Virus record (IMG/VR): IMGVR_UViG_3300046674_000362
Span: 1-64,000 of that record
Reading direction: 5' to 3' (one strand)
Source of the DNA: a virus
DNA length: 64,000 nucleotides
Part shown: positions 1 through 64,000 of the stretch, in pieces
Layout: every line of letters begins with the position of its first letter
Position numbering within the stretch: position 1 is the first letter of the stretch
Made by a program: the position numbers and the translations under genes
The notes under the pieces: model-generated
Told to the model about the DNA's origin: nothing
Seen by the model: the letters and a program-made list of their open reading frames with translations, nothing else
Databases searched by the model: none

Positions 1-880
1 CGTCCACCGGCAGCAGCCACCCGAACGGCTCATCCGGGCGCACGGCGATGAGGCCGACGCATGCCTGAATGGCCTTTGGACCCAGCAGGTACTTGCTCGA
101 CTGCTCACTGAAGCGGCCCAGCACCTTGATGTCGAATTCCTCGGGGGTGTACTGCTTCTTTTTCTCGGCAACAAATTCCTCGGACACGATAGGCGAGTCC
201 GCCGAGCTGAATACCAGGGAGTTCCACGATCCGCCCTCGGCCTTCGACAGCGTATGGTGCGTGTCGTAGAAGAACCCGGACGAGCGGGTAGGCTGCGACG
301 CGATACACATGCGGTTGCGCTTGTCCGTCAACGCCCCGGTGATAACCCCGAAATTGGCGTCAGGCACGCCCGAGGCTTCGTCAACGAGGAACAGCAGCCA
401 GTCGCGGTGAGCGCCCGCAAGGTTCTCAGGCGAGCCGCGCGGCGCGGTCTTGGCGACGATCCACCATGACAGCTTGAAGCCCTTCACGAATACGCGCTCG
501 GCCTGCACCTCGAAATACTCGGCAATCCATGCGTGCGGGCCGCTCTTGATCTTGCCCATCAGGTCGGCGAACTCTTTCCATACGCCGTCAGAAACAGTCG
601 TCAGCTTCGGGGCGGATAGGATCGTGTTGCTGTTGTGATAGCAAAGCAGGTGCCACAGGCCGATGATGCCGTAGCCTGCGGTCTTGCCGGTGCCGTGGCC
701 GGACGAAATCGAGGTGCGGGAACCCGGCTCCTGCACGCTCTCGAACATTTCCCATTGCTGATGGGTCGGGATGGTGCGGCACACCTCAATGGCGAACCTG
801 GGGAGGTCGTAGGCGTAGCGCTTGGCGAATTCCGTGTAGCGCGGGTCTTGCAGCAGAGTGAGCTTCGATGTTGCGGCCAC
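1..880 (-). CDS. terL: Terminase large subunit (5' part; gene runs off the left edge)
   Basis: DNA-packaging motor ATPase and nuclease that loads DNA into the prohead. The frame is open from a GTG at 880 to base 1, so about 293 N-terminal residues are present. I see a Walker A motif SSGHGTGKT (about residues 59-67) and a hydrophobic Walker B strand ending LFLVDEASG (about residue 160), as in large terminases; the nuclease domain lies outside the window. It begins 4 nt after the stop of the terminase small-subunit-like gene, in the usual TerS-TerL order. The GTG start is inferred from the reading frame; no strong ribosome-binding site is seen. Confidence 0.88.
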   Translation of the reverse strand, partial: MAATSKLTLLQDPRYTEFAKRYAYDLPRFAIEVCRTIPTHQQWEMFESVQEPGSRTSISSGHGTGKTAGYGIIGLWHLLCYHNSNTILSAPKLTTVSDGVWKEFADLMGKIKSGPHAWIAEYFEVQAERVFVKGFKLSWWIVAKTAPRGSPENLAGAHRDWLLFLVDEASGVPDANFGVITGALTDKRNRMCIASQPTRSSGFFYDTHHTLSKAEGGSWNSLVFSSADSPIVSEEFVAEKKKQYTPEEFDIKVLGRFSEQSSKYLLGPKAIQACVGLIAVRPDEPFGWLLPVD

Positions 881-884
881 AGCC

Positions 885-1772
885 TCACTCCCTCACATCC
901 ACGTCCACGGCATCGGCAGCACGGCGCTGGCGCTCCAGCACCTTCCTGCGGTTCTCCTGCATCTGCGCGTAACCGGCCGCGTAGAAGTCGTCCAGCTCGG
1001 CGGTCGATGCCATCGTGTGCGTAATCTCGCCGGTCGTTTCAACCTGATCCTTCCAGCCCGCGAGGTTCTTGGTAGCAAACACGGCAAAGCGCGGCTCATA
1101 TACACCAGACATCCCGCCCTCAACCAGCAGACTTTCCTGGGCGTCCCTCGCGCGCGCGTATGCGTAAGAAAATTCCGGGCGCTTGAGGGCTCCAGCTTGG
1201 TCTTTTTCGGTTGCCCAGTCGTGAAGCGTCTGCCGGGTAACGCCGATCTTGGCGGCGAAGCGCGTCAGGGTCGGGAACGTGTTGACGACGAGCTTCTGTT
1301 CGGTTCGGGTCTTGCCGTCCTTGTCCACCACGTCCACGTCTACAACCCGCTGCACCTCTATGTCGAAGTAGGAAATCAGCTCGGCGACGAACTCGGGGCG
1401 GTACTCACTTGGGCGGCCGACAGGGCGACGGCCGAGGGCCAGCGCCAAGTCCCGTTGGGACAGGCCAGAGGCTCCTGCAGGGGGTTCTTCCGCAGGGTGC
1501 GGAGGTGCCTTTTCTTCCCCCTTGGCCGAAACTTTCGGGGTCTTGGTAGTCGAAACTTTCGGGCGCGGCGAAACTTTCGGGGCTTCGTCTTGTTTCGGTG
1601 CCTGGGAGGCGCTTTCCCCTCCCCTCGTCCAGCCCTCACGCTCGGCAGTCTTGCTCACCGCGACGCGGCTGCACCCGAACTTGTCGGCGACCGTCTGGAA
1701 CGATACGCTGGCGTCGCCGCCCTCCCACATTGCGCGGGCTTCCGCCCACTGCTCTTTGCTCAACCGTGCCAT
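885..1772 (-). CDS. terS: Terminase small subunit-like DNA-binding protein
   Basis: 295 residues, probably recognising packaging-initiation DNA. The N-terminus looks like a homeodomain-type HTH (SKEQWAEARAMWEGG..SFQTVADKFG). A Pro/Lys/Glu-rich linker (about 55-100) contains repeated KVS motifs. The C-terminal half has the pattern of phage packaging proteins: GRPSEYRPEF, a long helix, FAAKIGVTRQTLHDWA and then FSYAYARARDAQE. It sits directly upstream of the large terminase. It is longer than typical TerS proteins because of the extra N-terminal HTH and linker. Family assignment is from pattern and position. Confidence 0.7.
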   Translation of the reverse strand: MARLSKEQWAEARAMWEGGDASVSFQTVADKFGCSRVAVSKTAEREGWTRGGESASQAPKQDEAPKVSPRPKVSTTKTPKVSAKGEEKAPPHPAEEPPAGASGLSQRDLALALGRRPVGRPSEYRPEFVAELISYFDIEVQRVVDVDVVDKDGKTRTEQKLVVNTFPTLTRFAAKIGVTRQTLHDWATEKDQAGALKRPEFSYAYARARDAQESLLVEGGMSGVYEPRFAVFATKNLAGWKDQVETTGEITHTMASTAELDDFYAAGYAQMQENRRKVLERQRRAADAVDVDVRE

Positions 1773-1798
1773 GCACTGCCCCTATGCTGCTCTATGGC

Positions 1799-2002
1799 TC
1801 ATGATGCCGGGCACAGCGAGACAGCAGAGGCCGAGTTTTCCCGCGTGCCTTCATCGGCCATGTGCGTTGCGACCATCAGGACCAGGATCAGGACAGCGGC
1901 ACGGATCATGCGCTTGGTCGGGCGACCCGGCTCAACCATGTGCAGCAGCCCATAGGCAGCGAGCCACGAGAGGATTTTTCCGACAATGAACAGCGCGCCC
2001 AT
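1799..2002 (-). CDS. Small two-helix membrane protein
   Basis: 67 residues with two hydrophobic stretches (about 3-20 and 32-46, the second AAVLILVLMVA), consistent with a small inner-membrane protein. Its ATG overlaps the TGA of the upstream HTH gene (ATGA), implying translational coupling. Function unknown; it lies between a regulator and the terminase genes and has no lysis-gene neighbours, so I do not call it a holin. Confidence 0.5.
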   Translation of the reverse strand: MGALFIVGKILSWLAAYGLLHMVEPGRPTKRMIRAAVLILVLMVATHMADEGTRENSASAVSLCPAS

Positions 2003-2700
2003 CAGAACAGGTCCAGTTGCGGGATGAACGAGGCGAGCGGGCCTTCCTTCCCCTTGGCGATGGCAAGGCAGTGTTCCTCGATCAGCGCGCGGCGGTTGCT
2101 TGACTCCTTCAGCGGGATCATGGCCGCCTCCAGGCGCTCCACGGCGGCGGTCAGCTTGGTCCCGGCGCGCAGCTCTTCCCAGGCGGCCGGATTCAGCTCT
2201 TGCACGCGGCCCAGCGCATCGTTCACGGCCTCGGCAGCGACGGTGACGGCCTGAAGGTCCACGCGGGCGACGGCGCGTTCGCTCCCGTAGCGGACAAACG
2301 CCTCGGTCATCGCCGTAACCTGCGACTGGACGAGCTGCTCGAAGCCCCGGAACATGGCGAAACTTTCGGCCGCGACCGGATCGCGCTCCGGGTGCGGGGA
2401 AATACCCATCAGGTAGTCCACCGACACGGAGTACGCCTTGCTCATGTTCAGCAGGAACTTCCAGTCATCGGGCACCTTGCGCTCGCCGCTCTCGATCTGG
2501 CTGAGCTGGGTCGAGTTCTTGTAGCCGAGGCGCTGGGCCGCCTCTACAGCGGTCAGGCCATTCATCACGCGCGCCGAAACCATCCGTTCGCGCATCAGCT
2601 CCCTCTCGCGCGGCACGTCCTTGTTGCGCACGAAGCGCTTGGACGGGGCGCTTGGCACGCCTTCCAGCGCAATGGTGACGACTTCCTCGGTGTTGCTCAT
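2002..2700 (-). CDS. XRE-family HTH regulator with long C-terminal region
   Basis: 232 residues. An XRE (Cro/CI-type) HTH spans about residues 33-98, with AAQRLGYKNSTQLSQIESGERKVP as the DNA-reading region, followed by VSVDYLMGIS. The remaining ~130 residues are helical and Ala/Glu-rich, with no peptidase S24 signature, so it is not a self-cleaving repressor. It overlaps the DUF1367 gene upstream by 4 bp and the small membrane gene downstream. Position just before the terminase genes would fit a switch from early to packaging expression, but that is inference. Confidence 0.65.
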   Translation of the reverse strand: MSNTEEVVTIALEGVPSAPSKRFVRNKDVPRERELMRERMVSARVMNGLTAVEAAQRLGYKNSTQLSQIESGERKVPDDWKFLLNMSKAYSVSVDYLMGISPHPERDPVAAESFAMFRGFEQLVQSQVTAMTEAFVRYGSERAVARVDLQAVTVAAEAVNDALGRVQELNPAAWEELRAGTKLTAAVERLEAAMIPLKESSNRRALIEEHCLAIAKGKEGPLASFIPQLDLF

Positions 2701-3158
2701 ACCATCCCCAGTATTTGATTAACGTAGTTGTCCAAATTCGCCCGATTTTGGTAATGGGCCAGTATCTTTTGCAGCAGAACGTCGGCGACAGCGCTATACA
2801 GGCGCTCGAAGTCCTCGGGCTTCATGCGGCCAAAGCTGATCGACTTGGCCTTGACGCGCATATCGCCGTTGATGCGGTAGGTAACGGTGAAGAACCCGGC
2901 CGCGATGGTCACGTCCTCGCGGAACTGTTCAAAGTCCTTCTGCACCGGGAAGCCCTTGTATTCGCCCTGGGGCGGGTTGAACGCATCGAATCCGACGCGC
3001 AGCAGGGCGAAGAACTTCCGGTGGAACATCGGGTTGCGCACCTGCTTGACCTCGGCGCGCACCAGCACGCCCTGTTTGATCTTGGCGATCTTCTCGGCCT
3101 CCAGCTCGTCGGCCGGGTACAGAAAGCCCTTGGGGTGCTTCAGCAGCAGGATGTCCAT
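2697..3158 (-). CDS. DUF1367 family phage protein
   Basis: 153 residues resembling DUF1367, a family of unknown role found among phage recombination and early genes: VRNPMFHRKFFALLRVGFDAF near residues 41-61, then FEQFREDVTIAAGFF and the segment AKSISFGRMKPEDFERLYS. It overlaps both neighbours by a few bases and sits with a DUF1064 nuclease-like gene, fitting a recombination or replication accessory role. Confidence 0.65.
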   Translation of the reverse strand: MDILLLKHPKGFLYPADELEAEKIAKIKQGVLVRAEVKQVRNPMFHRKFFALLRVGFDAFNPPQGEYKGFPVQKDFEQFREDVTIAAGFFTVTYRINGDMRVKAKSISFGRMKPEDFERLYSAVADVLLQKILAHYQNRANLDNYVNQILGMV

Positions 3159-3536
3159 TCAGGCGGCTTCCTCGGTGCGTTCCCGCGCAAACGGGAACAA
3201 GGCGTGCAGCAGGCCGGATCGGTGCGCATGCTCACCGCGCGGCCAGTCGTTCACCCCTACGCTGCGCTGGACCACAATGCTGGCGTCCTTGCAGTCGCCG
3301 ACCGGCAGCGGGCCGCTTTCGGTGCCCAGGCAATACAGGGCGGTCTGCCTGCGGGCGCTGTTGTGCTTCGTGTGGACGGCGAGCCGCAGGATGTCGCACA
3401 GGTAGGTCACATACATATTCGCCATGCGCGGAGGCAGATTGACCAGCTCCGCGATCTGCGCCGCACTGGCGGTTTTCTCGCGCGCCACCAGGGCGATGAT
3501 CGCTTCCAGGCGCTCAATCGCGCGCGGCGTGTCCAT
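3159..3536 (-). CDS. Small winged-helix-like protein
   Basis: About 125 residues from an ATG at 3536 that has AAGG eight bases upstream; a GTG at 3566, overlapping the previous stop, is an alternative adding ten residues. The N-terminal half (IERLEAIIALVAREKTASAAQIAELVNLPPRMANMYVTYL) reads like a winged helix as in MarR/ROK-type DNA binders. The C-terminal half is unlike anything I recognise. A regulatory role is inferred only from the fold-like pattern. Confidence 0.5.
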   Translation of the reverse strand: MDTPRAIERLEAIIALVAREKTASAAQIAELVNLPPRMANMYVTYLCDILRLAVHTKHNSARRQTALYCLGTESGPLPVGDCKDASIVVQRSVGVNDWPRGEHAHRSGLLHALFPFARERTEEAA

Positions 3537-3562
3537 GCGACAGCCTTGATAGGTGATCCCGC

Positions 3563-4024
3563 TCACTTGCTACTCTCTCGAATCAGGATGCCGTGTACGG
3601 TCATCATCAGGTGCTTCTTGTTGCGGTAGGCGGCCAGCTTGCGCGTGACATCGCTTTTGAAGTCCTCGACCACCTGCGCGCCGTTCTCCATGTAGGTGAA
3701 GTCGGCCTTGTAGCGCAGCGCGGGCTTCCTGCGCCCTTCGCCCAGGTCGCACGCCGGGGCCAGGACAAAGTAGACGCCGCGCTTCAGGTCCGTGATCTGC
3801 TCCATCGCCTGCATCCGGCACAGCTCGACGTAGCGGGCATACTCGCCTTCACTGTCCCACGTCACGCCATCCACCACCACCTTGCGATTACGGAACTTCG
3901 GGCGCTTGGCAGGCGCAGCTTCAACCACCGGGCGGCCACCAGCGCCAGCGGTGCGGGCCTGGGCCAGCGCCAGATCGGCGGCGGACCAGCGGCCTCCCTT
4001 GCTGCGGTTGAATGAGGTTGCCAC
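3563..4024 (-). CDS. DUF1064-like nuclease (PD-(D/E)XK type)
   Basis: 153 residues from a GTG start. Matches the DUF1064 pattern: WDSEGEYARYVELCRM (conserved Glu), then LKRGVYFVLAPA, LRYKADFTYMENGAQVVEDFKS and a final helix with RNKKHLMMTVHG. D and E..K around ADF and VEDFKSD are the likely metal site. Members are suspected Holliday-junction resolvase-type nucleases of phages. The basic N-terminal ~40 residues are extra. It fits the recombination and replication genes of this operon; activity is inferred. Confidence 0.62.
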   Translation of the reverse strand: MATSFNRSKGGRWSAADLALAQARTAGAGGRPVVEAAPAKRPKFRNRKVVVDGVTWDSEGEYARYVELCRMQAMEQITDLKRGVYFVLAPACDLGEGRRKPALRYKADFTYMENGAQVVEDFKSDVTRKLAAYRNKKHLMMTVHGILIRESSK

Positions 4025-4036
4025 AGCGCGCGGTCC

Positions 4037-4342
4037 TTACAGTGGTTGGAACTGAGCCTTCAGGCCCATGAGCGCGTTCAGGTCGGCGATGGCCCAGCCG
4101 GTGATGTAGTGGAAGCGGATCAGGATGGCCGACGTGACGCTGACTTTCTTGCTGCGGACCTTGCTGATGACGGCTGGCGGCAGCTTCATCGCGCGCGACA
4201 GGGCTGCGTCGTTCTTGAGTTTCAGGCGCTCCAGCATCGTGTCCAGCAGATGCGCCGGGGTGTAGTCGGGGTCGTCGAGGTGATTCTCGGTCAGGGCGAT
4301 GATGTGGGCGTTCGGCGCGGCTTTCTTTTGTTCAGCACTCAT
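4037..4342 (-). CDS. Small HTH regulator, probably autoregulated
   Basis: About 101 residues from ATG 4342. The segment DAALSRAMKLPPAVISKVRSKKVSVTSAILIRF reads as an XRE-like HTH (about 52-85). The frame is open back to 4429, but that extension would run through a promoter and a 15-bp-arm palindrome lying just upstream, so the shorter start is preferred. The palindrome overlaps the likely -10 and transcript start, suggesting that this or another phage HTH protein binds there. Confidence 0.55.
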   Translation of the reverse strand: MSAEQKKAAPNAHIIALTENHLDDPDYTPAHLLDTMLERLKLKNDAALSRAMKLPPAVISKVRSKKVSVTSAILIRFHYITGWAIADLNALMGLKAQFQPL

Positions 4343-4363
4343 TGCGGGGCTCTCTGAAATGAA

Positions 4364-4402
4364 AATAGGGACTCCAATGCCTATGCAATTGGAGTCCCTA
4401 TT
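4364..4402. promoter_or_regulatory. Perfect 15-bp inverted repeat (operator candidate)
   Basis: AATAGGGACTCCAAT at 4364-4378 is perfectly inverted at 4388-4402 with a 9-nt gap. On the minus strand it begins inside the -10 hexamer of the promoter at 4400-4429 and covers the expected transcript start, the classic place for a repressor site. It is poor in GC at its ends and lacks a clean U-tract, so a terminator is less likely. Confidence 0.6.
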
Positions 4403-4429
4403 ACTGACAGCAATATATTTGAATGTCAA
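4400..4429 (-). promoter_or_regulatory. Sigma70-type promoter for the small HTH regulator
   Basis: Read on the minus strand: TTGACA at 4429-4424, an 18-nt spacer and AGTAAT at 4405-4400, in an AT-rich interval (4403-4484) that otherwise holds no gene. Transcription would start near 4393, within the palindrome, and run into the gene starting at 4342. Confidence 0.5.
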
Positions 4430-4484
4430 TATTCTAAGGTAAATTTATTGGCTTTGAGAATCTGAACTATTGCAATGCTTATAT

Positions 4485-4775
4485 CTACGGGCGCAATAAT
4501 GCCGCCTTAGCCGGTGCCGACAGCGCCTCATGCTTCGCTGCACGGAACTCCACCAGTCGCCGATACTCGGTCGCTACGTCCTGCTGCTGCTTCTTCATCG
4601 CCTCTACCCCATCGTCCTTGAGCGTCTGGTTGTACACCTCTTGCCGTCGAGCCTTCGGCATCGCCGCCAACATGCGCAGCTCACAACACACCCTACCCTT
4701 CTTCATCCTGCCCGAGAACGTCAGGCACCACTCGCACGGCCCCTGCTCGGCCTGGGTTAAGAGGTCGCCGCCCAT
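4485..4775 (-). CDS. Hypothetical protein with Cys pairs
   Basis: 96 residues, unrecognised. The N-terminus carries CEWCLTFSGRMKKGRVCCELR, a Cys arrangement that could bind zinc, followed by charged helices (AMKKQQQDVATEYRRLVEFRAAKHEA). The ATG at 4775 lies inside the 3' end of the upstream gene (19-bp overlap), implying coupled translation. No promoter separates it from the upstream operon. Confidence 0.5.
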   Translation of the reverse strand: MGGDLLTQAEQGPCEWCLTFSGRMKKGRVCCELRMLAAMPKARRQEVYNQTLKDDGVEAMKKQQQDVATEYRRLVEFRAAKHEALSAPAKAALLRP

Positions 4776-6097
4776 GCCGCGTATCCATGTGTGCGCATGA
4801 GTTCATACAGGACGCGGGCGTGCTCCGGTTCGAGGTCGAACGGCTTCCTGCCGGGGATGCGCAGGTGCAGCGAGCCATCCGACATCACGCCAGCCAGGAA
4901 GCGCTCGGCTCCCGCATCACGCGCCTGGGCATCTGTCCTAAATGGGGTGATTTCGGACGTGGCAAACGGGCGCGTCAGGATCGGCAGGCCGCCGAGGATG
5001 CTGACGGGCTCCAAAGCGGCGGGCTCTGGTGCCAATTCTGGCACTTTTACGGCTGCCTGCTCAGGCTGCGCGTCGGGGGCGGCCTCGGCACTGGCCACCC
5101 ATGCGGCAGCGGCATCCGGCTCGACAGGCGCGGGCGCGGCCGGTGCCGGGGCGGCTGCTTCCGGGTCGGCCTGCGCTACCCACTCGGCAGCAGTCGCGGC
5201 GGTGGGCGCAGCCTGGGCCGATTCGGCAAGCGCTTCCTCCAGGCGCGCGACAGTCTCGCAGTCGTCGCACAGCAAGGCGCGCTCGGCGGCGCTGCGCGGG
5301 TCATCGGCGTGCGGGCCGCAGTTCATCGTGCAGCGCTTCGAGCCCGGCACATATGCGGCCAGGGCGGCAGGGTCGGCGCGCGGGAACTCAATCGCGGCCG
5401 GGGTCGGGGCGGTGCGCGCCGTCACTACCGGGGCGGCCAGCTCGACGGCAGCCGGGGGCTGGTCGGCGGGCTTCTTCTTTGCGGCCTCGCCGAGCGTCCA
5501 CATTTTCGCCCGCATAACCACGCGGCCGTCGCGCATCGCATCGCGCAGGTAGCTGGACGGGTGATGCTTCGGTGGCAAGCCCATCACACGCACCAGCATT
5601 TCAGTCGGCACCGGCTCGCCGTCGGCGGCGCGCAGGCATTCAAGCGCCAGCTCGACCTTCGTTGGCGCGCGTACTGGCGCGGGGGCTTTAGCGGTAGGCG
5701 GGATCAGGGGCACGCCTTCCTTGCGCGTCACCGGCACGTCGATGTCCAGCGGGGCGGCGGCAACCTCCAACTTCTTCGCGGCAGCGGCGGCAGCGGCGGC
5801 AGCGGCGGCAGCGGCGGCAGCGGCGGCGGACTTGCGCAGCCAAGCATCCTGGGCCACGTTGTTGCCCAGGTCGGTTCGAGTGCTCTCGATCACTGCGTCC
5901 GCGCGGCGGAACGACATCACCGTGCGGCCATTCGGTGCGAGAAAGGGTTCTTCCACGATCAGGCCGCCTTTGATTTCGTCGGCGATCTGCGGGCGCACCG
6001 TTTCGAGGTCGATGTCCAGGCGGTCGGAAATCTCGACAGTGCGAATGTTCGGATTCGCGGCGATCAGGTCAAGGATTTTTTGCTTCATGGGATGCAT
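4757..6097 (-). CDS. Winged-helix protein with long Ala/Pro-rich linkers
   Basis: About 446 residues from ATG 6097, chosen because GGAG lies eight bases upstream; ATG 6115 is an alternative. The N-terminus (KQKILDLIAANPNIRTVEISDRLDIDLETVRPQI) is a winged-helix DNA-binding pattern. It is followed by a pure Ala run from a 9-bp tandem repeat, a second wHTH-like region near 150-215 (KVELALECLRAADGEPVPTEMLVRVMG), a Cys cluster (CTMNCGPH..CDDCE) and Ala/Pro/Glu linkers. It lies just downstream of the helicase-loader-like gene, so a role in replication or early regulation is plausible but unproven. Confidence 0.55.
   Translation of the reverse strand: MHPMKQKILDLIAANPNIRTVEISDRLDIDLETVRPQIADEIKGGLIVEEPFLAPNGRTVMSFRRADAVIESTRTDLGNNVAQDAWLRKSAAAAAAAAAAAAAAAAAKKLEVAAAPLDIDVPVTRKEGVPLIPPTAKAPAPVRAPTKVELALECLRAADGEPVPTEMLVRVMGLPPKHHPSSYLRDAMRDGRVVMRAKMWTLGEAAKKKPADQPPAAVELAAPVVTARTAPTPAAIEFPRADPAALAAYVPGSKRCTMNCGPHADDPRSAAERALLCDDCETVARLEEALAESAQAAPTAATAAEWVAQADPEAAAPAPAAPAPVEPDAAAAWVASAEAAPDAQPEQAAVKVPELAPEPAALEPVSILGGLPILTRPFATSEITPFRTDAQARDAGAERFLAGVMSDGSLHLRIPGRKPFDLEPEHARVLYELMRTHGYAAWAATS
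5781..5825. repeat. Tandem 9-bp repeat (5 copies) coding poly-alanine
   Basis: gcagcggcg is repeated five times without a break and encodes part of a pure Ala tract in the winged-helix protein. A repeat of this kind can change length by slippage without breaking the frame. Confidence 0.85.
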
Positions 6098-6116
6098 GGG
6101 GTACTCCGCTGTCATG

Positions 6117-6965
6117 TTACGGGGTGCCGGGATCGTCGCCCGGCTCGTTCGGTTCCAGTCTCGCCAGCACATCGCGGGCGTGCTCGACGTGGTAGACGTA
6201 CATCACTTCTCCAGCCGCATGGCGCGCGAGTATCGACCGCGCCCGCTCGATGGCGATGTCTCGCGAGGGCTTCTTGTCCGCCAGCGAGGCCATCGCCTTC
6301 ATTGCAGCAGCGCGGGCCTCGGCTGAGGTCATCGCCTTGCCGTCGGCATCCAGCGGCGGGGGAGGAAGCTGCGGAACAAATGGTGGCACGGCCGGGCATC
6401 CCGGCTTGAGGCGCTTATCCAGCAGCTTTTTCCACCGGGCGGCGGCCTGCGAATAGCTCGCCTGCCGCAGCTCGTACTGCCCGAAGTCCACGGCTGCCCA
6501 GTACACGGCCGGGACCGGCCAGCTATCCTCTCCGGTGCGGCGCTTGCGCATTTCCCGCACGGCGTAGTTGAATGCGTCCTCATAGTCCACGGCCGGGCGG
6601 CACAGGGCGACGAACTGCCCTTCCGTCGGTGCCCAGTCTGTGTACTTGTCCCGGCAACGCTCGATCCCTTCGAGCGCCATCTGGAACGTGATGCCCTCGG
6701 AAATCAGCGTGTTCGACCACGCCTTTTTCCAGTCCGCGACGAGCTGCGGTGACGTGAAGTGCGAACTCCACTTGTGCATGTACATGGTCGCGAAGCGCCC
6801 ATACAGGCGGTCGATGGCCGACAGCATCCGGGGCACCTCGCGGACCCCGCCCATGCCATCGGGCTCTACGACCATCACCTCACGCGGCGCGTTCCACGAA
6901 TTAAGCGTCGATGGTGTAGGGCTCGGCTGCTGGGTAAGCTGGTGCTGCTGCGGCTGCTGGGACAT
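6117..6965 (-). CDS. Lambda P-like replication protein (helicase loader)
   Basis: 282 residues. The central region matches the phage replication protein P pattern: AIDRLYGRFATMYMHKW, then WKKAWSNTLISEGITFQMALEGIERC and WAPTEGQFVALCRP. In lambda, P delivers the host DnaB helicase to the O-origin complex. The first 65 bp overlap the end of the O-like initiator gene, keeping the O-P order. N- and C-terminal Pro/Gln/Ala-rich tails are probably disordered. Confidence 0.72.
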   Translation of the reverse strand: MSQQPQQHQLTQQPSPTPSTLNSWNAPREVMVVEPDGMGGVREVPRMLSAIDRLYGRFATMYMHKWSSHFTSPQLVADWKKAWSNTLISEGITFQMALEGIERCRDKYTDWAPTEGQFVALCRPAVDYEDAFNYAVREMRKRRTGEDSWPVPAVYWAAVDFGQYELRQASYSQAAARWKKLLDKRLKPGCPAVPPFVPQLPPPPLDADGKAMTSAEARAAAMKAMASLADKKPSRDIAIERARSILARHAAGEVMYVYHVEHARDVLARLEPNEPGDDPGTP

Positions 6966-8070
6966 TGGATGCTCCTGAATTCACGTAGGCGTTCGGGTCG
7001 AACTTGGGCGTGCGCGCCGGGGCGCTGCCGCCGTTCGAGTGCTGCGCGAGCTGGTCGGGCTTGACCGGGTACAGATCGGTCCATTTCCCGCTCATCACGC
7101 TTTGCTCGATCACGGCAACCGGGTCTTGCCCGGCGTCGCGCATCTTCGCCAGCTTTTTGATGCACAGCTCGGCAGCACGGTCAGTCATCGGTGCCTTGAC
7201 GGCAATCCGGTGCTCAGCCCAGTCATTCCATGCGGATTCAGGGAGCCAGTCGGGCAAGACTACGACCGGCGCAGCCGGTGCAGCCTTCGATTTCCTCGCG
7301 GCTTTTTTCGTAGGAGGTTTCTCTGGTGGATTATCTGATGGTTCTACTGGGGGTTCTGTGTCCCGTTTTTGGGACGGCTTCGGCGGAAAAACGGTACTGC
7401 TTGCGGGAAAAACGGTACTGCTTGCGGGAAAAACGGTACTGCTTGGAGCTGTGCCAAAAACGGCACCGCTTGAAGCTGTCCCGTTTTCGGCACCTCTTTC
7501 CCAGTGGGCCGCTTTCAACTCCTTCGATGCACCGTGCGGGGCATGCTCGTTACGGCAAAGCGGGTGGCCGCCAAGCTCGCGGAACGCGCGCAGCTCTGCC
7601 GCCTTGGCTTCCACTGGGTTGTCGAACACGGCCAGCACTTCGCGATGCAGGGGGATTTCACGGCTGAGCAAGTCCATGACCCAGCGCGAGCTGCCGCGAT
7701 AGGTGTCCAGCTCCGGGTCGCCGTTGAATGAGCGCATGCCGATGTAGAACTCGCCGGTTTCCGGGTTCGCGGTCCTGTAGACGTAATGGACAGCCGACGC
7801 CGACGGCATGCCGACGAGCTGGTAGACGATTACGCTCTTGGTCGCGCCGACGCGGTGGCCGGTGTCGCGCAGCAGCCCGGATTCACACAGGCGCTTGAGG
7901 TTGGCAAGGATGGTCTTGCGGTCCTGACTGGTATCGCGTGCCAGGGTGGCCGTGCTCGGGAAGCAGACCCCGCGCTCGTCGGCGTAGTTCGCCAAGCAGA
8001 CCATGATGAATTTCTCGCTCGACCGTGAAATATCGAGCTTGAGCACCCACGACATTGCTTCGATGCTCAT
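6901..8070 (-). CDS. Lambda O-like replication initiator with an embedded GIY-YIG-like domain
   Basis: 389 residues. Residues 1-85 form a replication-initiator HTH (KFIMVCLANYADERGVCFPSTATLA..RKTILANLKRLCESGLL). Residues about 93-180 have a GIY-YIG nuclease pattern: HYVYRTANPETGEFYIGMRS, then YRGSSRW (Arg) and a Glu-bearing helix AKAAELRAFRE. A Pro/Ser linker with three SSTVFPA-type repeats follows; its DNA forms candidate origin iterons. The C-terminus (DWLPESAWNDWAEHR..VIEQSVMSGKWTDLYPVK) matches the end of O-type proteins. It overlaps YbcO-like (ATGA) and P-like neighbours. Domain assignments are from motifs. Confidence 0.72.
   Translation of the reverse strand: MSIEAMSWVLKLDISRSSEKFIMVCLANYADERGVCFPSTATLARDTSQDRKTILANLKRLCESGLLRDTGHRVGATKSVIVYQLVGMPSASAVHYVYRTANPETGEFYIGMRSFNGDPELDTYRGSSRWVMDLLSREIPLHREVLAVFDNPVEAKAAELRAFRELGGHPLCRNEHAPHGASKELKAAHWERGAENGTASSGAVFGTAPSSTVFPASSTVFPASSTVFPPKPSQKRDTEPPVEPSDNPPEKPPTKKAARKSKAAPAAPVVVLPDWLPESAWNDWAEHRIAVKAPMTDRAAELCIKKLAKMRDAGQDPVAVIEQSVMSGKWTDLYPVKPDQLAQHSNGGSAPARTPKFDPNAYVNSGASNVPAAAAAPAYPAAEPYTIDA
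7361..7490. other. Candidate replication origin inside the O-like gene
   Basis: About 130 bp containing six copies of a 7-bp AAAACGG core: inverted near 7363, direct near 7388, 7409, 7430 and 7457, and inverted at 7481. Three lie in perfect or near-perfect 21-bp direct repeats. In lambda the O-binding iterons lie in the middle of the O gene, and these occupy the equivalent place. Origin function is inferred from position and structure. Confidence 0.5.
7385..7447. repeat. Three tandem 21-bp direct repeats (iterons)
   Basis: Units at 7385-7405, 7406-7426 and 7427-7447 share ggaaaaacggtactgcttg; the third differs only in its last two bases. A degenerate fourth copy follows at about 7454-7470. 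They encode SSTVFPA repeats in the O-like protein. They may serve both as a protein linker and as initiator binding sites. Confidence 0.8.
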
Positions 8071-8789
8071 TGGCGGACCTCCGCAGTCGTGATTTCCGTC
8101 GAATTTCCGACAGATGAACGCGCGGACACGCTCACCACAGAATTAATCTGTGGTACTATTTTCGTACTCATTGACTGCCCTATCAGTTGATTCGAGTTGA
8201 AGCCGTTCCCTGTTCCAGCAGGTAACGGCTTTTGTTTTTTTACGTCCTTCAGTTGTTGATAAACAACAGCACTAATTACTTTTTTTGCAAACAGGCGCTC
8301 ATGGGTCAGCTCTACGGCGACTTCAAAGCGCGCCAGCATCATATCCCGCGTGAAACCTTCCGGGCGAGGCGCATGCCCGTCCAGAACGGTGTGACACGCA
8401 TAGCAACCATAGGCGGCGTCGGTATCGGCGGCCTTCATGCCTGCGCCAGCGCCGTTGCGGTGGCACAACACGGTCGTGTCGGTGCGATGGTTGCAACATG
8501 GGAATCTTAACGTACATTCCTCATCTTTGGCACTGGCACGAATCGCGGTCATCTTCGGCCCGGTCGATTTCAGGCCGCGCTTGCGAGCCGGGGCAGCTTT
8601 CACCACCAGTCCGGCCGCACCATCCTGCTCGACTTGCTGCATCAGCTCCGGGCACGCGCGCACGGTGATTTCCACCCGCTGCGCCTGGGCCTTCGGAGCC
8701 TTCGCCCGGATCGGGCCGCTGCGCGTGAGCTGCGATGCGCCACGGCTCATAGGCTTGCCGCGCTTGAGTTCACTGCGCTTCAACGTCAT
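8067..8789 (-). CDS. YbcO/DUF1364-like phage nuclease
   Basis: About 240 residues from ATG 8789, which overlaps the previous stop. The start MTLKRSELKRGKPM is typical of DUF1364 (YbcO) proteins, as is the metal-binding core CTLRFPCCNH..TVLCHRNGAGAGMKA..YGCYACHTVLDG with its Cys/His ligands. YbcO-type proteins are predicted HNH-like nucleases near phage recombination genes. This one has a long extra C-terminus (about 90 residues, QLKDVKKQKPLPAG onward) of unknown role. It ends in an ATGA overlap with the O-like gene. Confidence 0.65.
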   Translation of the reverse strand: MTLKRSELKRGKPMSRGASQLTRSGPIRAKAPKAQAQRVEITVRACPELMQQVEQDGAAGLVVKAAPARKRGLKSTGPKMTAIRASAKDEECTLRFPCCNHRTDTTVLCHRNGAGAGMKAADTDAAYGCYACHTVLDGHAPRPEGFTRDMMLARFEVAVELTHERLFAKKVISAVVYQQLKDVKKQKPLPAGTGNGFNSNQLIGQSMSTKIVPQINSVVSVSARSSVGNSTEITTAEVRQ

Positions 8790-8962
8790 TGCTGCTGCGC
8801 CTCCGACTGCTGGGGGGCGGCCGCTGCCGCGCGCGCCTTCACGCACGCAGCGCAGGCGGCATACTGGATGAGCTGCTTGGCCGTCACCTGTCGGCCGCAT
8901 AGGCAGCGCTTGCGCTCCAGCGAACATGCCAGGGCGGACCCCGGATTGCGCTGGCCGCTCAC
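8786..8962 (-). CDS. Small Cys-rich (zinc-binding type) protein
   Basis: 58 residues from a GTG at 8962 that overlaps the upstream stop (GTGA). Contains RKRCLCGRQVTAKQ and a second AACAACVKAR pair, a C-x-C/C-x2-C arrangement suited to a zinc ribbon. An upstream in-frame start at 9043 would overlap the neighbouring gene by 85 bp and is less likely. Function unknown. Confidence 0.5.
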   Translation of the reverse strand: MSGQRNPGSALACSLERKRCLCGRQVTAKQLIQYAACAACVKARAAAAAPQQSEAQQQ

Positions 8963-9207
8963 TGCTGGGCTCCCAGTTTGCAGCCGACCGGGTACTTGCG
9001 CGCCAGCCAGATTTGACCCTTCTCGGTCAGCAGCGCGTTGCACTCGCGCTGGCGCAGGTTGGCGACGATGAAGTGGCCGCGATTGATATGCTCCTGATAC
9101 GGACGGCCGCAGGCTTGCAGGATGGCGTCAGCCCTCATGCGCTCGACCAAGGCGGCCTCATCATGCATGAGCGTGTTAGCGAAGCGGGTAATGGTAATGC
9201 GGCTCAT
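8959..9207 (-). CDS. Hypothetical phage protein
   Basis: 82 residues, not recognised. Mostly helical in the first half (MHDEAALVERMRADAILQACGRP) with LLTEKGQIWLARKY near the C-terminus, which could be half of a small winged helix. It is coupled to both neighbours by 4-bp overlaps within the leftward early operon. Confidence 0.5.
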   Translation of the reverse strand: MSRITITRFANTLMHDEAALVERMRADAILQACGRPYQEHINRGHFIVANLRQRECNALLTEKGQIWLARKYPVGCKLGAQQ

Positions 9208-9755
9208 GCGGCCTCCTTGTAGACTTGTTGCTGTTCGATGCGCCGCGTGACTTCAGCGAATGCCGACAGGACATCGGCCTGTTTCGTTACTTCGAGCTGG
9301 GCGGCGTACACGTCGATGCCCTCGTTGATCGCGTCGTTCGCGGCATCGCTCCAGCCCCATGCGCCGGTTCGCTCGAAGCACATCTTGACCACGAAAATCT
9401 GGTCCTGCGCCTCCACTATCGTGTCGAGCCATTCCGGGCCAAAGCCGCGCTCGCACAGCACGAGCGCGACATTCAGCACCTCCGTTACCTTGTTCCAGTC
9501 ATCGAGCCCGCCGTTACCGTTCTTCAGCAGGACCAGCGCGGTTTTGCAGTCCACCGCCCAGTCCTTTTGCTTGTCGGCGTCGAGGTGCTGAGCGAATCGC
9601 TCGCGCAGCTCGGCCTGCTTTTCATCGCTCACCTGGGTGGCCGTGAACGTCGCGCGCCAGTTGTCGCGGATCGCCTTGTATGCGGCGTCCGCCTTGACCG
9701 GGCGCGGCTGGTATTTCTTGTCGCGCCTCGGCTTGCTTCCGTGCTTCGATGCCAT
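9204..9755 (-). CDS. Hypothetical early phage protein
   Basis: 183 residues with a basic N-terminus (KHGSKPRRDKKYQPRPVK) and a helical body (DKQKDWAVDCKTALVLLKNGNGGLDDWNKVTEVLNVALVL). No motif I recognise. It lies directly after the Cro-like gene, one base from its stop, so it is among the first genes expressed leftward. Confidence 0.55.
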   Translation of the reverse strand: MASKHGSKPRRDKKYQPRPVKADAAYKAIRDNWRATFTATQVSDEKQAELRERFAQHLDADKQKDWAVDCKTALVLLKNGNGGLDDWNKVTEVLNVALVLCERGFGPEWLDTIVEAQDQIFVVKMCFERTGAWGWSDAANDAINEGIDVYAAQLEVTKQADVLSAFAEVTRRIEQQQVYKEAA

Positions 9756-9756
9756 A

Positions 9757-9990
9757 TCAGCCCTCGCCTACGGCCGGGGCGCACATCGGCACCACCAGAT
9801 TGCGCCGCGCGAAGGCCACCTTGATACGCTCGACCAAAACGGCCGGTGCGCGGGACTTTTTCGCGGTGTTATTCAAGTGGTAATGCACGTTGGCCTGGGT
9901 GCAGCCCAGTTCGGCGGCGATGGCCTGCTGCGTCATCCTTCCGTCGTCGTACAAGGTCGATAGCGCCTGCTTTACGTCAACTTCTTTCAT
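9757..9990 (-). CDS. Cro-like HTH regulator
   Basis: 77 residues. The HTH is GRMTQQAIAAELGCTQANVHYHLNN (about 17-41). It is transcribed divergently from the CI/LexA-like repressor and is the first gene of the long leftward operon, the position and size expected of a Cro counterpart. AGGG lies about nine bases before the ATG. Confidence 0.65.
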   Translation of the reverse strand: MKEVDVKQALSTLYDDGRMTQQAIAAELGCTQANVHYHLNNTAKKSRAPAVLVERIKVAFARRNLVVPMCAPAVGEG

Positions 9991-10209
9991 CTGCGGAACC
10001 CTAGTCTTGTCATATTTTTTCTTTGTTGCCTGTAAGAATTGGCCTACGGATTATAAGCATCTAAATATCCCGCTGCCAATACCTGAACAACATTTTTATT
10101 GGTATTGACATAAAGCAACGGTTTTCGGCCCCCTTTATTTCCACGTAGATATGGTGTATAAATGGCGAATTATAAGTTTATTGATTAAAAATATAGAATG
10201 GAAGGCAAC
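9991..10209. promoter_or_regulatory. AT-rich divergent control region (lysogeny switch)
   Basis: The ~220 bp between the Cro-like and CI-like genes are strongly AT-rich compared with the rest of the window. They contain an inverted repeat, CAATACC (10077-10083) and GGTATTG (10101-10107), with a 17-nt gap, and TTGACA at 10105-10110 partly overlapping its right arm. Promoters for both directions must lie here; exact -10 boxes are uncertain. Confidence 0.55.
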
Positions 10210-10932
10210 ATGATAGGGATGGGCGCAACCTCAAACTCGTCAAATGGCGTGCGAGTGCCATCAACGACCGGCGAGCGCGTCAAGGCTCGCCGCCTGGAGC
10301 TGGACCTCTCGCAAACCGAGTTGGCGAACAAAGCGGGCCTGACTCAGCCGACCATATCGGGGCTAGAGAAAAATCGGTCGCACAGCAGCGGCAGCTTGGC
10401 GTCCATCGCGCGGGTGCTGGGCGTCAGCGCGCTATGGCTGGAAACGGGCATGGGTGATATGGTCCCATCGCATCCAGAAGAACCGCTTTCGGTCATCGTG
10501 GGCGATCCTGATGCGGTCATGGTCCCCCTGCTGGAGTGCAAGGGCAGTTGCGGCAATGGCCGCCTGTATGGCGACGTGGACTATTCCCCCATCACTATCA
10601 GCGCCCGGCTGCTGCGCTCGTTCTACGGGCGGGCCGCCAGTGAAAACCTCATCGCCTTGTATGCCGACGGCGACTCGATGGCGAGCTACATCATGCACGG
10701 CGACATCATCGTGTTCGACACTGGCATCGCCGACTTTCAGGAAAGCGGCATCTATCTGCTCGATACGCCTGACGGCCTGCGCGTCAAGCGGGTCAGCCGC
10801 CGCGCCGATGGCCGGGTTGTCCTGCGCAGTGACAGCCCGGATAAAACTCGCTTTCCCGACGAGGAATACAGCGCCGAGGAAGCGCCTCTCTTGACCGTCA
10901 AAGCCAAGTTTGTGCTGCGCATGGGCGGCTAA
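10210..10932 (+). CDS. CI-type repressor with LexA-like S24 peptidase domain
   Basis: About 240 residues from ATG 10210 (GAAGG five bases upstream; ATG 10198 is an alternative without an obvious RBS). HTH: LDLSQTELANKAGLTQPTISGLEKNRS (about 30-56). C-terminal S24 domain: GDSMASYIMHGDIIVFD with the catalytic Ser and LRVKRVSRR with the Lys. A Cys-Gly in SCGNG just before the domain is a possible self-cleavage site. This is the pattern of DNA-damage-inducible prophage repressors, so the phage is probably temperate and SOS-inducible. A terminator follows. Confidence 0.85.
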   Translation: MIGMGATSNSSNGVRVPSTTGERVKARRLELDLSQTELANKAGLTQPTISGLEKNRSHSSGSLASIARVLGVSALWLETGMGDMVPSHPEEPLSVIVGDPDAVMVPLLECKGSCGNGRLYGDVDYSPITISARLLRSFYGRAASENLIALYADGDSMASYIMHGDIIVFDTGIADFQESGIYLLDTPDGLRVKRVSRRADGRVVLRSDSPDKTRFPDEEYSAEEAPLLTVKAKFVLRMGG

Positions 10933-10966
10933 AGACCTCCCCCAGCCTTCCCTGTTCCCTCCGTTT

Positions 10967-10992
10967 GCCCGCCATTGAGCGGGCTTTTTTTC
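10967..10992 (+). terminator. Rho-independent terminator after the repressor
   Basis: GCCCGC (10967-10972), a 6-nt loop and GCGGGC (10979-10984), followed by a run of T. It separates the repressor from the recombination operon. Confidence 0.85.
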
Positions 10993-11176
10993 GTCTGTAC
11001 GACACGCCTTGCCGCCTCGGAATGAATTTTTTTGCATAGTTCTCATGAGGCAACATATAAAAATATATGGTTTTTTCCGCAAATATATAGAAATCCCTAT
11101 TGCGCCAAATTATTTCTATCCCTATACTTTTGCTCATTAGCATTTCTATGCTATAGACCAATAAAAACCCACTTTG
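10993..11176 (+). promoter_or_regulatory. AT-rich leader/promoter region of the recombination operon
   Basis: No gene is seen. The sequence is AT-rich and repeats related words: aaatccctat (11091-11100), ctatccctat (11117-11126) and ctatgctata (11147-11156). Such near-repeats upstream of the rightward early operon could be operators for the phage regulators; TCCCTAT also occurs in the palindrome at 4364-4402. The exact promoter is not certain. Confidence 0.4.
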
Positions 11177-11191
11177 CGGAGGAACCCAGCA

Positions 11192-11335
11192 ATGAGCACC
11201 TTTAGCGTCAAGGTCCGTACCAACGACGGCACCCGCCACCAGTTCGACCAGCTCGGCCGCACGGCCGCCGAAGTCCATGAGGCAGCATCCGAGCGCTTCG
11301 GCCATCTGTGCAACGTCTTGGTTATGCCGAAATGA
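11192..11335 (+). CDS. Small hypothetical protein (first gene of rightward operon)
   Basis: 47 residues (MSTFSVKVRTNDGTRHQF..ERFGHLCNVLVMPK) with a strong GGAGGAA ribosome-binding site at 11177-11183. Its TGA overlaps the next ATG (ATGA). Function unknown; similar tiny genes often precede phage recombination operons. Confidence 0.55.
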   Translation: MSTFSVKVRTNDGTRHQFDQLGRTAAEVHEAASERFGHLCNVLVMPK

Positions 11336-11484
11336 GCACCACAGCACAGGCCCGCCAGTTGTTCAGCGACCGCCGACTGGCCGCAAAGTGGGTTTTGGCT
11401 CGCCGCTACATCAACGAGCGCGGCCTGCAACCCTACCCCTACCTGCCAATGGCGCTGCGGATCGTTCGCGGCCCGATCCATTAA
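11332..11484 (+). CDS. Small hypothetical protein
   Basis: 50 residues (MSTTAQARQLFSDRRLAAKWVLARRYI..RIVRGPIH), basic, coupled to the preceding gene by ATGA overlap. Followed after 15 bp, with an RBS-like CCGGAG, by the RecT-like gene. Function unknown. Confidence 0.5.
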   Translation: MSTTAQARQLFSDRRLAAKWVLARRYINERGLQPYPYLPMALRIVRGPIH

Positions 11485-11499
11485 CCCGGAGTACATCCA

Positions 11500-12810
11500 A
11501 TGAGTGACAATCAACAAGCCGCCGTCGCCGCCGTCGCCATCGCCCATGATGCCGCGACCGTCATGGGCTTCCAAAACCTCGGCGCGTTCGAGTTCATGCA
11601 GCGCGTCGCGAAGGGCTTTGCGCTGTCCACGATGGTCCCGCCCGCATATCAGGCGGTCGTGTCCGAGGGCTATGGCCGCGACAAGAAATGGGTCCAGAAC
11701 CCGGCCGCCCTGAGCAATTGCATGGTGGCGCTCGACCTCGCGCAGCGCATGGGCGCATCGCCCTTGCAAGTCATGCAAAACCTGCATGTGATCGAGGGCC
11801 GCCCGAGCTGGGCAAGCGCGTTCATCATCGGCCTCATCAACAACAGCGGCCACTACGCGCACGGCCTGCGCTTCCGCTTCGAGTGGCTGGAAGAAAAGGA
11901 GGTGACTTACACCACCGTCGAGTGGATCAGCAACGTCCGGCAGGAAGTCGCCAAGACCATCAGGATCAAGGACGCGGTTTGCATCGCCTGGACGAAAGAC
12001 AAGTCCGGCGAGATTGTCGAATCCTCCCCCGTCACGCTGGAAATGGCCGTGCAAGAGGGCTGGTACACCCGCAACGGCAGCAAGTGGCGCACCATGCCGC
12101 AGCAGATGGCGCAGTACCGCGCCGCCGCGTTCTTCGGCCGCACCTACAACCCGGAGCTGTTGATGGGCCTGCCGACGGCTGACGAAATTCACGACATTAT
12201 CGACGTGACGCCGCAGGCGGACGGCACCTATGCAGCGCCGCCAGCCGTCGCGCCGGAAGCAGCCGCACCGGAAGCGACAGCCCGCACCCCGCGCGCCCCG
12301 CGTGCCAAACAGGACGCCGCCCAAGCCACCGACGTGACGCCCTCGCCTGCCGCCGAGCCGACCCCGGCACCAGCACCAGCACCAGCACCGGCCGCCGAGC
12401 CCGAGCCCGAGCCCGAGCTGACCCAGGCACCGGCCGCCGAAGTCCAGCCCGAGCCGATCCCGGCACCGACCACCGAGCCGACCACCGAGCCGACCCCGGA
12501 ACCGACCCCGGAACCGACCCCGGCCGCAACCCCGGCCGCAACCCCGGAACCGACCCCGGCACCGGCCGCCAAGAAAGCCGCCGCCAAGGCGACCCCGGCC
12601 CCGGCCCCGGCAGCAGCGACCACCAGCGCCAGCGCCCCGGTCCTGTCGCCGCAGAAAATCGCTTTCGTCAAAGCCCAGCTCGATACCACTGGCGGCTGGA
12701 CGACGGCCGATTTCACGGCCAAGTTCGGCATCACGCCCGATGCCCTGACCGTGCCGCAGTTCCCCGATGTGCTGGCATGGTTCAAGCAACCGAAGCCCGC
12801 GAGCGCATAA
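11500..12810 (+). CDS. RecT-like single-strand annealing protein
   Basis: 436 residues. The first ~240 match phage RecT-type annealases: LGAFEFMQRVAKGFALSTMVP, then NPAALSNCMVALDLAQRMGA, VIEGRPSWASAFIIGLINNSGHY, TLEMAVQEGWYTRNGSKWRTMP and QYRAAAFFGRTYNPELLMG. Residues ~245-375 are a Pro/Ala/Glu/Thr-rich linker of PTPEPT/PAPAPA repeats, and a short folded C-terminal domain follows (PQKIAFVKAQLDTTGGW). The linker and tail are unusual for RecT; the tail may bind a partner. The exonuclease gene starts at the next base. Confidence 0.72.
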   Translation: MSDNQQAAVAAVAIAHDAATVMGFQNLGAFEFMQRVAKGFALSTMVPPAYQAVVSEGYGRDKKWVQNPAALSNCMVALDLAQRMGASPLQVMQNLHVIEGRPSWASAFIIGLINNSGHYAHGLRFRFEWLEEKEVTYTTVEWISNVRQEVAKTIRIKDAVCIAWTKDKSGEIVESSPVTLEMAVQEGWYTRNGSKWRTMPQQMAQYRAAAFFGRTYNPELLMGLPTADEIHDIIDVTPQADGTYAAPPAVAPEAAAPEATARTPRAPRAKQDAAQATDVTPSPAAEPTPAPAPAPAPAAEPEPEPELTQAPAAEVQPEPIPAPTTEPTTEPTPEPTPEPTPAATPAATPEPTPAPAAKKAAAKATPAPAPAAATTSASAPVLSPQKIAFVKAQLDTTGGWTTADFTAKFGITPDALTVPQFPDVLAWFKQPKPASA

Positions 12811-13410
12811 ATGCTGACGTTTGACGAAGCCCGGCACGAATACCGCTTCAACGGCGAGCTGATCCCGTCTGTGACGGGCGTCCTCAAGCCGCTGGTAGAT
12901 TACTCGGGCATCCACCCGGACGTGCTCAAGCGTGCGAGCGAGCTGGGCACGCTGGTCCACAAGACCACGGAGCTGTATGACGAGGGCGTGCTGGACGAGG
13001 ACGATCTGGACCCGATCCTGCGCCCTTACCTCGACGGCTGGAAGCTGTTCAGGCATGAGGTGGGATTCGTGCCCGACACCATCGAAAAGCGCATGTACCA
13101 CCCGACGTTCCGCTACTGCGGCACGTCGGACAGGACCGGCGCGATTCGTGGGCACAAGGCCGTAGTGGACATTAAGAAAATGATGACGCTCGGCCCGGTC
13201 ATCGGCCCCCAGCTCGCCGCCTACAAGGAAATGCACAACCTCGAAGGCGCGGGCATCGAAAAGCGCTTCGCCCTGGGCCTGCGCCCGGATGGCACCTATC
13301 GCCTGCAAGAGTTCGCCGACCCGAGCGACCTACCCTGCTTTATGTCCCTGCTGACGATGATGCGCGCGCAGGAAACGATTAATAACTGGAGAGCCAAGCA
13401 TGGCAAGTAA
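12811..13410 (+). CDS. PD-(D/E)XK exonuclease (RecE/Cas4-like partner of RecT)
   Basis: 199 residues. Features of the superfamily: PSVTGVLKPL near the N-terminus, ELGTLVHKTTELY, a Tyr-rich helix LRPYLDGWKLFRHE, then YCGTSDRTGAIRGHKAVVDIKK (the D..D-x-K core) and GPQLAAYKEMH. It would resect double-strand ends to load the annealase. The start abuts the RecT-like stop, and its 3' end overlaps the next gene by 11 bp. Confidence 0.75.
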   Translation: MLTFDEARHEYRFNGELIPSVTGVLKPLVDYSGIHPDVLKRASELGTLVHKTTELYDEGVLDEDDLDPILRPYLDGWKLFRHEVGFVPDTIEKRMYHPTFRYCGTSDRTGAIRGHKAVVDIKKMMTLGPVIGPQLAAYKEMHNLEGAGIEKRFALGLRPDGTYRLQEFADPSDLPCFMSLLTMMRAQETINNWRAKHGK

Positions 13411-14236
13411 GAAAATCAAGGTGGACACCGCCGCGAACGATGGGGGCGCGGCTGATCTGGCCGTGTTGCCAGCGGACGCCCCGAAGGGCACGGACCTGAT
13501 GGCCGAAGCCGCCACCGTCTGCGAATCCCTGTGCGTTACCGTGATCGACAGCCCCATCATGTACGAGCTGGCGGCCACGGAGCTGCAAGAGCTGCAAGCG
13601 AAGTACAAGGCGCTGGAAGATAAGCGCTTCGCCATCACCCGCCCGATGGACGCGGCCAAGAAAGCCGTCATGAGCCTGTTCAATCCGGCGCTCGACCGCC
13701 TCAATACGGCCATCACCGGCCTCAAGGCGTCGATGCTGGAATACGACCGCGAGGAAAAGCGCAAGGCCGCCATCAAGCAGCAATTGCTGGACAAGATCGC
13801 CGCCGACCAGAAGGCCGCGCTGGCGGCCGAGGCCGCCCGGCAGGCCGAGGAAGCGCGCGTGCAGTCCGAGCGCGCCGCGCAGCTCATGGAGAAGGGCGAC
13901 AGCGCCGGGTTCAACGAGGCCATGACCGCCGCCGAGACTGCGCAGGAAATGGCAGCGGCCCTTTCGCAGACTGGCGCAGTTGTCAGCGCGGCGACGGCGC
14001 TCACGGCCGTGCCGACCGTCGCAGGCATCACCACTGCCGACGTGTGGAAGGCCCGCGTTACCGACCTCCCTGCCCTGCTGCGCTTCGTCGCCGATCACCC
14101 GGAATATCACGACTGGATCGAGGTCAAGATGACCGGCCTGCACGATATGGCGAAGGCCCAGCGTACCGAACTGCGCGTGCCCGGCGTCGAGGCGTTCGAG
14201 GAATCCCGCATCGCCGCCGCTCGCAAGGCGGCATAA
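13400..14236 (+). CDS. Coiled-coil phage protein of the recombination cassette
   Basis: 278 residues. A long coiled coil spans about 60-180 (KYKALEDKRFAITRPMDAAKK..ALAAEAARQAEEARVQSERAAQLM), followed by a compact C-terminal domain (VWKARVTDLPALLRFVADHPEYHD..LRVPGVEAFEE). Similar proteins accompany phage recombinase genes, and the C-terminal pattern is like phage proteins annotated only as hypothetical. It probably acts with the annealase or exonuclease; that is from position alone. Confidence 0.55.
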   Translation: MASKKIKVDTAANDGGAADLAVLPADAPKGTDLMAEAATVCESLCVTVIDSPIMYELAATELQELQAKYKALEDKRFAITRPMDAAKKAVMSLFNPALDRLNTAITGLKASMLEYDREEKRKAAIKQQLLDKIAADQKAALAAEAARQAEEARVQSERAAQLMEKGDSAGFNEAMTAAETAQEMAAALSQTGAVVSAATALTAVPTVAGITTADVWKARVTDLPALLRFVADHPEYHDWIEVKMTGLHDMAKAQRTELRVPGVEAFEESRIAAARKAA

Positions 14237-14299
14237 GCATCACCGGGCAGGCCCGCCCTGCCCTTCCAAAAACGAGAACCGAAAGAACCGAGAATAACC

Positions 14300-15547
14300 A
14301 TGTGGATCAGAAACGCCCAGGTGTACCGCCTCCCCGCCCCCTACGCAATGACTGCCGAAAAGCTGGCTGAGGCCATCGCGCATCAAAAATTCGTGCCTTG
14401 CACCAGCATGGAAAAGGACCGCTCGGGCTGGGTTGCGCCCTTCCCCGACGGTGAGCTGGTGCATGTGGTGAACCGCCAGTATTTCCTGAAGCTCTGCACG
14501 CAAACCAAGGTGCTGCCGGGCTCAGTCGTGAACAAGGAGCTGAAGGCGCGCGCCGCCGCCCTGGAAGAACAACAGGGCTTCGCGCCTGGGAAGAAGGCCA
14601 CCAAGGAGCTGAAGGAGCGCATCACCGACGAGCTGCTGGCGAAGGCGTTCGCGAAGGACGAGCACATGCTGGTCTGGATCGACCCGGTGAACGGCTGGCT
14701 GGTCATCGACGCGGCCAGCGCCAGCAAGGCCGATGCCGTGGTGAAGCTGCTGCTGAAGGCCATCGACAAGCTGCCGCTCGAATCGCTGCGCGTGCAGCGC
14801 TCGCCGGTTGCCGTCATGACCGGCTGGCTGGAGTCGGACGAAGCCCCGTATAACTTCACGATGGATCAGGATGCGACCCTGAAGGCGACCGGCGAGAGCA
14901 ACGCCACGGTGCGCTACCAGCGTCACAGCCTGGACCCGGAGGATATGCGCCGCCACATCGCCGCAGGCAAGCAGTGCGTGCGGCTGGCGATGACGTGGAA
15001 CAGCCGCGTGTCGTTCGTGCTGGACGAGTCGCTGACCATCAAGGGCATCAAGCCACTCGATGTCATCAAGGAAGGCACCGCGATCACCTACAGCGATCAG
15101 GAGCGCGCCGACAACGACCTCATGCTGATGTCTGGCGAGCTGTCGAAGCTCCTGGGCGATCTGGTCGAGGCGATGGGCGGCGAGGCGAAGGATGGCGAAG
15201 CGGGCAGCGATGGCCAGCAGCAGATCGCCGATGGCAGTGCCCACGAGGCGGTCCGCAAGCTGCACCAGATGGCCGCGAGCGAGGGCGTGAGCGCCACCCT
15301 GATCTACGGTGACAAGTCCGTGACGTTCGGCGCGAAGCTACCGCCTGATGGCGAAGGCGACGACGCCGCCATGTACGAAAAGGCCGTCGCTATCGTGCGT
15401 CAGCACCAGCGCGCATCTATCTCCCTGGTCCAGCGCCACCTCGCCATCGGCTACAACCGCGCCGCGCGCCTGATGGAACAAATGGAAGCCAAGGGCGTCG
15501 TCGGCCCGATGGAGTCGAACGGAAACCGCACCATCATCAACCAATAA
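14300..15547 (+). CDS. rdgC: RdgC fused to an FtsK-gamma winged-helix domain
   Basis: 415 residues. Residues 1-~305 match RdgC, a ring-forming DNA-binding inhibitor of RecA loading: MWIRNAQVYRLPAP, VNRQYFLKLCTQTKVLPGSVV, DPVNGWLVIDAASASKAD and VRLAMTWNSRVSFVLDESL. After an acidic linker, residues ~350-413 match the FtsK gamma domain almost motif for motif: AVAIVRQHQRASISLVQRHL, IGYNRAARLMEQMEAKGVVGP. In host FtsK this domain reads KOPS sites and contacts XerD. The fusion would give RdgC sequence-directed DNA binding; that consequence is inference. Confidence 0.8.
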   Translation: MWIRNAQVYRLPAPYAMTAEKLAEAIAHQKFVPCTSMEKDRSGWVAPFPDGELVHVVNRQYFLKLCTQTKVLPGSVVNKELKARAAALEEQQGFAPGKKATKELKERITDELLAKAFAKDEHMLVWIDPVNGWLVIDAASASKADAVVKLLLKAIDKLPLESLRVQRSPVAVMTGWLESDEAPYNFTMDQDATLKATGESNATVRYQRHSLDPEDMRRHIAAGKQCVRLAMTWNSRVSFVLDESLTIKGIKPLDVIKEGTAITYSDQERADNDLMLMSGELSKLLGDLVEAMGGEAKDGEAGSDGQQQIADGSAHEAVRKLHQMAASEGVSATLIYGDKSVTFGAKLPPDGEGDDAAMYEKAVAIVRQHQRASISLVQRHLAIGYNRAARLMEQMEAKGVVGPMESNGNRTIINQ

Positions 15548-15565
15548 CAACAGGAGAACCGCCCC

Positions 15566-16510
15566 ATGAATACCACGAAAACCCCTGCCGCTGCCGCCGC
15601 ATCGCAGTTTGTGTCCCTCAAGGCCGCTGCCGAGGACAAGGCTAATCCAGCCGTCGGCAAGGAAACCACTTTCAAGGTTGACCCGCGTGTGATCGAGATT
15701 CAGCCGGGCTTTAACCGGCCGATCAGCCGCGAGCACGTCGAACAGCTCAAGACCTCGATTCGCAACGGCGCGACCCTGCCACCGATCTTCGTCCGCGTCG
15801 AGCCGGGCCGCATCATCATGGTGGATGGCGAGCACCGCTGGATCGCCGTCATGGAGCTGATCGCCGATGGCATGGAAATCCCGTTTATGTCGGCCATCCA
15901 GTTCCGGGGCAGCGACGCCGACGCCATCGCGCACTTGCTCACCAGCGCGCAAGGGCAGGCAATCTCGCCGCTCGACCAGGGCATCCAGTATCTCAAGCTG
16001 GTGCGCCTGCACTGGGACGTGAAGATGATCGCCGCGCGTACCGGCAAGAGCACCACGCACATTGAAAACTGCCTGACGCTGGCCGAGGCGAATACCGACG
16101 TGCAGCAGGCCGTGCGTAACGGCGAGGTCGCAAGCTCGCTGGCCGTCGATCTGGTCAAGGAACACGGCCCCGAGGCCGGGAAGGTTATTCAAACCGAGCT
16201 GGTCAAGGCCAAGGACAGCGGCAAAACCAAGGTGACGCGCGCCAGCGTGCAGGGGCGCGCGGTGCCGCGCAAGCTGGTGGATCGCGTCGAGAGCAACATG
16301 CGGACCCTGTTCGAGTCGCGGCCGGACCTGACGGCCGAGGGACTGGCCGAGCTGCCCGAGGGTGCTTCGGTATCGGTTCCGGCCGCCCTGCTGGCCGAGC
16401 TGCGCGCCGCACATGATGAGGTGCAGAAGATGCGCGCCAAGGAAGCGGCGGCCGCTGCGGCTGCGCCCCAGGCACCAGCCACCCCCGAGGAAGGCACCGG
16501 CAACGAATAA
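15566..16510 (+). CDS. ParB/Srx-type nuclease-like or partition-like protein
   Basis: 314 residues. N-terminal ParB/Srx domain: RVIEIQPGFNRPISREHVEQLKTSI, PPIFVRVEPGRIIMVDGEHRWIAV (the GEHR box). An HTH region follows (VKMIAARTGKSTTHIENCLTLAEAN, SSLAVDLVKEH). The C-terminus is Ala-rich. It could be a phage ParB-like regulator or part of a partition apparatus, though the ParA-linked partner further downstream is a different small basic protein. Good AGGAG RBS. Confidence 0.65.
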   Translation: MNTTKTPAAAAASQFVSLKAAAEDKANPAVGKETTFKVDPRVIEIQPGFNRPISREHVEQLKTSIRNGATLPPIFVRVEPGRIIMVDGEHRWIAVMELIADGMEIPFMSAIQFRGSDADAIAHLLTSAQGQAISPLDQGIQYLKLVRLHWDVKMIAARTGKSTTHIENCLTLAEANTDVQQAVRNGEVASSLAVDLVKEHGPEAGKVIQTELVKAKDSGKTKVTRASVQGRAVPRKLVDRVESNMRTLFESRPDLTAEGLAELPEGASVSVPAALLAELRAAHDEVQKMRAKEAAAAAAAPQAPATPEEGTGNE

Positions 16511-16695
16511 TGCAACTCTCATTCTTTGATGAGCTTGACGCGCCCGCACCGGCACCCGCCCAGGTTGCGGTCGCGTCACGAATAATCGAGACTCCGCATG
16601 CGCGCTGCCCGGCGTGCGGCTCGATGTTCCTGGCAGTCGAGTGGCTGGCATGGCGCAAGGCTGGTTACTGTCGTGAATCACATCAACCCAAATGA
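16510..16695 (+). CDS. Small zinc-finger-like protein
   Basis: 61 residues: an N-terminal LSFFDELDAPAP motif, then RCPACGSMFLAVEWLAWRKAGYC, a C-x2-C..C arrangement. QLSFFDEL resembles a sliding-clamp or partner-binding peptide, but I cannot show that. Start overlaps the ParB-like stop (TAATG). The 3' end runs into the repeat-rich partition region. Confidence 0.5.
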   Translation: MQLSFFDELDAPAPAPAQVAVASRIIETPHARCPACGSMFLAVEWLAWRKAGYCRESHQPK

Positions 16696-16742
16696 TAGCG
16701 AATCACATAACTCCATATTATTTGTATCCACATCATTTCATG

Positions 16743-16770
16743 TGACATCACATCAGATGATGTGATGTCA
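16743..16770. repeat. 13-bp-arm palindrome built from the centromere motif
   Basis: TGACATCACATCA, a 2-nt gap, then TGATGTGATGTCA. It is two face-to-face copies of the regional repeat and the most perfect binding-site candidate of the partition locus. Confidence 0.75.
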
Positions 16771-16783
16771 ACTCACATAACTC

Positions 16784-16819
16784 AGCCGCCACGCCCGTTA
16801 CAAGGAGTTGGCGGCTTTT
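16784..16819 (+). terminator. Terminator of the recombination operon
   Basis: AGCCGCCA (16784-16791) pairs with TGGCGGCT (16809-16816) across a 17-nt loop, followed by a short T run. It ends transcription ahead of the partition genes. Confidence 0.6.
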
Positions 16820-16916
16820 CGCGCCGAATGCGATGTTAATTGATGTCAAATGATGTCATATCACATCAAGTTAAGTAGGCAAAATCGATATGATGTGATG
16901 TTATATCAATCTATGT

Positions 16917-17083
16917 CATCTTAAATAATTCAATATCGCATTAGGTGATTTAATGTGACTCGACACGGAATAGCCTCATGTAAATCCATTTGAAATAGTT
17001 CAACATGGTATTAGATTTCCCTTGCGTGAACTTATAAAGAGTCTGATAATCGCGAGTGTTATCAATCCACCAAGGGGAAGCGC
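16917..17083 (+). promoter_or_regulatory. parA promoter region
   Basis: AT-rich, no gene. A weak sigma70-like pair is TTGAAA (16990-16995), a 16-nt spacer and TAGATT (17012-17017). AAGGGGAAG at 17072-17080 serves as the parA ribosome-binding site. Looser relatives of the centromere word extend to about 16955, so the promoter is probably repressed by the partition proteins. Confidence 0.4.
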
Positions 17084-17725
17084 ATGAATGTCTTGATCGC
17101 AGGCGAGAAGGGCGGCACCGGGAAAACCACCACGTCAATTAACATGGCCGTGGCGCGCGCGCTGGCGAGCCGTGATGTGCTGCTGGTGAACGCCGACAAG
17201 CAAAACAGCGCTGCGGAGTGGGCGGCGATCCGGGCTAGAGAGAAAATCGCGCCGAATATCACTTGCGTTTCGATTCTCGGGGCAACGCTGGCCGACGAAA
17301 TCCGCAGGCTCGAAGGGAAGTTTGAGGACATTATCATCGACGCAGGCGGCATCGACTCGCTCGAACTGCGCTCGGGGATGCTGGTCGCCGACGTGATCGT
17401 GACGCCTGCCCGCCCGTCCCAGTTCGACGTTTTCACGCTGGCGAAGATGGACAAACTTGTGGCCGAGGCAAAGGCGTTCAACACGAAGCTCACGGCCGCG
17501 ATCCTCTGCAATTGCGCGCCGACGCACCCGAACAGCACCGATGCGCAGGAAATGGCCGAGTACGTCGATGGCCTGCAAAACTACACGATGCTGCAAACTA
17601 TCGTCCGCCAGCGCAAGGTGTACCAGAACTGCGCCCGCGACGGCATGGGCGCGCTCGAATACGTCCGGGGCGATGAAAAGGCAATCGCTGAAATGACCGC
17701 CCTCGCTGCGGAGATTTGGGCATGA
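17084..17725 (+). CDS. parA: ParA-type partition ATPase
   Basis: 213 residues. Deviant Walker A with signature Lys: GEKGGTGKTTTSINMA (7-22). Then VLLVNADKQNSAAEW (switch I region; NADKQ rather than the usual DxDPQ) and Walker B FEDIIIDAGGID. The short length with no N-terminal HTH fits the type Ib (ParF/ParA-small) class, which segregates low-copy plasmids with a small DNA-binding partner. The upstream repeats and downstream partner gene complete the locus. Confidence 0.82.
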   Translation: MNVLIAGEKGGTGKTTTSINMAVARALASRDVLLVNADKQNSAAEWAAIRAREKIAPNITCVSILGATLADEIRRLEGKFEDIIIDAGGIDSLELRSGMLVADVIVTPARPSQFDVFTLAKMDKLVAEAKAFNTKLTAAILCNCAPTHPNSTDAQEMAEYVDGLQNYTMLQTIVRQRKVYQNCARDGMGALEYVRGDEKAIAEMTALAAEIWA

Positions 17726-18273
17726 ACCAGAAAAAGAAACAGGGCTTTCGTAGCCCGAGCGAGTTTGTCGAGGCTGCGAACGAAGCGCCCGCCTTGATGC
17801 ACGTTGATCCGGCAGGCGGCGTCACAGTCGTCAAGGCGGGCGACAGCGCCACAGCGCCAGCGCCAGAACTGACCCCGGCACCCACTCCAGCACCGGCCCA
17901 GGCAGCAGGGGAGGGCGCACCGGCTGCACAGGAGGCCGCACAGGCAACGAACGAGGGCAAACCGGCACAAGCACCAGCGCCAGCGAAGGACAAGCCCCAG
18001 CGGCCCGCAAAACCGGCCGCTGACAAGCCCGGCATCCACACGCACAGGCGCGCGGACGACGGCCCGCCCGAGCCGCCCCCGGCACCGTGGGACAGCGAAA
18101 GCCCGGACATCAAGGGTCCGGGCTATCAATACCGCTTCGACAAGCGCCTACACGCGCAGATTCAGTGGATTTCGGACAACGTACCGCAGCACAAGTCCAT
18201 GCAAGTCGTCATCGACAAGGCCGTGCGCGCATACGTCGCCGAAGTCCTCGAAAAGCACTACAAGCCCGAATGA
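17722..18273 (+). CDS. ParB-like centromere-binding partner of ParA
   Basis: 183 residues from ATG 17722, overlapping the parA stop (ATGA), with GGAG nine bases upstream. The N-terminal ~120 residues are disordered Pro/Ala-rich sequence ending in basic and Pro clusters. The C-terminus (YQYRFDKRLHAQIQWISDNVPQHKSMQVVIDKAVRAYVAEVL) is a short helical DNA-binding unit of ribbon-helix-helix or wHTH type. Gene order and size match the second gene of type Ib partition operons. I cannot assign a named family. Confidence 0.6.
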   Translation: MNQKKKQGFRSPSEFVEAANEAPALMHVDPAGGVTVVKAGDSATAPAPELTPAPTPAPAQAAGEGAPAAQEAAQATNEGKPAQAPAPAKDKPQRPAKPAADKPGIHTHRRADDGPPEPPPAPWDSESPDIKGPGYQYRFDKRLHAQIQWISDNVPQHKSMQVVIDKAVRAYVAEVLEKHYKPE

Positions 18274-18464
18274 CCTGGGCCGCCTGCATCCCCAGCGCCG
18301 ACTGCCGCCAGTTGGCGCGTTTCAGCCTCGTATTCCTTCGCGCAGTCGCCTGAGCACCAATGTGCTTTAGGCGGCACCTTGTAGCCGCAGAAGTGGCACT
18401 TCCCATCCGGGTACAGCGTCCCGGCCGCGCGCCGCTCAATTCGCGCCTGCTTGCTTAAACTCAC
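18258..18464 (-). CDS. Small zinc-ribbon protein
   Basis: 68 residues from a GTG overlapping the Rz-like stop (GTGA). Contains KCHFCGYKVPPKAHWCSGDCAKEYE, a four-Cys zinc-ribbon pattern often found in phage proteins. It is the last gene of the lysis operon and overlaps the 3' end of the opposing partition gene by 16 bp. Confidence 0.6.
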   Translation of the reverse strand: MSLSKQARIERRAAGTLYPDGKCHFCGYKVPPKAHWCSGDCAKEYEAETRQLAAVGAGDAGGPGHSGL

Positions 18465-18994
18465 TTCGACACCTCCGCATCCCCGTAAAAACCATTCTCG
18501 CGCGCGAACTGCTGGTGCCCACGCGCTACTGCGGCGGTCTTGTCTGCTTCCTTTTCCAGTCGTCCAACGCCTTCTGTAAATCGGTCAACAGCTCGCTGTA
18601 CTTCTTCTGGAAATACAACGGTTCCGGCAGCGGTGCCATCAGGTCCGCTGGCACCTGCGGCTTTGACTTCGGCGGCAGCGTCACCACAACCGGAGAAGGC
18701 AAGGGCTGGGAGGCGCACGCTTGCAACAGGAGGGCGGTAATCGAGCACGCCAGCAACTTCCTTTTGAAATCCATCGGATACCTTTCTGGCTTTCGCCTCA
18801 TTTTCCTTTTGTTCATGCGCGTTTGCCTCGACGCCATTAAGCACTGCCGTAACTACCGCATCCTTCCGTGTGCTCTCCACACGGCCCTGCCCAACCTGCT
18901 GCGCGTTGCGGCCCGCGCTGTAGGCAAAGTAATGCGACCCTGCCAGCAGCAGCGCCAGCACCAGCGCCACTACGGCCTTGATAGTTCCGCTCAT
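18461..18994 (-). CDS. Rz-like inner-membrane spanin
   Basis: 177 residues. A single N-terminal membrane segment (AVVALVLALLLAGSHYFAYS, about 7-26), then a charged helical periplasmic domain (EANAHEQKENEAKARKVSDGF..EVQRAVDRFTEGVGRLEKEADKTAA). This is the layout of i-spanins, which fuse inner and outer membranes in the last step of lysis. A lipoprotein reading frame of o-spanin type is nested within it, and the endolysin is directly upstream (ATGA overlap). Confidence 0.78.
   Translation of the reverse strand: MSGTIKAVVALVLALLLAGSHYFAYSAGRNAQQVGQGRVESTRKDAVVTAVLNGVEANAHEQKENEAKARKVSDGFQKEVAGVLDYRPPVASVRLPALAFSGCGDAAAEVKAAGASGPDGTAAGTVVFPEEVQRAVDRFTEGVGRLEKEADKTAAVARGHQQFARENGFYGDAEVSK
18526..18774 (-). 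CDS. Rz1-like outer-membrane lipoprotein spanin (nested)
   Basis: About 82 residues from ATG 18774, entirely inside the Rz-like gene in another frame. A signal sequence KRKLLACSITALLLQAC with lipobox LLQA|C is followed by a Pro-rich body (PLPSPVVVTLPPKSKPQVP). This is the standard o-spanin design, and full nesting in Rz is as in lambda. Confidence 0.78.
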   Translation of the reverse strand: MDFKRKLLACSITALLLQACASQPLPSPVVVTLPPKSKPQVPADLMAPLPEPLYFQKKYSELLTDLQKALDDWKRKQTRPPQ

Positions 18995-19635
18995 GCGATG
19001 ATCCTTTCTGCGGCGTTGAGGAAGGCAAGCCGGTCCTGATAGCCGATGGCGTCGCCCTCGGCGTCGGTCTGGTGCCCGATGTTGATGGCATCAGAAACGC
19101 CGTCGAAGTCGTTTTTGTCGGCCAGCTCGTTGCAGCCGTGGGTTTTCCAGAACCACGCGGCCGAGCGGCAAGCGCCTTCCGGGGTGCGCAGCCAGTCGCC
19201 CACCTTGCGCAGCTCGATCCCGAAGTAATCGGCGCATTTCTTCTGGTTGTCGCGGAACGTGAGCCCGATAAGGCCCGCGCCACGATGGAGCCACCCATCG
19301 CCGCTCGCCTCGTCGCGGTTTCCGCCGCGATCCGCATAGACCCGATTCGCGAGGGCTTCGGGCTTGTGCGCGTAGTGGCTCGCCACCGCGAGGGTAGGGA
19401 AGCGGCGCGGCCATACCTGCATCAAACGCTCGGCGCTGTAGTCCATGCACTCGACGGTAGAGCGGAGCTGGCCGGATTCCACGGCGATCTGCGCGAGGAA
19501 CATTTCGACGCGGCGCTCGGTCGTAATGCCGAATTCCCGCATGGCGGCATTCAGGGGCTCGACAAAGGCCGCAGCCACGGCGCGCGCGCCGGGCATGACC
19601 CGCGTTATCTGGTCGAGCGTGACGCTTACCTGCAT
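18991..19635 (-). CDS. Endolysin, glycoside hydrolase family 19-like
   Basis: 214 residues. GH19 (chitinase-like) lysozyme pattern: RRVEMFLAQIAVESGQLRS with the catalytic Glu, SAERLMQVWPRRF, NRVYADRGGN, GWLHRGAGLIGLTFRDN, then ACRSAAWFWKTHGCNELAD. It cuts peptidoglycan glycan strands. There is no signal peptide, so it needs the neighbouring holin. Start overlaps the small upstream membrane gene by 10 bp. Confidence 0.85.
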   Translation of the reverse strand: MQVSVTLDQITRVMPGARAVAAAFVEPLNAAMREFGITTERRVEMFLAQIAVESGQLRSTVECMDYSAERLMQVWPRRFPTLAVASHYAHKPEALANRVYADRGGNRDEASGDGWLHRGAGLIGLTFRDNQKKCADYFGIELRKVGDWLRTPEGACRSAAWFWKTHGCNELADKNDFDGVSDAINIGHQTDAEGDAIGYQDRLAFLNAAERIIA

Positions 19636-19766
19636 AGCTCCACCACCGCCAGCAGCGCGATCAGGGACAGGGCCATCGTACCCAGTGTCCGGGTCTTGAG
19701 GCGCGGGTTAAGCACGCCCCACAGGCATACGCTGACCACGATAAAGAGTGCGGTTTTCAGGAGCAT
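19626..19766 (-). CDS. Small two-segment membrane protein of the lysis cassette
   Basis: 46 residues: MLLKTALFIVVSVCLWGVL, then NPRLKTRTLGTMALSLIALLAVVELCR. Two hydrophobic helices separated by a short basic loop. The ATG overlaps the stop of the holin-like gene (TAATG). It could be a second holin, antiholin or pinholin-like partner. Confidence 0.6.
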   Translation of the reverse strand: MLLKTALFIVVSVCLWGVLNPRLKTRTLGTMALSLIALLAVVELCR

Positions 19767-20113
19767 TATTTGTCGCCCCCGAAGTAGCGGCGCTTGATGG
19801 TGCCGATGATGTCCGCATTGTTAATCTCGGTGAACAGCTCGCGGCAGGTAGCCAAAGCGAACAGGCCGACAAGGAACTCGATGCCGGAATGGACGCGCGG
19901 GCCTGCGATGCTGAAGAATTCGATCAGGGCCGGGGCGACGTAGATCGCACACGCGAAGCCAACGCCAAAGGAAATCAGCCGCTGGGAGCGGTTCAGGTCC
20001 GCCCCCAAAAACTTGAGCGATACCGCCGCACCGGCCGCGCCGGGTAGGTAGCTGATCGCGGCTTTCGCCAGGGCCGAAAAAATCGCCGCGAGCGTTGCTA
20101 CTGGTTCTGCCAT
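19766..20113 (-). CDS. Holin-like protein
   Basis: 115 residues with hydrophobic segments near 5-30 (AAIFSALAKAAISYLPGAAGAA), 46-66 (LISFGVGFACAIYVAPALI) and 75-92 (GIEFLVGLFALATCRELF), then a basic tail. Position immediately ahead of the endolysin supports a holin role; the family is not certain. Confidence 0.65.
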   Translation of the reverse strand: MAEPVATLAAIFSALAKAAISYLPGAAGAAVSLKFLGADLNRSQRLISFGVGFACAIYVAPALIEFFSIAGPRVHSGIEFLVGLFALATCRELFTEINNADIIGTIKRRYFGGDK

Positions 20114-20133
20114 GTGGGTTCTCCAAACTGCCG

Positions 20134-20292
20134 CTACCGCGACAGTGCCTTACCTAAATTCCCGATAGATCGGATGACAATATCGAGCCGTTCAACCACA
20201 GCCAAGTCGATCTTCTGGCGCGCTTCCTGCGACTTCCTCCAGTCGCTGAATGCCTTGCTCTCGAAGATCGTTTGCACGTCCGACCGGCGCAT
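20134..20292 (-). CDS. Small hypothetical protein preceding the holin
   Basis: 52 residues from ATG 20292 (AAGG upstream): MRRSDVQTIFESKAFSDWRK..VVERLDIVIRSIGNLGKALSR. The frame remains open upstream to a TTG at 20397, but that would overlap the previous gene by 47 bp. The shorter form fits a transcript starting at the late-type promoter at 20322-20363. Function unknown. Confidence 0.45.
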   Translation of the reverse strand: MRRSDVQTIFESKAFSDWRKSQEARQKIDLAVVERLDIVIRSIGNLGKALSR

Positions 20293-20321
20293 GAGCTGCG
20301 CCTTGCCGTAGTCGATACCGA

Positions 20322-20363
20322 AGTTTAAGAACAAAGTCGCGAGGACTTCGCTATGCTTTTCCT
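20322..20363 (-). promoter_or_regulatory. Late-type promoter candidate for the lysis genes
   Basis: AGGAAAA at 20363-20357 with TAAACT at 20327-20322, the same spacing as the seven intergenic late promoters of this window (hexamer beginning 36 nt after the first A). It overlaps the 3' end of the upstream gene. The GC-rich middle segment of the other copies is missing, so it is weaker. Confidence 0.45.
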
Positions 20364-21109
20364 GCAAGTGAAAGCGCGACCGCGCCGATGCAGGCAAGAA
20401 CGAGAAATCGGGCCGGTGGCGTCAGCGCCCCGGCCTCCTTTGGAAGAACGACGACGCCCTGATCGTCAAACCAGATCGAGAAGAATTGACTGTCGCGCTC
20501 GACCGCCTCGCGGTATCGCGCGAACAGCACGTCGAAGCTCGAACTGGGGAATTCGCGCAGTACGCCGATCCGCTTTTCCAGCCATGCGGCGTAGTCGGTC
20601 GTTTCCGTCACCGGGTCCGGGTGCTGCTCGCCTTGGCGCAGCAGTTGCGCCGCCATGCCGCCGATGAGCCAGTGCGCGCGGCCGCTCAGGTCAGATTCGA
20701 GCTGTAGCGCCTCCAGAACCTCCGCAGCGGCCCCGGACAGGGGAACGAGGGTCCAACTATCCCCGAGCGCGCTGAAGGTCGCTGGGGCGGCCGGAAGATC
20801 CCGCTGCATATCGAGGTAGTCGGATACCTTGGACACTTCCGTGACGGCGTAATCCGGCCGGTCGTCGCGGGTATGGATGCAGTAGTGCGCAAGCGCCAGC
20901 AGGCGCTCGCTGACGCTCCATGCGCGCGGGTCCGAAAGGTGCTTGGGGCTCGATGCGGTAGCGCTTTCGACTGCGCGGGACAGAAACTCGGTCAGCGCTT
21001 TCTCGTGCGCGTTTTCGGGCAGATGGCACAGGGCGATTTCGTCGCCGATGGACAGCTCGTGCAACTGGGCATCCACGCGGCGCGTGCGCAGCGGTGAAAA
21101 AACGATCAT
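20351..21109 (-). CDS. T4 gp26-like baseplate assembly protein (tentative)
   Basis: About 252 residues from ATG 21109, overlapping the previous stop (ATGA). LHELSIGDEIALCHLPENAHEKALTEFL, WSVSERLLALAHYCIHT and the C-terminal hydrophobic segment FLVLACIGAVALSLAG resemble T4-type baseplate hub or chaperone proteins (gp26/gp51 group). The tape measure and hub lie in the same late region. Assignment is from pattern and context only. Confidence 0.4.
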   Translation of the reverse strand: MIVFSPLRTRRVDAQLHELSIGDEIALCHLPENAHEKALTEFLSRAVESATASSPKHLSDPRAWSVSERLLALAHYCIHTRDDRPDYAVTEVSKVSDYLDMQRDLPAAPATFSALGDSWTLVPLSGAAAEVLEALQLESDLSGRAHWLIGGMAAQLLRQGEQHPDPVTETTDYAAWLEKRIGVLREFPSSSFDVLFARYREAVERDSQFFSIWFDDQGVVVLPKEAGALTPPARFLVLACIGAVALSLAGKA

Positions 21110-21951
21110 AGGTAGATTTTCCGGTAGTCCGCCCGGTCGAGCGCAGCCAGGGTGGCAAGCGTGATCTGCACGCTGCACGCCGTCATAACGCCCTTGTCGG
21201 TTCGCGGGTTGGTGATGGGTTCAGAGACACTTTCAATGACCATCGGCTGATAGGTCATATCGCCGTACCGCATGCCGACGACCTGCGGCGTCAGCGACGG
21301 GAAAAGCGTATCGAACATATTTTGGTTCGCGCCGTTCTTGATGGCCCCGGCCACCAGTCCATCGGCGGCGAGCATTTGCGGCAGCGCCCATTCCTTCAGC
21401 TTCAGGATCGGCTCGCGCACCTCCTTTACCGCGTCCTTGAAGGCGCGGAAGTGCAGCGTGAAAGTCAGTTTGATCGGCGGCATGCCGCTGAAAATCTGCG
21501 TGCTGTTCAGCTTCGTGATGCCGGTCTTGCCTTCGATCTTGCGGGATATGTCGGCCGACTGCTTCGCCAGATCGCCGAGCATATCGGGCATGATCCCGGC
21601 GCTGCCGATACCCTGGAGCATGGAGGTCAGCGAGCCGGACTGAAGCATCGCGGACAGTGCTGGGGCTTTCGACTCTGCCCCGGCGTTCTCGAACGGGCTA
21701 TTCCAGTTCAGGGTCAGCTCGCTTGTGCCGTCCGTCATTGGCGCATGCACCTCGATCCCGTCGTCCGCCACGTACTGATCGGCCACCGTGCCGTCTTTCT
21801 TGCGGCCTTGTTCCCAGCCCGAGCCGTCCGCGAGCTTGCGGACAGGGTAGAAGCGCGCCAGCAGGTGCGGCGATAGGCCGGTCCAGTCGGAGCTTAGGAC
21901 TTTGGTTTTGTTGCCACGGACGACAACGGTAGGGATGTTGGAATCTGCCAT
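21106..21951 (-). CDS. Baseplate/tail-tube-associated structural protein (T4 gp48/54-like, tentative)
   Basis: 281 residues from ATG 21951 (a TTG at 21957 is also in frame). ELTLNWNSPFENAGAESKAP, FSGMPPIKLTFTLHFRAFKD and VREPILKLKEWALPQML recall T4-type tail tube-baseplate junction proteins. No Shine-Dalgarno precedes the ATG, and the predicted late transcript would start at it. It is the first gene after a terminator and late promoter, followed by the gp26-like gene. Confidence 0.45.
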   Translation of the reverse strand: MADSNIPTVVVRGNKTKVLSSDWTGLSPHLLARFYPVRKLADGSGWEQGRKKDGTVADQYVADDGIEVHAPMTDGTSELTLNWNSPFENAGAESKAPALSAMLQSGSLTSMLQGIGSAGIMPDMLGDLAKQSADISRKIEGKTGITKLNSTQIFSGMPPIKLTFTLHFRAFKDAVKEVREPILKLKEWALPQMLAADGLVAGAIKNGANQNMFDTLFPSLTPQVVGMRYGDMTYQPMVIESVSEPITNPRTDKGVMTACSVQITLATLAALDRADYRKIYL

Positions 21952-21957
21952 GCGCAA

Positions 21958-21999
21958 AGTATGTGCGCGGCCCTTGCGGGCGGTCCCGGCGCTTTTCCT
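21958..21999 (-). promoter_or_regulatory. Late promoter (AGGAAAA class)
   Basis: Minus strand: AGGAAAA at 21999-21993, GC-rich GCGCCGGGACC, then CATACT at 21963-21958. It lies just beyond the U-tract of the terminator at 22007-22031 and drives the baseplate genes. The ATG at 21951 lies seven bases after the hexamer. Confidence 0.6.
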
Positions 22000-22006
22000 A
22001 CAGGCG

Positions 22007-22031
22007 AAAAAAAGGCGGGGATTCCCCCGCC
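22007..22031 (-). terminator. Terminator of the capsid-sheath transcript
   Basis: Minus strand: GGCGGGG (22031-22025), a 4-nt loop, CCCCGCC (22020-22014) and seven Ts. Confidence 0.88.
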
Positions 22032-22056
22032 CTTGGCGCTTGGTGCGCGGCCCAGG

Positions 22057-22752
22057 TTACAGGCCAGCCGCCTTGCGAATGCGATTCGACTTGATGCGGT
22101 GCATGGTAGCCGTCGCCGAGTGCGACTTGCGGAGCATCTTGCGGATCGAGATTTTCTGCTTGGCCGACAGGCGAACATGGCCGGACACGCGCTTGTTGAT
22201 GCGCACCTTACGGCCGCCGCGCACGACAACCTTTTTCTTGTACACGGCATCGAACACTGCGCTGTCCGAGTCGGCGTCGAAAGCGAAGGAGTCCATATCC
22301 TCGGCCGATGCTTCCTCGCCTTCCGGCAGGGCAGTCACGATCAGGTCATAGGCGCGATCCGCAGCAGCCGCACCCCAGTTGTTCAGCAGGGCGTCGCAGT
22401 CGTCGTCCGAAACGCCCTTCGACAGCAGGTAGTCCCACATATTTTCGAGGACGGTATCGCAAACGGCCTGCTCGTCGTCGGTGATTTCGCCGTCCTTGTC
22501 GGCATCGGCCACGCCGACGACCATCGACATCAGGCGGTCGGCCATCGACTCGCCATCGGCCAGATCGTCGGGCGAGGTTTCCGCCCACTGCTGGATGACC
22601 GCAGCGGCCTTCAGGCGCAGATCGGCGGTGGCATAGGCCGCCGCCCCTTGCGGGGCTCCTGCACCAGTGGCGCTATCCAGCACCGTTTTCGACTGCGAGC
22701 CCTCGGCCGACAGGCTACGCATAGCCATCGCCAGGGGGGATTGATTCATCAT
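22057..22752 (-). CDS. Unknown late protein with an EF-hand loop and basic C-terminus
   Basis: 231 residues. DADKDGEITDDE (about 84-95) fits the 12-residue EF-hand Ca2+ loop exactly (D1, D3, D5, G6, I8, E12), between helices. The C-terminal ~60 residues are strongly basic (RGGRKVRINKRVSGHVRLSAKQ..RKMLRKSHS). It follows the tail sheath gene on the same transcript with a good AAGGAG, so it is probably made with structural proteins. Whether it is virion-borne is unknown; the basic tail could bind nucleic acid. Confidence 0.6.
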   Translation of the reverse strand: MMNQSPLAMAMRSLSAEGSQSKTVLDSATGAGAPQGAAAYATADLRLKAAAVIQQWAETSPDDLADGESMADRLMSMVVGVADADKDGEITDDEQAVCDTVLENMWDYLLSKGVSDDDCDALLNNWGAAAADRAYDLIVTALPEGEEASAEDMDSFAFDADSDSAVFDAVYKKKVVVRGGRKVRINKRVSGHVRLSAKQKISIRKMLRKSHSATATMHRIKSNRIRKAAGL

Positions 22753-22763
22753 TCAAGTGCTCC

Positions 22764-24389
22764 TTATCGCGAAAGGGTTTGGGTAACGGTGATTGCGCGA
22801 ACCACGCCGTCGTAATGCAGGCTGTAGGTCACGTCCATACGGTCGGCCGGGCGCACCGCGTTGCGCTTTACGTCGAAGGCATAGCCGTTGTCGCCGAGTT
22901 CCGGCTCATCCGAGGCCACCAGCCAGCCGGACGAGCGCGCAGCGTCGAAAGTCGCCTTCAGGAACTTGCGCATCTTGGCGGTGGCCGGGTCCATCGGCAG
23001 TTGCACGACTTCCTTGCCGTACTTCGCCACCATGTCGTCCAGCGATGCGCTCATTTCGGCGACGGAAATCAGCTTGCGGTAGGACGTGGAAACCTTCGCG
23101 CAGGTGAGCGAGTCGGTGAACACGTAGCGGCCGCCGCCGTTGTAGCGCTCGTAAATGACCGGGTTGATCTTCGCCAGCGCCAGATCGTTCAGCTCGGGAT
23201 CGCTCGGGGTATAGAGCTGCTTGACGCCGGTACGCGCCAGCGGCCATTCCTTGCCCGCGACCGGCGTGTTCTTCGGTGCCAGCCCGTAGGCGTTGGTCTG
23301 CGCGTTTCGGGCGCAGCGCAGGCCGACGTTGTAGGCCGAGGTGCCGATGACCGCCTTGCCACCATTTACCGGGTCGTCTGACTGCAACGGTGCCCAGTAT
23401 GCTTGGCAGTAGTGCGAGTCCAGGCCGAGCTGTGCGATGAAGGCTGCGGCAGCGGCCGGGGTCAGGTTGCCCGGAATGTCGAACACGAATTGGCGATTCG
23501 CGCGCACCGCGAGCTGCCCGAGCTTCGACAGCAGCGCAGCCGCTTGAGAGCCGCCGCCCACGATGTAGGCGAAGTCGTTCGGGCTGTTCTCCAGCAGGCT
23601 GATCGCCTTGTCGTAGTTCGCGACGGTGTAGCCGGTGCCGCCTTCGGTGAACAGCACCAGCGGCGACGCGCCACTCGTTGCGATCTTGGTGGTGCCGTCG
23701 GCATTGCGGCCGTAGCAGTCGGCAGTAATCGGGATCGACGCGCCAGCGGCGACGTTGATCGTGATTTCATCGGTTTGCTTCGCGATGACGGAGCCGATGA
23801 AATAGTCCTGCCCGAAGTCGTCCACGGCGGCTGGGTCCAGCGAGCCGGTGAACTCGAACATCAGGTTGCCGTTCGGCTCGCGCACGCGCAGGGTGATGAC
23901 TTTGGCCGGGGCCGAGGTCACGCCGTCCGCGCCCAGCACCTTGTCGGCCTGGACTTCGAGCTGGATGCCGTCGTTGAAGCAGCCGAGGTGCTGGAGATAG
24001 AACAGGAACGGGGCAACCGGCACGGTCGGGCTGACCGTAAATGCCGATGCGCTGCCGGTGATGTTGAACACCGCGTAGCTGTTGACTGCCGCATCGGTGA
24101 CGAGGCGCGTGAGCACCAGTTCCGATGCGCCGCCGTCGAGCGCTTCGACCGCATGGACATACGCCTCGTTCAGCGCAGAAATGCGGATCGACTCGGGCGC
24201 ACCCAGGACCGACAGCCGGTTGCCGCGATTGACCTTGAACGGCGCGTCGATGCGGCCGCGACGGAAGCGGCCGATGAGGGCCGCAACCTGATCGCTTGCA
24301 TCGGCGGCGAAACCATCCGTGTTGTCACGGAGCGGGTTAAGCTGGACGCCGGGTTGCGCGCCAAGTTGGCGCGTATGAGAATAGAACAT
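22764..24389 (-). CDS. Contractile tail sheath protein
   Basis: 541 residues, the usual size. N-terminus GVQLNPLRDNTDGFAADASDQVAALIGRFRRGR, a central insertion, and the conserved C-terminal part: NAQTNAYGLAPKNTPVAGKEW, ELNDLALAKINPVIYERYNGGG, RYVFTDSLTCAK. It forms the sheath that contracts on infection and identifies this phage as a myovirus. It is co-transcribed with the capsid gene. Confidence 0.85.
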   Translation of the reverse strand: MFYSHTRQLGAQPGVQLNPLRDNTDGFAADASDQVAALIGRFRRGRIDAPFKVNRGNRLSVLGAPESIRISALNEAYVHAVEALDGGASELVLTRLVTDAAVNSYAVFNITGSASAFTVSPTVPVAPFLFYLQHLGCFNDGIQLEVQADKVLGADGVTSAPAKVITLRVREPNGNLMFEFTGSLDPAAVDDFGQDYFIGSVIAKQTDEITINVAAGASIPITADCYGRNADGTTKIATSGASPLVLFTEGGTGYTVANYDKAISLLENSPNDFAYIVGGGSQAAALLSKLGQLAVRANRQFVFDIPGNLTPAAAAAFIAQLGLDSHYCQAYWAPLQSDDPVNGGKAVIGTSAYNVGLRCARNAQTNAYGLAPKNTPVAGKEWPLARTGVKQLYTPSDPELNDLALAKINPVIYERYNGGGRYVFTDSLTCAKVSTSYRKLISVAEMSASLDDMVAKYGKEVVQLPMDPATAKMRKFLKATFDAARSSGWLVASDEPELGDNGYAFDVKRNAVRPADRMDVTYSLHYDGVVRAITVTQTLSR

Positions 24390-24407
24390 GGGTTGCGTTC
24401 CTTCGCG

Positions 24408-24779
24408 TTATTCGACTTCGGTGACGCGCAGGGCCGGTTCTTCAGCGTCCCGGTGCGTATCGTTCAGCGACATGATCTGCTGGCAGTCCGATTCCATGCG
24501 GGTGATCTCGTCCTGATCGTTGACGGCGACGCTCACGCGCTCATGGCCTGCAACGTACTGGCCCGCGACCACGTAGGGGATCGGCGTGTCGTTGATGATC
24601 TGGACCAGTCGCGGGAACCACGGAGCGGCCTGCTCGATGATCGTTGCGGTGCCGCCCTGCGTGCCGTCGGCTACGCCCTGCTTCGCGTCGGCGCTGTTCA
24701 GTGCCGGGTCTGCTGCGCCCTTGTCTGCCGGTTCCGTGGAACCGGCAGCAGGCGCGGTGCCTGCTGCCTTCTTTACCAT
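24408..24779 (-). CDS. Hypothetical late protein between capsid and sheath
   Basis: 123 residues. The N-terminal ~45 are Ala/Gly/Asp-rich and disordered; the rest (APWFPRLVQIINDTPIPYVVAGQY, HERVSVAVNDQDEITRME) may form a small beta domain. Position suggests a head-decoration or neck component, but there is no motif evidence. Confidence 0.5.
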   Translation of the reverse strand: MVKKAAGTAPAAGSTEPADKGAADPALNSADAKQGVADGTQGGTATIIEQAAPWFPRLVQIINDTPIPYVVAGQYVAGHERVSVAVNDQDEITRMESDCQQIMSLNDTHRDAEEPALRVTEVE

Positions 24780-24828
24780 TTGTTGTTACCGCCTTTCGTA
24801 TAGTTTCAGGGTGATGTACCAGCCTGGA

Positions 24829-26463
24829 TTACTTCAGGTTCAGAATGGTAATCAGCGCGCAGCCCTTGGACGAGTAGCTGTGCGGGTTGGTCGCGGTGAA
24901 GCTGCGGGCATGGAAGGCGTAGCCCGACTTCATGTTTTCCTGCACGCCCAGCGCCTCGAAGGTCGGGGCCGATGCGTCGCCGAAGATGATCGGGCAGCGC
25001 GCGGTCTGCGAGCTGCGGCCGACGGCGATGATTTCCGAGGCAGTGCCATCGGCCGACTCGTTGACCACTTTCGGGCTGTAGTACACCTCGTACATGCCGA
25101 ACAGGCGGCCGACGCGGTAGATGCCAGGACGTGCGGTGATACCCGACGGCTCGAACAGCTCGCGCGGCATGCCGAGGAACTGGGCGGCCACGAACTTGCC
25201 CACGTACAGGTGGGTGATGCCGTGGTCGGCGGTATCTTCGGCCATCTTCTGCGAGGCCGAGCCCAGGACCGCAGCGAAGTCCTGCCAGATTTGCGAGCGG
25301 GTTTTCTGCTGGATTTGCGCCGCGTACTGGAAGTCGTAGGTCACGGCGTTCTGGTACTTGCCGATCATCTTGACCTTGCGCAGCGCGTCATAGTGGCGCT
25401 CCATCGCGAACTGGCCGCGAACTGCCAGCATCGCCTCGGCACCGGCATCGACGCCAACTTCATTGGCGAACTGCGAGCGGGCTTCCGGGGTGATCGAGTA
25501 CAGGCCACGGAACGGGTTGGCGAACAGTTGGAACATCGACGCCTGCACGGACATGCGCGGGGTGATCGAGCTGTCGGCTTCGTAGTCCACAAAGGCTTCG
25601 CAGGTGACGACGGTGCCGTTCGGGAAGGCCGGGGTCGGGGTCACGACGATTTCGCCGCTGGCGGGCTTCGCGGTGCCGCTGATCGCGTAGTCGGTGCCGC
25701 CCAGGTTGACGGTGCCGGTCAGCGGGACGGTCGCGGCGGTGCTCGGGCCATTGACGATTTCGGTTGCGGCGCGCTGGCCGTTGACGTACACGATGGCGCG
25801 GCCGCGCAGCAGGTTCACCGGGGTGCCGGTGCCGTCGGCGCTGCCGGTGAAGGTGAACTTGTAGTTTGCGGTATCGTTCGGGGCCGACAGCTCTTTCACG
25901 CGGGCCGACGACAGGTAGCCGCCGCCAGCGGCAACGCCGTCCATGATGTCGGACAGCTTGTAGTCGCCCCAGGCGCTACCGGCGAGGTGGTTGACGACGA
26001 TCAGGCGCGCTTCGTTCGAGCCCTTGTCGGCGGGCAGGTAGCCAGCGAACGGGGTTGCTTCGGCCATCGCGCCCATGATCGCGACCAGCGGCGCGTTCGG
26101 GTTAATGCCGATCTGGTCGTGGTGGCCGTTCGTCACCGAGTCGAACACCGTCGATGCTTGGTGGATCGCCGACAGGATCAGGTCGCCGGTCGGGCGGAAG
26201 CCGTGCTCACGCTCGAAGGTGGCCGCGCCGTCGAAAATCGCCTTGATGGTCTTTTCTTCGTCGGTGGTCTTGCCCAGCAGTTCGGTCAGGACGAGCGGGG
26301 CATTGGAGCCCGATTCGTTCTTGATGGCGTCCATCGCCGAATGTGCCGCTGCTGCCGAATCCAGACGCATGCCCGGCTTCGATTCTGCGCTCATCACGTC
26401 GCTGACGAACGATTGCAGCTTTACTTCGTCAAGCTTGGTGTACTTGGGGGTAGTTCCGCTCAT
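24829..26463 (-). CDS. Major capsid protein
   Basis: About 544 residues from ATG 26463 (GGAAGAAGC RBS); in-frame codons upstream to 26547 would run through the promoter. It resembles large myovirus capsid proteins: an N-terminal helical region, IMGAMAEATPFAGYLPADKGSNEARLIVV, a beta-rich insertion (about 180-270), YEADSSITPRMSVQASMFQLFANPFRGLYS, and FVAAQFLGMPRELFEPSG..FGMYEVYYSPK. It heads a late transcription unit with its own late promoter. Confidence 0.75.
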   Translation of the reverse strand: MSGTTPKYTKLDEVKLQSFVSDVMSAESKPGMRLDSAAAAHSAMDAIKNESGSNAPLVLTELLGKTTDEEKTIKAIFDGAATFEREHGFRPTGDLILSAIHQASTVFDSVTNGHHDQIGINPNAPLVAIMGAMAEATPFAGYLPADKGSNEARLIVVNHLAGSAWGDYKLSDIMDGVAAGGGYLSSARVKELSAPNDTANYKFTFTGSADGTGTPVNLLRGRAIVYVNGQRAATEIVNGPSTAATVPLTGTVNLGGTDYAISGTAKPASGEIVVTPTPAFPNGTVVTCEAFVDYEADSSITPRMSVQASMFQLFANPFRGLYSITPEARSQFANEVGVDAGAEAMLAVRGQFAMERHYDALRKVKMIGKYQNAVTYDFQYAAQIQQKTRSQIWQDFAAVLGSASQKMAEDTADHGITHLYVGKFVAAQFLGMPRELFEPSGITARPGIYRVGRLFGMYEVYYSPKVVNESADGTASEIIAVGRSSQTARCPIIFGDASAPTFEALGVQENMKSGYAFHARSFTATNPHSYSSKGCALITILNLK

Positions 26464-26539
26464 GCTTCTTCCTTCATAAATGGGATGTAAATTCACTTTC
26501 AACAAATGCGCGGAACCCCGCACACGAAACTGAGCCTTC

Positions 26540-26581
26540 ATTGTCAAGGCGGCGGGAGGCGGCCCGCCGCCCAGTTTTCCT
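26540..26581 (-). promoter_or_regulatory. Late promoter (AGGAAAA class) for the capsid gene
   Basis: AGGAAAA at 26581-26575 overlaps the stop of the upstream gene; a GC-rich segment and then GACAAT at 26545-26540 follow. About 77 nt before the capsid start. Confidence 0.6.
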
Positions 26582-27068
26582 AAGCGGCTTGCGCCGTCAG
26601 GGATGCCAGCGTTTCCCGCGCCACGCCGATTGCCTCGTCCACGGCCGCGATCCGGTCACGCAATACCTTCTCCATCTTCGGCGCGGCGGTACGAATCGAC
26701 TTGGGTAGCGTTACCTTGACCTTCGCGAGCGCCGCCTGGAACTTCGCGCGGCCCTTGTTCATGGCCGCCGCGATTTCGATGACAGCCTGTGCATGGTCGT
26801 GCTGCTCCTTCAGCGGGAACAGCTTGCCGTTGATCTTGACCTGATACACGTCGCCAGTGCTCTTGATGCCGAAGCTGACCGTTTGTGAGTCTGCGAAGCC
26901 GAATTGCACCTCGCGGTAGGACTGGCCCGCCGTGCGGCGCACCTTGGCGTCCACGTCCACGCTCGTGACGGTGGCCCCGGCTTGCGCGAAGTAGCGCTTC
27001 GCCGCCTTGATGGAGCCGTCCTTGTGCGACAGCTCGAAGAAATCGAAAATGAGTGTGTTGTTTGCCAT
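26580..27068 (-). CDS. DarA N-terminal-like protein (defence-against-restriction family)
   Basis: 162 residues resembling the DarA N-terminal domain family of phage and plasmid antirestriction proteins: AAKRYFAQAGATVTSVDVDAK, RRTAGQSYREVQFGFADSQTV, GDVYQVKINGKLFPLKEQHDH, GRAKFQAALAKVKVTLPKSIR, then a C-terminal coiled coil. P1 DarA is an internal head protein injected with DNA. Here a single-domain version sits directly upstream of the capsid gene. Family name is from recall of the pattern, so moderate confidence. Confidence 0.55.
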   Translation of the reverse strand: MANNTLIFDFFELSHKDGSIKAAKRYFAQAGATVTSVDVDAKVRRTAGQSYREVQFGFADSQTVSFGIKSTGDVYQVKINGKLFPLKEQHDHAQAVIEIAAAMNKGRAKFQAALAKVKVTLPKSIRTAAPKMEKVLRDRIAAVDEAIGVARETLASLTAQAA

Positions 27069-27078
27069 GCTCCCGCCT

Positions 27079-27672
27079 TTAAGTTGGTGTACCAGTAGTG
27101 CCCGAGCCCGTCGCGACGCCGCTGTGCTTGTGATCGCTGCCGATGTTCTTGCCGTTGTTCGTGACGGTGCCGCCGATGCTCGCGCCTCCAGTGCCCGTCA
27201 TGCCCGCCTTGTAGGTGAAAGCGCCCTGCACCTCGACCTTGCCGGTAAAGGTGGAGTCAGCCGAATCGACCAGCACCTTTGGCGATGTCACCGTGGCCTG
27301 CTTGCTCGCGTTCACAACCGCCTCGGGCGTGTTGATCGTCACTTTTGCGCCCGCGTCGATGATGAATTCACCATCTGCCGTGAACTGGAAGTTTGCATGC
27401 TCGAATCTGCGCCAGTCGATGCCGTTTTCCTCCTGCCTGGGGCGGTAGCCGACGATGACCGGGTAGCGCGGATCGCCGCCGACGAAGGCCAGCCAAACCC
27501 GGTCGCCGGGCTTGACGCGGATTTCCGTATGCTCGCTCTTGTCGCCGACGGGGTTGCAGAACTGCGCCTCGGGCAAGTCAGTTGCGCCATCGGTCAGGCC
27601 GGGAATCCGCACCTTCGCAATACGCGCCTCCCGGTCGATGGAATCCACTTCAGCAGGCATCAGGCCAATCAC
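27079..27672 (-). CDS. Baseplate central spike (gpV/gp5-like)
   Basis: 197 residues from a GTG overlapping the hub stop (GTGA); ATG 27660 is possible. OB-fold domain: ARIAKVRIPGLTDG..IRVKPGDRVWLAFVGGDPRYPVIVGY. A beta-helix region rich in V/T follows, and the tip carries GKNIGSDHKHSGVATGSG, with the DHKH metal-binding type apex seen in P2 gpV-like spikes. It pierces the outer membrane. It lies next to the hub gene. Confidence 0.8.
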   Translation of the reverse strand: MIGLMPAEVDSIDREARIAKVRIPGLTDGATDLPEAQFCNPVGDKSEHTEIRVKPGDRVWLAFVGGDPRYPVIVGYRPRQEENGIDWRRFEHANFQFTADGEFIIDAGAKVTINTPEAVVNASKQATVTSPKVLVDSADSTFTGKVEVQGAFTYKAGMTGTGGASIGGTVTNNGKNIGSDHKHSGVATGSGTTGTPT

Positions 27673-28547
27673 GACAGTCCTCCCAGCCAGAGGCGCGAAT
27701 ACTGCTTTGCGCCGCCGCCATCCACGTTGTTTTGCAGGTAGTGCGCCGCCGTCATCACGACCAGCGGCACGTTTTGGACGTTCAGGACATCCCCGGCCCG
27801 GATGCCCAGGCTTGGCATGCAGGTGATGACCTTGCGGCGCACCAGCACGCGCCCCATCAGGCCCAGCTCGCGCGTGTTCTTGCGCGAGGTGTAGGCCATC
27901 GCCTGCCCCTCGGCGCGCTGCTCGCCCATCAGAAACTTGCCGTCCGGGCCGACGGAGAAATAGACCGGGATTTCGTCACTCTCCAGAAAGCTGCTACGGA
28001 TGTCCTCGGAGGCAATCGCCGCCACGCTCTGCACCGGCTCTTGTGCCAGCACGTCGCGCAGGCGCATTAAGCCGATCTTCCCCGCGCGCCAGATCAGCAC
28101 CGCCGATTCCTCCTGCAACACCTTGGCAAGCTGGAAGGTCGGAACATCGCCCTTGAAGCAAGCGAAGCGCCCGATGTTGATGTCGCCGCTGACGGCCATC
28201 GTTGCGCCGCAGGAGCGATAGATGGACGCGAAGCTGGCATTGTTCGCGATGACGGCCGCGCGCCGCCTGCGGGCCACGTTGACCACGGATTCAGGAAATG
28301 CCGTGATCGACACGGCCGACATCGGATAGGAGCCCTGGGTGAGCCCGCCCGCGTTCTTCATCGGCTCGCACTTGATGATGCGGAAGTCGATTTCGTTCAC
28401 GCGGATCACGCTGCCGTCTTGGAAGTCGCTCGCGGTTTCCGGCGTCAGGCGTATTTGCGCCTCGAACGTCAGTGGGATCGGGGCCAAGTCGTAGCGCAGG
28501 CAGGCCGACAGGACCATATCGCCGCGCAGGCCGTTCACAGAAATCAT
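27669..28547 (-). CDS. Baseplate hub protein (gp27/gpD-like)
   Basis: 292 residues. NEIDFRIIKCEPMKNAGGLTQG, INIGRFACFKGDVPTFQLAKVLQEESAVLIWR and SLGIRAGDVLNVQ are typical of hub proteins that bind the spike and tube. Translationally coupled to the spike downstream and a small Cys protein upstream. Assignment rests on the pattern and the hub-spike order. Confidence 0.6.
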   Translation of the reverse strand: MISVNGLRGDMVLSACLRYDLAPIPLTFEAQIRLTPETASDFQDGSVIRVNEIDFRIIKCEPMKNAGGLTQGSYPMSAVSITAFPESVVNVARRRRAAVIANNASFASIYRSCGATMAVSGDINIGRFACFKGDVPTFQLAKVLQEESAVLIWRAGKIGLMRLRDVLAQEPVQSVAAIASEDIRSSFLESDEIPVYFSVGPDGKFLMGEQRAEGQAMAYTSRKNTRELGLMGRVLVRRKVITCMPSLGIRAGDVLNVQNVPLVVMTAAHYLQNNVDGGGAKQYSRLWLGGLS

Positions 28548-28744
28548 GGGCGTCCCTGCTGGTGCTGGCGGTATGCGTCATGCCCGATCACGCCCTTGCA
28601 GCGGCGGCAGGCGTAATGCGACGGAGAGCGGCTATTCAGCGCGGCGAAGTCATGCTCGGCGCAGGCAGCGAGCGCGGCCTCGTTCTCCGCTGCCATTTCG
28701 GCGGCAGTGGCCTTGATGTCGGCCATATCCAGATCGACGTGCAT
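28544..28744 (-). CDS. Small Cys-pair protein
   Basis: 66 residues; an N-terminal acidic helix (ATAAEMAAENEAALAACAEH), then YACRRCKGVIGHDAYRQHQQG, a C-x2-C..H..H zinc-knuckle pattern. Start and end overlap its neighbours, so it is made with hub components. Function unknown. Confidence 0.55.
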   Translation of the reverse strand: MHVDLDMADIKATAAEMAAENEAALAACAEHDFAALNSRSPSHYACRRCKGVIGHDAYRQHQQGRP

Positions 28745-29124
28745 CAGATCGACTCGGGCACCGCCGAGAAAGCGAGGCGCGGCAAGTCCACCGTTTCATA
28801 CTGCCGGATGTCGCCCTCAATCGAATTCACGTCGCGGCCGTACACGTCCACGCCCTGCATGCGCGAGGCTTCGAGGGCGCGGGCGTTCTCCCGCTCGACG
28901 TACAGCATGAACAGGGGCTTGATGACGCCCCATTCGGCCGGGGCAATCGGCAGGCTGTCGTTGATGGCGGCCAGCTCGTCGGCGCTATCCGGCGCGACGC
29001 CCGACAGGTCGCCCCAGGTCGCGAACTGGCGGGCCGCCGCGACGGCCAGCTCCAGCACCTTGTCATCTTCAATGACGAGGCCGAAAACCCAGTTGACCGA
29101 TACGGCCAGATCATTGAGCGTCAC
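28744..29124 (-). CDS. Hypothetical tail/neck protein
   Basis: 126 residues from a GTG. Helical (KVLELAVAAARQFATWGDL..PIAPAEWGVIKPLFMLYVERENARALEASR) with no motif I recognise. The segment EWGVIKPLFMLYVERE is like small connector proteins of myoviruses. Lies between tube-like and hub genes. Confidence 0.5.
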   Translation of the reverse strand: MTLNDLAVSVNWVFGLVIEDDKVLELAVAAARQFATWGDLSGVAPDSADELAAINDSLPIAPAEWGVIKPLFMLYVERENARALEASRMQGVDVYGRDVNSIEGDIRQYETVDLPRLAFSAVPESI

Positions 29125-29133
29125 GCCGGTTCC

Positions 29134-29622
29134 TTAGATATTGCCGGAGATTTTTTCGCCGAAGTAGTGGAAGAACAGCGTGCCGGAAATGGTCGTCACC
29201 TGCGAACGGTTCTCCCAGTCGCGGTCAGGGTTCTCGAATTGCAGGAAGCAATCCACGATGCGGCAGCCGCGCGAATGGCGCTCCAGCGTGCCCTCGTACA
29301 CGGCCGCCTGGAACTTGTTGCCCTGCGCTGCAATCTGCTCGATGAAGGTTTCGAGGTCGCCGCGCACGGTTTCGTAGAACGAGACTTGGCCTTGCATTGC
29401 CGGGTTGAGCTGCTGCTGTTGCCATTGCTTGCTGCCCATCGGGGAAGCGATTTCGATTTCGCCTGCGGTCGAGAGGATCGGCCAGGGGAATTGCTTGCAC
29501 AGCAGGCGCAAATGCTCGAAGCCGTCGATGACGAACATCGCGTCCGAGGAAACGGACTTGTCGCCCAGGGCTTTAACGAGCCCGTAGGATTGCGCCAGGA
29601 ATGCCGGGGTGGAAACAGTCAT
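29134..29622 (-). CDS. Probable tail tube protein
   Basis: 162 residues. MFVIDGFEHLRLLCKQFPWP, SFYETVRGDLETFIEQIA and the C-terminal TTISGTLFFHYFGEKI fit small tube proteins of contractile tails (gp19/gpFII-like). It is the first gene of a late unit that continues into hub and spike. Good AGGTGA RBS. Confidence 0.55.
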   Translation of the reverse strand: MTVSTPAFLAQSYGLVKALGDKSVSSDAMFVIDGFEHLRLLCKQFPWPILSTAGEIEIASPMGSKQWQQQQLNPAMQGQVSFYETVRGDLETFIEQIAAQGNKFQAAVYEGTLERHSRGCRIVDCFLQFENPDRDWENRSQVTTISGTLFFHYFGEKISGNI

Positions 29623-29655
29623 GTATCACCTGTAAAAGTGGAGGTTCGATAACCC

Positions 29656-29697
29656 ACTTTACGGCCTGCCAGGGTAGCCCTCGGCCCGACTTTTCCT
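29656..29697 (-). promoter_or_regulatory. Late promoter (AGGAAAA class) for the tube-hub unit
   Basis: AGGAAAA at 29697-29691, then TAAAGT at 29661-29656. It directly follows the terminator at 29701-29725, and the first gene starts at 29622. Confidence 0.6.
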
Positions 29698-29700
29698 ATC

Positions 29701-29725
29701 AAAAAAAAAGCCCGCCGAAGCGGGC
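29701..29725 (-). terminator. Terminator after the secreted-protein gene
   Basis: Minus strand: GCCCGC (29725-29720), CTTCG-type tetraloop, GCGGGC (29715-29710) and nine Ts. Confidence 0.92.
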
Positions 29726-29743
29726 CAAATCCATGAGGGCGCG

Positions 29744-30181
29744 TCAGAAACGCCGGGGCATTTCTCCCGATATTTTCGACAGCCTCGGGGCGAGATACGG
29801 CTGGAATTCCTCGGGGCGGGTGACGATCCGCGCGCGCTCCAGCGCATACATCGCCTTCAGCAGCAATTCGCCGTTGGTGAAGTATTCATTTTGCGGCGCG
29901 TTGATCGCGCGGCTCGCCTCCTTGTCGATGACAGCCGAGGACACAACATAGGAAATGCAATACTCCACATCGCGCCCGACGTGCTTGTTTCGGCGGCTGG
30001 TATCGAGCCCGGCATAGCAGTTTTCCGCCTCCTGCACGAGCCCGGTGACGCCGGTTTTCCTGTACGTCGCGAGCGCAGCATCCATCGCCCGCTCGATGTT
30101 CCTGTTGCTGTCCCACGAGTCGGCCAGCGCGGGGAGGCTGGCCGCCAGCAGCGCGCCAGCCAAGATGAGCTTTTTGAACAT
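29744..30181 (-). CDS. Secreted protein with cleavable signal peptide (moron-like)
   Basis: 145 residues. Clear Sec signal: MFKKLILAGALLAASLPALA|DS. The mature part is helical with two Cys (NCYAGL, YCISYV) that could form a disulfide. Strong AGGAGG RBS and its own terminator directly downstream; it stands apart from flanking structural genes, as lysogenic-conversion genes or periplasmic morons do. A role in superinfection exclusion or lysis is possible but not shown. Confidence 0.65.
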   Translation of the reverse strand: MFKKLILAGALLAASLPALADSWDSNRNIERAMDAALATYRKTGVTGLVQEAENCYAGLDTSRRNKHVGRDVEYCISYVVSSAVIDKEASRAINAPQNEYFTNGELLLKAMYALERARIVTRPEEFQPYLAPRLSKISGEMPRRF

Positions 30182-30237
30182 GGTTCCTCCTGAATGGTTT
30201 GTTGCTAGTGTGACATAGTTATGTGCCAGCCTGCAAA

Positions 30238-32358
30238 TTACCCGCTGATGCCTCCGGTTGCGATCTGCGCCAGCCTGCGGTCGCGCACGTCCTGATTCGC
30301 CATCTGGTCGTTCGCCAGCGTCACGACCGTAGGGCCATCGCTGTTCAGCTTTACCGGGACTTCCGCGCGGGGCGCAGCCGACGGCACCGGCGGGGCGCTG
30401 ACCGCCGCCGCTGGGATACTGGCCGGGGGAGGCAGGCGCGATAGGCCGGGGGCGGTCGTCGTCACGCTTGGAACGCTTGCGCCTGGGGCGGCCGTCGCTA
30501 TCGGCACCGGCCCGCTCGCGGCCGGGGTGGCGGCTGTCTGCGACGACTTGCCGATGATCGGGCTGGCGCGAGCTTCCAGCGCCGCGCTGTTCTTGTCCAT
30601 GTACTCCTTGGCCGTCTTGGAGCCCGCACCGTAGTTCTTCGCTACCGCGCCCTGCGTCGCTTCGGAGAGCTGGCTGATCGTCTTGCCGCTCGCAGCGCCC
30701 GCAATCAGCTCCTTGGCCGCATCCGGCCCCAGTTGGTGCATCATGTACAGGTTTTCGGCCGTCGCGGGCAATCGGGCTTTCCGCAGGATGTCCGCGTTCT
30801 GCTTTGCCAGGGCGATGCCGCCAGCGATGTTCTGGTCCTCGTTGAAGCGATCCCGCACGCCGATGCCGGACGCGGTTTTCCCGGTGAGCTGCATGACGCC
30901 GATAGCGCCAGTTGAAGAAACGGCGTTCGGATTGCCACCCGACTCCATCGCCGCGAACTTCAGCATCGTTTCCGGGTTCTCCCCGGCCGCCTTTGCCTGG
31001 GCGATGATCTTGTCCCGCACGCGATCAGACATGCCGCCCCTCGGGTTGGCGCTGGTGTCTGCGCCGCTGGCCTTGAGCTGGCGGATTCGCTCTGCCTCGG
31101 CATCGGTATAGCGCCCATTCTCGGCCAGGGATTCGCCGCCCTTGATGCCGCTGAAGTTGGCCTTGTGCCGGTAGCCGGGCATGATTTTTTCGAGCCAAGA
31201 GCCGCCCTTTGTCTGGATCGCATCGGATGCGCCACCGATGCCGCCCTTGATGTCCACGCCGGTTGCGCTCTTGATCGCATCGTTCGCCGCGTTCCCCATG
31301 TTGCCGACGATGTTGAGCTTTTCCTTCAGGAAGTTCGCAATCGGCTCCCACAGGCCCATGAACTTTTGGAGAACGTTGTCCCATGCCTTGCCGATCCGGT
31401 CGCTCAGCGCCATCCATCCGGCCGTGAGCGCACCGATAATCGCGATCCCGACTGGGCTGAAAATCAGCTTGATCGCCTGCATGATGATCCCGTCGCCGTC
31501 GCCGCCACTGCCGCCGCCGTTGCCTTTGATCGCGCGTACCTCGGCCTGACTAAATTCGCGGTCCTCCTTGCGCATCAGGCGCAGTTGCACGAGCATGCGG
31601 CGATACCACGGTACGGCCGAATCGCGCTCCTTCTGGCCTCCGCTGAAGCCCCGGCCGATCACTGCCTTGCCGACCGCACCAATGCCCTTCAACGGGCCTG
31701 CAACCATGTTGCGCAGCTCGTTCGCCGCCTCAATCGCCGGGTCGATCTTTTCCAGCTCGCCGCTACTGCTCATGCCGCCCTTGATGACATCCTTCAGCCG
31801 CGAAAGCATGCCATCCTTGTCGCCCTTCGTGCTGCCGCCGCCATCGCGGCCTTCGCCATTGCCGCCGCCCGAGCCGAAGCGCCCGCGCGCATCACGCGGC
31901 TGGGCGCTGGCAGCGCTTGGCTCATTGCCCTGGTTGCGCTGGGATTCTTCCGCCCGGCGCGCGCTGGCGGCCTGCTGCGCCTGCTGGCGCGTAAGCTGGT
32001 TCACGGCTCGCTCGACCGTCGCCCCGGCCTCGGCCTGGGGGATGCTTGCCACGAATCGGCCGGTCTGCGGATCGCGCTGGCGCGTGCTGGCGCTTCCTGC
32101 GGCCAGGGGCGGGCTCGATGGGTCGCCACGCTGTCCGCTTGCCGCCGCTCGGGCGCTGCCGCCGCTGCCGCCGCTCGGGCGCTGGCGGCTGCTGGCGCTG
32201 GTCGTGCGCGCCCGCTGGAGCACGCTGGAGCGCGCACGCCCGCTCAGCAATCGAATCAGCGTGCTCGTGTCGCGCTTGATGCCCTTCAGGAGCGGCGTCG
32301 CCGCGTCGGCGCTCAGCCTGCGATCCGCGATGAGAAAGCCATTGTTGTCTGAATCCAC
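30238..32358 (-). CDS. Tail tape measure protein with lytic transglycosylase domain
   Basis: 706 residues from a GTG start. The N-terminal ~170 are Ser/Arg/Gln/Gly-rich; hydrophobic segment AIKLIFSPVGIAIIGALTAGWM near 295; a helical middle; an SLT-type transglycosylase domain (about 450-560) with catalytic-Glu motif KFAAMESGGNPNAVSSTGAIGVMQLTG; Ala/Pro-rich tail. It sets tail length and cuts peptidoglycan during DNA entry. It lies between portal-side tail genes and the hub unit. Confidence 0.75.
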   Translation of the reverse strand: MDSDNNGFLIADRRLSADAATPLLKGIKRDTSTLIRLLSGRARSSVLQRARTTSASSRQRPSGGSGGSARAAASGQRGDPSSPPLAAGSASTRQRDPQTGRFVASIPQAEAGATVERAVNQLTRQQAQQAASARRAEESQRNQGNEPSAASAQPRDARGRFGSGGGNGEGRDGGGSTKGDKDGMLSRLKDVIKGGMSSSGELEKIDPAIEAANELRNMVAGPLKGIGAVGKAVIGRGFSGGQKERDSAVPWYRRMLVQLRLMRKEDREFSQAEVRAIKGNGGGSGGDGDGIIMQAIKLIFSPVGIAIIGALTAGWMALSDRIGKAWDNVLQKFMGLWEPIANFLKEKLNIVGNMGNAANDAIKSATGVDIKGGIGGASDAIQTKGGSWLEKIMPGYRHKANFSGIKGGESLAENGRYTDAEAERIRQLKASGADTSANPRGGMSDRVRDKIIAQAKAAGENPETMLKFAAMESGGNPNAVSSTGAIGVMQLTGKTASGIGVRDRFNEDQNIAGGIALAKQNADILRKARLPATAENLYMMHQLGPDAAKELIAGAASGKTISQLSEATQGAVAKNYGAGSKTAKEYMDKNSAALEARASPIIGKSSQTAATPAASGPVPIATAAPGASVPSVTTTAPGLSRLPPPASIPAAAVSAPPVPSAAPRAEVPVKLNSDGPTVVTLANDQMANQDVRDRRLAQIATGGISG

Positions 32359-32373
32359 TTGTTGCCGCTCCTG

Positions 32374-33147
32374 TTACATGAAGGTGTCGAACTGGGTAAA
32401 TACTAGTTGGAGCTGCTGGAGCGTGTCATCGCTGCGCGACAGCTCAATATCAATCGAGGATGGGCGCACCACGAAGGTTTCCTTGTAGCTGCCGAACAGC
32501 GAGCCGCCGATTTCGTCAATGGCCGACTGGGTGACGCGCATGGTGATGAGGTAATCGACCGGCAGGCCAATGGTCCCGTCCTGATGCTCGATCTTGGAAC
32601 ACTTGGCATCGAACCACTTCCTGATCGTGCCCTTCGTATCGTCGTAGGTCGTGATGCGCAGCTCGACCCGCTCGGACCCGGTTACGATGTCAAACTGCGC
32701 CATCCCGACGGCCTTGGCCTCACTGGTGATCGTCCACGGCCCGTAGGCCACGTCGGTGGCGAACAGGTTGAAGGCATGGCTGATGTCCTTGGAGCCACTC
32801 GGGGGCTTCCAGTCCTCGATTTCGAGGAACCACAGATTTTTCTTGGAATACTGCGTCGCCTGGACTTCGGCTGCGATCCGGCGCGCTTCGTCCAGCGTGA
32901 TCCCGCCCAGCAGCGGGTTTTTCTTCAGCGCCTTGGCGATCTTGCCGGTGACAAACCCGGTGAGGCCATCGGCCACCGCACCCGCGAGGTCGCCGCGCAG
33001 GGCGCGCGAGGCGGCCCCTTGCAGGCTTTTCGGCACGAACTTGCCGATCACGGAATTTCCGAGCGACTGGCCGATAGCGCCCAGCGAGGGAATCCGGCTC
33101 GATACGTTGGCCGTTATCTGACTTGCGATGGAGTCGAACAGGCTCAT
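32374..33147 (-). CDS. Tail/baseplate structural protein
   Basis: 257 residues. N-terminal Gly/Ala helical region (LGNSVIGKFVPKSLQGAASRALRGDLA), then a beta-rich domain (NLWFLEIEDWKPPSG, FNLFATDVAYGPWTITSE, YLITMRVTQSAIDEIGGSLFGSY) of the tube-fold type found in T4 gp19/48/54 relatives. It starts within the portal stop (ATGA). Precise role unknown. Confidence 0.5.
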   Translation of the reverse strand: MSLFDSIASQITANVSSRIPSLGAIGQSLGNSVIGKFVPKSLQGAASRALRGDLAGAVADGLTGFVTGKIAKALKKNPLLGGITLDEARRIAAEVQATQYSKKNLWFLEIEDWKPPSGSKDISHAFNLFATDVAYGPWTITSEAKAVGMAQFDIVTGSERVELRITTYDDTKGTIRKWFDAKCSKIEHQDGTIGLPVDYLITMRVTQSAIDEIGGSLFGSYKETFVVRPSSIDIELSRSDDTLQQLQLVFTQFDTFM

Positions 33148-34724
33148 CCTTCAGCGCCTCCACCGGCACCGCCGAATCCACCGCCACCGCCACCGAATCC
33201 GCCGCCGCTGCCGTCATCTTCGGCCGGGGGCTTCGCCATGCCCTTGACGATCAGATCGGCCTGATCCTCGTCCAGCAGCATGATCTTGGTCAGCACCTCC
33301 TTCAGCGCCGCATCATCCAGCCTCAAGTCGCGCAACTGGGCAAGTGTCTGCGCCATGATCGCGCCGGTATTCATTGCCTCGGACTTGGTTTTCTGGCGCT
33401 CAGTTTCGAGCGCGCTGATGGTGCCGTAGAAGTTGACTACCCAGGGGCGCTCATCGGCCGTGAACACATAGCCGTATTTGCTGTACGTGTGGATGTCGAT
33501 GACATGGTTGAAGAACTCCGTCATGCCCACGCGCAGCAGGCGCGAGCGCTCTGCGGCCTGCGCCGAGGTGCGGAAGAACCCGCCGTCACCCAAACCTCCC
33601 GACAGCAGCTCGGCAAAGCCCAGCATGGACAGGTCGATCCCCAGCGCAGCGGCCAGCATCTTCGCGTGAAACAGCACGTCCTCGATACTGATGCTGCCAC
33701 TCGTGCCGCGCCCACCGCCGCCCGTCAGCGTGCCATTCAGGGCGGTGAGCTGCTTGTCGCCGTAGACCGGCATCAGGTTGTAGACGCGGGACAGGACCGG
33801 CCTGCCCGATGCGATAGCTTCCTCGGCGCGCTTTTTCGATGCGGTCAGGATCGACTTCAGGTTCGTCATGTAGGACTTGCGCTGCTCCTTCGTCATGCTG
33901 TCCATGTTCACGGTCAGCATGGACTCGTCAATCGAGTCGAGCACCCGCTGGCCGACAAGACCGGCGAGGGCCGCCGACAGCGCATCGTATGGACCTTCGG
34001 CGCTGTCGAGGAACGAGCCGCCGATCAGCGACGGCAGCAGCGGCAATTCGTTGATGTCGTCCTCCTTGAGCGCCAGCCGGATCGACTTCTCGACGGCGCG
34101 CACCTGGGGGATGTAGACCATGCGCGGCATCTTCATGCGCGCCATCTGGTCGAGGCCCAGGCGCTCGGTGAACTTCGGGCCAGATGCGACGACAAAGCCC
34201 ACCGTCGTGTTACCCCGTTCGTAGGATGTCACCATCGCCGGATGCACGATTTCGTCCACGTAGACATCGACCACGCCGCGTTTGCCGTCGGTGTACACGC
34301 GGCCGTAGGCGTCGCCATAGGCTGCGCCGTGGAAGCCGACTGTATAGGCGATGCGGTTCAGGAGCGGGGCCAGATCGGCGCGGATTTCATCGACAATCTT
34401 CTGTTTGGCCTTGTCATCCTTGAAAGCGGCCGCAGCCTCCAGAAACACCACGTCACCGGATGTCTCATGCCCTCCCAGGGCGGCCGTGACGTGCAGGCGC
34501 AGGGCCGTGGAAATGATGGGATCGCCCACCATTTCAATCCACTTCTGGTAAATCTGCTGGCGGTTCCGCGCAAGCCGCTTCGTACTGCCCAGCAGCATCG
34601 AAACGGACAGGCCATCGGTCATTGCATCCGATTCCTCGGCCTGCCCGATCTGGTGGCTGGCGACGTGCTTGCGGCCGAAAAGGCTGGCGATAAACCCTTT
34701 GACGCGGCTATCTGATTGGGGCAT
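33144..34724 (-). CDS. Portal protein
   Basis: 526 residues. Portal-like order: an N-terminal region with KWIEMVGDPIISTALRLHVTAALG, LNRIAYTVGFHGAAYGDAYGRVY, a helical stem, FHAKMLAAALGIDLSMLGFAELLSGGLGDGGFF (typical of myovirus portals), and a Gly-rich tail (SGGGFGGGGGGFGG). It is the dodecameric DNA gate at one capsid vertex. It heads a late unit after a terminator and late promoter. Confidence 0.72.
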   Translation of the reverse strand: MPQSDSRVKGFIASLFGRKHVASHQIGQAEESDAMTDGLSVSMLLGSTKRLARNRQQIYQKWIEMVGDPIISTALRLHVTAALGGHETSGDVVFLEAAAAFKDDKAKQKIVDEIRADLAPLLNRIAYTVGFHGAAYGDAYGRVYTDGKRGVVDVYVDEIVHPAMVTSYERGNTTVGFVVASGPKFTERLGLDQMARMKMPRMVYIPQVRAVEKSIRLALKEDDINELPLLPSLIGGSFLDSAEGPYDALSAALAGLVGQRVLDSIDESMLTVNMDSMTKEQRKSYMTNLKSILTASKKRAEEAIASGRPVLSRVYNLMPVYGDKQLTALNGTLTGGGGRGTSGSISIEDVLFHAKMLAAALGIDLSMLGFAELLSGGLGDGGFFRTSAQAAERSRLLRVGMTEFFNHVIDIHTYSKYGYVFTADERPWVVNFYGTISALETERQKTKSEAMNTGAIMAQTLAQLRDLRLDDAALKEVLTKIMLLDEDQADLIVKGMAKPPAEDDGSGGGFGGGGGGFGGAGGGAEG

Positions 34725-34753
34725 GGCTGCTCATGGTAATGAATCCAACAGCC

Positions 34754-34795
34754 ATTGTTGCGCCTGCCGAGGGGAGGCCCGGCGCTGATTTTCCT
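34754..34795 (-). promoter_or_regulatory. Late promoter (AGGAAAA class) for the portal unit
   Basis: AGGAAAA at 34795-34789, GCGCCGGGCC, then AACAAT at 34759-34754, following the terminator at 34802-34824. Confidence 0.6.
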
Positions 34796-34801
34796 GCAAT
34801 G

Positions 34802-34824
34802 AAAAAAGCCCGCTCGGGGCGGGC
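34802..34824 (-). terminator. Terminator before the portal unit
   Basis: Minus strand: GCCCGC (34824-34819), 5-nt loop, GCGGGC (34813-34808), then six Ts. Confidence 0.88.
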
Positions 34825-34847
34825 TTCTGGCGGGCTGGTGCTGGGGA

Positions 34848-35204
34848 TCAGGGCATCCACTCGCCCGCTTCGTTGCGCATCGGGAGGTCGCGGCCGCGCT
34901 CCATCGACGCGGTATCCTCTTGGGTCCAGTGCCCACTGTCGAACGCATCGCGGTCGGATTCCGTGCTGTCCCAGCGGTGAGGCTGGCCGTCGTAGTGCCA
35001 TTCCGCGCCCAGGGACTCGCCCGAGCAAGTGCGGGGCTTACCATCCGGGTCCGTATAGTGGACGCAGCCGCCAAAATCCGGCTCCGGGGTTTCCAGCTCG
35101 GTCACGGTGGCCGCGAACGGCCCGCCGAGGCCCAGCACGGTGATGGTGCTGCCTACGCCGATCACCTCGCCGCTGTCGGTGAGGATCAGTTCAAACTTGC
35201 TCAT
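34848..35204 (-). CDS. Hypothetical small acidic protein
   Basis: 118 residues, acidic, with an N-terminal beta-rich region (FELILTDSGEVIGVGSTITVLGLGGPFAATVTEL) followed by loops rich in D, E and W (GAEWHYDGQPHRWDSTESDRDAFDSGHW). No known motif. It is the second gene of the unit driven by the GTGAGCGC-type promoter, and the terminator follows. Confidence 0.55.
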   Translation of the reverse strand: MSKFELILTDSGEVIGVGSTITVLGLGGPFAATVTELETPEPDFGGCVHYTDPDGKPRTCSGESLGAEWHYDGQPHRWDSTESDRDAFDSGHWTQEDTASMERGRDLPMRNEAGEWMP

Positions 35205-35234
35205 GGTGAGTACCTTTCGTGTTGGTCGTTCGGG

Positions 35235-35828
35235 TCAGAATGGGATGTCGTCTGGAATTGCAGCAATGCGGGCACGCTCGGCGTCGCTCATCGGCGGCAG
35301 CGGCTTATACAGCTCCGGGCGCAGGGCGCGCATCCGTGCGCCGATCAACTCAGCCTCGGCCAGCAGCTTGCCCTTCTCATCATCCGAGCGCTGAGCCCAG
35401 CAGGATGGATGCTGCCCCGGCCCGGCGTCGCCGAACATGGCGCACTCGGAACGGTATTGTGTCATGCGCTCGGCGGCGCTTTCGTCAATCTCGTTGATGA
35501 TTTCGCCGATTTCGTTGTGCCGCGCTTCGAGGGCGTCATAGTCGTCCGACAGCAGCAGATCAGGGACGGCCGCCACCGGCTCGGCCTCGGGCTCGCAGTT
35601 GCGCAGGAACACCACGACGGTGCCGTAGTCGGACACGGCGCGGACGCTCTTGACCGCGCGCACGGTCGGCAGCTCGTCGGCCGGGGTGTCATGGAACTGC
35701 TCGCGGATCGCGGTTTCCAGGGAGTGCCCAGCCATTTCGGCGAAGCGGGCCATTGCCTTGTCGATGCTCTTGTAGCTGCGGCGGTCGCTGCCGTCAACGT
35801 CGCGGGTGTGTACGGTGTAGTTGCTCAT
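35235..35828 (-). CDS. Hypothetical protein of the GTGAGCGC regulon
   Basis: About 197 residues from ATG 35828. N-terminus SNYTVHTRDVDGSDRRSYKSIDKAMARFAEM, then a helical C-terminal half (YDALEARHNEIGEIINEIDESAAERMTQYRSE..LLAEAELIGARMRAL). Not recognised. It has its own strong sigma70-like promoter shared with two plus-strand genes, so it is probably early or host-takeover class rather than structural. Confidence 0.55.
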   Translation of the reverse strand: MSNYTVHTRDVDGSDRRSYKSIDKAMARFAEMAGHSLETAIREQFHDTPADELPTVRAVKSVRAVSDYGTVVVFLRNCEPEAEPVAAVPDLLLSDDYDALEARHNEIGEIINEIDESAAERMTQYRSECAMFGDAGPGQHPSCWAQRSDDEKGKLLAEAELIGARMRALRPELYKPLPPMSDAERARIAAIPDDIPF

Positions 35829-35878
35829 GGTCTGGTCCTCTCCGGTCGCTGCGCCGTGGCGCTGTCTCAATGAATCGA

Positions 35879-35908
35879 ATTGTACGCGCTCACAATTTGA
35901 ATCGTCAA
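35879..35908 (-). promoter_or_regulatory. Sigma70-type promoter with GTGAGCGC element (copy 1)
   Basis: Minus strand: TTGACG (35908-35903), an 18-nt spacer ending ATTGTGAGCGCG, and TACAAT (35884-35879), then GATTCAT. The same arrangement occurs at 51319 and 52339 on the plus strand. Confidence 0.75.
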
Positions 35909-35933
35909 GCGGTTCTTTTTTGTGACGCAAACG

Positions 35934-35955
35934 AAAAAGCCCGGACGTGCCGGGC
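35934..35955 (-). terminator. Terminator after the 36-kb small gene
   Basis: Minus strand: GCCCGG (35955-35950), 5-nt loop, CCGGGC (35944-35939), TTTTT. It insulates the promoter at 35879-35908. Confidence 0.85.
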
Positions 35956-35978
35956 TTCGATGGGAGGGGAGGGAGGCG

Positions 35979-36386
35979 TCAGGCGCGCGCGGCCTGATCC
36001 GGGTCGTACAGCACCAGCGTGCCCGCAGGCAGCTCGTATTCAGAGGTCAGCACGCCCACGCCGCCAATGTTGTCGTCGCCGAACTCCCAGGCGGCCAGCA
36101 AAGTGAGTTCCGGGCTCACCGCGCCGTCCTCGCCCTTGATGGCGTATTCGTCCGCCCAGGTCGGCTCATCATAGGTGCCGACGGCCAGCCCGCCCGCGCG
36201 CAGGATACGCTTCATGGCCCACCAGTACGGGCCGTAGCGCAGGTACGCCGTCAGGCTTTTCCCGAGCACCTTGCGGGTTTGCTCGATGAAGATGGGCAGC
36301 AGCGGCTTGCCGCCGACTTGCTTGGACAGGTCGGCCAGCTTTCCGCGCAGGTAGTTCGGGTCGATCTTGTAGTCTGGTTCGCTCAT
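35979..36386 (-). CDS. Hypothetical late protein downstream of the DarB-like gene
   Basis: 135 residues (YKIDPNYLRGKLADLSKQVGG, AYLRYGPYWWAMKRILRAGGLAVG, EYELPAGTLVLYDPDQAARA). Unrecognised. It follows the 6.8-kb methylase-helicase gene after 46 bp and ends in a terminator, so the two probably share a transcript. Confidence 0.55.
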   Translation of the reverse strand: MSEPDYKIDPNYLRGKLADLSKQVGGKPLLPIFIEQTRKVLGKSLTAYLRYGPYWWAMKRILRAGGLAVGTYDEPTWADEYAIKGEDGAVSPELTLLAAWEFGDDNIGGVGVLTSEYELPAGTLVLYDPDQAARA

Positions 36387-36432
36387 ATCGTTCTATCGTT
36401 GGTGCCGCCCCGGAGTGGGGCGGCAGGTTATG

Positions 36433-39400
36433 TTACACGAGGTAGTCTTTGATGTTCAGCCCCAGGTGCGCAAACAGCGATGCCACCGAAGCCACGTCCT
36501 TGCCATCGCTGAACTTCTCGCCGTCCTTGATGGTCAGGCGGAATGCCTTGCTCACGTTGTCGAACGTGCGGCCTTGCAATCCGGCTGCGCCTGCGGTGGC
36601 GATCTTTTCATGGGTCGGCGAACCGCGAGTCGTTTTAAGCAGAATGTATTCGTTGGCCTTGTAGAAGTAGCTCGCGGAATAGCGGTCTGCCGTTTTCATG
36701 TCGTCCAGGGTGCCCAGCTCGGCCGAGTTGACGCCCGGCACGCGGCGCAGCGCCTTGAGCATCCCGTCGAGGTCCACGCCTGCGGCATCAAGCGACTGCT
36801 TGGCGTTGTAGCCCTTGGCGTAGCTCCGCAGGCTCGACCAGATCGCGCCCACGTATTCCTGGGTGAGCTTTGCCGCCGTCGCCCAGTCCTTGACGTACAT
36901 GCGCGCCGAGGCCGGGAGTTCTTGGCTGCTGCGGGCATTGTCCGCGCCCGCCACCAGCTCGACATACTCGCCGGTTTCCTTGAACAGCAGCTCGGCGAGC
37001 GCGCGGCCGTTCTTCTCGTAGAAAGCAAAGTCCGGTGAATAGCTGGGCGCGGCCATGATTTCGCTCGCCAGCGTCCCATCCTGCACGGCCTTGGAAATCG
37101 CAGCATACGCTGGGGAGGTGATGACGTACTTGCTCGACTCAGGGAACAGATGCCAGCGCTCCACACCATCATCAATCTTGTTGCGGGTCTTGGTGTAGGT
37201 GGAGTACAGGTAGCCCAGTGCGTCCTCCAGCGAGTCGATTTCCGCGACTTGCTGCTCGGTGCGGAACCAGTTCAGCGCCCAGGTGTCCAGCTCGTCCGGC
37301 GACTTCACGCTTGCCACGCCGCCCGGCAGCGCCAGCTTGAACGCCTCGTCAATGTCCAGCGCGGCGAGCGCCTTGCCGATGGTCAGGCCCGGCGTGATGG
37401 CGTCCAGATCGGCCTTCGTGACACGCAGCTTGTGCGCCACGACGTACACGGCCAGCTCCTTGAACTTGGCTTCGGGCGTCGCATAGCCGCCGTCACCGAC
37501 GTTGCGCAGGTCGGTCAGGATGATCTGGCGATAGCCCTTGCCGTAGGACTGGATCAACGGCGCTTGCTCGGCCCTGATCTTGTCCGTCAGCTCGCCGCCC
37601 TTGGCATCCTGATCCAGCACGAACGGGAAGTAGGGCGCTTTGAAGCGGAAGCTGTCTGCGGTCATGGCGGCCGACGGAATCGGAACGTCCAGCGCCTCGC
37701 GCACGTCGGCCACCAGGGACGAATACAGCGACAGGTCGCTGGCCGTGAACGCGCCAACGGTTGCGATGGTCGCCTTGTCAGCCGCGACGGCGCGCGCTAC
37801 CGTGGCCGCCCATTCCTCGGAGCCGCGTGCGATGAAGGTTGCGCCAGTCATGCGCAGCAGCTCGGTATCGGTCAGGTCGGCCGGGTTGAAGCCCACCAGA
37901 CTGGTGCCGCGTCCGCGCGTCGGCTTGCGCACGACCAGCAGCTTGTTTTCAAAGTCCACGAAGCTGCCCACCACGGCCAGCGAGCCGGTCACGATTTCCG
38001 CCTCGCCCGCGTTGAAGGCGTCCAGATCGTCCTTGCTGTAGCCGTCGCCCGCGCGCATGTTGAAGCTCACGGCCGCCTCGTCCCTCATGCGGGTGGCGAT
38101 GCCCAGGTCTTTCTGCCAGTTCGCATAGGCTGCCGTTTCCTTCATGGCGTCGGTAAGCCCGCCGAATTCGGACGGCGCAACCGGCGTGCCGCGCGAATCG
38201 AGAGACAGGCCGCCCAGCAGCGAGAGCTGGTCCTTACGCTTGGATTCCAGTTCGGTGATCTGCCGGGACAGGCGAGCGGCCAGAATCGGGCCTTCGGTTT
38301 CGGACAGGCGCTCTTGCAACTTGTCGATGGCGCTGCGGGTCTGGTTCGCAGCCGCGAGCTTGGCCTTGACCCATTCCACGAAGCCGGTCAGCGGGCGATG
38401 CGCCGAGCCCTCGCCGTACTTGGCGAGCCACTTGGTCTGCGCGTCGATGATGCGCAGGCTTTGGAGCTGGGCCACGCGCACGGCCGCGCGCTTCTGGCGC
38501 TTCTGGCGCTGCTCAATTTCCTCGCTGATGCGGTTCATCGCGCCAGCGTCGCCGACGGCGTTCGCCAGCAGCTCGTAGTCCTCCTTACTCATATCGCCCT
38601 CAATCTTGATCGAGGTCGAATCGCCATTCATCAGCGAGCCGATCCAATCGGCCTTGATGCCCACGAGCTTGCGCTTGTAGCCGTCGAACGTGCCGTCGGC
38701 GTCGTAGTGGTACACGCTCACTTTCGATACCGGGTTGCCCTGACGGACGCCGCGACCGTTGCGCTGATGGATCGAGTCAGGCGTCCAGCCGATAGTCATG
38801 TGGTGGATCGCTTGGCAGCCTTTTTGCAGGTTGATGCCCACCTCGGCCTTTTTGTTCGCAATAACGACGGTGTATTTATTGTCCTCGCCATCGGCGTTGA
38901 AACCGTCCTGCACGTCCTGCATACCGGCCGTGTCCACGGAAACCGCGTTGACGATCTTGATTTTCGATGCCGGGACGCCCACCGCCTGCGTCAGCGCCAG
39001 CTTGATCTTGTGGTGCAAGCTCAGCTCATCGCAGAAAATGATCTGCTTGGCCTGCCCCATCCAGCGCGGCGTCGCGGCTTCGTTGCGGAAGTTCTCGATC
39101 ATCGCGGCCAGCTTCGGGCTGATGCTTACCGACGGCTCGATGTCTTGCGCCGCCAGCAGCTTCAGCAGCACGTCCTGCGTCTCGAAGTCGGTAGACAGCA
39201 GCTCAACAGCCCGGCCATCGGCGGCCGCGCGGGTGCGCACGGTGATGAGGAACTTGGTGACGGACTCGCCGGTTTCCACGTCCTTGACCACGCGGGTTTT
39301 GATGTCGGCCGGGTCAGCGTTCGGGTCGCTGTAGTCGCGTTCTTCGACAACGTTTTTCTTGTTGAATGCCGCGATGGCCTTGGCCGCACCTTCAGCCTGG

Positions 39401-42400
39401 GCCGCCGTGTGCTTGAACTTGAAAATGCCGCCGTCCAGCTCGCGGTCGTTGATTACCCGAGTCATTTTGCGGATCAGGTTGAACGGGCTTGCGGCCAGCT
39501 TTTCCTCGGCCGTCGCACCGCCAGCCTTGACTGCCTCGACCGCATCCATGTACTCGTCCTTGTAGCCCAGGATGGTGCTCATCGCGTCCGAGCCGATGTC
39601 CACCGAGACAGCCACCTCATCGGCATCCGGCACCGAGATATTCAGGCCGTCGGCCTTCACATCCTCGGCGGTCTTGATGACGGCAGAGGTTTGCAGCAGG
39701 CGGCGCAGAAGGCCCGCATTGGACAGGCCGCCGAACACGCGCACCGGGCGCATGATGCCGACAATGTTTTCTTCCTCGCGCTCGTCAATGTCGCAGGCGG
39801 CCGCCATGAAGGAATCCGCGCCGGTCACGCCGTACATGGAGTTGACTTCACGCTCGCCCAGCGCCAGCGTCAGCATCGCATAGACTTCCAGCGGGGAGTT
39901 CGTCACCGGGGTCGCGGTCAGCGACAGCACGCCATCGTTGCGCGGCGACAGGCCACGGATGAACCATGCTTTCGCCTGCATGTCCATGCCGCGCTGTGAC
40001 TTGGACGGGTCAGCCAGATACTTCGCGCCCTTGAACTGGGAGCTGGTCATCTTGCTGTTTTTGTAGTTGTGCGCCTCGTCCAGCACCAGCGAGTCCACGC
40101 CCATATCCTCGAAGTAGGGCAGCGCGCCGGACTTCTCGCCGGTATCCTTCACGGCCTTGGATTTGCTGTCGGCGGCGATGTTGGCCTTCTTCTTATTCGC
40201 ATCTTCCTCGGCCAGCAGGTAGGCATCATCGTTCTCCGTCAGGTATTGGATGTACGCCTGCATGGTTTCGTCGCGCAGCGGGATCATCTTGAACGCCTCC
40301 AGCGTCATGAAGATTTTGCTGTGACGGTTCTCGCGGATCGCGTTCAGGTCGGCTTTCACCTGGGCGGCGTCGATCTTGTCCTTGCCGTTCTTGCCCTTGA
40401 CCAGTCCCACGTACAGGCAATCGGACGTGTCCAGATACGCCTTGCCGCTTTCCTTCTTCCAGTTGGTCAGGGTGGCGTTCGGCACCACGAAGATGGTCTT
40501 GCGCTTGACGCCGATGCTCTGGCAATACTGGGCTGCCGCGAGCGCGGTCAGGGTCTTGCCGAGGCCCACGTCGAAGCCCAGGACGCCGCCGAAGTTGCGC
40601 GAGAACCGGCGCACGGCCGCATACTGGTAGGCGTGCGGGCGGAAGTCCAGCGAATTGAGGTTCGGGATTTCCAGCGGCGAGCCGTCCGGCTCCTGTACGA
40701 AGCGCAGCGCCTCGGGCGAGTTCAGGCGCGCATGGAGGCCCGCTTGCACTTCCTCGTTGGCGCGCGCCCAGGCGTCGAACTGGGCTTTCGCGCGGTCGGC
40801 GATTTCCTTGATGCGGCGGACCAATGCGGCTTCCTTGTCCGGGTCCGCCTCCACATCCACCTGCTTGTTCTGCGTCGTGATGTTCTGGTTCTTGAGATAG
40901 CCCTTGACGAAGCGCTGCATGGCCTTGTGCGCGGCGGCTTCCTCCTCGGATGCCCACTTGCTCAGCGACGGCTGCTTAATGTCGAACACGTCGCGGCCCA
41001 GTGCGTCCTGGGTCATGAAAATGTCCGGGCTCACGTAGGCGCGCAGGAATTCCAGCTTTTGCAGCATCGTGACGTGCGGCGTGAACAGGCTGAACGTCAT
41101 TTGCGACACATCGACCGGGTTCAAGCGGGCCTTGGCCGTCTCGTGCTGGCGCACCAGCTTGGTGCGGATCGCCGGATCGTCGCACGCTTCCAGCTCGGCG
41201 GCGGCCGCCTTCAGGAAGTCGGCATAGATGCCGGTGTAGTAGTCGTTGGCATGGATCACGGCCTTACCGTCGGCCGACACGCACCATTCCTCGTCGGTGA
41301 GCGGGTCGAAGCCCGAGAATGCCGCCTGCATCTTCTCGACCGGCACATAGCCCGATTCGTCCTCGGCTTCGTACTTGACCTTTTCGTATACCTGGGACGG
41401 GGTGAGGGCGATGGTCTGGAGGTCCGGGGCGATCTGGCCCAGCCAGAACGGGGTGAATTCGCCCTTGGTGCGGGCGGTGCGGATCGACAGCAAGCCATCC
41501 TTCACGACCTTGGCGGCGCGGCCGAGGGTCTTGTTGCCGTAGGACTGGACGCGCGCGAGCTGCGCCGACAGGACCGGGTAGCCGTCCTTGTAGTTGTACG
41601 GCTCAACGCTGCTGGCATCCTGCGACAGCCCCATGACGGCCAAGCCCGCGCTGATCGCTTCCCACCAGCTCTGGCGCTCGTTGTCGGCGAGCTGGTCGAG
41701 CGAATTGCGCACGGCCAGCAGCCAGTTCGGGGTGCTCATGTGGCGGCCCTTCAGGTTCTCGTAGGCGATCCAGCGCCCCACCTGATCCCACTTGATGCCG
41801 TTGTTGACGCAATCCAGCGGGGTCTGCACCTTCTGCCCGATGGCCTGCATTTCCTTGTCCTCGCCCACGTTTGCGTCGAGCGCGACCCATGCGCCATCCT
41901 TCCATTCGAGGGTTTGGCCGTTCGAGTGGATCACGTCGCCGTCGGCGTACACGATAGGGGCGGTTTCGGTCGTGTTCAACAGCTCCCAGTCGATGTGCGA
42001 CGCCGGGAAGCGCTTGATGAGCTTCGCGATGTTGCTGATGGTGTCGTTGTTGATGACGGCGGCGACTTCGCCATAGCGGCCGGTGGTCGTGCCTTCCTCG
42101 CCGAGAATGTACTTGCGGCCAGCGCCAACGAAGTATTTGCCGGACAAGAATTCATCCCACAGCACGCGCGCTTCGCCCAGGATGGCCGGGTTCTGCTCTT
42201 GCAGCTCGGCGATCTTGGTCGCGGCTTCGCGGGAGAACTTGCGGAACACGATCAGGTCGGTGGTCACGTCGGCGGCGGCCGTCGTGAAAATCGAGTTGGG
42301 CAGGCGGTACGCGCCCAGGAATTCGGCCATGAGGCTGGCGCTGGTGCGCAGCTTCGATTCCTTGCTCGACAGGCCGGACACGATGGACTTGGGCACGATG

Positions 42401-43236
42401 AACGCGGCCAGCCCGTTCGGCTTCAGCTTTTGCAGCGAGCGCAGGATGAAATACTCTTGCAGGTTCGACTTCTGGAACCGCTTGTCCTTGAGCGGATTGT
42501 CGCCGCGCATCGCCAGATCGCCGAACGGCACGTTGGTGACGACGGCATCGTAGATTTCGTCCGGCGTCGCGGCGGCGACTGCCTCGAACGGGGCCACGGT
42601 GGTGCTGACGGTCGGGCCGTCGTTGATCGCGCCATTGATCGCGCCCGAGGTCGCATCCAGCTCTACCTGCGTCATCACGGCGCTGGCTGGGCGGGTGGCG
42701 GTGAACACGCCGGAACCGGCCGACGGATCAAGCACGGTGCCGCCATTGAAGCCCAGCTCTCCCAGCAGGGACCACATGGCCGAGGCGATGGGCTTCGGGG
42801 TGTAATACTCGTAGGGCGAGCCGGTCAGGCCGTTTGCGTCCGTCAGGCCGCCACCGTTGCCGCTGTACTTCGCCAGGATGGCGCGCTCGTCATCCGTTAC
42901 CGCGACTTCCCCAGTCTTGATCTTGGCGAGCAAGGCGATGGCGGCATTGTTGTCCTTCTGGCGCTGGCCCAGGGTGCGCTTTCCTTCCTCGGGGTAGAAC
43001 CGCTGCGTATCGCTCGCGGGCGTGCCCTTGGTCGGTGCCGGGGTTTGGACGGAGGCCGGGCGCTTGCCCATCGCCTGCATGATTTCACGGACGCGGACGC
43101 CGATCTTCAGCAGCCGCAGGCGCGACTTGGTATCGTCGCCGAGGGAATCGCGCTCTTTCTTGAGCTTGGCAAACTCGGCCGCGAGCTTGAAATTGGCAAG
43201 TGGATTGCCGGGGGATGTATCGTCAAAGATTCTCAT
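36433..43236 (-). CDS. DarB-like giant protein: DNA methyltransferase fused to SNF2-type helicase
   Basis: 2267 residues. N-terminal adenine-methylase region: YYTPKPIASAMW, VLDPSAGSGVF (SAM motif I, about 170) and VTNVPFGD (the NPPF-type catalytic motif, about 240). Superfamily 2 helicase: GVLGFDVGLGKTLTA (Walker A, about 890), LVLDEAHNYKN (about 1050), SLTATPVTN (about 1108) and IHQRNGRGVRQGN (motif VI, about 1495). Helical domains follow to a FAHLGLNIKDYLV end. P1 DarB has this design, is packaged in the head and protects injected DNA from type I restriction; the same role here is inferred. It has its own late promoter. Confidence 0.8.
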   Translation of the reverse strand: MRIFDDTSPGNPLANFKLAAEFAKLKKERDSLGDDTKSRLRLLKIGVRVREIMQAMGKRPASVQTPAPTKGTPASDTQRFYPEEGKRTLGQRQKDNNAAIALLAKIKTGEVAVTDDERAILAKYSGNGGGLTDANGLTGSPYEYYTPKPIASAMWSLLGELGFNGGTVLDPSAGSGVFTATRPASAVMTQVELDATSGAINGAINDGPTVSTTVAPFEAVAAATPDEIYDAVVTNVPFGDLAMRGDNPLKDKRFQKSNLQEYFILRSLQKLKPNGLAAFIVPKSIVSGLSSKESKLRTSASLMAEFLGAYRLPNSIFTTAAADVTTDLIVFRKFSREAATKIAELQEQNPAILGEARVLWDEFLSGKYFVGAGRKYILGEEGTTTGRYGEVAAVINNDTISNIAKLIKRFPASHIDWELLNTTETAPIVYADGDVIHSNGQTLEWKDGAWVALDANVGEDKEMQAIGQKVQTPLDCVNNGIKWDQVGRWIAYENLKGRHMSTPNWLLAVRNSLDQLADNERQSWWEAISAGLAVMGLSQDASSVEPYNYKDGYPVLSAQLARVQSYGNKTLGRAAKVVKDGLLSIRTARTKGEFTPFWLGQIAPDLQTIALTPSQVYEKVKYEAEDESGYVPVEKMQAAFSGFDPLTDEEWCVSADGKAVIHANDYYTGIYADFLKAAAAELEACDDPAIRTKLVRQHETAKARLNPVDVSQMTFSLFTPHVTMLQKLEFLRAYVSPDIFMTQDALGRDVFDIKQPSLSKWASEEEAAAHKAMQRFVKGYLKNQNITTQNKQVDVEADPDKEAALVRRIKEIADRAKAQFDAWARANEEVQAGLHARLNSPEALRFVQEPDGSPLEIPNLNSLDFRPHAYQYAAVRRFSRNFGGVLGFDVGLGKTLTALAAAQYCQSIGVKRKTIFVVPNATLTNWKKESGKAYLDTSDCLYVGLVKGKNGKDKIDAAQVKADLNAIRENRHSKIFMTLEAFKMIPLRDETMQAYIQYLTENDDAYLLAEEDANKKKANIAADSKSKAVKDTGEKSGALPYFEDMGVDSLVLDEAHNYKNSKMTSSQFKGAKYLADPSKSQRGMDMQAKAWFIRGLSPRNDGVLSLTATPVTNSPLEVYAMLTLALGEREVNSMYGVTGADSFMAAACDIDEREEENIVGIMRPVRVFGGLSNAGLLRRLLQTSAVIKTAEDVKADGLNISVPDADEVAVSVDIGSDAMSTILGYKDEYMDAVEAVKAGGATAEEKLAASPFNLIRKMTRVINDRELDGGIFKFKHTAAQAEGAAKAIAAFNKKNVVEERDYSDPNADPADIKTRVVKDVETGESVTKFLITVRTRAAADGRAVELLSTDFETQDVLLKLLAAQDIEPSVSISPKLAAMIENFRNEAATPRWMGQAKQIIFCDELSLHHKIKLALTQAVGVPASKIKIVNAVSVDTAGMQDVQDGFNADGEDNKYTVVIANKKAEVGINLQKGCQAIHHMTIGWTPDSIHQRNGRGVRQGNPVSKVSVYHYDADGTFDGYKRKLVGIKADWIGSLMNGDSTSIKIEGDMSKEDYELLANAVGDAGAMNRISEEIEQRQKRQKRAAVRVAQLQSLRIIDAQTKWLAKYGEGSAHRPLTGFVEWVKAKLAAANQTRSAIDKLQERLSETEGPILAARLSRQITELESKRKDQLSLLGGLSLDSRGTPVAPSEFGGLTDAMKETAAYANWQKDLGIATRMRDEAAVSFNMRAGDGYSKDDLDAFNAGEAEIVTGSLAVVGSFVDFENKLLVVRKPTRGRGTSLVGFNPADLTDTELLRMTGATFIARGSEEWAATVARAVAADKATIATVGAFTASDLSLYSSLVADVREALDVPIPSAAMTADSFRFKAPYFPFVLDQDAKGGELTDKIRAEQAPLIQSYGKGYRQIILTDLRNVGDGGYATPEAKFKELAVYVVAHKLRVTKADLDAITPGLTIGKALAALDIDEAFKLALPGGVASVKSPDELDTWALNWFRTEQQVAEIDSLEDALGYLYSTYTKTRNKIDDGVERWHLFPESSKYVITSPAYAAISKAVQDGTLASEIMAAPSYSPDFAFYEKNGRALAELLFKETGEYVELVAGADNARSSQELPASARMYVKDWATAAKLTQEYVGAIWSSLRSYAKGYNAKQSLDAAGVDLDGMLKALRRVPGVNSAELGTLDDMKTADRYSASYFYKANEYILLKTTRGSPTHEKIATAGAAGLQGRTFDNVSKAFRLTIKDGEKFSDGKDVASVASLFAHLGLNIKDYLV

Positions 43237-43257
43237 TGAGGGTCCGGTTTAGGGGAT

Positions 43258-43295
43258 AAAAAAACGGGCAGCGCACTCGAAAGTATGCCGCCCGT
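43258..43295 (-). terminator. Terminator between polyvalent genes, with a promoter in its loop
   Basis: Minus strand: ACGGGC (43295-43290) and GCCCGT (43269-43264) with extra pairing inside and seven Ts. The -10-like hexamer of the next late promoter (43287-43282) lies in the loop. Confidence 0.75.
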
Positions 43296-43323
43296 CAACC
43301 ACACCAAAACCGGGGCTTTTCCT
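43282..43323 (-). promoter_or_regulatory. Late promoter (AGGAAAA class) for the DarB-like gene
   Basis: AGGAAAA at 43323-43317, CCCCGG, then CATACT at 43287-43282. The transcript would begin near 43275, past most of the hairpin, 39 nt before the start codon. Confidence 0.55.
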
Positions 43324-43338
43324 TGCGGATTTACCCTA

Positions 43339-45501
43339 TCAGCCCATCGCCTTGACCATGTAATCGGTGTACGCCTGAATCGCTTGGCCCCACAGCGCCA
43401 GCACCTCGGCGTCGCCATCGTAGGCCGTGCCCATCGCCTCGATCTTGTCCGCCAGATCATCGGCCCACATATCGGCGTTGCCGGAAATGACGCTGTTCAG
43501 GAACGCCATATCGTTGGCGCGCTGCGGGTTATTGACCGGCTCGGGATCGACGGCGGCAGGCGCGGGCTGGAATGCCTCGGCCTCAGCCCGCGCAGCAGCG
43601 ATCGCCTCGGCGGCGGTGCCGTAGGTGCCCACCTCTTGCGAGGGTGAGCCGCTGATGCCGCCAGCAAACGACGCCGACTTTTTCAGCTTGAACTGCGCTG
43701 GGGTGCCAAACACGCGAATGTTGAGGTTGAGCTTACCGCTCTCGCCCTGCACACCCTTAGCCCATTCGTTGCCGCTCACGTTCTTGAATCCGGCCGCCGT
43801 CAGCTCGGCCGATCCAGCATCAGCCACGACAGGCTCAGGCTCGACGGCCGCAGGTATCTTCCAGTCCAGCTCGGGCCATTCCTCGGCCATCACGTCCGTG
43901 ACTTCGCGCGCCAGATCGGGGCGGCCGGTGGCTATGTAGGTCGCCAGCTCGGCGCGCTGCTCGCCTGCGGAGTTGAGCACGCGGTACACGTCGATGCGGC
44001 GCAGTTGCGCCAGGGTGTCGGCAGCGATCTTGATGAGGGTGTCCATGCTGGGCTTCTCCTGCTGGGTTGGTTCCGGCACCGGGGCCGCCGCATTGGCGGC
44101 ATGCCATGCCTTGCTATAGGCGTCGTATGCGGCTTTCCATGTGTCGCCGCCGATGGTCAGGTTGCGCACCAAGTTCATAAATACCGGGTTTTGGCTCGGG
44201 GTCGAGGTCATGCCGATGGCGAATCCGGCAGCGCCCAGCTCGGCCGCCGACTTGATGATTTCGTCGGAGGTGATTTGCGCGGTCAGCTCCGCATCGCGGT
44301 TGGTCGCATATTCGATCTTCGCGGCGAGCTGGCGTGAGCGCGCGGACAGGGCAGGGGTCAGATAGCCCGCCTTGCGCTGCTCGGCCAGCAGCGTAAGCGC
44401 CTCCTGATGCCACAAGCCATTGCCGGTGCGAGCGGCGCGCATCGCCAGCACCTCGGCATGATGGTTGGCCGCTGTCAGGGCGTCGATGATGGCGCTGTAG
44501 TCCGCCTCAGTCATACCCTGAATCAGCGCCGTGGGCAGGGTCCATGCCTCATGCGTGAACGGGTCTTGCACGGCCTGCGCAATCGCGGCGGCCACCGGGT
44601 CCACGGTTGGCTCGGGCAGTGTGGCCATTGCGTCGATTTCGGCGGCCAGCTCGTCCGGGGTCTTGGTCAGATCATCCCTGATGCCGTTGATGGTCATGCC
44701 GACAACGTTCTTGCCTGCGCCCACCTGCCAGAAATCGAAGCGGGCGATGATGCCATTCTTCGACAGCACGCCGCGCTGCTGGCCGTCCCAGCCCAGGGCG
44801 CGCAGGGCATTGCGCACGTCCACGATGCGGCCGCCAAAGAAAGAGTCAAGGCGGTCTTGCCACTCGATTGCCAGCGCCTCGCTTTTCAGTACCTTGGCGT
44901 AGCCAGTCGGCGAGGTCGGGTCGAACTCGGGCACCGCCTCACCCTTGATCTTGCGGGTGAGCACGAGGACATCGCGCGCGACGCCCAGGATGTACAGCGG
45001 GTCAGCGCCGATCCTGATGGCGCTTTCGAGCGATTCCTTGCGCTCGCCAAGCTCGCCCTGCAACTGGAAGCCCAGCAGCGGGTTTGCCGAGTCCATCACC
45101 GGCACCGGGGCGGGCACCACTTCAGCTACCGGCAGCAGCTTGGCCGCATCCTCGGTCAGCACCGCGTCATACACGCTTTCATCCTCGGGCAGCTCGGCCA
45201 GGACGATGCTCGATTCGATGTTATCGACCACGGCGTACATGGTGACGCCCTCGCGCGGCTGCGGCGCGACCGGGAAGGCGACGGAGTAGCGCACGGCGCT
45301 GGCCGTAAAGCTGACGCCCACCACGATACCGGCGACATACAGGGCGTCGCCCTCGGCGTCGTTCAGGGCTACCCACACGCGGCCAGCAAGCGAGTTTGCG
45401 GACGGCAGGACGGACGCGCTCATAGCGTCGGCGGCCGCCTGATTGATGAGCTTGAAGCCGAGCCAGGAGGTCGGCAGGGTGGTTTGATTCGTGTCGGTCA
45501 T
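43339..45501 (-). CDS. Polyvalent-type late protein A (720 aa, unknown)
   Basis: About 720 residues from ATG 45501 (GGAG RBS). No enzyme motif seen. Parts: an N-terminal beta-rich region (SWLGFKLINQAAADA..SANSLAGRVWVALNDAEGDALYVAG), a middle helical region with FWQVGAGKNVVGMTINGI, a Pro-rich linker near 510, and a C-terminal ~55-residue module (FLNSVISGNADMWADDLADK..VLALWGQAIQAYTDYM). The last module recurs in two neighbouring proteins. One base separates it from the next gene upstream. Probably head-internal or antirestriction associated; inference from neighbours. Confidence 0.6.
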   Translation of the reverse strand: MTDTNQTTLPTSWLGFKLINQAAADAMSASVLPSANSLAGRVWVALNDAEGDALYVAGIVVGVSFTASAVRYSVAFPVAPQPREGVTMYAVVDNIESSIVLAELPEDESVYDAVLTEDAAKLLPVAEVVPAPVPVMDSANPLLGFQLQGELGERKESLESAIRIGADPLYILGVARDVLVLTRKIKGEAVPEFDPTSPTGYAKVLKSEALAIEWQDRLDSFFGGRIVDVRNALRALGWDGQQRGVLSKNGIIARFDFWQVGAGKNVVGMTINGIRDDLTKTPDELAAEIDAMATLPEPTVDPVAAAIAQAVQDPFTHEAWTLPTALIQGMTEADYSAIIDALTAANHHAEVLAMRAARTGNGLWHQEALTLLAEQRKAGYLTPALSARSRQLAAKIEYATNRDAELTAQITSDEIIKSAAELGAAGFAIGMTSTPSQNPVFMNLVRNLTIGGDTWKAAYDAYSKAWHAANAAAPVPEPTQQEKPSMDTLIKIAADTLAQLRRIDVYRVLNSAGEQRAELATYIATGRPDLAREVTDVMAEEWPELDWKIPAAVEPEPVVADAGSAELTAAGFKNVSGNEWAKGVQGESGKLNLNIRVFGTPAQFKLKKSASFAGGISGSPSQEVGTYGTAAEAIAAARAEAEAFQPAPAAVDPEPVNNPQRANDMAFLNSVISGNADMWADDLADKIEAMGTAYDGDAEVLALWGQAIQAYTDYMVKAMG

Positions 45502-45502
45502 G

Positions 45503-46603
45503 TTACTCCTTGAGCGCCGCGTCGGCCTGGGCAATGGCATAGGCCGCATACGCCTCTACGGCGGATTTGAACAGCGCGAGCATATCGGCATTGTCGGCGC
45601 TGGCCGCATGGATTTTCCCAAGCTCATCGGCCACGGCCAGATCGGACAGGTCCAGGGTGCCGCCGATCACGGCATTCAGGTAGGTGCGCGCCTCGGCGTG
45701 CTGGTCGGCGACCGGCTCAACCTTGACTTTCTTGGCGATGCCGTAGCCCTTGGACATTTCCGCGAATTGCTTGAGCTTTTCGGCGACCATGTGCGGGTGC
45801 GCCGCCAGCTCGCCGCCCGGCGTGAAGAAATCAAACAGCTTCGCCGCCCACGGCCCGCGAATCTTGTCCATGATCCCGTCTTTCGCGCCAATGTCGTGCT
45901 TCATGTTATTGATGGCGCTGCGCAGGTTCGTGTACTCGTTCGCATACTTGTTGCTGGCCGGGTCAAGGCGCAGCTCGCTCATGCGGTCACTGGTGATCGA
46001 CGCGACCATCTGGCGCAGGGACATTTGCTGACTATCGAACGTCCGGCCCATGCCTGCATACACCATCGCAGCGCGGCCAGTGTCGCCCATCGCCTCATAG
46101 TCCTTCTCGAAGTCCTCGGTAGTCTCGTAAGCGCCCCATTCCAGCTTGCGCTTTTCCGGCTCAGGGGCGTCGTCGCCCAGCTCGGTCACGATATGGCGCA
46201 GGCGGTCCAGATCGCCAAAAAACGTGTCGGCGTTCTCATCCAAGCGGCCGAGAATCTGCGCGCCCTCGCCGATCAGCTCGAAGGCTTCGGCCGGGCTTAC
46301 TGCGTCGAGCACCGTTGTCGTCATGTCGTTGTTTTCCAGTTCGTCCATTAAATCGTCCTCGGTCGGGAGAACGGTAATTCCGTATTTCTCGGACTGGCAA
46401 AATCCGTAAAGGTCAGCCGGTTCCAGGCTATCGAATTCGATCAGCGCGCCGCCGCGCCCGGAAATAGAATTCAGCCCGAGAAAAGCCTTGAAATACTCGA
46501 TTGCATCGGCGCTGCCGGTATATTCGACGCGGCTTTCCTCGTCATCGCCCCATGTGGCCTGAAACGCCCCGTAGGGCGTGACTGCTTTGTAAATCGTGGT
46601 CAT
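45503..46603 (-). CDS. Polyvalent-type late protein B (366 aa, unknown)
   Basis: 366 residues from ATG 46603 (GGAG RBS). Beginning TIYKAVTPYGAFQATWGDDEE; a domain near 100-150 (FELIGEGAQILGRLDENADTFF, DLDRLRHIVTELG) that is repeated at the N-terminus of the upstream gene's product; and the C-terminal module YLNAVIGGTLDLSDLAVADEL..LALFKSAVEAYAAY shared with proteins A and D. Start and stop are coupled to both neighbours. Function unknown. Confidence 0.6.
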   Translation of the reverse strand: MTTIYKAVTPYGAFQATWGDDEESRVEYTGSADAIEYFKAFLGLNSISGRGGALIEFDSLEPADLYGFCQSEKYGITVLPTEDDLMDELENNDMTTTVLDAVSPAEAFELIGEGAQILGRLDENADTFFGDLDRLRHIVTELGDDAPEPEKRKLEWGAYETTEDFEKDYEAMGDTGRAAMVYAGMGRTFDSQQMSLRQMVASITSDRMSELRLDPASNKYANEYTNLRSAINNMKHDIGAKDGIMDKIRGPWAAKLFDFFTPGGELAAHPHMVAEKLKQFAEMSKGYGIAKKVKVEPVADQHAEARTYLNAVIGGTLDLSDLAVADELGKIHAASADNADMLALFKSAVEAYAAYAIAQADAALKE

Positions 46604-48483
46604 TGTAGGTTCTCCACTCCAACTGTCTCGATCAGCTTTTTCTTGGGATCGCCAGAAAAGCCGTCGATGAAATAGCGCCATGCGTTTGTGAGGCCCGCGT
46701 TGTCGCGGTGTGCGATGGCAAGCAGGGCTCGCACCATGTCGAGGTCGCCGTGGAAGCTGATCGAATCGGGAATCGTCCGCGCGCCGGTTTCGCTGCGCGT
46801 CCCGCCCGTCGAGGCATCCACAAGCAGGAATCCTTTGGCGTTGCGGTTGGTGTCGTACTTACGCAGGACGCCCGAGAACACCTTGTACTCGCCGCTGCTG
46901 CCGACGTACTGCGCTTTGCCGGTGCGGACCTTCCGAAGCGGGTAGGCGTACAGCATTTCCGCAAACAGCGAATCCTGGTCGAGCGTGTCGAACCAGTCAT
47001 CTTTCGTCAGCGGTGCCTTGCCCGCGAGGTAGTCGATGGCACGCCGGTACAGCTCGCCCTCGGTGCGCGCCTGCTCCTGCTTTTCGCCAATCGCGCCCTT
47101 GTGCATGTTCAGCTTCGCATGCATCGCGGGAGTCAGCGGCATGGTGAGATAGCCGGTAATCAGCGCGAACATTTCCGGGTCTTTCGCCGCGAAAATGGCG
47201 GCATCCTTCGGGTTCGCGAGGTACTGGACGCCCATCGACCACACTTCGGTGATGCCATCGCGGTACACCTTGCCGACATAGGCATCCATGAAGTGATCCT
47301 TGTAGGCCACTTCGCGGGTGTCATAGCCCTTGTTGCCGGTCAGGTCGCGCAGGCGGTAGGCTCCCTCGCCCTCGCGGCGCTTCAGCAGGAAGCCGTTCGA
47401 GGCGGCCTTCGCAATCGGATCGTTCTCAAGATGGTGCGCCAGCTCGTGAAACAGCACGGTCTTGTTGAAGCGCGAGCCCAGGTTAATGACCTTCTCGCCC
47501 AGGCGCTCGGTGATGCCGACGGCATTGGCGCGCTTGCCGCCGTCGATGCCGATGCGGATAGCCGATGCCTTGCCGCCTGTCAGGCGGTAGAACTCGGCCA
47601 TATCGCGCACCACGTCATCGGGCTTGTAGCCCAGGCGCTTGAGCTTGGCCTTGGCGTTGTCGTCAATGACTTGCTCGCGCGCCCAGGCGTCCGCCTGCTC
47701 GGCCGTGATCGGCGATGCCTCGGCGATCTTGGTGAGGATCGCGCCCCCGGTTTCGTTGAAAATCGCGGCGTGCTTGGCCGCCCGGTCGGCGTAGAACTTC
47801 TGGTGCAGATCGTTCATGCGGGTCCACGCAGCCGTCTGCTCGTCGTCGTACTTCTGCCAGATCGCATCGCGCTGGCGCACCAACTCGTCAATGTTGGCGC
47901 TGTCCGATTCCATCAGCGCCTTGAGCGCAGCTAGGGCGTCCTTGCGCTGGGCGATGACACGCGCGTAGTCGTCGCGCGCCTTGGCGTATTCCGGGTCGTC
48001 TGCCGGGTGCTTCGTCAGCAGCTCATCGGCATCTGCCACCGTCTTGTTCAGTGCCTCCTGCGTGATGCCGTGCTTGACGCCACGCCCTGCCAGGGTCGTG
48101 AACGCAGCGAGCTTCGCCTCGGGGTCGGCCGGTTTGCGGTTGAGCACGTTCTGGTAGTCCCAAATCTGCTCGGGCAGCATGGTGCCGCCGCTGCCGATGA
48201 GCTGGCCCAGGTCGCTTACCGTCACCAGCTCGAACAGCGCCAGCTCGTCCGGCAGCGCCTTGATGCCAGTTTCGAGGTAGCTTTTCAGCGCCTTGATCGA
48301 CGCATCCTTATCCGCCAGGGAGAATTGCAGCGGCTTCACGGCCGACTCATACCCCAGCATGGCGAGGATTTCGCGCAGCCGGTTGAGGTCGTCAAAGAAC
48401 CCGGACGATTCCTCGTCCAGATTCTTCAGCAGGGCCGCGCCTTCGCCGACGATGGCGAAGAATTCTTCGTGCCCTGCATCCAT
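46600..48483 (-). CDS. Polyvalent-type late protein C with metallopeptidase motif
   Basis: 627 residues. N-terminal copy of the GEGA/LDE module (FFAIVGEGAALLKNLDEES, DLNRLREILAMLG), long helical region, then FNKTVLFHELAHHLE (about 342-356), an HExxH zinc site, with a likely third ligand in GITEVWSMGVQYLA. The C-terminal part resembles other phage polyvalent-protein domains (ARTEGELYRRAIDYLAG). It might process head proteins or act in the host after injection. Overlaps: TAATG upstream, ATGA downstream. Confidence 0.62.
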   Translation of the reverse strand: MDAGHEEFFAIVGEGAALLKNLDEESSGFFDDLNRLREILAMLGYESAVKPLQFSLADKDASIKALKSYLETGIKALPDELALFELVTVSDLGQLIGSGGTMLPEQIWDYQNVLNRKPADPEAKLAAFTTLAGRGVKHGITQEALNKTVADADELLTKHPADDPEYAKARDDYARVIAQRKDALAALKALMESDSANIDELVRQRDAIWQKYDDEQTAAWTRMNDLHQKFYADRAAKHAAIFNETGGAILTKIAEASPITAEQADAWAREQVIDDNAKAKLKRLGYKPDDVVRDMAEFYRLTGGKASAIRIGIDGGKRANAVGITERLGEKVINLGSRFNKTVLFHELAHHLENDPIAKAASNGFLLKRREGEGAYRLRDLTGNKGYDTREVAYKDHFMDAYVGKVYRDGITEVWSMGVQYLANPKDAAIFAAKDPEMFALITGYLTMPLTPAMHAKLNMHKGAIGEKQEQARTEGELYRRAIDYLAGKAPLTKDDWFDTLDQDSLFAEMLYAYPLRKVRTGKAQYVGSSGEYKVFSGVLRKYDTNRNAKGFLLVDASTGGTRSETGARTIPDSISFHGDLDMVRALLAIAHRDNAGLTNAWRYFIDGFSGDPKKKLIETVGVENLQ

Positions 48484-51254
48484 TACGCCACCTTCTTCTT
48501 GAATTCAGCCACGAAGAAATTCTTGGCGGCCGTTTTCGCCTGCATGACCAGATCGAGGAAAGCGCCGCTCGGGTCGGTGTAGGTACGCGCCAGAGCCGCG
48601 AGGCGATCCGTCACGCCCTTGTCGTAGAAATCCACGTTACCGGCTGCTGCGGCGGCCAGGAAGTCGCCATCGGCCGATTCCTGGGCTTCCTGCGCCTCTT
48701 TCGCGGCCTTCGCTGCGGCCTCGGCGGTGGCGGCCTCCTGGGCGGCCTTCTCGGCTGCCGGGTCCACGGTCGTGATCGGGACTGCGCCCTCGATCATGGC
48801 GTAAGCCTCGGCCGGGGTCGCGGCCCAGGCGCTACCCGCGCTGCGGCCATCAGCGTACAGCGCCTTGATCGCGCGGAATGGCTTTTCCTTGCTCGGGTTG
48901 ATCTGGAACGCATAGCCATAGCCCACCAACTTCACCAGCTCGCCCAGCTCATTCGCAACGTAGCTGCCCACTTCCGGCAGGTAGTCGTCGGGCAAATCAT
49001 CGGTGCGGCCGACGATGCCATACCAGCCGGGCTTGCCATCGTAGAACGCCTTGGCATCGCTGTAGAGCTTGTCCTTGTGCTCGGTTTTCGGCGGCGCACT
49101 GTTGGCGGTGTCCCAGCCATCGAGCCATTGCGCTTGCTGCCACGGAGCCATATCGGCCGGGGCGATGCGGTCCTGATCGTCAAAGAATGCGCTGCGGCCT
49201 GCCGCGAATGCCGCTTCTTCCATCCTTGCGCGGTCGGCCAGCTCGCCCGCGTTCGGATCGGGGAATTCGCCGGTTGCGAAATACACGCTGGCGGCGTTCT
49301 CGGCGTCGCCTTCGCTCAGGTAGGCCGGGCTGATCGGGTTATCATTCTTGACGCTGGCGACGCGCCACGTACCTTGCGCCTCGTTTTTCTGCACATAGAA
49401 CTTGTCGCGCCACGTCGGCTCAGGCTCTTGCTCTTGCTCTTGCTCTTGCTCCGCAACGAATTTGCCCTTGAACGCCTTGAGCTTGTTCGCGTTGCCCGGC
49501 CCCAAGTCCGGCCGGAATGCTTCGACAATGGCCTTGCCTTCCGGCGTGATGGCGCTGCGCTTGAGGTACTTGCTCGCCGCATTCAGGCCCGCCGCCGCTT
49601 CGGTGTACTCTGCCTCTCCGATCCCGGCGTCGCTCATGGCGTTTTGCAGACGGGCGAACGACTTGAACGAAGCCGTTGCGATCAGTACGACCATTTCCGC
49701 ATCGGTCAACGCGGCCGCTTTCGGACGGTCCTCGCGCTCCAGAACTGCCACCACGTCAGCGATGTTTTCGAGTGAGTACCGTACCGCCGTCTGCATCCTT
49801 TCTTCCGGCCTCGGGACGCTGCCCGCATCCTCCGTCTTGCTGCCATCGCTGACGTTCGCATACAGGCGCGTGAAGTCCGCGCCCTCATGCGGCTTCCTGA
49901 TTTCGAGCGTAGCGGTATAGCCGCCGTCAATGGCAATCATTGCGCTCGTATCGTCGCCCGAGGTCAGCGCATAGCCTTCCGGTAGTTGGCGCTCAATTTC
50001 AGCGCGCAGGGACAGGGCAGGGTCCGGCTGCGGCAGCGGGTCCGAGTCGGTCAGTCCTGCGGCGTCGCGCGAAGCCTGGGCGGCGGCCACCTGCTGCTCC
50101 AGATCGGCCAGCGTCGCCTCCTTCGTTTCCAGCTCGGTTTTCAGGCTGGCGATGGTTTCCATGCGCTCGGCGCGCTTGCCGTTGGCGGCGATGAAGCGGG
50201 CGCTGTTCTTCTCGGCCAGCATCATCAGGCGCGCGGCCACGGTGCGCACGTTCAGGTCGCGGCCCTTTTCCGGCGCGACGGCCACGGTGATGTCTTTCTT
50301 GTTGAGCATCCACTTCCACGAAATGACATCATCGCCGGGCGCGATCTTCCGGGGCGTCACGTCCGGGTTGTGGAAGAACACCGACACGGTTTGGCCGTCG
50401 GTCAGCTCGTAGATCACGGCGACGTTGGTCGAGCCGCGCTGGGTGAACGGCTCGCTGACCTGCATCGAGGCCACCTTTACGGCGTCGCCCGCGCGGTCCA
50501 GCACCTTCTGCAACAGCGTCATGCGCTGCTCCAGGCGCGCGAGCGGGATCACCAGCGCATCCAGCGCCAGCACGCCGTCGGCATCGCCGAGGATGTCCGC
50601 CATGCTTACGGCGTCGAACAGCAGCCCGTCGTCGCCGTCATGTGCGCGCAGGCGGTAAAGCACCTGCTCCAGTGTCGAGTGCAGCGGCAAGTTAGCGCTG
50701 TCCCAAAGTACCTTTTCCATTTCGTCCGTTCCTTCGTTGGGGAGTTGATCTTGGGTGAGGGGGCGCGTCTTGTTGCCGTGCGCGATCCACCATTTGAGTT
50801 GCGTGATCGAGCACGCGGCGCAGCTTCCCAGGCCGGTCCAGCCGGGATCGTAGTTGCTCAGGTATCCAGCGACGGCGGTGCGCTTGTCGGGGAACCCCAG
50901 CATGATTTTGTGCTCATCGAACTTGCCGCCGATGAACTGGTTCACCACGTAGACGCGCGGCGACTCGGGCATCGGCCCGATGCTGCAATCCAGCTCGTCA
51001 CCATCGTTGCCCAGGGTGCCCATGATGTAGCCATAGTGGAACTTCATCAGGTTGCTGCCGCTGGTGCCGTCGGCCGCCTTCCAGTGGCGCAGCGTGCCGC
51101 GCGGCGATTCGATGGCGATGCGCAGGCCATGCAGGGACTCCCGCCCCTTGGCGTAGTTGCCCGCTTCGTTCTGTGCAGCCGTCGAGGCGCGCTTGTGGTT
51201 GTGTCCGTTCGCACCAGAGTGCGCGGCAATGTCGAGGTTGGCGAATTTATCCAT
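48483..51254 (-). CDS. Polyvalent-type late protein D with inorganic pyrophosphatase-like domain
   Basis: 923 residues from ATG 51254. Residues ~35-150: YGYIMGTLGNDGDELDCSIGP contains DGDELDC, an exact match to the pyrophosphatase signature D-[SGDN]-D-[PE]-[LIVMF]-D-[LIVMGAC], then FDEHKIMLGFPDKRTAVAGYL. Next a helical/coiled-coil region (RMETIASLKTELETKEATLADLEQQ), a QE repeat, and the C-terminal module FLAAAAAGNVDFYDKGVTDRL shared with A and B. Pyrophosphatase-like domains occur in phage polyvalent proteins. There is no proper Shine-Dalgarno at the start; see the late promoter upstream. Confidence 0.62.
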   Translation of the reverse strand: MDKFANLDIAAHSGANGHNHKRASTAAQNEAGNYAKGRESLHGLRIAIESPRGTLRHWKAADGTSGSNLMKFHYGYIMGTLGNDGDELDCSIGPMPESPRVYVVNQFIGGKFDEHKIMLGFPDKRTAVAGYLSNYDPGWTGLGSCAACSITQLKWWIAHGNKTRPLTQDQLPNEGTDEMEKVLWDSANLPLHSTLEQVLYRLRAHDGDDGLLFDAVSMADILGDADGVLALDALVIPLARLEQRMTLLQKVLDRAGDAVKVASMQVSEPFTQRGSTNVAVIYELTDGQTVSVFFHNPDVTPRKIAPGDDVISWKWMLNKKDITVAVAPEKGRDLNVRTVAARLMMLAEKNSARFIAANGKRAERMETIASLKTELETKEATLADLEQQVAAAQASRDAAGLTDSDPLPQPDPALSLRAEIERQLPEGYALTSGDDTSAMIAIDGGYTATLEIRKPHEGADFTRLYANVSDGSKTEDAGSVPRPEERMQTAVRYSLENIADVVAVLEREDRPKAAALTDAEMVVLIATASFKSFARLQNAMSDAGIGEAEYTEAAAGLNAASKYLKRSAITPEGKAIVEAFRPDLGPGNANKLKAFKGKFVAEQEQEQEQEPEPTWRDKFYVQKNEAQGTWRVASVKNDNPISPAYLSEGDAENAASVYFATGEFPDPNAGELADRARMEEAAFAAGRSAFFDDQDRIAPADMAPWQQAQWLDGWDTANSAPPKTEHKDKLYSDAKAFYDGKPGWYGIVGRTDDLPDDYLPEVGSYVANELGELVKLVGYGYAFQINPSKEKPFRAIKALYADGRSAGSAWAATPAEAYAMIEGAVPITTVDPAAEKAAQEAATAEAAAKAAKEAQEAQESADGDFLAAAAAGNVDFYDKGVTDRLAALARTYTDPSGAFLDLVMQAKTAAKNFFVAEFKKKVA
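49426..49452. repeat. Tandem 6-bp repeat coding a QE tract
   Basis: gctctt is repeated about four times, giving Gln-Glu repeats in the linker of the pyrophosphatase-like polyvalent protein. Confidence 0.6.
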
Positions 51255-51260
51255 CCCCCC

Positions 51261-51302
51261 ATTGTCAGGGCCGGGGTGAGGCCGGGTGCGGCGGGTTTTC
51301 CT
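51261..51302 (-). promoter_or_regulatory. Late promoter (AGGAAAA class) for the polyvalent operon
   Basis: AGGAAAA at 51302-51296, a GC-rich segment, then GACAAT at 51266-51261. The start codon at 51254 lies where transcription would begin. It is back to back with the plus-strand promoter at 51319. Confidence 0.6.
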
Positions 51303-51318
51303 GATGATACGAAACCGC

Positions 51319-51348
51319 TTGACGGCTCTTATTGTGAGCGCATACAAT
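51319..51348 (+). promoter_or_regulatory. Sigma70-type promoter with GTGAGCGC element (copy 2)
   Basis: TTGACG (51319-51324), an 18-nt spacer ending ATTGTGAGCGCA, TACAAT (51343-51348). Drives the gene starting at 51378. Confidence 0.78.
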
Positions 51349-51377
51349 GTGAATCATACGAACACACGGAGGGTTTC

Positions 51378-52304
51378 ATGGCTGCTGAATTCTTTGGAAA
51401 TTGCCAGATTTGCGGGCGCGAACAGAAAGCCCACCCGCACAAGATCGCCAAGCATGGCTACACCGTGCAATACGGCTGGCAGTCAGGCGAGTGCTACGGA
51501 TCGAACGGTGCGCCGATCCAAACGAGCTGCGACCTGATCGCTCGCGCTGTCGAGAGGGCGAAAGAGTACATCAAGCGCTCGCAGGAGGAAATCACTCGCC
51601 TGAACAGTGCAAACCCGCTGGGCGATAACGGCACCATCCTCGTCGTGATGAAGGTCCAGGGCATTGGTGGCAGCACGTATAACGACTGGTGCCCGGCAAC
51701 CGTTGTCCAGAATGATGCAGGCGATTACGAGGTACGCAACCACAACAGTAAGACCGTCGCTACTCTCCGCAGCTACAACTACGACACCCTGAGCGATGCA
51801 ATCAAGATGCTGGCCGGTCGCCGCGCCCGCTATCTGGTCGAAACAATCGGAGTGGCCGAGCAAAGCATCAAGGAAATGACGGCCCGCCTAACGAACTGGA
51901 AGCCTACCGAGCTGCGCCCAGTGACGGCCACCGACCGCGCCGCGACCGCGATCAAGGTTCACATGGTCGCCACCAAGTTCGGCCGCAAGACCGGCGTGTG
52001 CGTCGCCTCGGCATCTGGCGCGCAGGCTTACAAGCAGACCACCGACGACCGCTCGAAAGTCACTTGCGCGGCCTGCCTGAAGGAGCTGGCCCGTCTGGAC
52101 GATCTGCCGCGCCTGAGGGCCGAGAAAGCCGAGAAAGAACGCCTTGCTGACATCAAGCGAGCCGAGCGCGAAATCAAGGACTACACCAAGTACCTGAAGA
52201 ACGCGACGACCGAGGCCGACAAGCTGTACTACGCTCGCGAACTGACCGAGGCCACCAACCGCCTGAACGAACTCAAGGCCGCCGCCCCAGCCGCCGCCCA
52301 GTAA
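51378..52304 (+). CDS. Zinc-finger and coiled-coil protein of the GTGAGCGC regulon
   Basis: 308 residues. N-terminal FGNCQICGREQKAHPHKIAKHGYT (C-x2-C with following His residues, zinc-binding type). Residues ~50-75 and 155-175 are helical; a second Cys pair (KVTCAACLKELARLDDLP) comes before a long charged coiled coil (RAEKAEKERLADIKRAEREIK). Promoter of its own and GGAGGG RBS. Perhaps an early host-interaction or nucleic-acid-binding protein; function unknown. Confidence 0.6.
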   Translation: MAAEFFGNCQICGREQKAHPHKIAKHGYTVQYGWQSGECYGSNGAPIQTSCDLIARAVERAKEYIKRSQEEITRLNSANPLGDNGTILVVMKVQGIGGSTYNDWCPATVVQNDAGDYEVRNHNSKTVATLRSYNYDTLSDAIKMLAGRRARYLVETIGVAEQSIKEMTARLTNWKPTELRPVTATDRAATAIKVHMVATKFGRKTGVCVASASGAQAYKQTTDDRSKVTCAACLKELARLDDLPRLRAEKAEKERLADIKRAEREIKDYTKYLKNATTEADKLYYARELTEATNRLNELKAAAPAAAQ

Positions 52305-52312
52305 TGCAACAC

Positions 52313-52330
52313 GGCCGGGAATCCCCGGCC
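52313..52330 (+). other. GC-rich hairpin between two regulon genes
   Basis: GGCCGGG (52313-52319) pairs with CCCGGCC (52324-52330). No U-tract follows on either strand, so it is a weak terminator at best. It lies just before the next promoter. Confidence 0.5.
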
Positions 52331-52338
52331 AAAACTGC

Positions 52339-52368
52339 TTGACGCTCGCATATGTGAGCGCGTACAAT
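52339..52368 (+). promoter_or_regulatory. Sigma70-type promoter with GTGAGCGC element (copy 3)
   Basis: TTGACG (52339-52344), an 18-nt spacer ending ATGTGAGCGCG, TACAAT (52363-52368), then GATTCAT. Drives the small-gene cassette from 52398. Confidence 0.78.
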
Positions 52369-52397
52369 CCGATTCATCAACAACAGGGAGGGTCGCC

Positions 52398-52964
52398 ATG
52401 CTGGAAATCAAGTCGAACGCACCGGAAATCAAATGGATCATCGGCAACGCCGGAACCAATGACTTCGCCCGCTCGCTGGACCAGCAATTGCAGCGCAGCG
52501 GCAACCTCACCGAAAACCAAGTCGCGGCCGTCACCCGCATCCTCGCGCGCCAGTCGGCCGCCCCGGTTGCTACTGCCGCTGTCGCCGCCGTCGGCGCTGG
52601 CGTCGAGGCGATGCAAACCGCATTCGCCACGGCCACCGGCAACGGCTTGAAGCGCCCGAAAATGCGCCTTGGTGACTTCGTGCTCAAGCTGGCCCCGGCC
52701 ACCGGCCGCAACGCTGGCGCGATCTACGTCACCGCCGCCGACGAATACCTGGGCAAGATCGCCGACGGCCAATTCACCGCCTCGCGCGACTGCGACGCCA
52801 CCAAGCAGGCCGAAATCATCGCCCTGTGCGCCAACCCGGTCGAGTCGGCCATTGCCTACGGCAAGCGTACCGGCATCTGCGCCTGCTGCGGCCGCGAGCT
52901 GACCGACCCGGAATCCATCGAGCGCGGCATCGGCCCGATCTGCGCTGCGAAATACGGCTTCTAA
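52398..52964 (+). CDS. Small Zn-binding protein (DUF6011-like C-terminus)
   Basis: 188 residues. The C-terminus GICACCGRELTDPESIERGIGPICAAKYGF is the Cys-rich end found in DUF6011-type phage and plasmid proteins. Middle LGDFVLKLAPATGRNAGAIYVTAADEYLGKI is a small beta domain; N-terminus helical. First gene of a nine-gene unit behind its own promoter. Role unknown. Confidence 0.6.
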   Translation: MLEIKSNAPEIKWIIGNAGTNDFARSLDQQLQRSGNLTENQVAAVTRILARQSAAPVATAAVAAVGAGVEAMQTAFATATGNGLKRPKMRLGDFVLKLAPATGRNAGAIYVTAADEYLGKIADGQFTASRDCDATKQAEIIALCANPVESAIAYGKRTGICACCGRELTDPESIERGIGPICAAKYGF

Positions 52965-52985
52965 CCACAAACTCATAGGGAAAAC

Positions 52986-53219
52986 ATGGCATCCATGACT
53001 TTTAGACCGCGCTTCACTGTTGAACTCGATAGCCCCGAAATGCGCCTCGTCATCCTCGCCCTTACCGGCCGGATCGACTTCAAGCACGAAAATGGGAAGG
53101 ATCAGGCCGCCGCAATCGAGCTGGGCAACCAGTTGTTCGCTGCACGCGCCCAGCAGACCAGCGACTACGGCAAGGCCCACCAGCCGAAGCCGGATCAGCC
53201 CGCCCAGGAGGGTGCATGA
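52986..53219 (+). CDS. Small hypothetical protein
   Basis: 77 residues (FRPRFTVELDSPEMRLVILALTGRIDFKHENGKDQ). Unrecognised; the pattern is that of a short phage protein with one helix pair. Overlaps the next gene by 4 bp (ATGA). Confidence 0.5.
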   Translation: MASMTFRPRFTVELDSPEMRLVILALTGRIDFKHENGKDQAAAIELGNQLFAARAQQTSDYGKAHQPKPDQPAQEGA

Positions 53220-53521
53220 GCTACATCGAAACCCCAGGCGTCACGGCCACCATTCCGCGCGAGCTGGCCCCCGTCATCGAATACCTGCAATACGTGCCTC
53301 ACGGTACGCCGACGACGGCCTACAACGAAACCCGCCGCGTGATGATCGCCTATACGATCATGCTGGCCGTGGCCCACGCCCGCGAGCGCATCGTGCTCGA
53401 CTCCGACCTGAAAACGCTGGTGCCGAAGCACCTGCGCGATGAGGCGATGGTGCGCGCTGTAGAGCATGGCCTGTTGCGGCGCACGGAATGGCGCGGCAAG
53501 CCCGCTTGGCAATCCGTCTGA
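53216..53521 (+). CDS. Small hypothetical protein
   Basis: 101 residues: SYIETPGVTATIPRELAPVIEYLQYVPHG, then helices (MIAYTIMLAVAHARERIVLD, LVPKHLRDEAMVRAVEHGLL). Possibly a small HTH-like fold. Good GGAGG RBS inside the previous gene. Confidence 0.5.
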   Translation: MSYIETPGVTATIPRELAPVIEYLQYVPHGTPTTAYNETRRVMIAYTIMLAVAHARERIVLDSDLKTLVPKHLRDEAMVRAVEHGLLRRTEWRGKPAWQSV

Positions 53522-53540
53522 ATCTCACAAGGAAACCAAC

Positions 53541-54041
53541 GTGCAAAAACCTCCCAATCTGGACGGCCTGCCGCACCTCTCGGCCGCGATGAGCTACCGC
53601 AGCACCACCGGGCAAAATACCTGCGTCCAGCGCGCGGCGGCCCTGATGCTGGACCTGACCGGCGCGGTGCTGGTATTCGGCGTAGTGCGCGCGGCCACGC
53701 CCGAGGAACGGGCCAAGATCGGCCCGACAGCCTCGCCGGTCCCGTTCATCCACGCCTGGGTAGAATACCGGGACGAGGTGTACGCCCCGACGCTGATCGA
53801 GAGATTCGGCGATCTGCGCCCGCTGCCGCTGGACTTGTACTATTCGGAGAACGGCGTTGAGCGGACGTGGCGACTCGAACACAAGGCATTCATGCTGGTT
53901 GCGCGCCGCTACCGCCTGTCGTCCGCCTTCCGGCATAACAGCGACCGCGCAGGCCACGCCGACGTTGCCGACGCCCTGCTGCGCGCGGCAGGCGTCAAGT
54001 ACGTGCTGAGCGAGCGCCGCACGCTCCTTCCTGCATCATAA
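53541..54041 (+). CDS. Hypothetical protein, papain-like/secretion-free
   Basis: 166 residues from a GTG with AAGGAAA nine bases upstream; ATG 53589 is an alternative. TTGQNTCVQRAAALMLDLTGAVLVFGVVR, then FIHAWVEYRDEVYAPTLIERFGD. The Cys of NTCVQRA and the His of IHAWVEY give the C..H spacing seen in transglutaminase/papain-like folds (Cys at a helix start, His at the start of a strand), so a peptidase-like or inactive relative is possible. Speculative. Confidence 0.45.
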   Translation: MQKPPNLDGLPHLSAAMSYRSTTGQNTCVQRAAALMLDLTGAVLVFGVVRAATPEERAKIGPTASPVPFIHAWVEYRDEVYAPTLIERFGDLRPLPLDLYYSENGVERTWRLEHKAFMLVARRYRLSSAFRHNSDRAGHADVADALLRAAGVKYVLSERRTLLPAS

Positions 54042-54060
54042 TCACCACCGGAGAACCGCA

Positions 54061-54339
54061 ATGGCGAAATACGACCGCTACACCTATGAGAAGAAGCGCC
54101 CCATGAGCGCCAACCCGATCTGTGTCTATGGCTGGGGCACCTACCCGGCAAGCTCCGTCCTGGCCGGGCAGGCGATGAAGTGCTTCATCGACAGCTTCCC
54201 CGATGTCGAGGCGGCACTCAAGGAATACCCGACTGCCACCGCCAGCAGCAAATACACCGAGCCGCAAGTGAGCCTCAACCACCTGCCGGGCGAGGATGAC
54301 CCGGTGCCGGGCGGCATGTACCCGGATGACATCGACTGA
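54061..54339 (+). CDS. Hypothetical protein
   Basis: 92 residues, ending in NHLPGEDDPVPGGMYPDDID; a Tyr/Lys-rich N-terminus (AKYDRYTYEKKRPM). Unrecognised. RBS GGAG upstream. Confidence 0.5.
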   Translation: MAKYDRYTYEKKRPMSANPICVYGWGTYPASSVLAGQAMKCFIDSFPDVEAALKEYPTATASSKYTEPQVSLNHLPGEDDPVPGGMYPDDID

Positions 54340-54355
54340 CCAAGGAGAACCACCC

Positions 54356-54550
54356 ATGCTTGTACGACTCACCAATGGCGCGAACAGCTACGCGCATATC
54401 TCGAAGAACGGCAAGGAGCTGGACGTGCTGCTGACGCCGGGCCGGACCCCGGCCGAATCGCTGCGCGCCAGTGCCCAGGAAATGCGCGATCAGGCCGCGC
54501 GCCTCACTGAGCGCGCCGAGCTGGTCGAGCTGGCCGCCGAGCGAATCTGA
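54356..54550 (+). CDS. Small coiled-coil protein
   Basis: 64 residues from ATG 54356 with AAGGAG upstream: VRLTNGANSYAHISKNGKELDVLLTPGRT, then a helix (LRASAQEMRDQAARLTERAELVELAAERI). Coupled to the next gene (TGATG). Function unknown. Confidence 0.55.
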   Translation: MLVRLTNGANSYAHISKNGKELDVLLTPGRTPAESLRASAQEMRDQAARLTERAELVELAAERI

Positions 54551-54927
54551 TGAGCACACCCGATTTCGAGGCCATCAAGGCGATACTGGACGCGGCGTGC
54601 TACCGCCCGGACCAGTCGCCGGATGAGTACCTGACCCTGCTCGGCCGCGTCCTGGCGGAAACTCGCGACCGCGAGCGCGCCGCGCGGCTGGCAAAATTCG
54701 GCGCACAGTTCAAGCCCGCAGGCCAGCCGGTCGAGGAATCGGCCGCACAGCACCAGTTTCAGCCCTGCCAGCAGGTTTTTACCGCCGAGGGGTATCTCGG
54801 CTACATCGCCGGGCACGATGCGAGCGGGAAGGCCATCGTCAACGTCGTATGGGAGGCGGCCGAGTACGATGAATCGAAGCTGACCGCGATCCCCGGCCCG
54901 GCCGTGCTGGACACGATGCGGACGTAA
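54550..54927 (+). CDS. Hypothetical protein
   Basis: 125 residues: an N-terminal helix pair (FEAIKAILDAACYRPDQSPDEYLTLLGRVLAET) and a beta-like C-terminus (QQVFTAEGYLGYIAGHDASGKAIVNVVWE). Unrecognised. Confidence 0.5.
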   Translation: MSTPDFEAIKAILDAACYRPDQSPDEYLTLLGRVLAETRDRERAARLAKFGAQFKPAGQPVEESAAQHQFQPCQQVFTAEGYLGYIAGHDASGKAIVNVVWEAAEYDESKLTAIPGPAVLDTMRT

Positions 54928-54951
54928 CACCAGATTTTGAAAGAATAGAAG

Positions 54952-55479
54952 ATGCGAAACATGGAAATGAAGGTATTCAATGGCTGGACGATGAAGAACG
55001 GCAAGCAGGTGGCCGTCATCGTGGCGGCGTCATCGCAGCGCAAGGCTTCCGCCGCCCTGGCGGAATTCGGCATCGACGCGAGCGTGCGGGCCATCCAATC
55101 GTACTGGGCCATCACCGGCAACAAGAAACACTGCGAGGTGGCGCTGGCCGTGCCTGGGCAGGCATTCGCCGCCAGCTCGCTCGACAGCGATGACTACAAG
55201 CCGCTGCCGCGCAAGCCGCTGGCGAAGGTGCCGCAATTGCCGAAAACCCCGACGGACCCGGAGGGCAAGCGCCTGTATGACAAAAACCGCCGCGAGGCAT
55301 CGGACAAGAACAAGCGCGAGCGCGGCGAGAGGCGCATTAGCTCGTGGCTTCCGCCCGAGGCCGCCGCAGCGCTCGACCGGCTGACGGGCGGGGATGAGTC
55401 GCGCGGCGCGGTGCGCGCGGCGCTGGTGCTGGCGCTGACCACCTGCGCGGCCACCCAGGAAGCACAGAAGGCCGCATAG
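54952..55479 (+). CDS. Ribbon-helix-helix-like small regulator
   Basis: 175 residues. N-terminal domain about 1-90 (NGKQVAVIVAASSQRKASAALAEFG..TGNKKHCEVALAVPG), a Pro/Lys-rich basic linker, and C-terminal RRISSWLPPEAAAALDRLTGGDESRGAVRAALVLAL, a ribbon-helix-helix pattern (strand RISSWLP, two helices). It might regulate the cassette. Start at 54952; ATG 54961 also possible. Confidence 0.5.
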   Translation: MRNMEMKVFNGWTMKNGKQVAVIVAASSQRKASAALAEFGIDASVRAIQSYWAITGNKKHCEVALAVPGQAFAASSLDSDDYKPLPRKPLAKVPQLPKTPTDPEGKRLYDKNRREASDKNKRERGERRISSWLPPEAAAALDRLTGGDESRGAVRAALVLALTTCAATQEAQKAA

Positions 55480-55481
55480 CC

Positions 55482-55790
55482 ATGAGCCGCGATCTGTTCC
55501 AGGGCACCACGACAGCGGCGGCAGGGACCGTCGCGCCCCAGCAGCTCGATCTGATCGGGCTCGCAGAGGCGATTGAGGCCGTGAACCGGCAATGTGAGCG
55601 GCAGGCGAGGGCGCTGCGCGAACTGTTCGCCGAGCACGGCTATGACCTTGCGAACGGGGATGTGCTGTACCACGCGCCGGACGTGGCGCTCGACGTGCCG
55701 CCGCGCTACCGCGCCCAGGTCCAGCCGAGCCCGCTGGTGCCATCCGGGCAGATCGTCTTTACCAAAAACCCCCGTTTTTCGCTGTTCTAG
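55482..55790 (+). CDS. Hypothetical protein
   Basis: 102 residues (LDLIGLAEAIEAVNRQCERQARALRELFAEHGY, then NGDVLYHAPDVALDVPPRYRAQVQ). Unrecognised. Its TAG and the TAG of the opposing gene share the palindrome CTAG, so the two convergent genes overlap by 4 bp with no room for a terminator. Confidence 0.5.
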   Translation: MSRDLFQGTTTAAAGTVAPQQLDLIGLAEAIEAVNRQCERQARALRELFAEHGYDLANGDVLYHAPDVALDVPPRYRAQVQPSPLVPSGQIVFTKNPRFSLF

Positions 55791-56305
55791 TCGGGCGTCC
55801 ACGGCGCGAGGTCGTGCAGCTCGTCGCGCGGCGCGATCACGAACTTGGTCGTGTAGGGGTAGATCGCGACGCTGCCGGTGACGCCGACGATTTCAAACCC
55901 GATCAGCACCCCGCCGCCCGGCATCACGCCCACCAGATCACCCTTCTGCGGGTCCGGGCCGGGCTGCTTCACCCCATCCACCTCCACGTCCAGGCACACG
56001 ATCTGCGCCTCCTGCATCGGCTCGCTGGGCACGATGGCGTCGCCCCGGTCGGTCATATCCGCGCCGCCATCGTAGCGGCTGGTGATGAGGATGCGACCCA
56101 TCCCGAGCTGGGTGTACTCGAACTCGGGCTCGTCCTCGTTCTTCAGCACGCCCAGGCCGCCGAGGGTCGGCAGGCCGCCCATAGTCTCGTCGGCCGTGCG
56201 CTTGAGCACCTTCCGGTACACCACGCAATCCATTGAGTTCGGGTGCTTCAGCGTCACTGTGCGCGCCGCCTGCATGATCCTGATAGGTACTTGGGTGATC
56301 GTCAT
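55787..56305 (-). CDS. Hypothetical structural-module protein
   Basis: 172 residues, beta-rich (MDCVVYRKVLKRTADETMGGLPTLGGLGVL, EYTQLGMGRILITSRYDGGA, GDLVGVMPGGGVLIGFEIVGVTG). Looks like a small virion protein; no family recognised. Last gene of the rightmost late unit; starts within the SWIM-like gene's stop (ATGA). Confidence 0.5.
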   Translation of the reverse strand: MTITQVPIRIMQAARTVTLKHPNSMDCVVYRKVLKRTADETMGGLPTLGGLGVLKNEDEPEFEYTQLGMGRILITSRYDGGADMTDRGDAIVPSEPMQEAQIVCLDVEVDGVKQPGPDPQKGDLVGVMPGGGVLIGFEIVGVTGSVAIYPYTTKFVIAPRDELHDLAPWTPD

Positions 56306-57336
56306 TTCTTGCTCGCTGCCTTTACGATTTGGTCAAACTGCGCCTGTGTGATCGCGCCCAGCTCCAGCAGGGAACGCGCATGCCGCTCCACCTGCCGCAT
56401 TGCCGCCGTGGGCTTTGCCGCGTCCGTAGCGGCCTTCTTCATATCACGCTTGGCCTTGGCGCGCGCCGCGATTTCCTTCTTCTCGGCGCTGCTTTTCAGG
56501 TTGGTGCTGGAGGTCCGCTTGCTCGACTGCGCCTCGGCCATCTGGCGCAGCTCCGCGACCTTCGTTTTCTCGGCCTTGATCTGCGAGCGGTCCAGCGTGT
56601 CGCGCGCCTTCAGCACCGCCTGGGCGATCTTGAGCTGCACCGCCGAGTCTTTCAGGACGACGTGCATGGTGCGCAGGACGTGCTTGCACGCGACGCCTAC
56701 CAGATTCGGGTTCCTGATCTTCGGGAAGCCGGTTTCGTTGCGCCCGGCGTTGTACTTGCCGATGGTCGCCATGTAGCGATACCAGAACGTGTGGCGGCCG
56801 CAGTCGCAGTCGAACGCCAGCCGCCCGCCCGCCACCAGCTTGCCCAGCTTCTTCGGATCGTTCGGCGATGCGCCCACGGCCGCGTCGAAGTCCAGAAACA
56901 AGACTTGGACGTGGTGCCGCGCCACGTCCGAATGCGGCCCGGCGTTGGTGATGAAGTGGACCTTGCCGCCCCGGATCGACGCGGGCACCGCCATGCGGAT
57001 TTCGCTGTTCGCGCGCTGACGGTCGGACGGTAGCGACAGGTCAATCACGCCCTGGGCCGTGATCCCGCCCTTGAACTTGGTCTTGAGGCGCGTGACGTTC
57101 TGCTGGAATGCCCGGATGTCGTCAATGGTGATGGCGCGCAGCTCGCCGCGTAGCGACGTGCTCAGCAGCCGCCCGGCGTCATACTCGCCCGATACCTCGT
57201 TCGGGTTGAGGATCGTGGTGGCGGCCTGCCGCCGCGCCAGATCGAACGCTGCCGCTTCCGCCGCCTCGCGCTTGGTCGAGCCCAGGCGCGCGGTAGCCGC
57301 GCCGATGGTGGCCTTAATTGAGGGCTTCAAAGGCAC
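56302..57336 (-). CDS. Structural-module protein with SWIM-like zinc finger
   Basis: 344 residues from a GTG start. The centre reads LAFDCDCGRHTFWYRY..NLVGVACKHVLR, matching CxC..CxH of the SWIM zinc finger (about residues 180-220). Before it, DIRAFQQNVTRLKTKFKGGIT and a region with a VQVLFLDFDA strand; after it, helical/basic segments. Homologous phage proteins are often called structural; a SWIM finger normally binds DNA or protein. Overlaps the LysM-like gene upstream by 23 bp. Role uncertain. Confidence 0.55.
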   Translation of the reverse strand: MPLKPSIKATIGAATARLGSTKREAAEAAAFDLARRQAATTILNPNEVSGEYDAGRLLSTSLRGELRAITIDDIRAFQQNVTRLKTKFKGGITAQGVIDLSLPSDRQRANSEIRMAVPASIRGGKVHFITNAGPHSDVARHHVQVLFLDFDAAVGASPNDPKKLGKLVAGGRLAFDCDCGRHTFWYRYMATIGKYNAGRNETGFPKIRNPNLVGVACKHVLRTMHVVLKDSAVQLKIAQAVLKARDTLDRSQIKAEKTKVAELRQMAEAQSSKRTSSTNLKSSAEKKEIAARAKAKRDMKKAATDAAKPTAAMRQVERHARSLLELGAITQAQFDQIVKAASKK

Positions 57337-57634
57337 GTCGTTCCTCGTCCGTCAGATAGCCGGTTTGGCGCTTGATGAGCATGAGCTGGCCGGACGTGGG
57401 CAGCACGAGCTGCTGTTCAGGAATGACCTGTTCCAGCGTGTCGAGCCCGGCCGCCGCGAAGATCGCCATGTACTCGCTGCGGCTGCCGTAGACCCGCTCC
57501 GCGATCAGGGTGATGTCCGTCCGCTCGTCCGGCTTCGTGTAGTAGCGCAGCGCCTCAGCCCAGCCGGGCGTCCTCAACGAGAACGCCCGCACGGCCTTGA
57601 CGAATTCTGCCGTAGCAGTAGGGCTATAAGGCAT
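57314..57634 (-). CDS. gpX/LysM-like tail protein
   Basis: 106 residues. TDITLIAERVYGSRSEYMAIFAAAGLDTLEQVIPEQQLVLPTS is the LysM-like pattern of P2 gpX-type baseplate proteins (start strand, two helices, closing P..LxLP). Peptidoglycan binding or baseplate attachment is expected of this group. Confidence 0.6.
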   Translation of the reverse strand: MPYSPTATAEFVKAVRAFSLRTPGWAEALRYYTKPDERTDITLIAERVYGSRSEYMAIFAAAGLDTLEQVIPEQQLVLPTSGQLMLIKRQTGYLTDEERRAFEALN

Positions 57635-57640
57635 TCCAGC

Positions 57641-58072
57641 TTACCCGTAGGTTCGGATGTACAGGTCGCGCGGCATGATGCGCCATGCCTCGACACGGAA
57701 CAGCGGGAATTCAGCCTCGCTGAAAGCCGCCGCAATCAGCTTCGAGCAGAAGTCATAGAATGGCCGCTGCATTTCGATGCGCAGAATGAACGCAACGAGG
57801 CCGAGCCAGTCATACTCCCTGCCGATGTGCTTGCGCGCTGCCGCAAGGACTGCATCGGGGTCCGGGCAGGGCACGTCGATGATTTCCCACTTGCTCGCTG
57901 CACCCTTGAACTCCGCGAGCGTCCGCTTGCCGACCTTTTTGAACATCAGCGCCTCGATCACCTCGTCGCCGTCGATGATGCCGCAGTGGGACCACGGCGA
58001 CCACATCCACGTCCGCAGCAGGACGCTGCCAGGATTGTGTCGGCGGCTGAAAATCAGTTGTACCTTCTTCAT
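57641..58072 (-). CDS. Permuted NlpC/P60-like (papain-fold) hydrolase
   Basis: 143 residues. MWSPWSHCGIIDGDEVIEAL supplies the His (WSHCGI), FYDFCSKLIAAAF the Cys nucleophile (about 111), with GREYDWLGLVAF between, the permuted NlpC/P60 (YiiX/LRAT-like) order. In tails such domains cut peptidoglycan peptide bonds. Neighbouring LysM-like gene fits. Confidence 0.6.
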   Translation of the reverse strand: MKKVQLIFSRRHNPGSVLLRTWMWSPWSHCGIIDGDEVIEALMFKKVGKRTLAEFKGAASKWEIIDVPCPDPDAVLAAARKHIGREYDWLGLVAFILRIEMQRPFYDFCSKLIAAAFSEAEFPLFRVEAWRIMPRDLYIRTYG

Positions 58073-58089
58073 TCACTCTCCACGATGGA

Positions 58090-58587
58090 TTAAGCAGTAG
58101 CAGCAGGATCGCCCGCGCCTTCAGGGGCCGGTGCCGCAGGCTGCGGCAAGCCCTTGATGTGGCGCTCGTATTCCTCGGTCTGGAGGACAAGCGCTGCGTC
58201 GTACTCGGCCGCAGTGATGAGTGCCTTCGCCACCAGCAGCCCCATCATCCTGGGAAGATCGGGGCGCTTGAGGTCCACGTACTTGCGCGGCAGGAGCAAC
58301 GTCACGAGCCCCTTTACTTCCGGGTCTTCCGAGCTGGTGATGACCAGCGCCTTCTCCCCGAAGCGGTCGAAGAACGGGCCAACATCGACCCAAAAATACT
58401 CTGCTGGCGCGTCATCCCATGTCGCGGGCGGCCCCGATGGGGCAGTGGACCATGCACCATCCACGAAGCGCAGCGGCAGCGCAGCGTTTTCAGGCGGCGG
58501 CACTTGCGTGCTTCCGACTGGCTGCCCCGGACCATCGAACATTCCGGTGACGAACCCGGCTGCGTCAAGAATCCATGCTGGCATCAT
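58090..58587 (-). CDS. Tail-fibre associated protein
   Basis: 165 residues. N-terminus ILDAAGFVTGMFDGPGQPVGSTQVPPP resembles the short proteins that follow phage tail fibres; later VGPFFDRFGEKALVITSSEDPEVKG, YVDLKRPDLPRMMGLLV. It overlaps the fibre stop (TGATG). Assembly-chaperone role is possible. Confidence 0.5.
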   Translation of the reverse strand: MMPAWILDAAGFVTGMFDGPGQPVGSTQVPPPENAALPLRFVDGAWSTAPSGPPATWDDAPAEYFWVDVGPFFDRFGEKALVITSSEDPEVKGLVTLLLPRKYVDLKRPDLPRMMGLLVAKALITAAEYDAALVLQTEEYERHIKGLPQPAAPAPEGAGDPAATA

Positions 58588-59720
58588 TTCACCCTTACAA
58601 ATTGGCCAGCCGATCCGGGCAGATACATATAGTCGCTTGGCGTCGGGCTGTTGTCGTAGTTTTCAACTGAAGCTGCCACCGAATTGCTAGCGCCCAAGGT
58701 GACAAACAGCCCGGCCCCATATGTGGTTCCGTACCCCGAGATCATATTAAGCCCCCCGTTTTTTCTCATTTTGAAAGTGACGCCATCATTGGAAACGATC
58801 GAATATCCCGAGTATGTACTGTCATTTATGAAAATGATAAGGGTGCCGTCGCCATATATGCAGCCGTTGAACCCGCCAGTGCTTCCGCCGACGTTCTTAC
58901 CTGCCCAGTTGATTCCGTCCGGCGATGTGTAAAACGTAAAGTTTGTAGTGCTCTTGGCACCGACGATGAACTGGCCGAAGGCATATCCAACGAGATTGTT
59001 GGCGGTCATCGTTGCGCCGGGCAACACGCGGGCGGTCCAATTGATGCCGTCGGGCGAAGTTGCTGCACTGGTGCTATCCGAGGCAACGGCAACCCATGTG
59101 CCACCACCATATGCCAAGCCGTTCCAGCTCCCCGTTGCTGGCAGGGTGCGCGGGGTCCAGTTGATGCCGTCCGGCGACGAGTAGCACTGGTTTGTCGTTG
59201 CGGCGTTATTAAAAGCGATGAATTTGCCCCCGCCAAAAGCCAGTGCGCTGGCCGTGGCGACGCCGATGGTTCCGCGCGACACCCAATTAAGGCCATCTGT
59301 GGAAGTGGCAACACCGCCAACACTATTCAAGGCAACGAATACACCATTGCCCCATTTGACGCCGACCCATGTTCCCGAGGCTGGCAGGGCCGCTACATCC
59401 CAGTTCTTGCCGTCGGTGGAGATGAGCGCCTTGCCTTGCCCGCTGGAAGATGACCCGCCTACCACGACAAACATGCCGTTGCCATACTCTGCGGAATTCC
59501 AACCGCCGGTCGCAGAAACTGCGGTGGTGATGGAAAGGCTGACGGCGTTCATGCTGCCGTTGCGCGGGAATGCGGCCGACAGGTCCGGGTAGTCGGAACG
59601 CCTCACGAGTTCGCCAGCGGCTTTGTAAGCATCCCCGGATCGAAAAACCGAGGCCACGGCACCAATTGGCACCTGATTGACCACCACCGAAGCCTGTGTC
59701 TGGCTAAGCGTCCGGCCCAT
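58584..59720 (-). CDS. Tail fibre with beta-propeller-like repeats
   Basis: 378 residues from ATG 59720 (overlapping the upstream stop, TAATG). Contains at least six repeats of the kind G-G-F-V..SPDGINW (e.g. SSPDGINWTPRT, TSPDGINWTARV, STDGLNWVSRG, TSPDGINWAGK), spaced about 40-50 residues, as in propeller-type receptor-binding or fibre proteins. C-terminus MYLPGSAGQFVRVK. Likely determines host attachment. Confidence 0.68.
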   Translation of the reverse strand: MGRTLSQTQASVVVNQVPIGAVASVFRSGDAYKAAGELVRRSDYPDLSAAFPRNGSMNAVSLSITTAVSATGGWNSAEYGNGMFVVVGGSSSSGQGKALISTDGKNWDVAALPASGTWVGVKWGNGVFVALNSVGGVATSTDGLNWVSRGTIGVATASALAFGGGKFIAFNNAATTNQCYSSPDGINWTPRTLPATGSWNGLAYGGGTWVAVASDSTSAATSPDGINWTARVLPGATMTANNLVGYAFGQFIVGAKSTTNFTFYTSPDGINWAGKNVGGSTGGFNGCIYGDGTLIIFINDSTYSGYSIVSNDGVTFKMRKNGGLNMISGYGTTYGAGLFVTLGASNSVAASVENYDNSPTPSDYMYLPGSAGQFVRVK

Positions 59721-60046
59721 TATGCGGCCTCCTCGAAGCCATGAGCGCGAACGGACACATTGCCCGTACTGCTGCGCACGATGATCTTCTCGCCCGGCGA
59801 GCAAACTACGCCGGTACGCTCCAGCACACCACCAGCTTGCAGCGTAGCGTCATATTCGATGTAGTCATCGACTATCGGCGCGGCCCCGACAGAGACAGCC
59901 AGCCGCACCAAGGCATCGCCGGGACCGCGATTACAAAAGCTAATGGTTGCAGTTGCGACCGTTGCGACCGGGGCGGCCGGGGCGGTATAGATCGCGGTAT
60001 CTTGACTGGCCGCGAGCGCGGCCTTTCCGAGTCTGCCTGATGGCAT
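59720..60046 (-). CDS. Small tail fibre/collar protein
   Basis: 108 residues (SQDTAIYTAPAAPVATVATATISFCNRGPGDALVRLAVSV..IEYDATLQAGGVLERTGVVCSPGEKIIVRSS). A beta-sandwich pattern found next to phage fibre genes. Co-transcribed with the fibres. Confidence 0.6.
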   Translation of the reverse strand: MPSGRLGKAALAASQDTAIYTAPAAPVATVATATISFCNRGPGDALVRLAVSVGAAPIVDDYIEYDATLQAGGVLERTGVVCSPGEKIIVRSSTGNVSVRAHGFEEAA

Positions 60047-60057
60047 AGTGGCTCTCC

Positions 60058-60687
60058 TTAAAGGCTAGTATGGAAAAAGCGCTTGGCGCGGCGGCCCATG
60101 ATTAGGGCGTCTACCTCGGCTTGCGTCATGTATTGGGGGTGAGGGTCGTTCCTCGCCTCATGATCCGTAACCGCAGCGCCGAGTTCGTCGGCGGTAACGT
60201 ACTGCGGGTGAGGGTCTAGATCGGCCTCGTGGGCGAAGATCATGGACTGCATGGCCGCGTCGCCCAGCTCCACCTGCACCGTTACCGAGTCAGCGGGAAG
60301 GGCCGACACGTCGAGCGTGTACGCGATAGGCACGTCATATTCCGCCGACTTGTAGAACAGGTACTTATCGCTGCGGCTCCAGATCGCAACGAGCGTCGCC
60401 CCGGCGTAGAAGCCGATTTCGCCTATCCACTGGTCATTGAGGGGGCGTCCGTCCGGGTCTTGATCCTTGAGGGTGATGCCGACGCGGATCGAGGTCGGGG
60501 ACGCCTTGCCCCCAGCGACAACCGGGAAGCGCGCCAGCTCGTTCGCAAGCGCCGTTTCGTCGCCGGTCGGATCGTACTTTCCCGAGCCGATGGCGATGTC
60601 CGTCAGCGTGAGCTGAAAACCCGGCGTCGGAGACTGCGGGAACAGCGCTAGGCCAGCATGGGTGAACGTTGGGTTAATGGGGACCAT
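60058..60687 (-). CDS. Tail fibre protein (DPHPQY repeat type)
   Basis: About 209 residues from ATG 60687 (AGGG RBS). Folded N-terminal part LALFPQSPTPGFQLTLTDIA..GEIGFYAGATLVAIW typical of fibre attachment domains, then two DPHPQY repeats (DLDPHPQYVTADELGAAV, NDPHPQYMTQAEVDALI), a hallmark of phage fibres. First gene after a late promoter. Confidence 0.7.
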   Translation of the reverse strand: MVPINPTFTHAGLALFPQSPTPGFQLTLTDIAIGSGKYDPTGDETALANELARFPVVAGGKASPTSIRVGITLKDQDPDGRPLNDQWIGEIGFYAGATLVAIWSRSDKYLFYKSAEYDVPIAYTLDVSALPADSVTVQVELGDAAMQSMIFAHEADLDPHPQYVTADELGAAVTDHEARNDPHPQYMTQAEVDALIMGRRAKRFFHTSL

Positions 60688-60714
60688 GTTTTGCCCTGAA
60701 TGACTTGGTAGGTC

Positions 60715-60756
60715 ATTCTGCGGCACCGCCCCCGCCGCGCCCGCGCTGGTTTTCCT
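60715..60756 (-). promoter_or_regulatory. Late promoter (AGGAAAA class) for the fibre unit
   Basis: AGGAAAA at 60756-60750 (overlapping the upstream stop), GC-rich segment, CAGAAT at 60720-60715; the fibre starts at 60687. Confidence 0.6.
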
Positions 60757-61216
60757 AGATGGTCAGGAAGAACTCGGCCAGCTCGTCCGAAAAGTCAGTT
60801 GCCGCCTGCGCCTTATACGCGCGGTCGGCAGCGTCCACCAGCGCCAGCACCGCCATGTTGCCGTTCGAGACATCGGGCGACAGGCGATACTTCGAGCCGT
60901 TCTCGTCCAGGCCATTCGCCTCGATCTTGTGTGACGGGTCGAACTTGGTCACGCTGGGCAGCATTTCGATCATGGCGGTCGCCTTCGCGCGGAAGAACAG
61001 CCGGATCGCGCCCTGCAACTTGTCCTCATCGAACAGGCTGTCGCGCTGCTCCGAGCGCGGGTCGTTGGACACGGCAATCGCGCCCTCGACACGCTCGCCG
61101 TAGGCCAGCTCCTTCGCCACGATGAACAGGCCGCTGCCCATATCGAGCGCGCCGAGCACATTTGCGGAGCTGCCGCCGTAGCCGGTTATCTCAGCCTGAA
61201 TGCGCACGGTAATCAT
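60755..61216 (-). CDS. Hypothetical baseplate/neck protein
   Basis: 153 residues from ATG 61216 overlapping the previous stop (ATGA). VRIQAEITGYGGSSANVLGALDMGSGLF, DEDKLQGAIRLFFRAKATAMIEML. Unrecognised; beta-rich with a helical end. Coupled to a large unit with baseplate genes. Confidence 0.5.
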   Translation of the reverse strand: MITVRIQAEITGYGGSSANVLGALDMGSGLFIVAKELAYGERVEGAIAVSNDPRSEQRDSLFDEDKLQGAIRLFFRAKATAMIEMLPSVTKFDPSHKIEANGLDENGSKYRLSPDVSNGNMAVLALVDAADRAYKAQAATDFSDELAEFFLTI

Positions 61217-61965
61217 GTGACGGTCCACTCCGCTCCATCGGCATTCAAGCCGTCCACCTGCACCACCACCGGATAGCCTGCTGGCGCTGGGTTGCCGTCG
61301 TTCGCCTCGTCCGCCTTGGGCGACATAAACATGGGGATGGATGCCCGGATGCTCATGTCCACCAGCAGGATCGTGAGGTTCTTCTGATCGGCCTTGCCGT
61401 CCACCGCGCCCAGGTCGATTTCCTCCAGCACGGCCGGGAAGTCGTGGCGCTGCCCGGCATACTCATGCCAGTGCTTGAATCGGCGGCCGCCCGGCCCGTT
61501 CGCCCACAGGTGGAACTGCATCGCGAGGCTGTGCGCCGTGTGCGCCTCGGGCGCGATGATGACCACCTGCGCGCGGTATTCATTAACGGACAGACGCACC
61601 TTGAACGTGCGGCCGTAGGGGTCGTCCGGGCTCGCCACGTCGATGGGCGTACCGATGGCCGCGCCGAAGTCGATCATGGCCGGGCTGAAGTCCTTCGCCA
61701 TCCCCACCAGCATCACCGGCAGGAACGAGGACAGGCCCGCCCCGCCGCCTGGGGTGCCGTTCGCCTTCTCGTTGTCATTCTTGCGCCACTCGTCCAGCAT
61801 CGCCTGCACGTCGTCCACCATGCGACCGGGAACCCACACGATTGACTTGGCGAGTCCGCGCTTGACGAATTCCTCCATCGCGGGCGTGTCGGCCGCCAAC
61901 TGGGCGTAGAACTCGCCCAGGTAGGTGCCGAGGGCGATTTCCAGCGGCGTGCGCATGCTGCTCAT
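61213..61965 (-). CDS. Neck/tail-completion type structural protein (tentative)
   Basis: 250 residues from ATG 61965 overlapping the previous stop (ATGA). MRTPLEIALGTYLGEFYAQLA, KSIVWVPGRMVDDVQAMLDEWRK, FKVRLSVNEYRAQVVIIAPEAHTAHSLAMQFHLW, RHDFPAVLEEIDLGAVD. The size and strand-rich pattern fit head-tail connector or tail-sheath terminators, but no motif decides it. Confidence 0.4.
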   Translation of the reverse strand: MSSMRTPLEIALGTYLGEFYAQLAADTPAMEEFVKRGLAKSIVWVPGRMVDDVQAMLDEWRKNDNEKANGTPGGGAGLSSFLPVMLVGMAKDFSPAMIDFGAAIGTPIDVASPDDPYGRTFKVRLSVNEYRAQVVIIAPEAHTAHSLAMQFHLWANGPGGRRFKHWHEYAGQRHDFPAVLEEIDLGAVDGKADQKNLTILLVDMSIRASIPMFMSPKADEANDGNPAPAGYPVVVQVDGLNADGAEWTVT

Positions 61966-62807
61966 CGCGGAATTCCCCACTGCTGCATGGCGCGATCCAG
62001 CATCGTGTCGCTGCTGCCCTCATCCGGCAGTGCGCCGAAGCGCGCCAGCGATGCGCCCCTGAACCCGGACGCCGTGGCTGCAAATGCCTGCGTCGCCTGC
62101 TTCGACAGCAGGGCAGGGCGCTGGCCGCCGACGCCATCGAGCACGGTATTGCCGCCGCGCGCGAGCGCCGACATCAGTTCCTCGTTTTCCTCCATGAGCT
62201 TTTGCATGGTCGCCAGCGCCAGCGCGTGATCCGCTTGCAGGCTGTCGTACAGGGTCAGCATCGCCTCATTCCCCTGGGTGAAGTCGTGCATCACGAAATC
62301 GAAGATCGCGCCGTCCTCGCCGCTCTCGCCCGCCACACTGTCGAAGGTATAGCCGCGATTCGTCGTGAAATTCGGCTCCAGCACGTAATCGAAGCCTGCG
62401 AACACGGTAGGGACATCGAGCCCGCCGCGCGGTGCCGCATGAATGGCGCTGGAGAACCCGCCCGCCTTGCTGCGGTGCAGACGCGCGGCAACCTTGCCCG
62501 CCGCAGTGTCGAGGAATTCGGTCTGGTGCTCGATGGTGCCGTCCGGCTCGGCATGCAGGTAGGTCGTGACAATCGCGGGCTCGATCTTGACCACCTTGCC
62601 GCCCACGATGGCCGTTTCGGGCGGGATCAGGCCGAACTTCATGCGCAGCCAGTGCCCGTAGTAGCCGAGCATATCGCGGTTCTTCACGCGCTCCTGAGTC
62701 TCGGGCGAGTTCACGAGTGCCGCCAGGGCGCGCGTGTCGAAATTGCGATCCTTGCCGCGATGCGTGCGCCCGCGCTGGCCGACGTTAAAACGAATAGTTT
62801 CCGGCAT
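61962..62807 (-). CDS. Possible prohead protease with scaffold-like tail
   Basis: 281 residues from ATG 62807 (TAGGAAAG RBS). FDTRALAALVNSPETQERVKN, MLGYYGHWLRMKFGLIPPE, IEHQTEFLDTAAGKVAARL and RSKAGGFSSAIHA follow the arrangement of prohead maturation proteases, with Ser of GGFSSA a plausible nucleophile; LALATMQKLMEENEELMSAL near 210 is a scaffold-type helix. It is separated from the capsid gene by 35 kb, which is unusual. Assignment tentative. Confidence 0.42.
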   Translation of the reverse strand: MPETIRFNVGQRGRTHRGKDRNFDTRALAALVNSPETQERVKNRDMLGYYGHWLRMKFGLIPPETAIVGGKVVKIEPAIVTTYLHAEPDGTIEHQTEFLDTAAGKVAARLHRSKAGGFSSAIHAAPRGGLDVPTVFAGFDYVLEPNFTTNRGYTFDSVAGESGEDGAIFDFVMHDFTQGNEAMLTLYDSLQADHALALATMQKLMEENEELMSALARGGNTVLDGVGGQRPALLSKQATQAFAATASGFRGASLARFGALPDEGSSDTMLDRAMQQWGIPR

Positions 62808-62842
62808 ATCTTTCCTAGTTCGGTTATTGGTCAAAAACCTTG

Positions 62843-63484
62843 TTATGCGCCTGCTGGCATGCGCATTGTTCCCCTCAAATACATCGGCATGACTGCACCG
62901 GCACCGCCCGCCAAGCGCAGACCGTTCGCCATTTCCACGTACAGCACCATTTCCAGCACGAGCCTCGCAGCGAGCGCCGAGCGCAGCGCCTTTTGCATCG
63001 CTACCAGCCCGGTCCCGTCGTCCACTGCGACCGTGACACCAGCCCGGATTCGGCTTGTCAGGAAGTGCGTCGCAGGGTCGCCGTCGGCCGTCTTGTCGTT
63101 CGGGTAGTTGAGCATTGTGGCAATCGGGTGCCAGAGCTGGTCTACGCGCCATTCATTCGGCCATACGGTCTGTAGATACTTCCGCAGGAACAGCATGCCC
63201 CGCTCCGGGTTCCGCGCGCGCCACGCCTTCAGCAGAAAGCGCATTTGCACCGCGTCGCGCCGGATCAGGGCGAGGCCATCGTTCAACAGGCTTCGCTGGA
63301 CCAGCTCATCGCCGCCCAGGTGCGCCATGCCGTACAGATTCAGCGCGCGCTCGCGCTCGCGCACGAGATTGCCGAACACGTTGATGAAAACCTGCTTCAA
63401 CTCGCTTTCAAGCTGGTTTTCCTCGAAGCTCGCGACCAATGGCGCGAGGCTTGGAGGATCGACCGGGATCAGGTTGTTCGACAT
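62843..63484 (-). CDS. Hypothetical baseplate-region protein
   Basis: 213 residues. NQLESELKQVFINVFGNLVRERERALNLYGMAHLG, AWRARNPERGMLFLRKYLQTVWPNEWRVDQLWHPI, then a hydrophobic/basic end. Similar to baseplate wedge partners that follow gpJ-like genes, but not identified. Confidence 0.45.
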   Translation of the reverse strand: MSNNLIPVDPPSLAPLVASFEENQLESELKQVFINVFGNLVRERERALNLYGMAHLGGDELVQRSLLNDGLALIRRDAVQMRFLLKAWRARNPERGMLFLRKYLQTVWPNEWRVDQLWHPIATMLNYPNDKTADGDPATHFLTSRIRAGVTVAVDDGTGLVAMQKALRSALAARLVLEMVLYVEMANGLRLAGGAGAVMPMYLRGTMRMPAGA

Positions 63485-63487
63485 CGC

Positions 63488-64000
63488 TTAGTGACTCCAC
63501 AGGCCGTCGTTGTAGGTCGCTTGCGTGACGTTCACGGTGATGGAAGCGGCCGAGACATAGCGGTATTCTTCCGGCATCGGGGCCGCCTGCGCACCAAGAA
63601 CCACTTCCAAGTCACTGCCGTCATCCTGAAGCGCAGGCACCAGCCGCTTGATTTCCTCGTAGATGCGCTTGCGGTTCAGCGACAGCATGCCGCGCGCTGC
63701 TGCCACCGAATCCGCGCCGTACAGGCCCAGCAGCGCCCCGGTGATCTTGTTCTTCGTGTCGGCGATGTCATGCACCACCGACACCTGCGCATTGATGGTG
63801 ACGGGCAGCTCGACCGGGACCGGCGCGACGAACTCGATTCTGTAGGAGTCGTCGGCCGCCGCGATGTACTTGGTAATCTCGGACTGAAGCCAGTCCGTCG
63901 TCACGTTGTCCATCAGCGCCGCGACGAACAGCTTGTTGTTGTGGGTGATGGACGGGCCGCGCACCTTTTCCTCGATCTGCTCATTCCAGACCGAGAGGAA
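63488..64000 (-). CDS. Baseplate J-like wedge protein (3' part; gene runs off the right edge)
   Basis: The frame is open to base 64000; 170 C-terminal residues are visible. VEKV-type linker then KLFVAALMDNVTTDWLQSEITKYIAAADDSYRIEFVAPVPVELPVTINAQVSVVHDIADTKNK is cut here to its pattern: a T4 gp6/gpJ-type C-terminal segment in which VPVELPVTINAQV is the gpJ-like strand. The end reads ASITVNVTQATYNDGLW. Built into the baseplate wedge; the start lies outside the window. Confidence 0.55.
   Translation of the reverse strand, partial: FLSVWNEQIEEKVRGPSITHNNKLFVAALMDNVTTDWLQSEITKYIAAADDSYRIEFVAPVPVELPVTINAQVSVVHDIADTKNKITGALLGLYGADSVAAARGMLSLNRKRIYEEIKRLVPALQDDGSDLEVVLGAQAAPMPEEYRYVSAASITVNVTQATYNDGLWSH

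Follow-up and report, generated by a model that had tools for sequence, protein, structure and literature searches.

The gene pair at 17084-18273 and the repeats that precede it are, with a probability that we put at roughly 0.86, an active-partition locus serving an extrachromosomal prophage: a temperate, P1-related myovirus kept in the lysogen as a low-copy circular plasmid. The segregation cassette stands where related viruses have an integration enzyme, and the dormant state is most likely a separate circular plasmid. The window analysed is the first 64,000 nucleotides of IMG/VR record IMGVR_UViG_3300046674_000362, and positions refer to it unless the full record is named.

The partition cassette

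The locus contains the following features.

15566-16510, + strand: ParB-like protein with ParB_N and ParB HTH domains (HTH_ParB 4.8e-6; phrog_1033 1.6e-60), upstream of the repeats
16678-16903, no strand assigned: candidate centromere (parS), located by octamer count and 7-mer z; its TGATGTSA octamers point in either direction and are frequently spaced by 5 or 10 bp
16743-16770, no strand assigned: palindrome of 28 bp within the array, with the sequence TGACATCACATCA-GA-TGATGTGATGTCA
17022-17050, + strand: sigma-70-type promoter for parA (TTGCGT-17 bp-GATAAT), shortly after the repeats and ahead of the gene
17084-17725, + strand: parA, a ParA/ParF-type ATPase of 213 aa
17722-18273, + strand: partner of parA, candidate centromere-binding protein of 183 aa

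A sequence-only reading of this DNA had described a small ParA with the Walker A motif KGGTGKTT and no N-terminal HTH, overlapping by ATGA with a 183-aa protein, and both observations hold. The Walker A motif is of the deviant type. The ParA protein begins with MNVLIAGEKGGTGKTT, and matches AAA_31 (1.5e-12) and CbiA (5.2e-12) in Pfam and the ParA-like family phrog_164 (5.8e-34); its best PDB sequence match is ParF of TP228 (4dzz, 1.4e-11). The definition of type Ib ParABS systems includes a small ParA (about 200-250 aa) with a deviant Walker A motif and no N-terminal HTH (PMC9178275). Here the ParA is small and lacks the HTH, the partner gene follows directly downstream in the operon, and the repeats lie upstream. 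This type Ib-like layout, as proposed from the sequence, recurs in relatives, mostly with a repeat motif of their own.

The repeats had also been picked out in that reading, together with the palindrome, which is perfect (13-nt arms, 2 nt between them, 100% complementary). The array is AT-rich, and 9 of the 11 TGATGTSA octamers in the genome fall within 16678-16898, about 220 bp. Dinucleotide shuffles of 16660-17083 give 0.17 octamers where 9 are found (largest count 2 in 2000 shuffles), and 0.9 copies of TGATGT where 11 are found (largest 7). In the 573-bp gap that precedes parA, repeated 7-mers score z = 8.0, compared with 0.2 to 2.9 in four control stretches. The pattern TTGC-N19-GATAAT of the promoter has a single match in the window (0.06 expected), and this promoter is kept in the relatives G001 and G002 despite their different repeats. 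The 600 bp upstream of parA is enriched in repeated 7-mers in all seven ParA-type loci (z 5.0 to 17.6), the motifs being mostly different: ATCACAT/TGATGTSA here, ACCAAAC in G002, ACCACAC in G001 and GGTATCA/GATACCA in G005. As for the loci with a StbB-type ATPase (see below), the array of G004 is not enriched (z 0.5), while that of G003 is, but in GC-rich words.

The partner is the least familiar component. It consists of a basic N-terminus, a Pro/Ala-rich linker of about 100 residues and a strand-helix-helix C-terminal domain (residues ~133-180), the last being conserved among homologs. Classical type Ib partners are shorter than 183 aa. Searched alone against Pfam, PHROG, PDB and phage proteins it matched no family, and its family assignment is made only because of the loci of relatives. 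AlphaFold, with 7 alignment rows, predicts helices at 141-153 and 160-179 with pLDDT ~90; a prediction of the last 63 residues alone was uninformative. When the fold is compared with ribbon-helix-helix proteins it resembles ParD (7ycw, TMt 0.72, rmsd 1.2), no match being statistically significant. On the basis of the model, the C-terminus is likely to adopt a ribbon-helix-helix-like fold.

A closed genome, its replication genes and a dif-like site

Outside the cassette, the following features bear on the lifestyle of the phage.

2-880, - strand: N-terminal part of terL (phrog_5902 and phrog_2 terminase), continuing at 84675-85354 of the record
6117-6878, - strand: lambda P-like helicase loader (phrog_109 4.4e-23)
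6901-8070, - strand: lambda O-like replication initiator (phrog_678 1.4e-33, phrog_1032 1.1e-27)
7385-7445, - strand: candidate origin, made up of 2.9 perfect 21-bp iterons within the O-like gene (100% matches in Tandem Repeats Finder)
10255-10932, + strand: CI/LexA-type repressor, indicating a temperate lifestyle (HTH_3 1.9e-11, Peptidase_S24 4.8e-10)
14300-15547, + strand: RdgC with a C-terminal FtsK gamma fusion, in the same gene cluster as par (RdgC 3.8e-106, FtsK_gamma 2.7e-25)
22764-24389, - strand: tail sheath, the basis of the family tree (phrog_1036 tail sheath 1.8e-138)
33144-34724, - strand: portal (phrog_1497 5e-164), 70.5% identical to the pBVIE05 portal and 28% to P1 Prt
72748-72775 of the record (L001:8748-8775), - strand: dif-like XerC/XerD site of 28 bp, ACCGCGCATAA-TTAGCA-TTATGTAAAAT
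78031-78645 of the record: serine recombinase of the resolvase/invertase type, 204 aa

The full record is 85,481 bp long. It has an exact 127-bp direct repeat at its ends, and terL stays open over the closed junction, giving a frame of 519 aa; the genome is therefore a closed circle of 85,354 bp. Such circularity is not in itself proof of a plasmid, because circularly permuted headful packaging also gives a circular assembly. Neither a tyrosine integrase (PF00589) nor a large serine recombinase was found in the complete record. An integrase had been reported as missing from the window, with a search of the rest of the genome suggested as a check, and that search, run on the closed genome, likewise returned none. 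The serine recombinase was considered as an integrase and rejected, as it consists of a resolvase domain and an HTH without PF07508. Scans of the window for Rfam families and tRNAs gave no hits, so that no known antisense or att-tRNA clue is available from them.

The gene set for virion and packaging is complete, with terminase, portal, sheath, tail and lysis genes, and RecT, an exonuclease, Pmg-type head proteins and an endolysin are also encoded. The CI/LexA repressor noted in the earlier reading is indeed present. A protein of 2267 aa at 36433-43236 is 57-82% conserved in the plasmid clade, and the homolog on pBVIE05 bears the annotation SNF2-related. An Hcp-like gene lies on the minus strand at 82932-83423 of the record (L002:2932-3423; T6SS_HCP 1.5e-39, phrog_27303), and a comparison with ten relatives found it in none of them. 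It raised the question of whether the right end of the record is host DNA, which was rejected in that the record closes inside terL and the Hcp matches a phage family. FtsK gamma is the domain with which FtsK recognises KOPS and switches on XerD. The RdgC-FtsK-gamma fusion is not a marker of the plasmid clade, being found in some members of it and also in some integrase-bearing relatives.

The O-like gene has homologs in G002 and G004 (51-52% identity). Residues 94-164 of the initiator match the homing-endonuclease family phrog_314 (2.4e-5), which looks like a GIY-YIG-type domain inserted in the O-like replication protein. Searches of this phage, G002, G003 and G004 returned neither a Rep_3 nor a TrfA initiator, whereas Rep_3 is present in pBVIE05, G005 and G006 and TrfA in G001, each beside par. 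The G001 gene (L142:15002-15997) is of the TrfA type known from IncP plasmids. For this phage and the Rep-less G002 and G004, it is conceivable, though we consider it unlikely, that the lambda-like O/P replicon with its O-gene iterons serves both lytic growth and low-copy maintenance, with no separate plasmid replicon; partition and host XerC/XerD resolution would then secure segregation, and RdgC-FtsK-gamma might activate resolution.

The scan for dif-like sites was begun in order to test integration at dif. The site found here agrees at 18 of 20 arm positions, and 100 dinucleotide shuffles reach only 13-16. The usual dif centre is TGTAYA, from which the centre TTAGCA differs. In each of G001-G004 a site scoring 18-19 of 20 lies at the syntenic place and its centre is TCTATC or TCTTTC, so that such a site is found in five of the eight clade members; in pBVIE05 and G005 an exact XerD arm, TTATGTCAAAT, is paired with a weaker XerC arm, and G006 gave an equivocal result. 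No dif-like site was found in the seven integrase-bearing relatives scanned. About 100 bp of flank on the XerC side is conserved in this phage and G001-G004, and in G002-G004 there are inverted repeats resembling TCGACAATA-N7-TATTGTCGA on this side, 27-33 bp from the arm. The accessory sequences of ColE1 and pSC101 also lie on the XerC side (PMC11724359). Set against the definition of a cer/psi-type site (a length of 28-30 bp, two 11-bp arms, a centre of 6-8 bp and an accessory sequence on the XerC side), the 28-bp length, the 18/20 arm score and the XerC-side block suggest that this is probably a plasmid multimer-resolution site.

Relatives with and without an integrase

Relatives were gathered with a tail-sheath profile, and 27 records were searched whole. 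In the sheath tree this phage and seven relatives form one clade (support 100/99). Partner homologs are present in all eight and in none of the 19 more distant relatives, while an integrase is found in 0/8 and 14/19, respectively. The integrase is a tyrosine integrase in 13 records (in G013 below the family cut-off), and a large serine recombinase was found only in Rb1 among the relatives searched. The other five of the 19 have neither integrase nor partner, and several of these may be fragments. The difference between par and integrase is a single switch in this sample and not many independent events, and because the tree shows one switch the Fisher test (p = 0.0006) is not counted as evidence.

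Every clade member has a ParA or a StbB-like ATPase, and six have the small serine recombinase. Among the relatives, ParA-type ATPases are found in G001, G002, G005, G006, pBVIE05 and G025, the last being a 49.5-kb record that was found through its ParA and left off the tree. In G003 (L146:6962-8729) and G004 (L034:16183-17942) the same place is occupied by a deviant StbB-like ATPase and a StbC-like gene together with the partner homolog. These ATPases were missed by PF13614 alone and were found by inspecting the loci; the Stb names are our reading of the sequences, for which Pfam gave a weak CbiA match. In these two phages the motor has apparently been exchanged and the adaptor, that is the partner, retained.

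Among the closest known relatives is pBVIE05 (CP000621) of Burkholderia vietnamiensis G4, a finished circular plasmid of 88,096 bp that is syntenic with this phage. Its gene order is RdgC, ParB-like, repeats, ParA, partner, second partner paralog, Rep_3 initiator, the partner lying directly downstream of ParA as it does here. It resembles this phage in its portal (70%), its ParA and partner (40%), its CI repressor and its small serine recombinase, and differs in the second partner paralog, the Rep_3 initiator beside par and the repeat motif. It is recorded as a plasmid only, its phage functions being mostly not annotated as such, and in the open-access literature we found no paper that has pBVIE05 or Paraburkholderia phage-plasmids as its subject, which is weak evidence of novelty. 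G005 (contig NODE_24 of the isolate assembly of Paraburkholderia sp. C35; 93,160 bp with a 77-bp self-overlap) likewise has ParA, partner, second partner paralog and Rep_3. Terminal repeats are present in G001 (127 bp), G003 (127), G005 (77) and G006 (105), and in none of the three integrase-bearing records tested. The closed genome without an integrase, together with the circular relatives pBVIE05 and Paraburkholderia sp. C35, supports the earlier suggestion of a low-copy extrachromosomal plasmid prophage.

It is of interest that these phages define a P1-related phage-plasmid clade, its hosts apparently being Burkholderiales, which is distinct from the P1 and D6 groups of enterobacteria and whose integrating cousins share the virion. 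In the sample, partition, the XerC/XerD site, the serine recombinase and exchangeable Rep genes accompany the absence of an integrase. The clade and its cousins thus offer a clean comparative system for the change from integrated to plasmid prophage and, because the repeat motif differs between phages, also one for the co-evolution of partner and centromere.

Alternative readings, mechanism and known systems

Counted against the partition-plasmid reading are the lack of a Rep_3 or TrfA initiator here, a partner with no Pfam, PHROG or PDB family and a non-significant fold match, and the fact that the tree contains a single switch. The succession of ParB-like gene, repeats and parA could be taken to mean that the ParB-like protein binds the repeats as its parS, with the 183-aa partner as an auxiliary, and the gene, with its ParB_N and HTH domains, is indeed present in 8/8 clade members. 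However, the same ParB family occurs in the integrase-bearing relative G018, and a Curvibacter phage carries a related gene; it is the partner and not ParB that is translationally coupled to parA; and G004 keeps the ParB-like gene while its ParA is replaced by the StbB-like ATPase and its upstream array shows no enrichment (z = 0.5). We therefore regard this assignment as quite improbable.

Less probable still is that the prophage integrates at the chromosomal dif through host XerC/XerD, with 72748-72775 as its attachment site. This would account for a conserved site with 18/20 arm matches, but a centre that matches dif would be expected of a phage integrating there, and the 6-bp centres vary among relatives (TTAGCA, TCTTTC, TCTATC, TTGTAT, TTTAGT) and also differ from that of dif; relatives occur as circular replicons that carry Rep genes; and the conserved flank is on the XerC side, as in plasmid resolution sites (PMC11724359). 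It might also be argued, given that a plasmid Rep gene was not identified in this phage, that the cassette no longer partitions, being a decayed remnant or a regulatory pair in a lytic phage or an unpartitioned episome. We consider this very unlikely, in view of the intact reading frames, promoter, array and overlap, the 67-74% identity of ParA to its counterparts in G001 and G002, and the presence of the CI/LexA repressor.

On the partition-plasmid reading, we hypothesise that the TGATGTSA array is the centromere and that the partner, dimerised via a ribbon-helix-helix-like C-terminal domain, binds it and can thereby also control the promoter at 17022-17050. The basic N-terminus of the partner would stimulate ATP hydrolysis by nucleoid-bound ParA, setting up a ParA gradient that moves sister plasmids apart. 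Multimers, which would defeat partition, would probably be resolved at the XerC/XerD site by the host recombinases, by the small serine recombinase of the phage, or by both.

Type Ib partition is an established system (PMC9178275, PMC9499535). ParFGH of TP228 and delta/omega of pSM19035 have, like the locus here, a small ParA without HTH, a small coupled partner and an upstream repeat array, and ParF of TP228 is the nearest solved structure to the present ParA. The partner differs in its 183 aa and long linker, sequence similarity to the TP228 and pSM19035 partners being undetectable, and the octamers are at 5- and 10-bp offsets rather than being contiguous 7-bp WATCACW heptads (PMC9499535).

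This phage shares with P1 and D6 a related portal (28%), P1-type Pmg head morphogenesis families and, on our reading, a plasmid prophage. The ParA of P1 is the long type Ia form. D6 has a ParA-like protein 36% identical to the one here, followed by an overlapping small ORF, orf61 (96-residue class), and additionally a StbA/StbB pair. P1 uses Cre-loxP (PMC2409434), whereas no tyrosine recombinase was found here, and because the record has no PF00589 match we do not place this phage in the P1 group (Punavirus). P1-like phage-plasmids are already established (PMC10879196, PMC12977533); the typed P1 and D6 groups in PMC12977533 are enterobacterial, and the present clade lies outside them. Xanthomonas phage Rb1 (PQ569993) is similar in portal (53%), sheath (51%), CI and RdgC, but has a 632-aa large serine recombinase and lacks ParA, partner and ParB. 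The replacement itself has a parallel in the mycobacteriophages of cluster A, where parABS takes the place of the integration cassette within one phage group and most such phages have no RepA (PMC7157519); those phages and hosts are unrelated, and here it is a P1-related myovirus that shows one deep switch in the sample. Phage-plasmids and the exchange of integrase for par are already known, and this phage is a well-supported new example.
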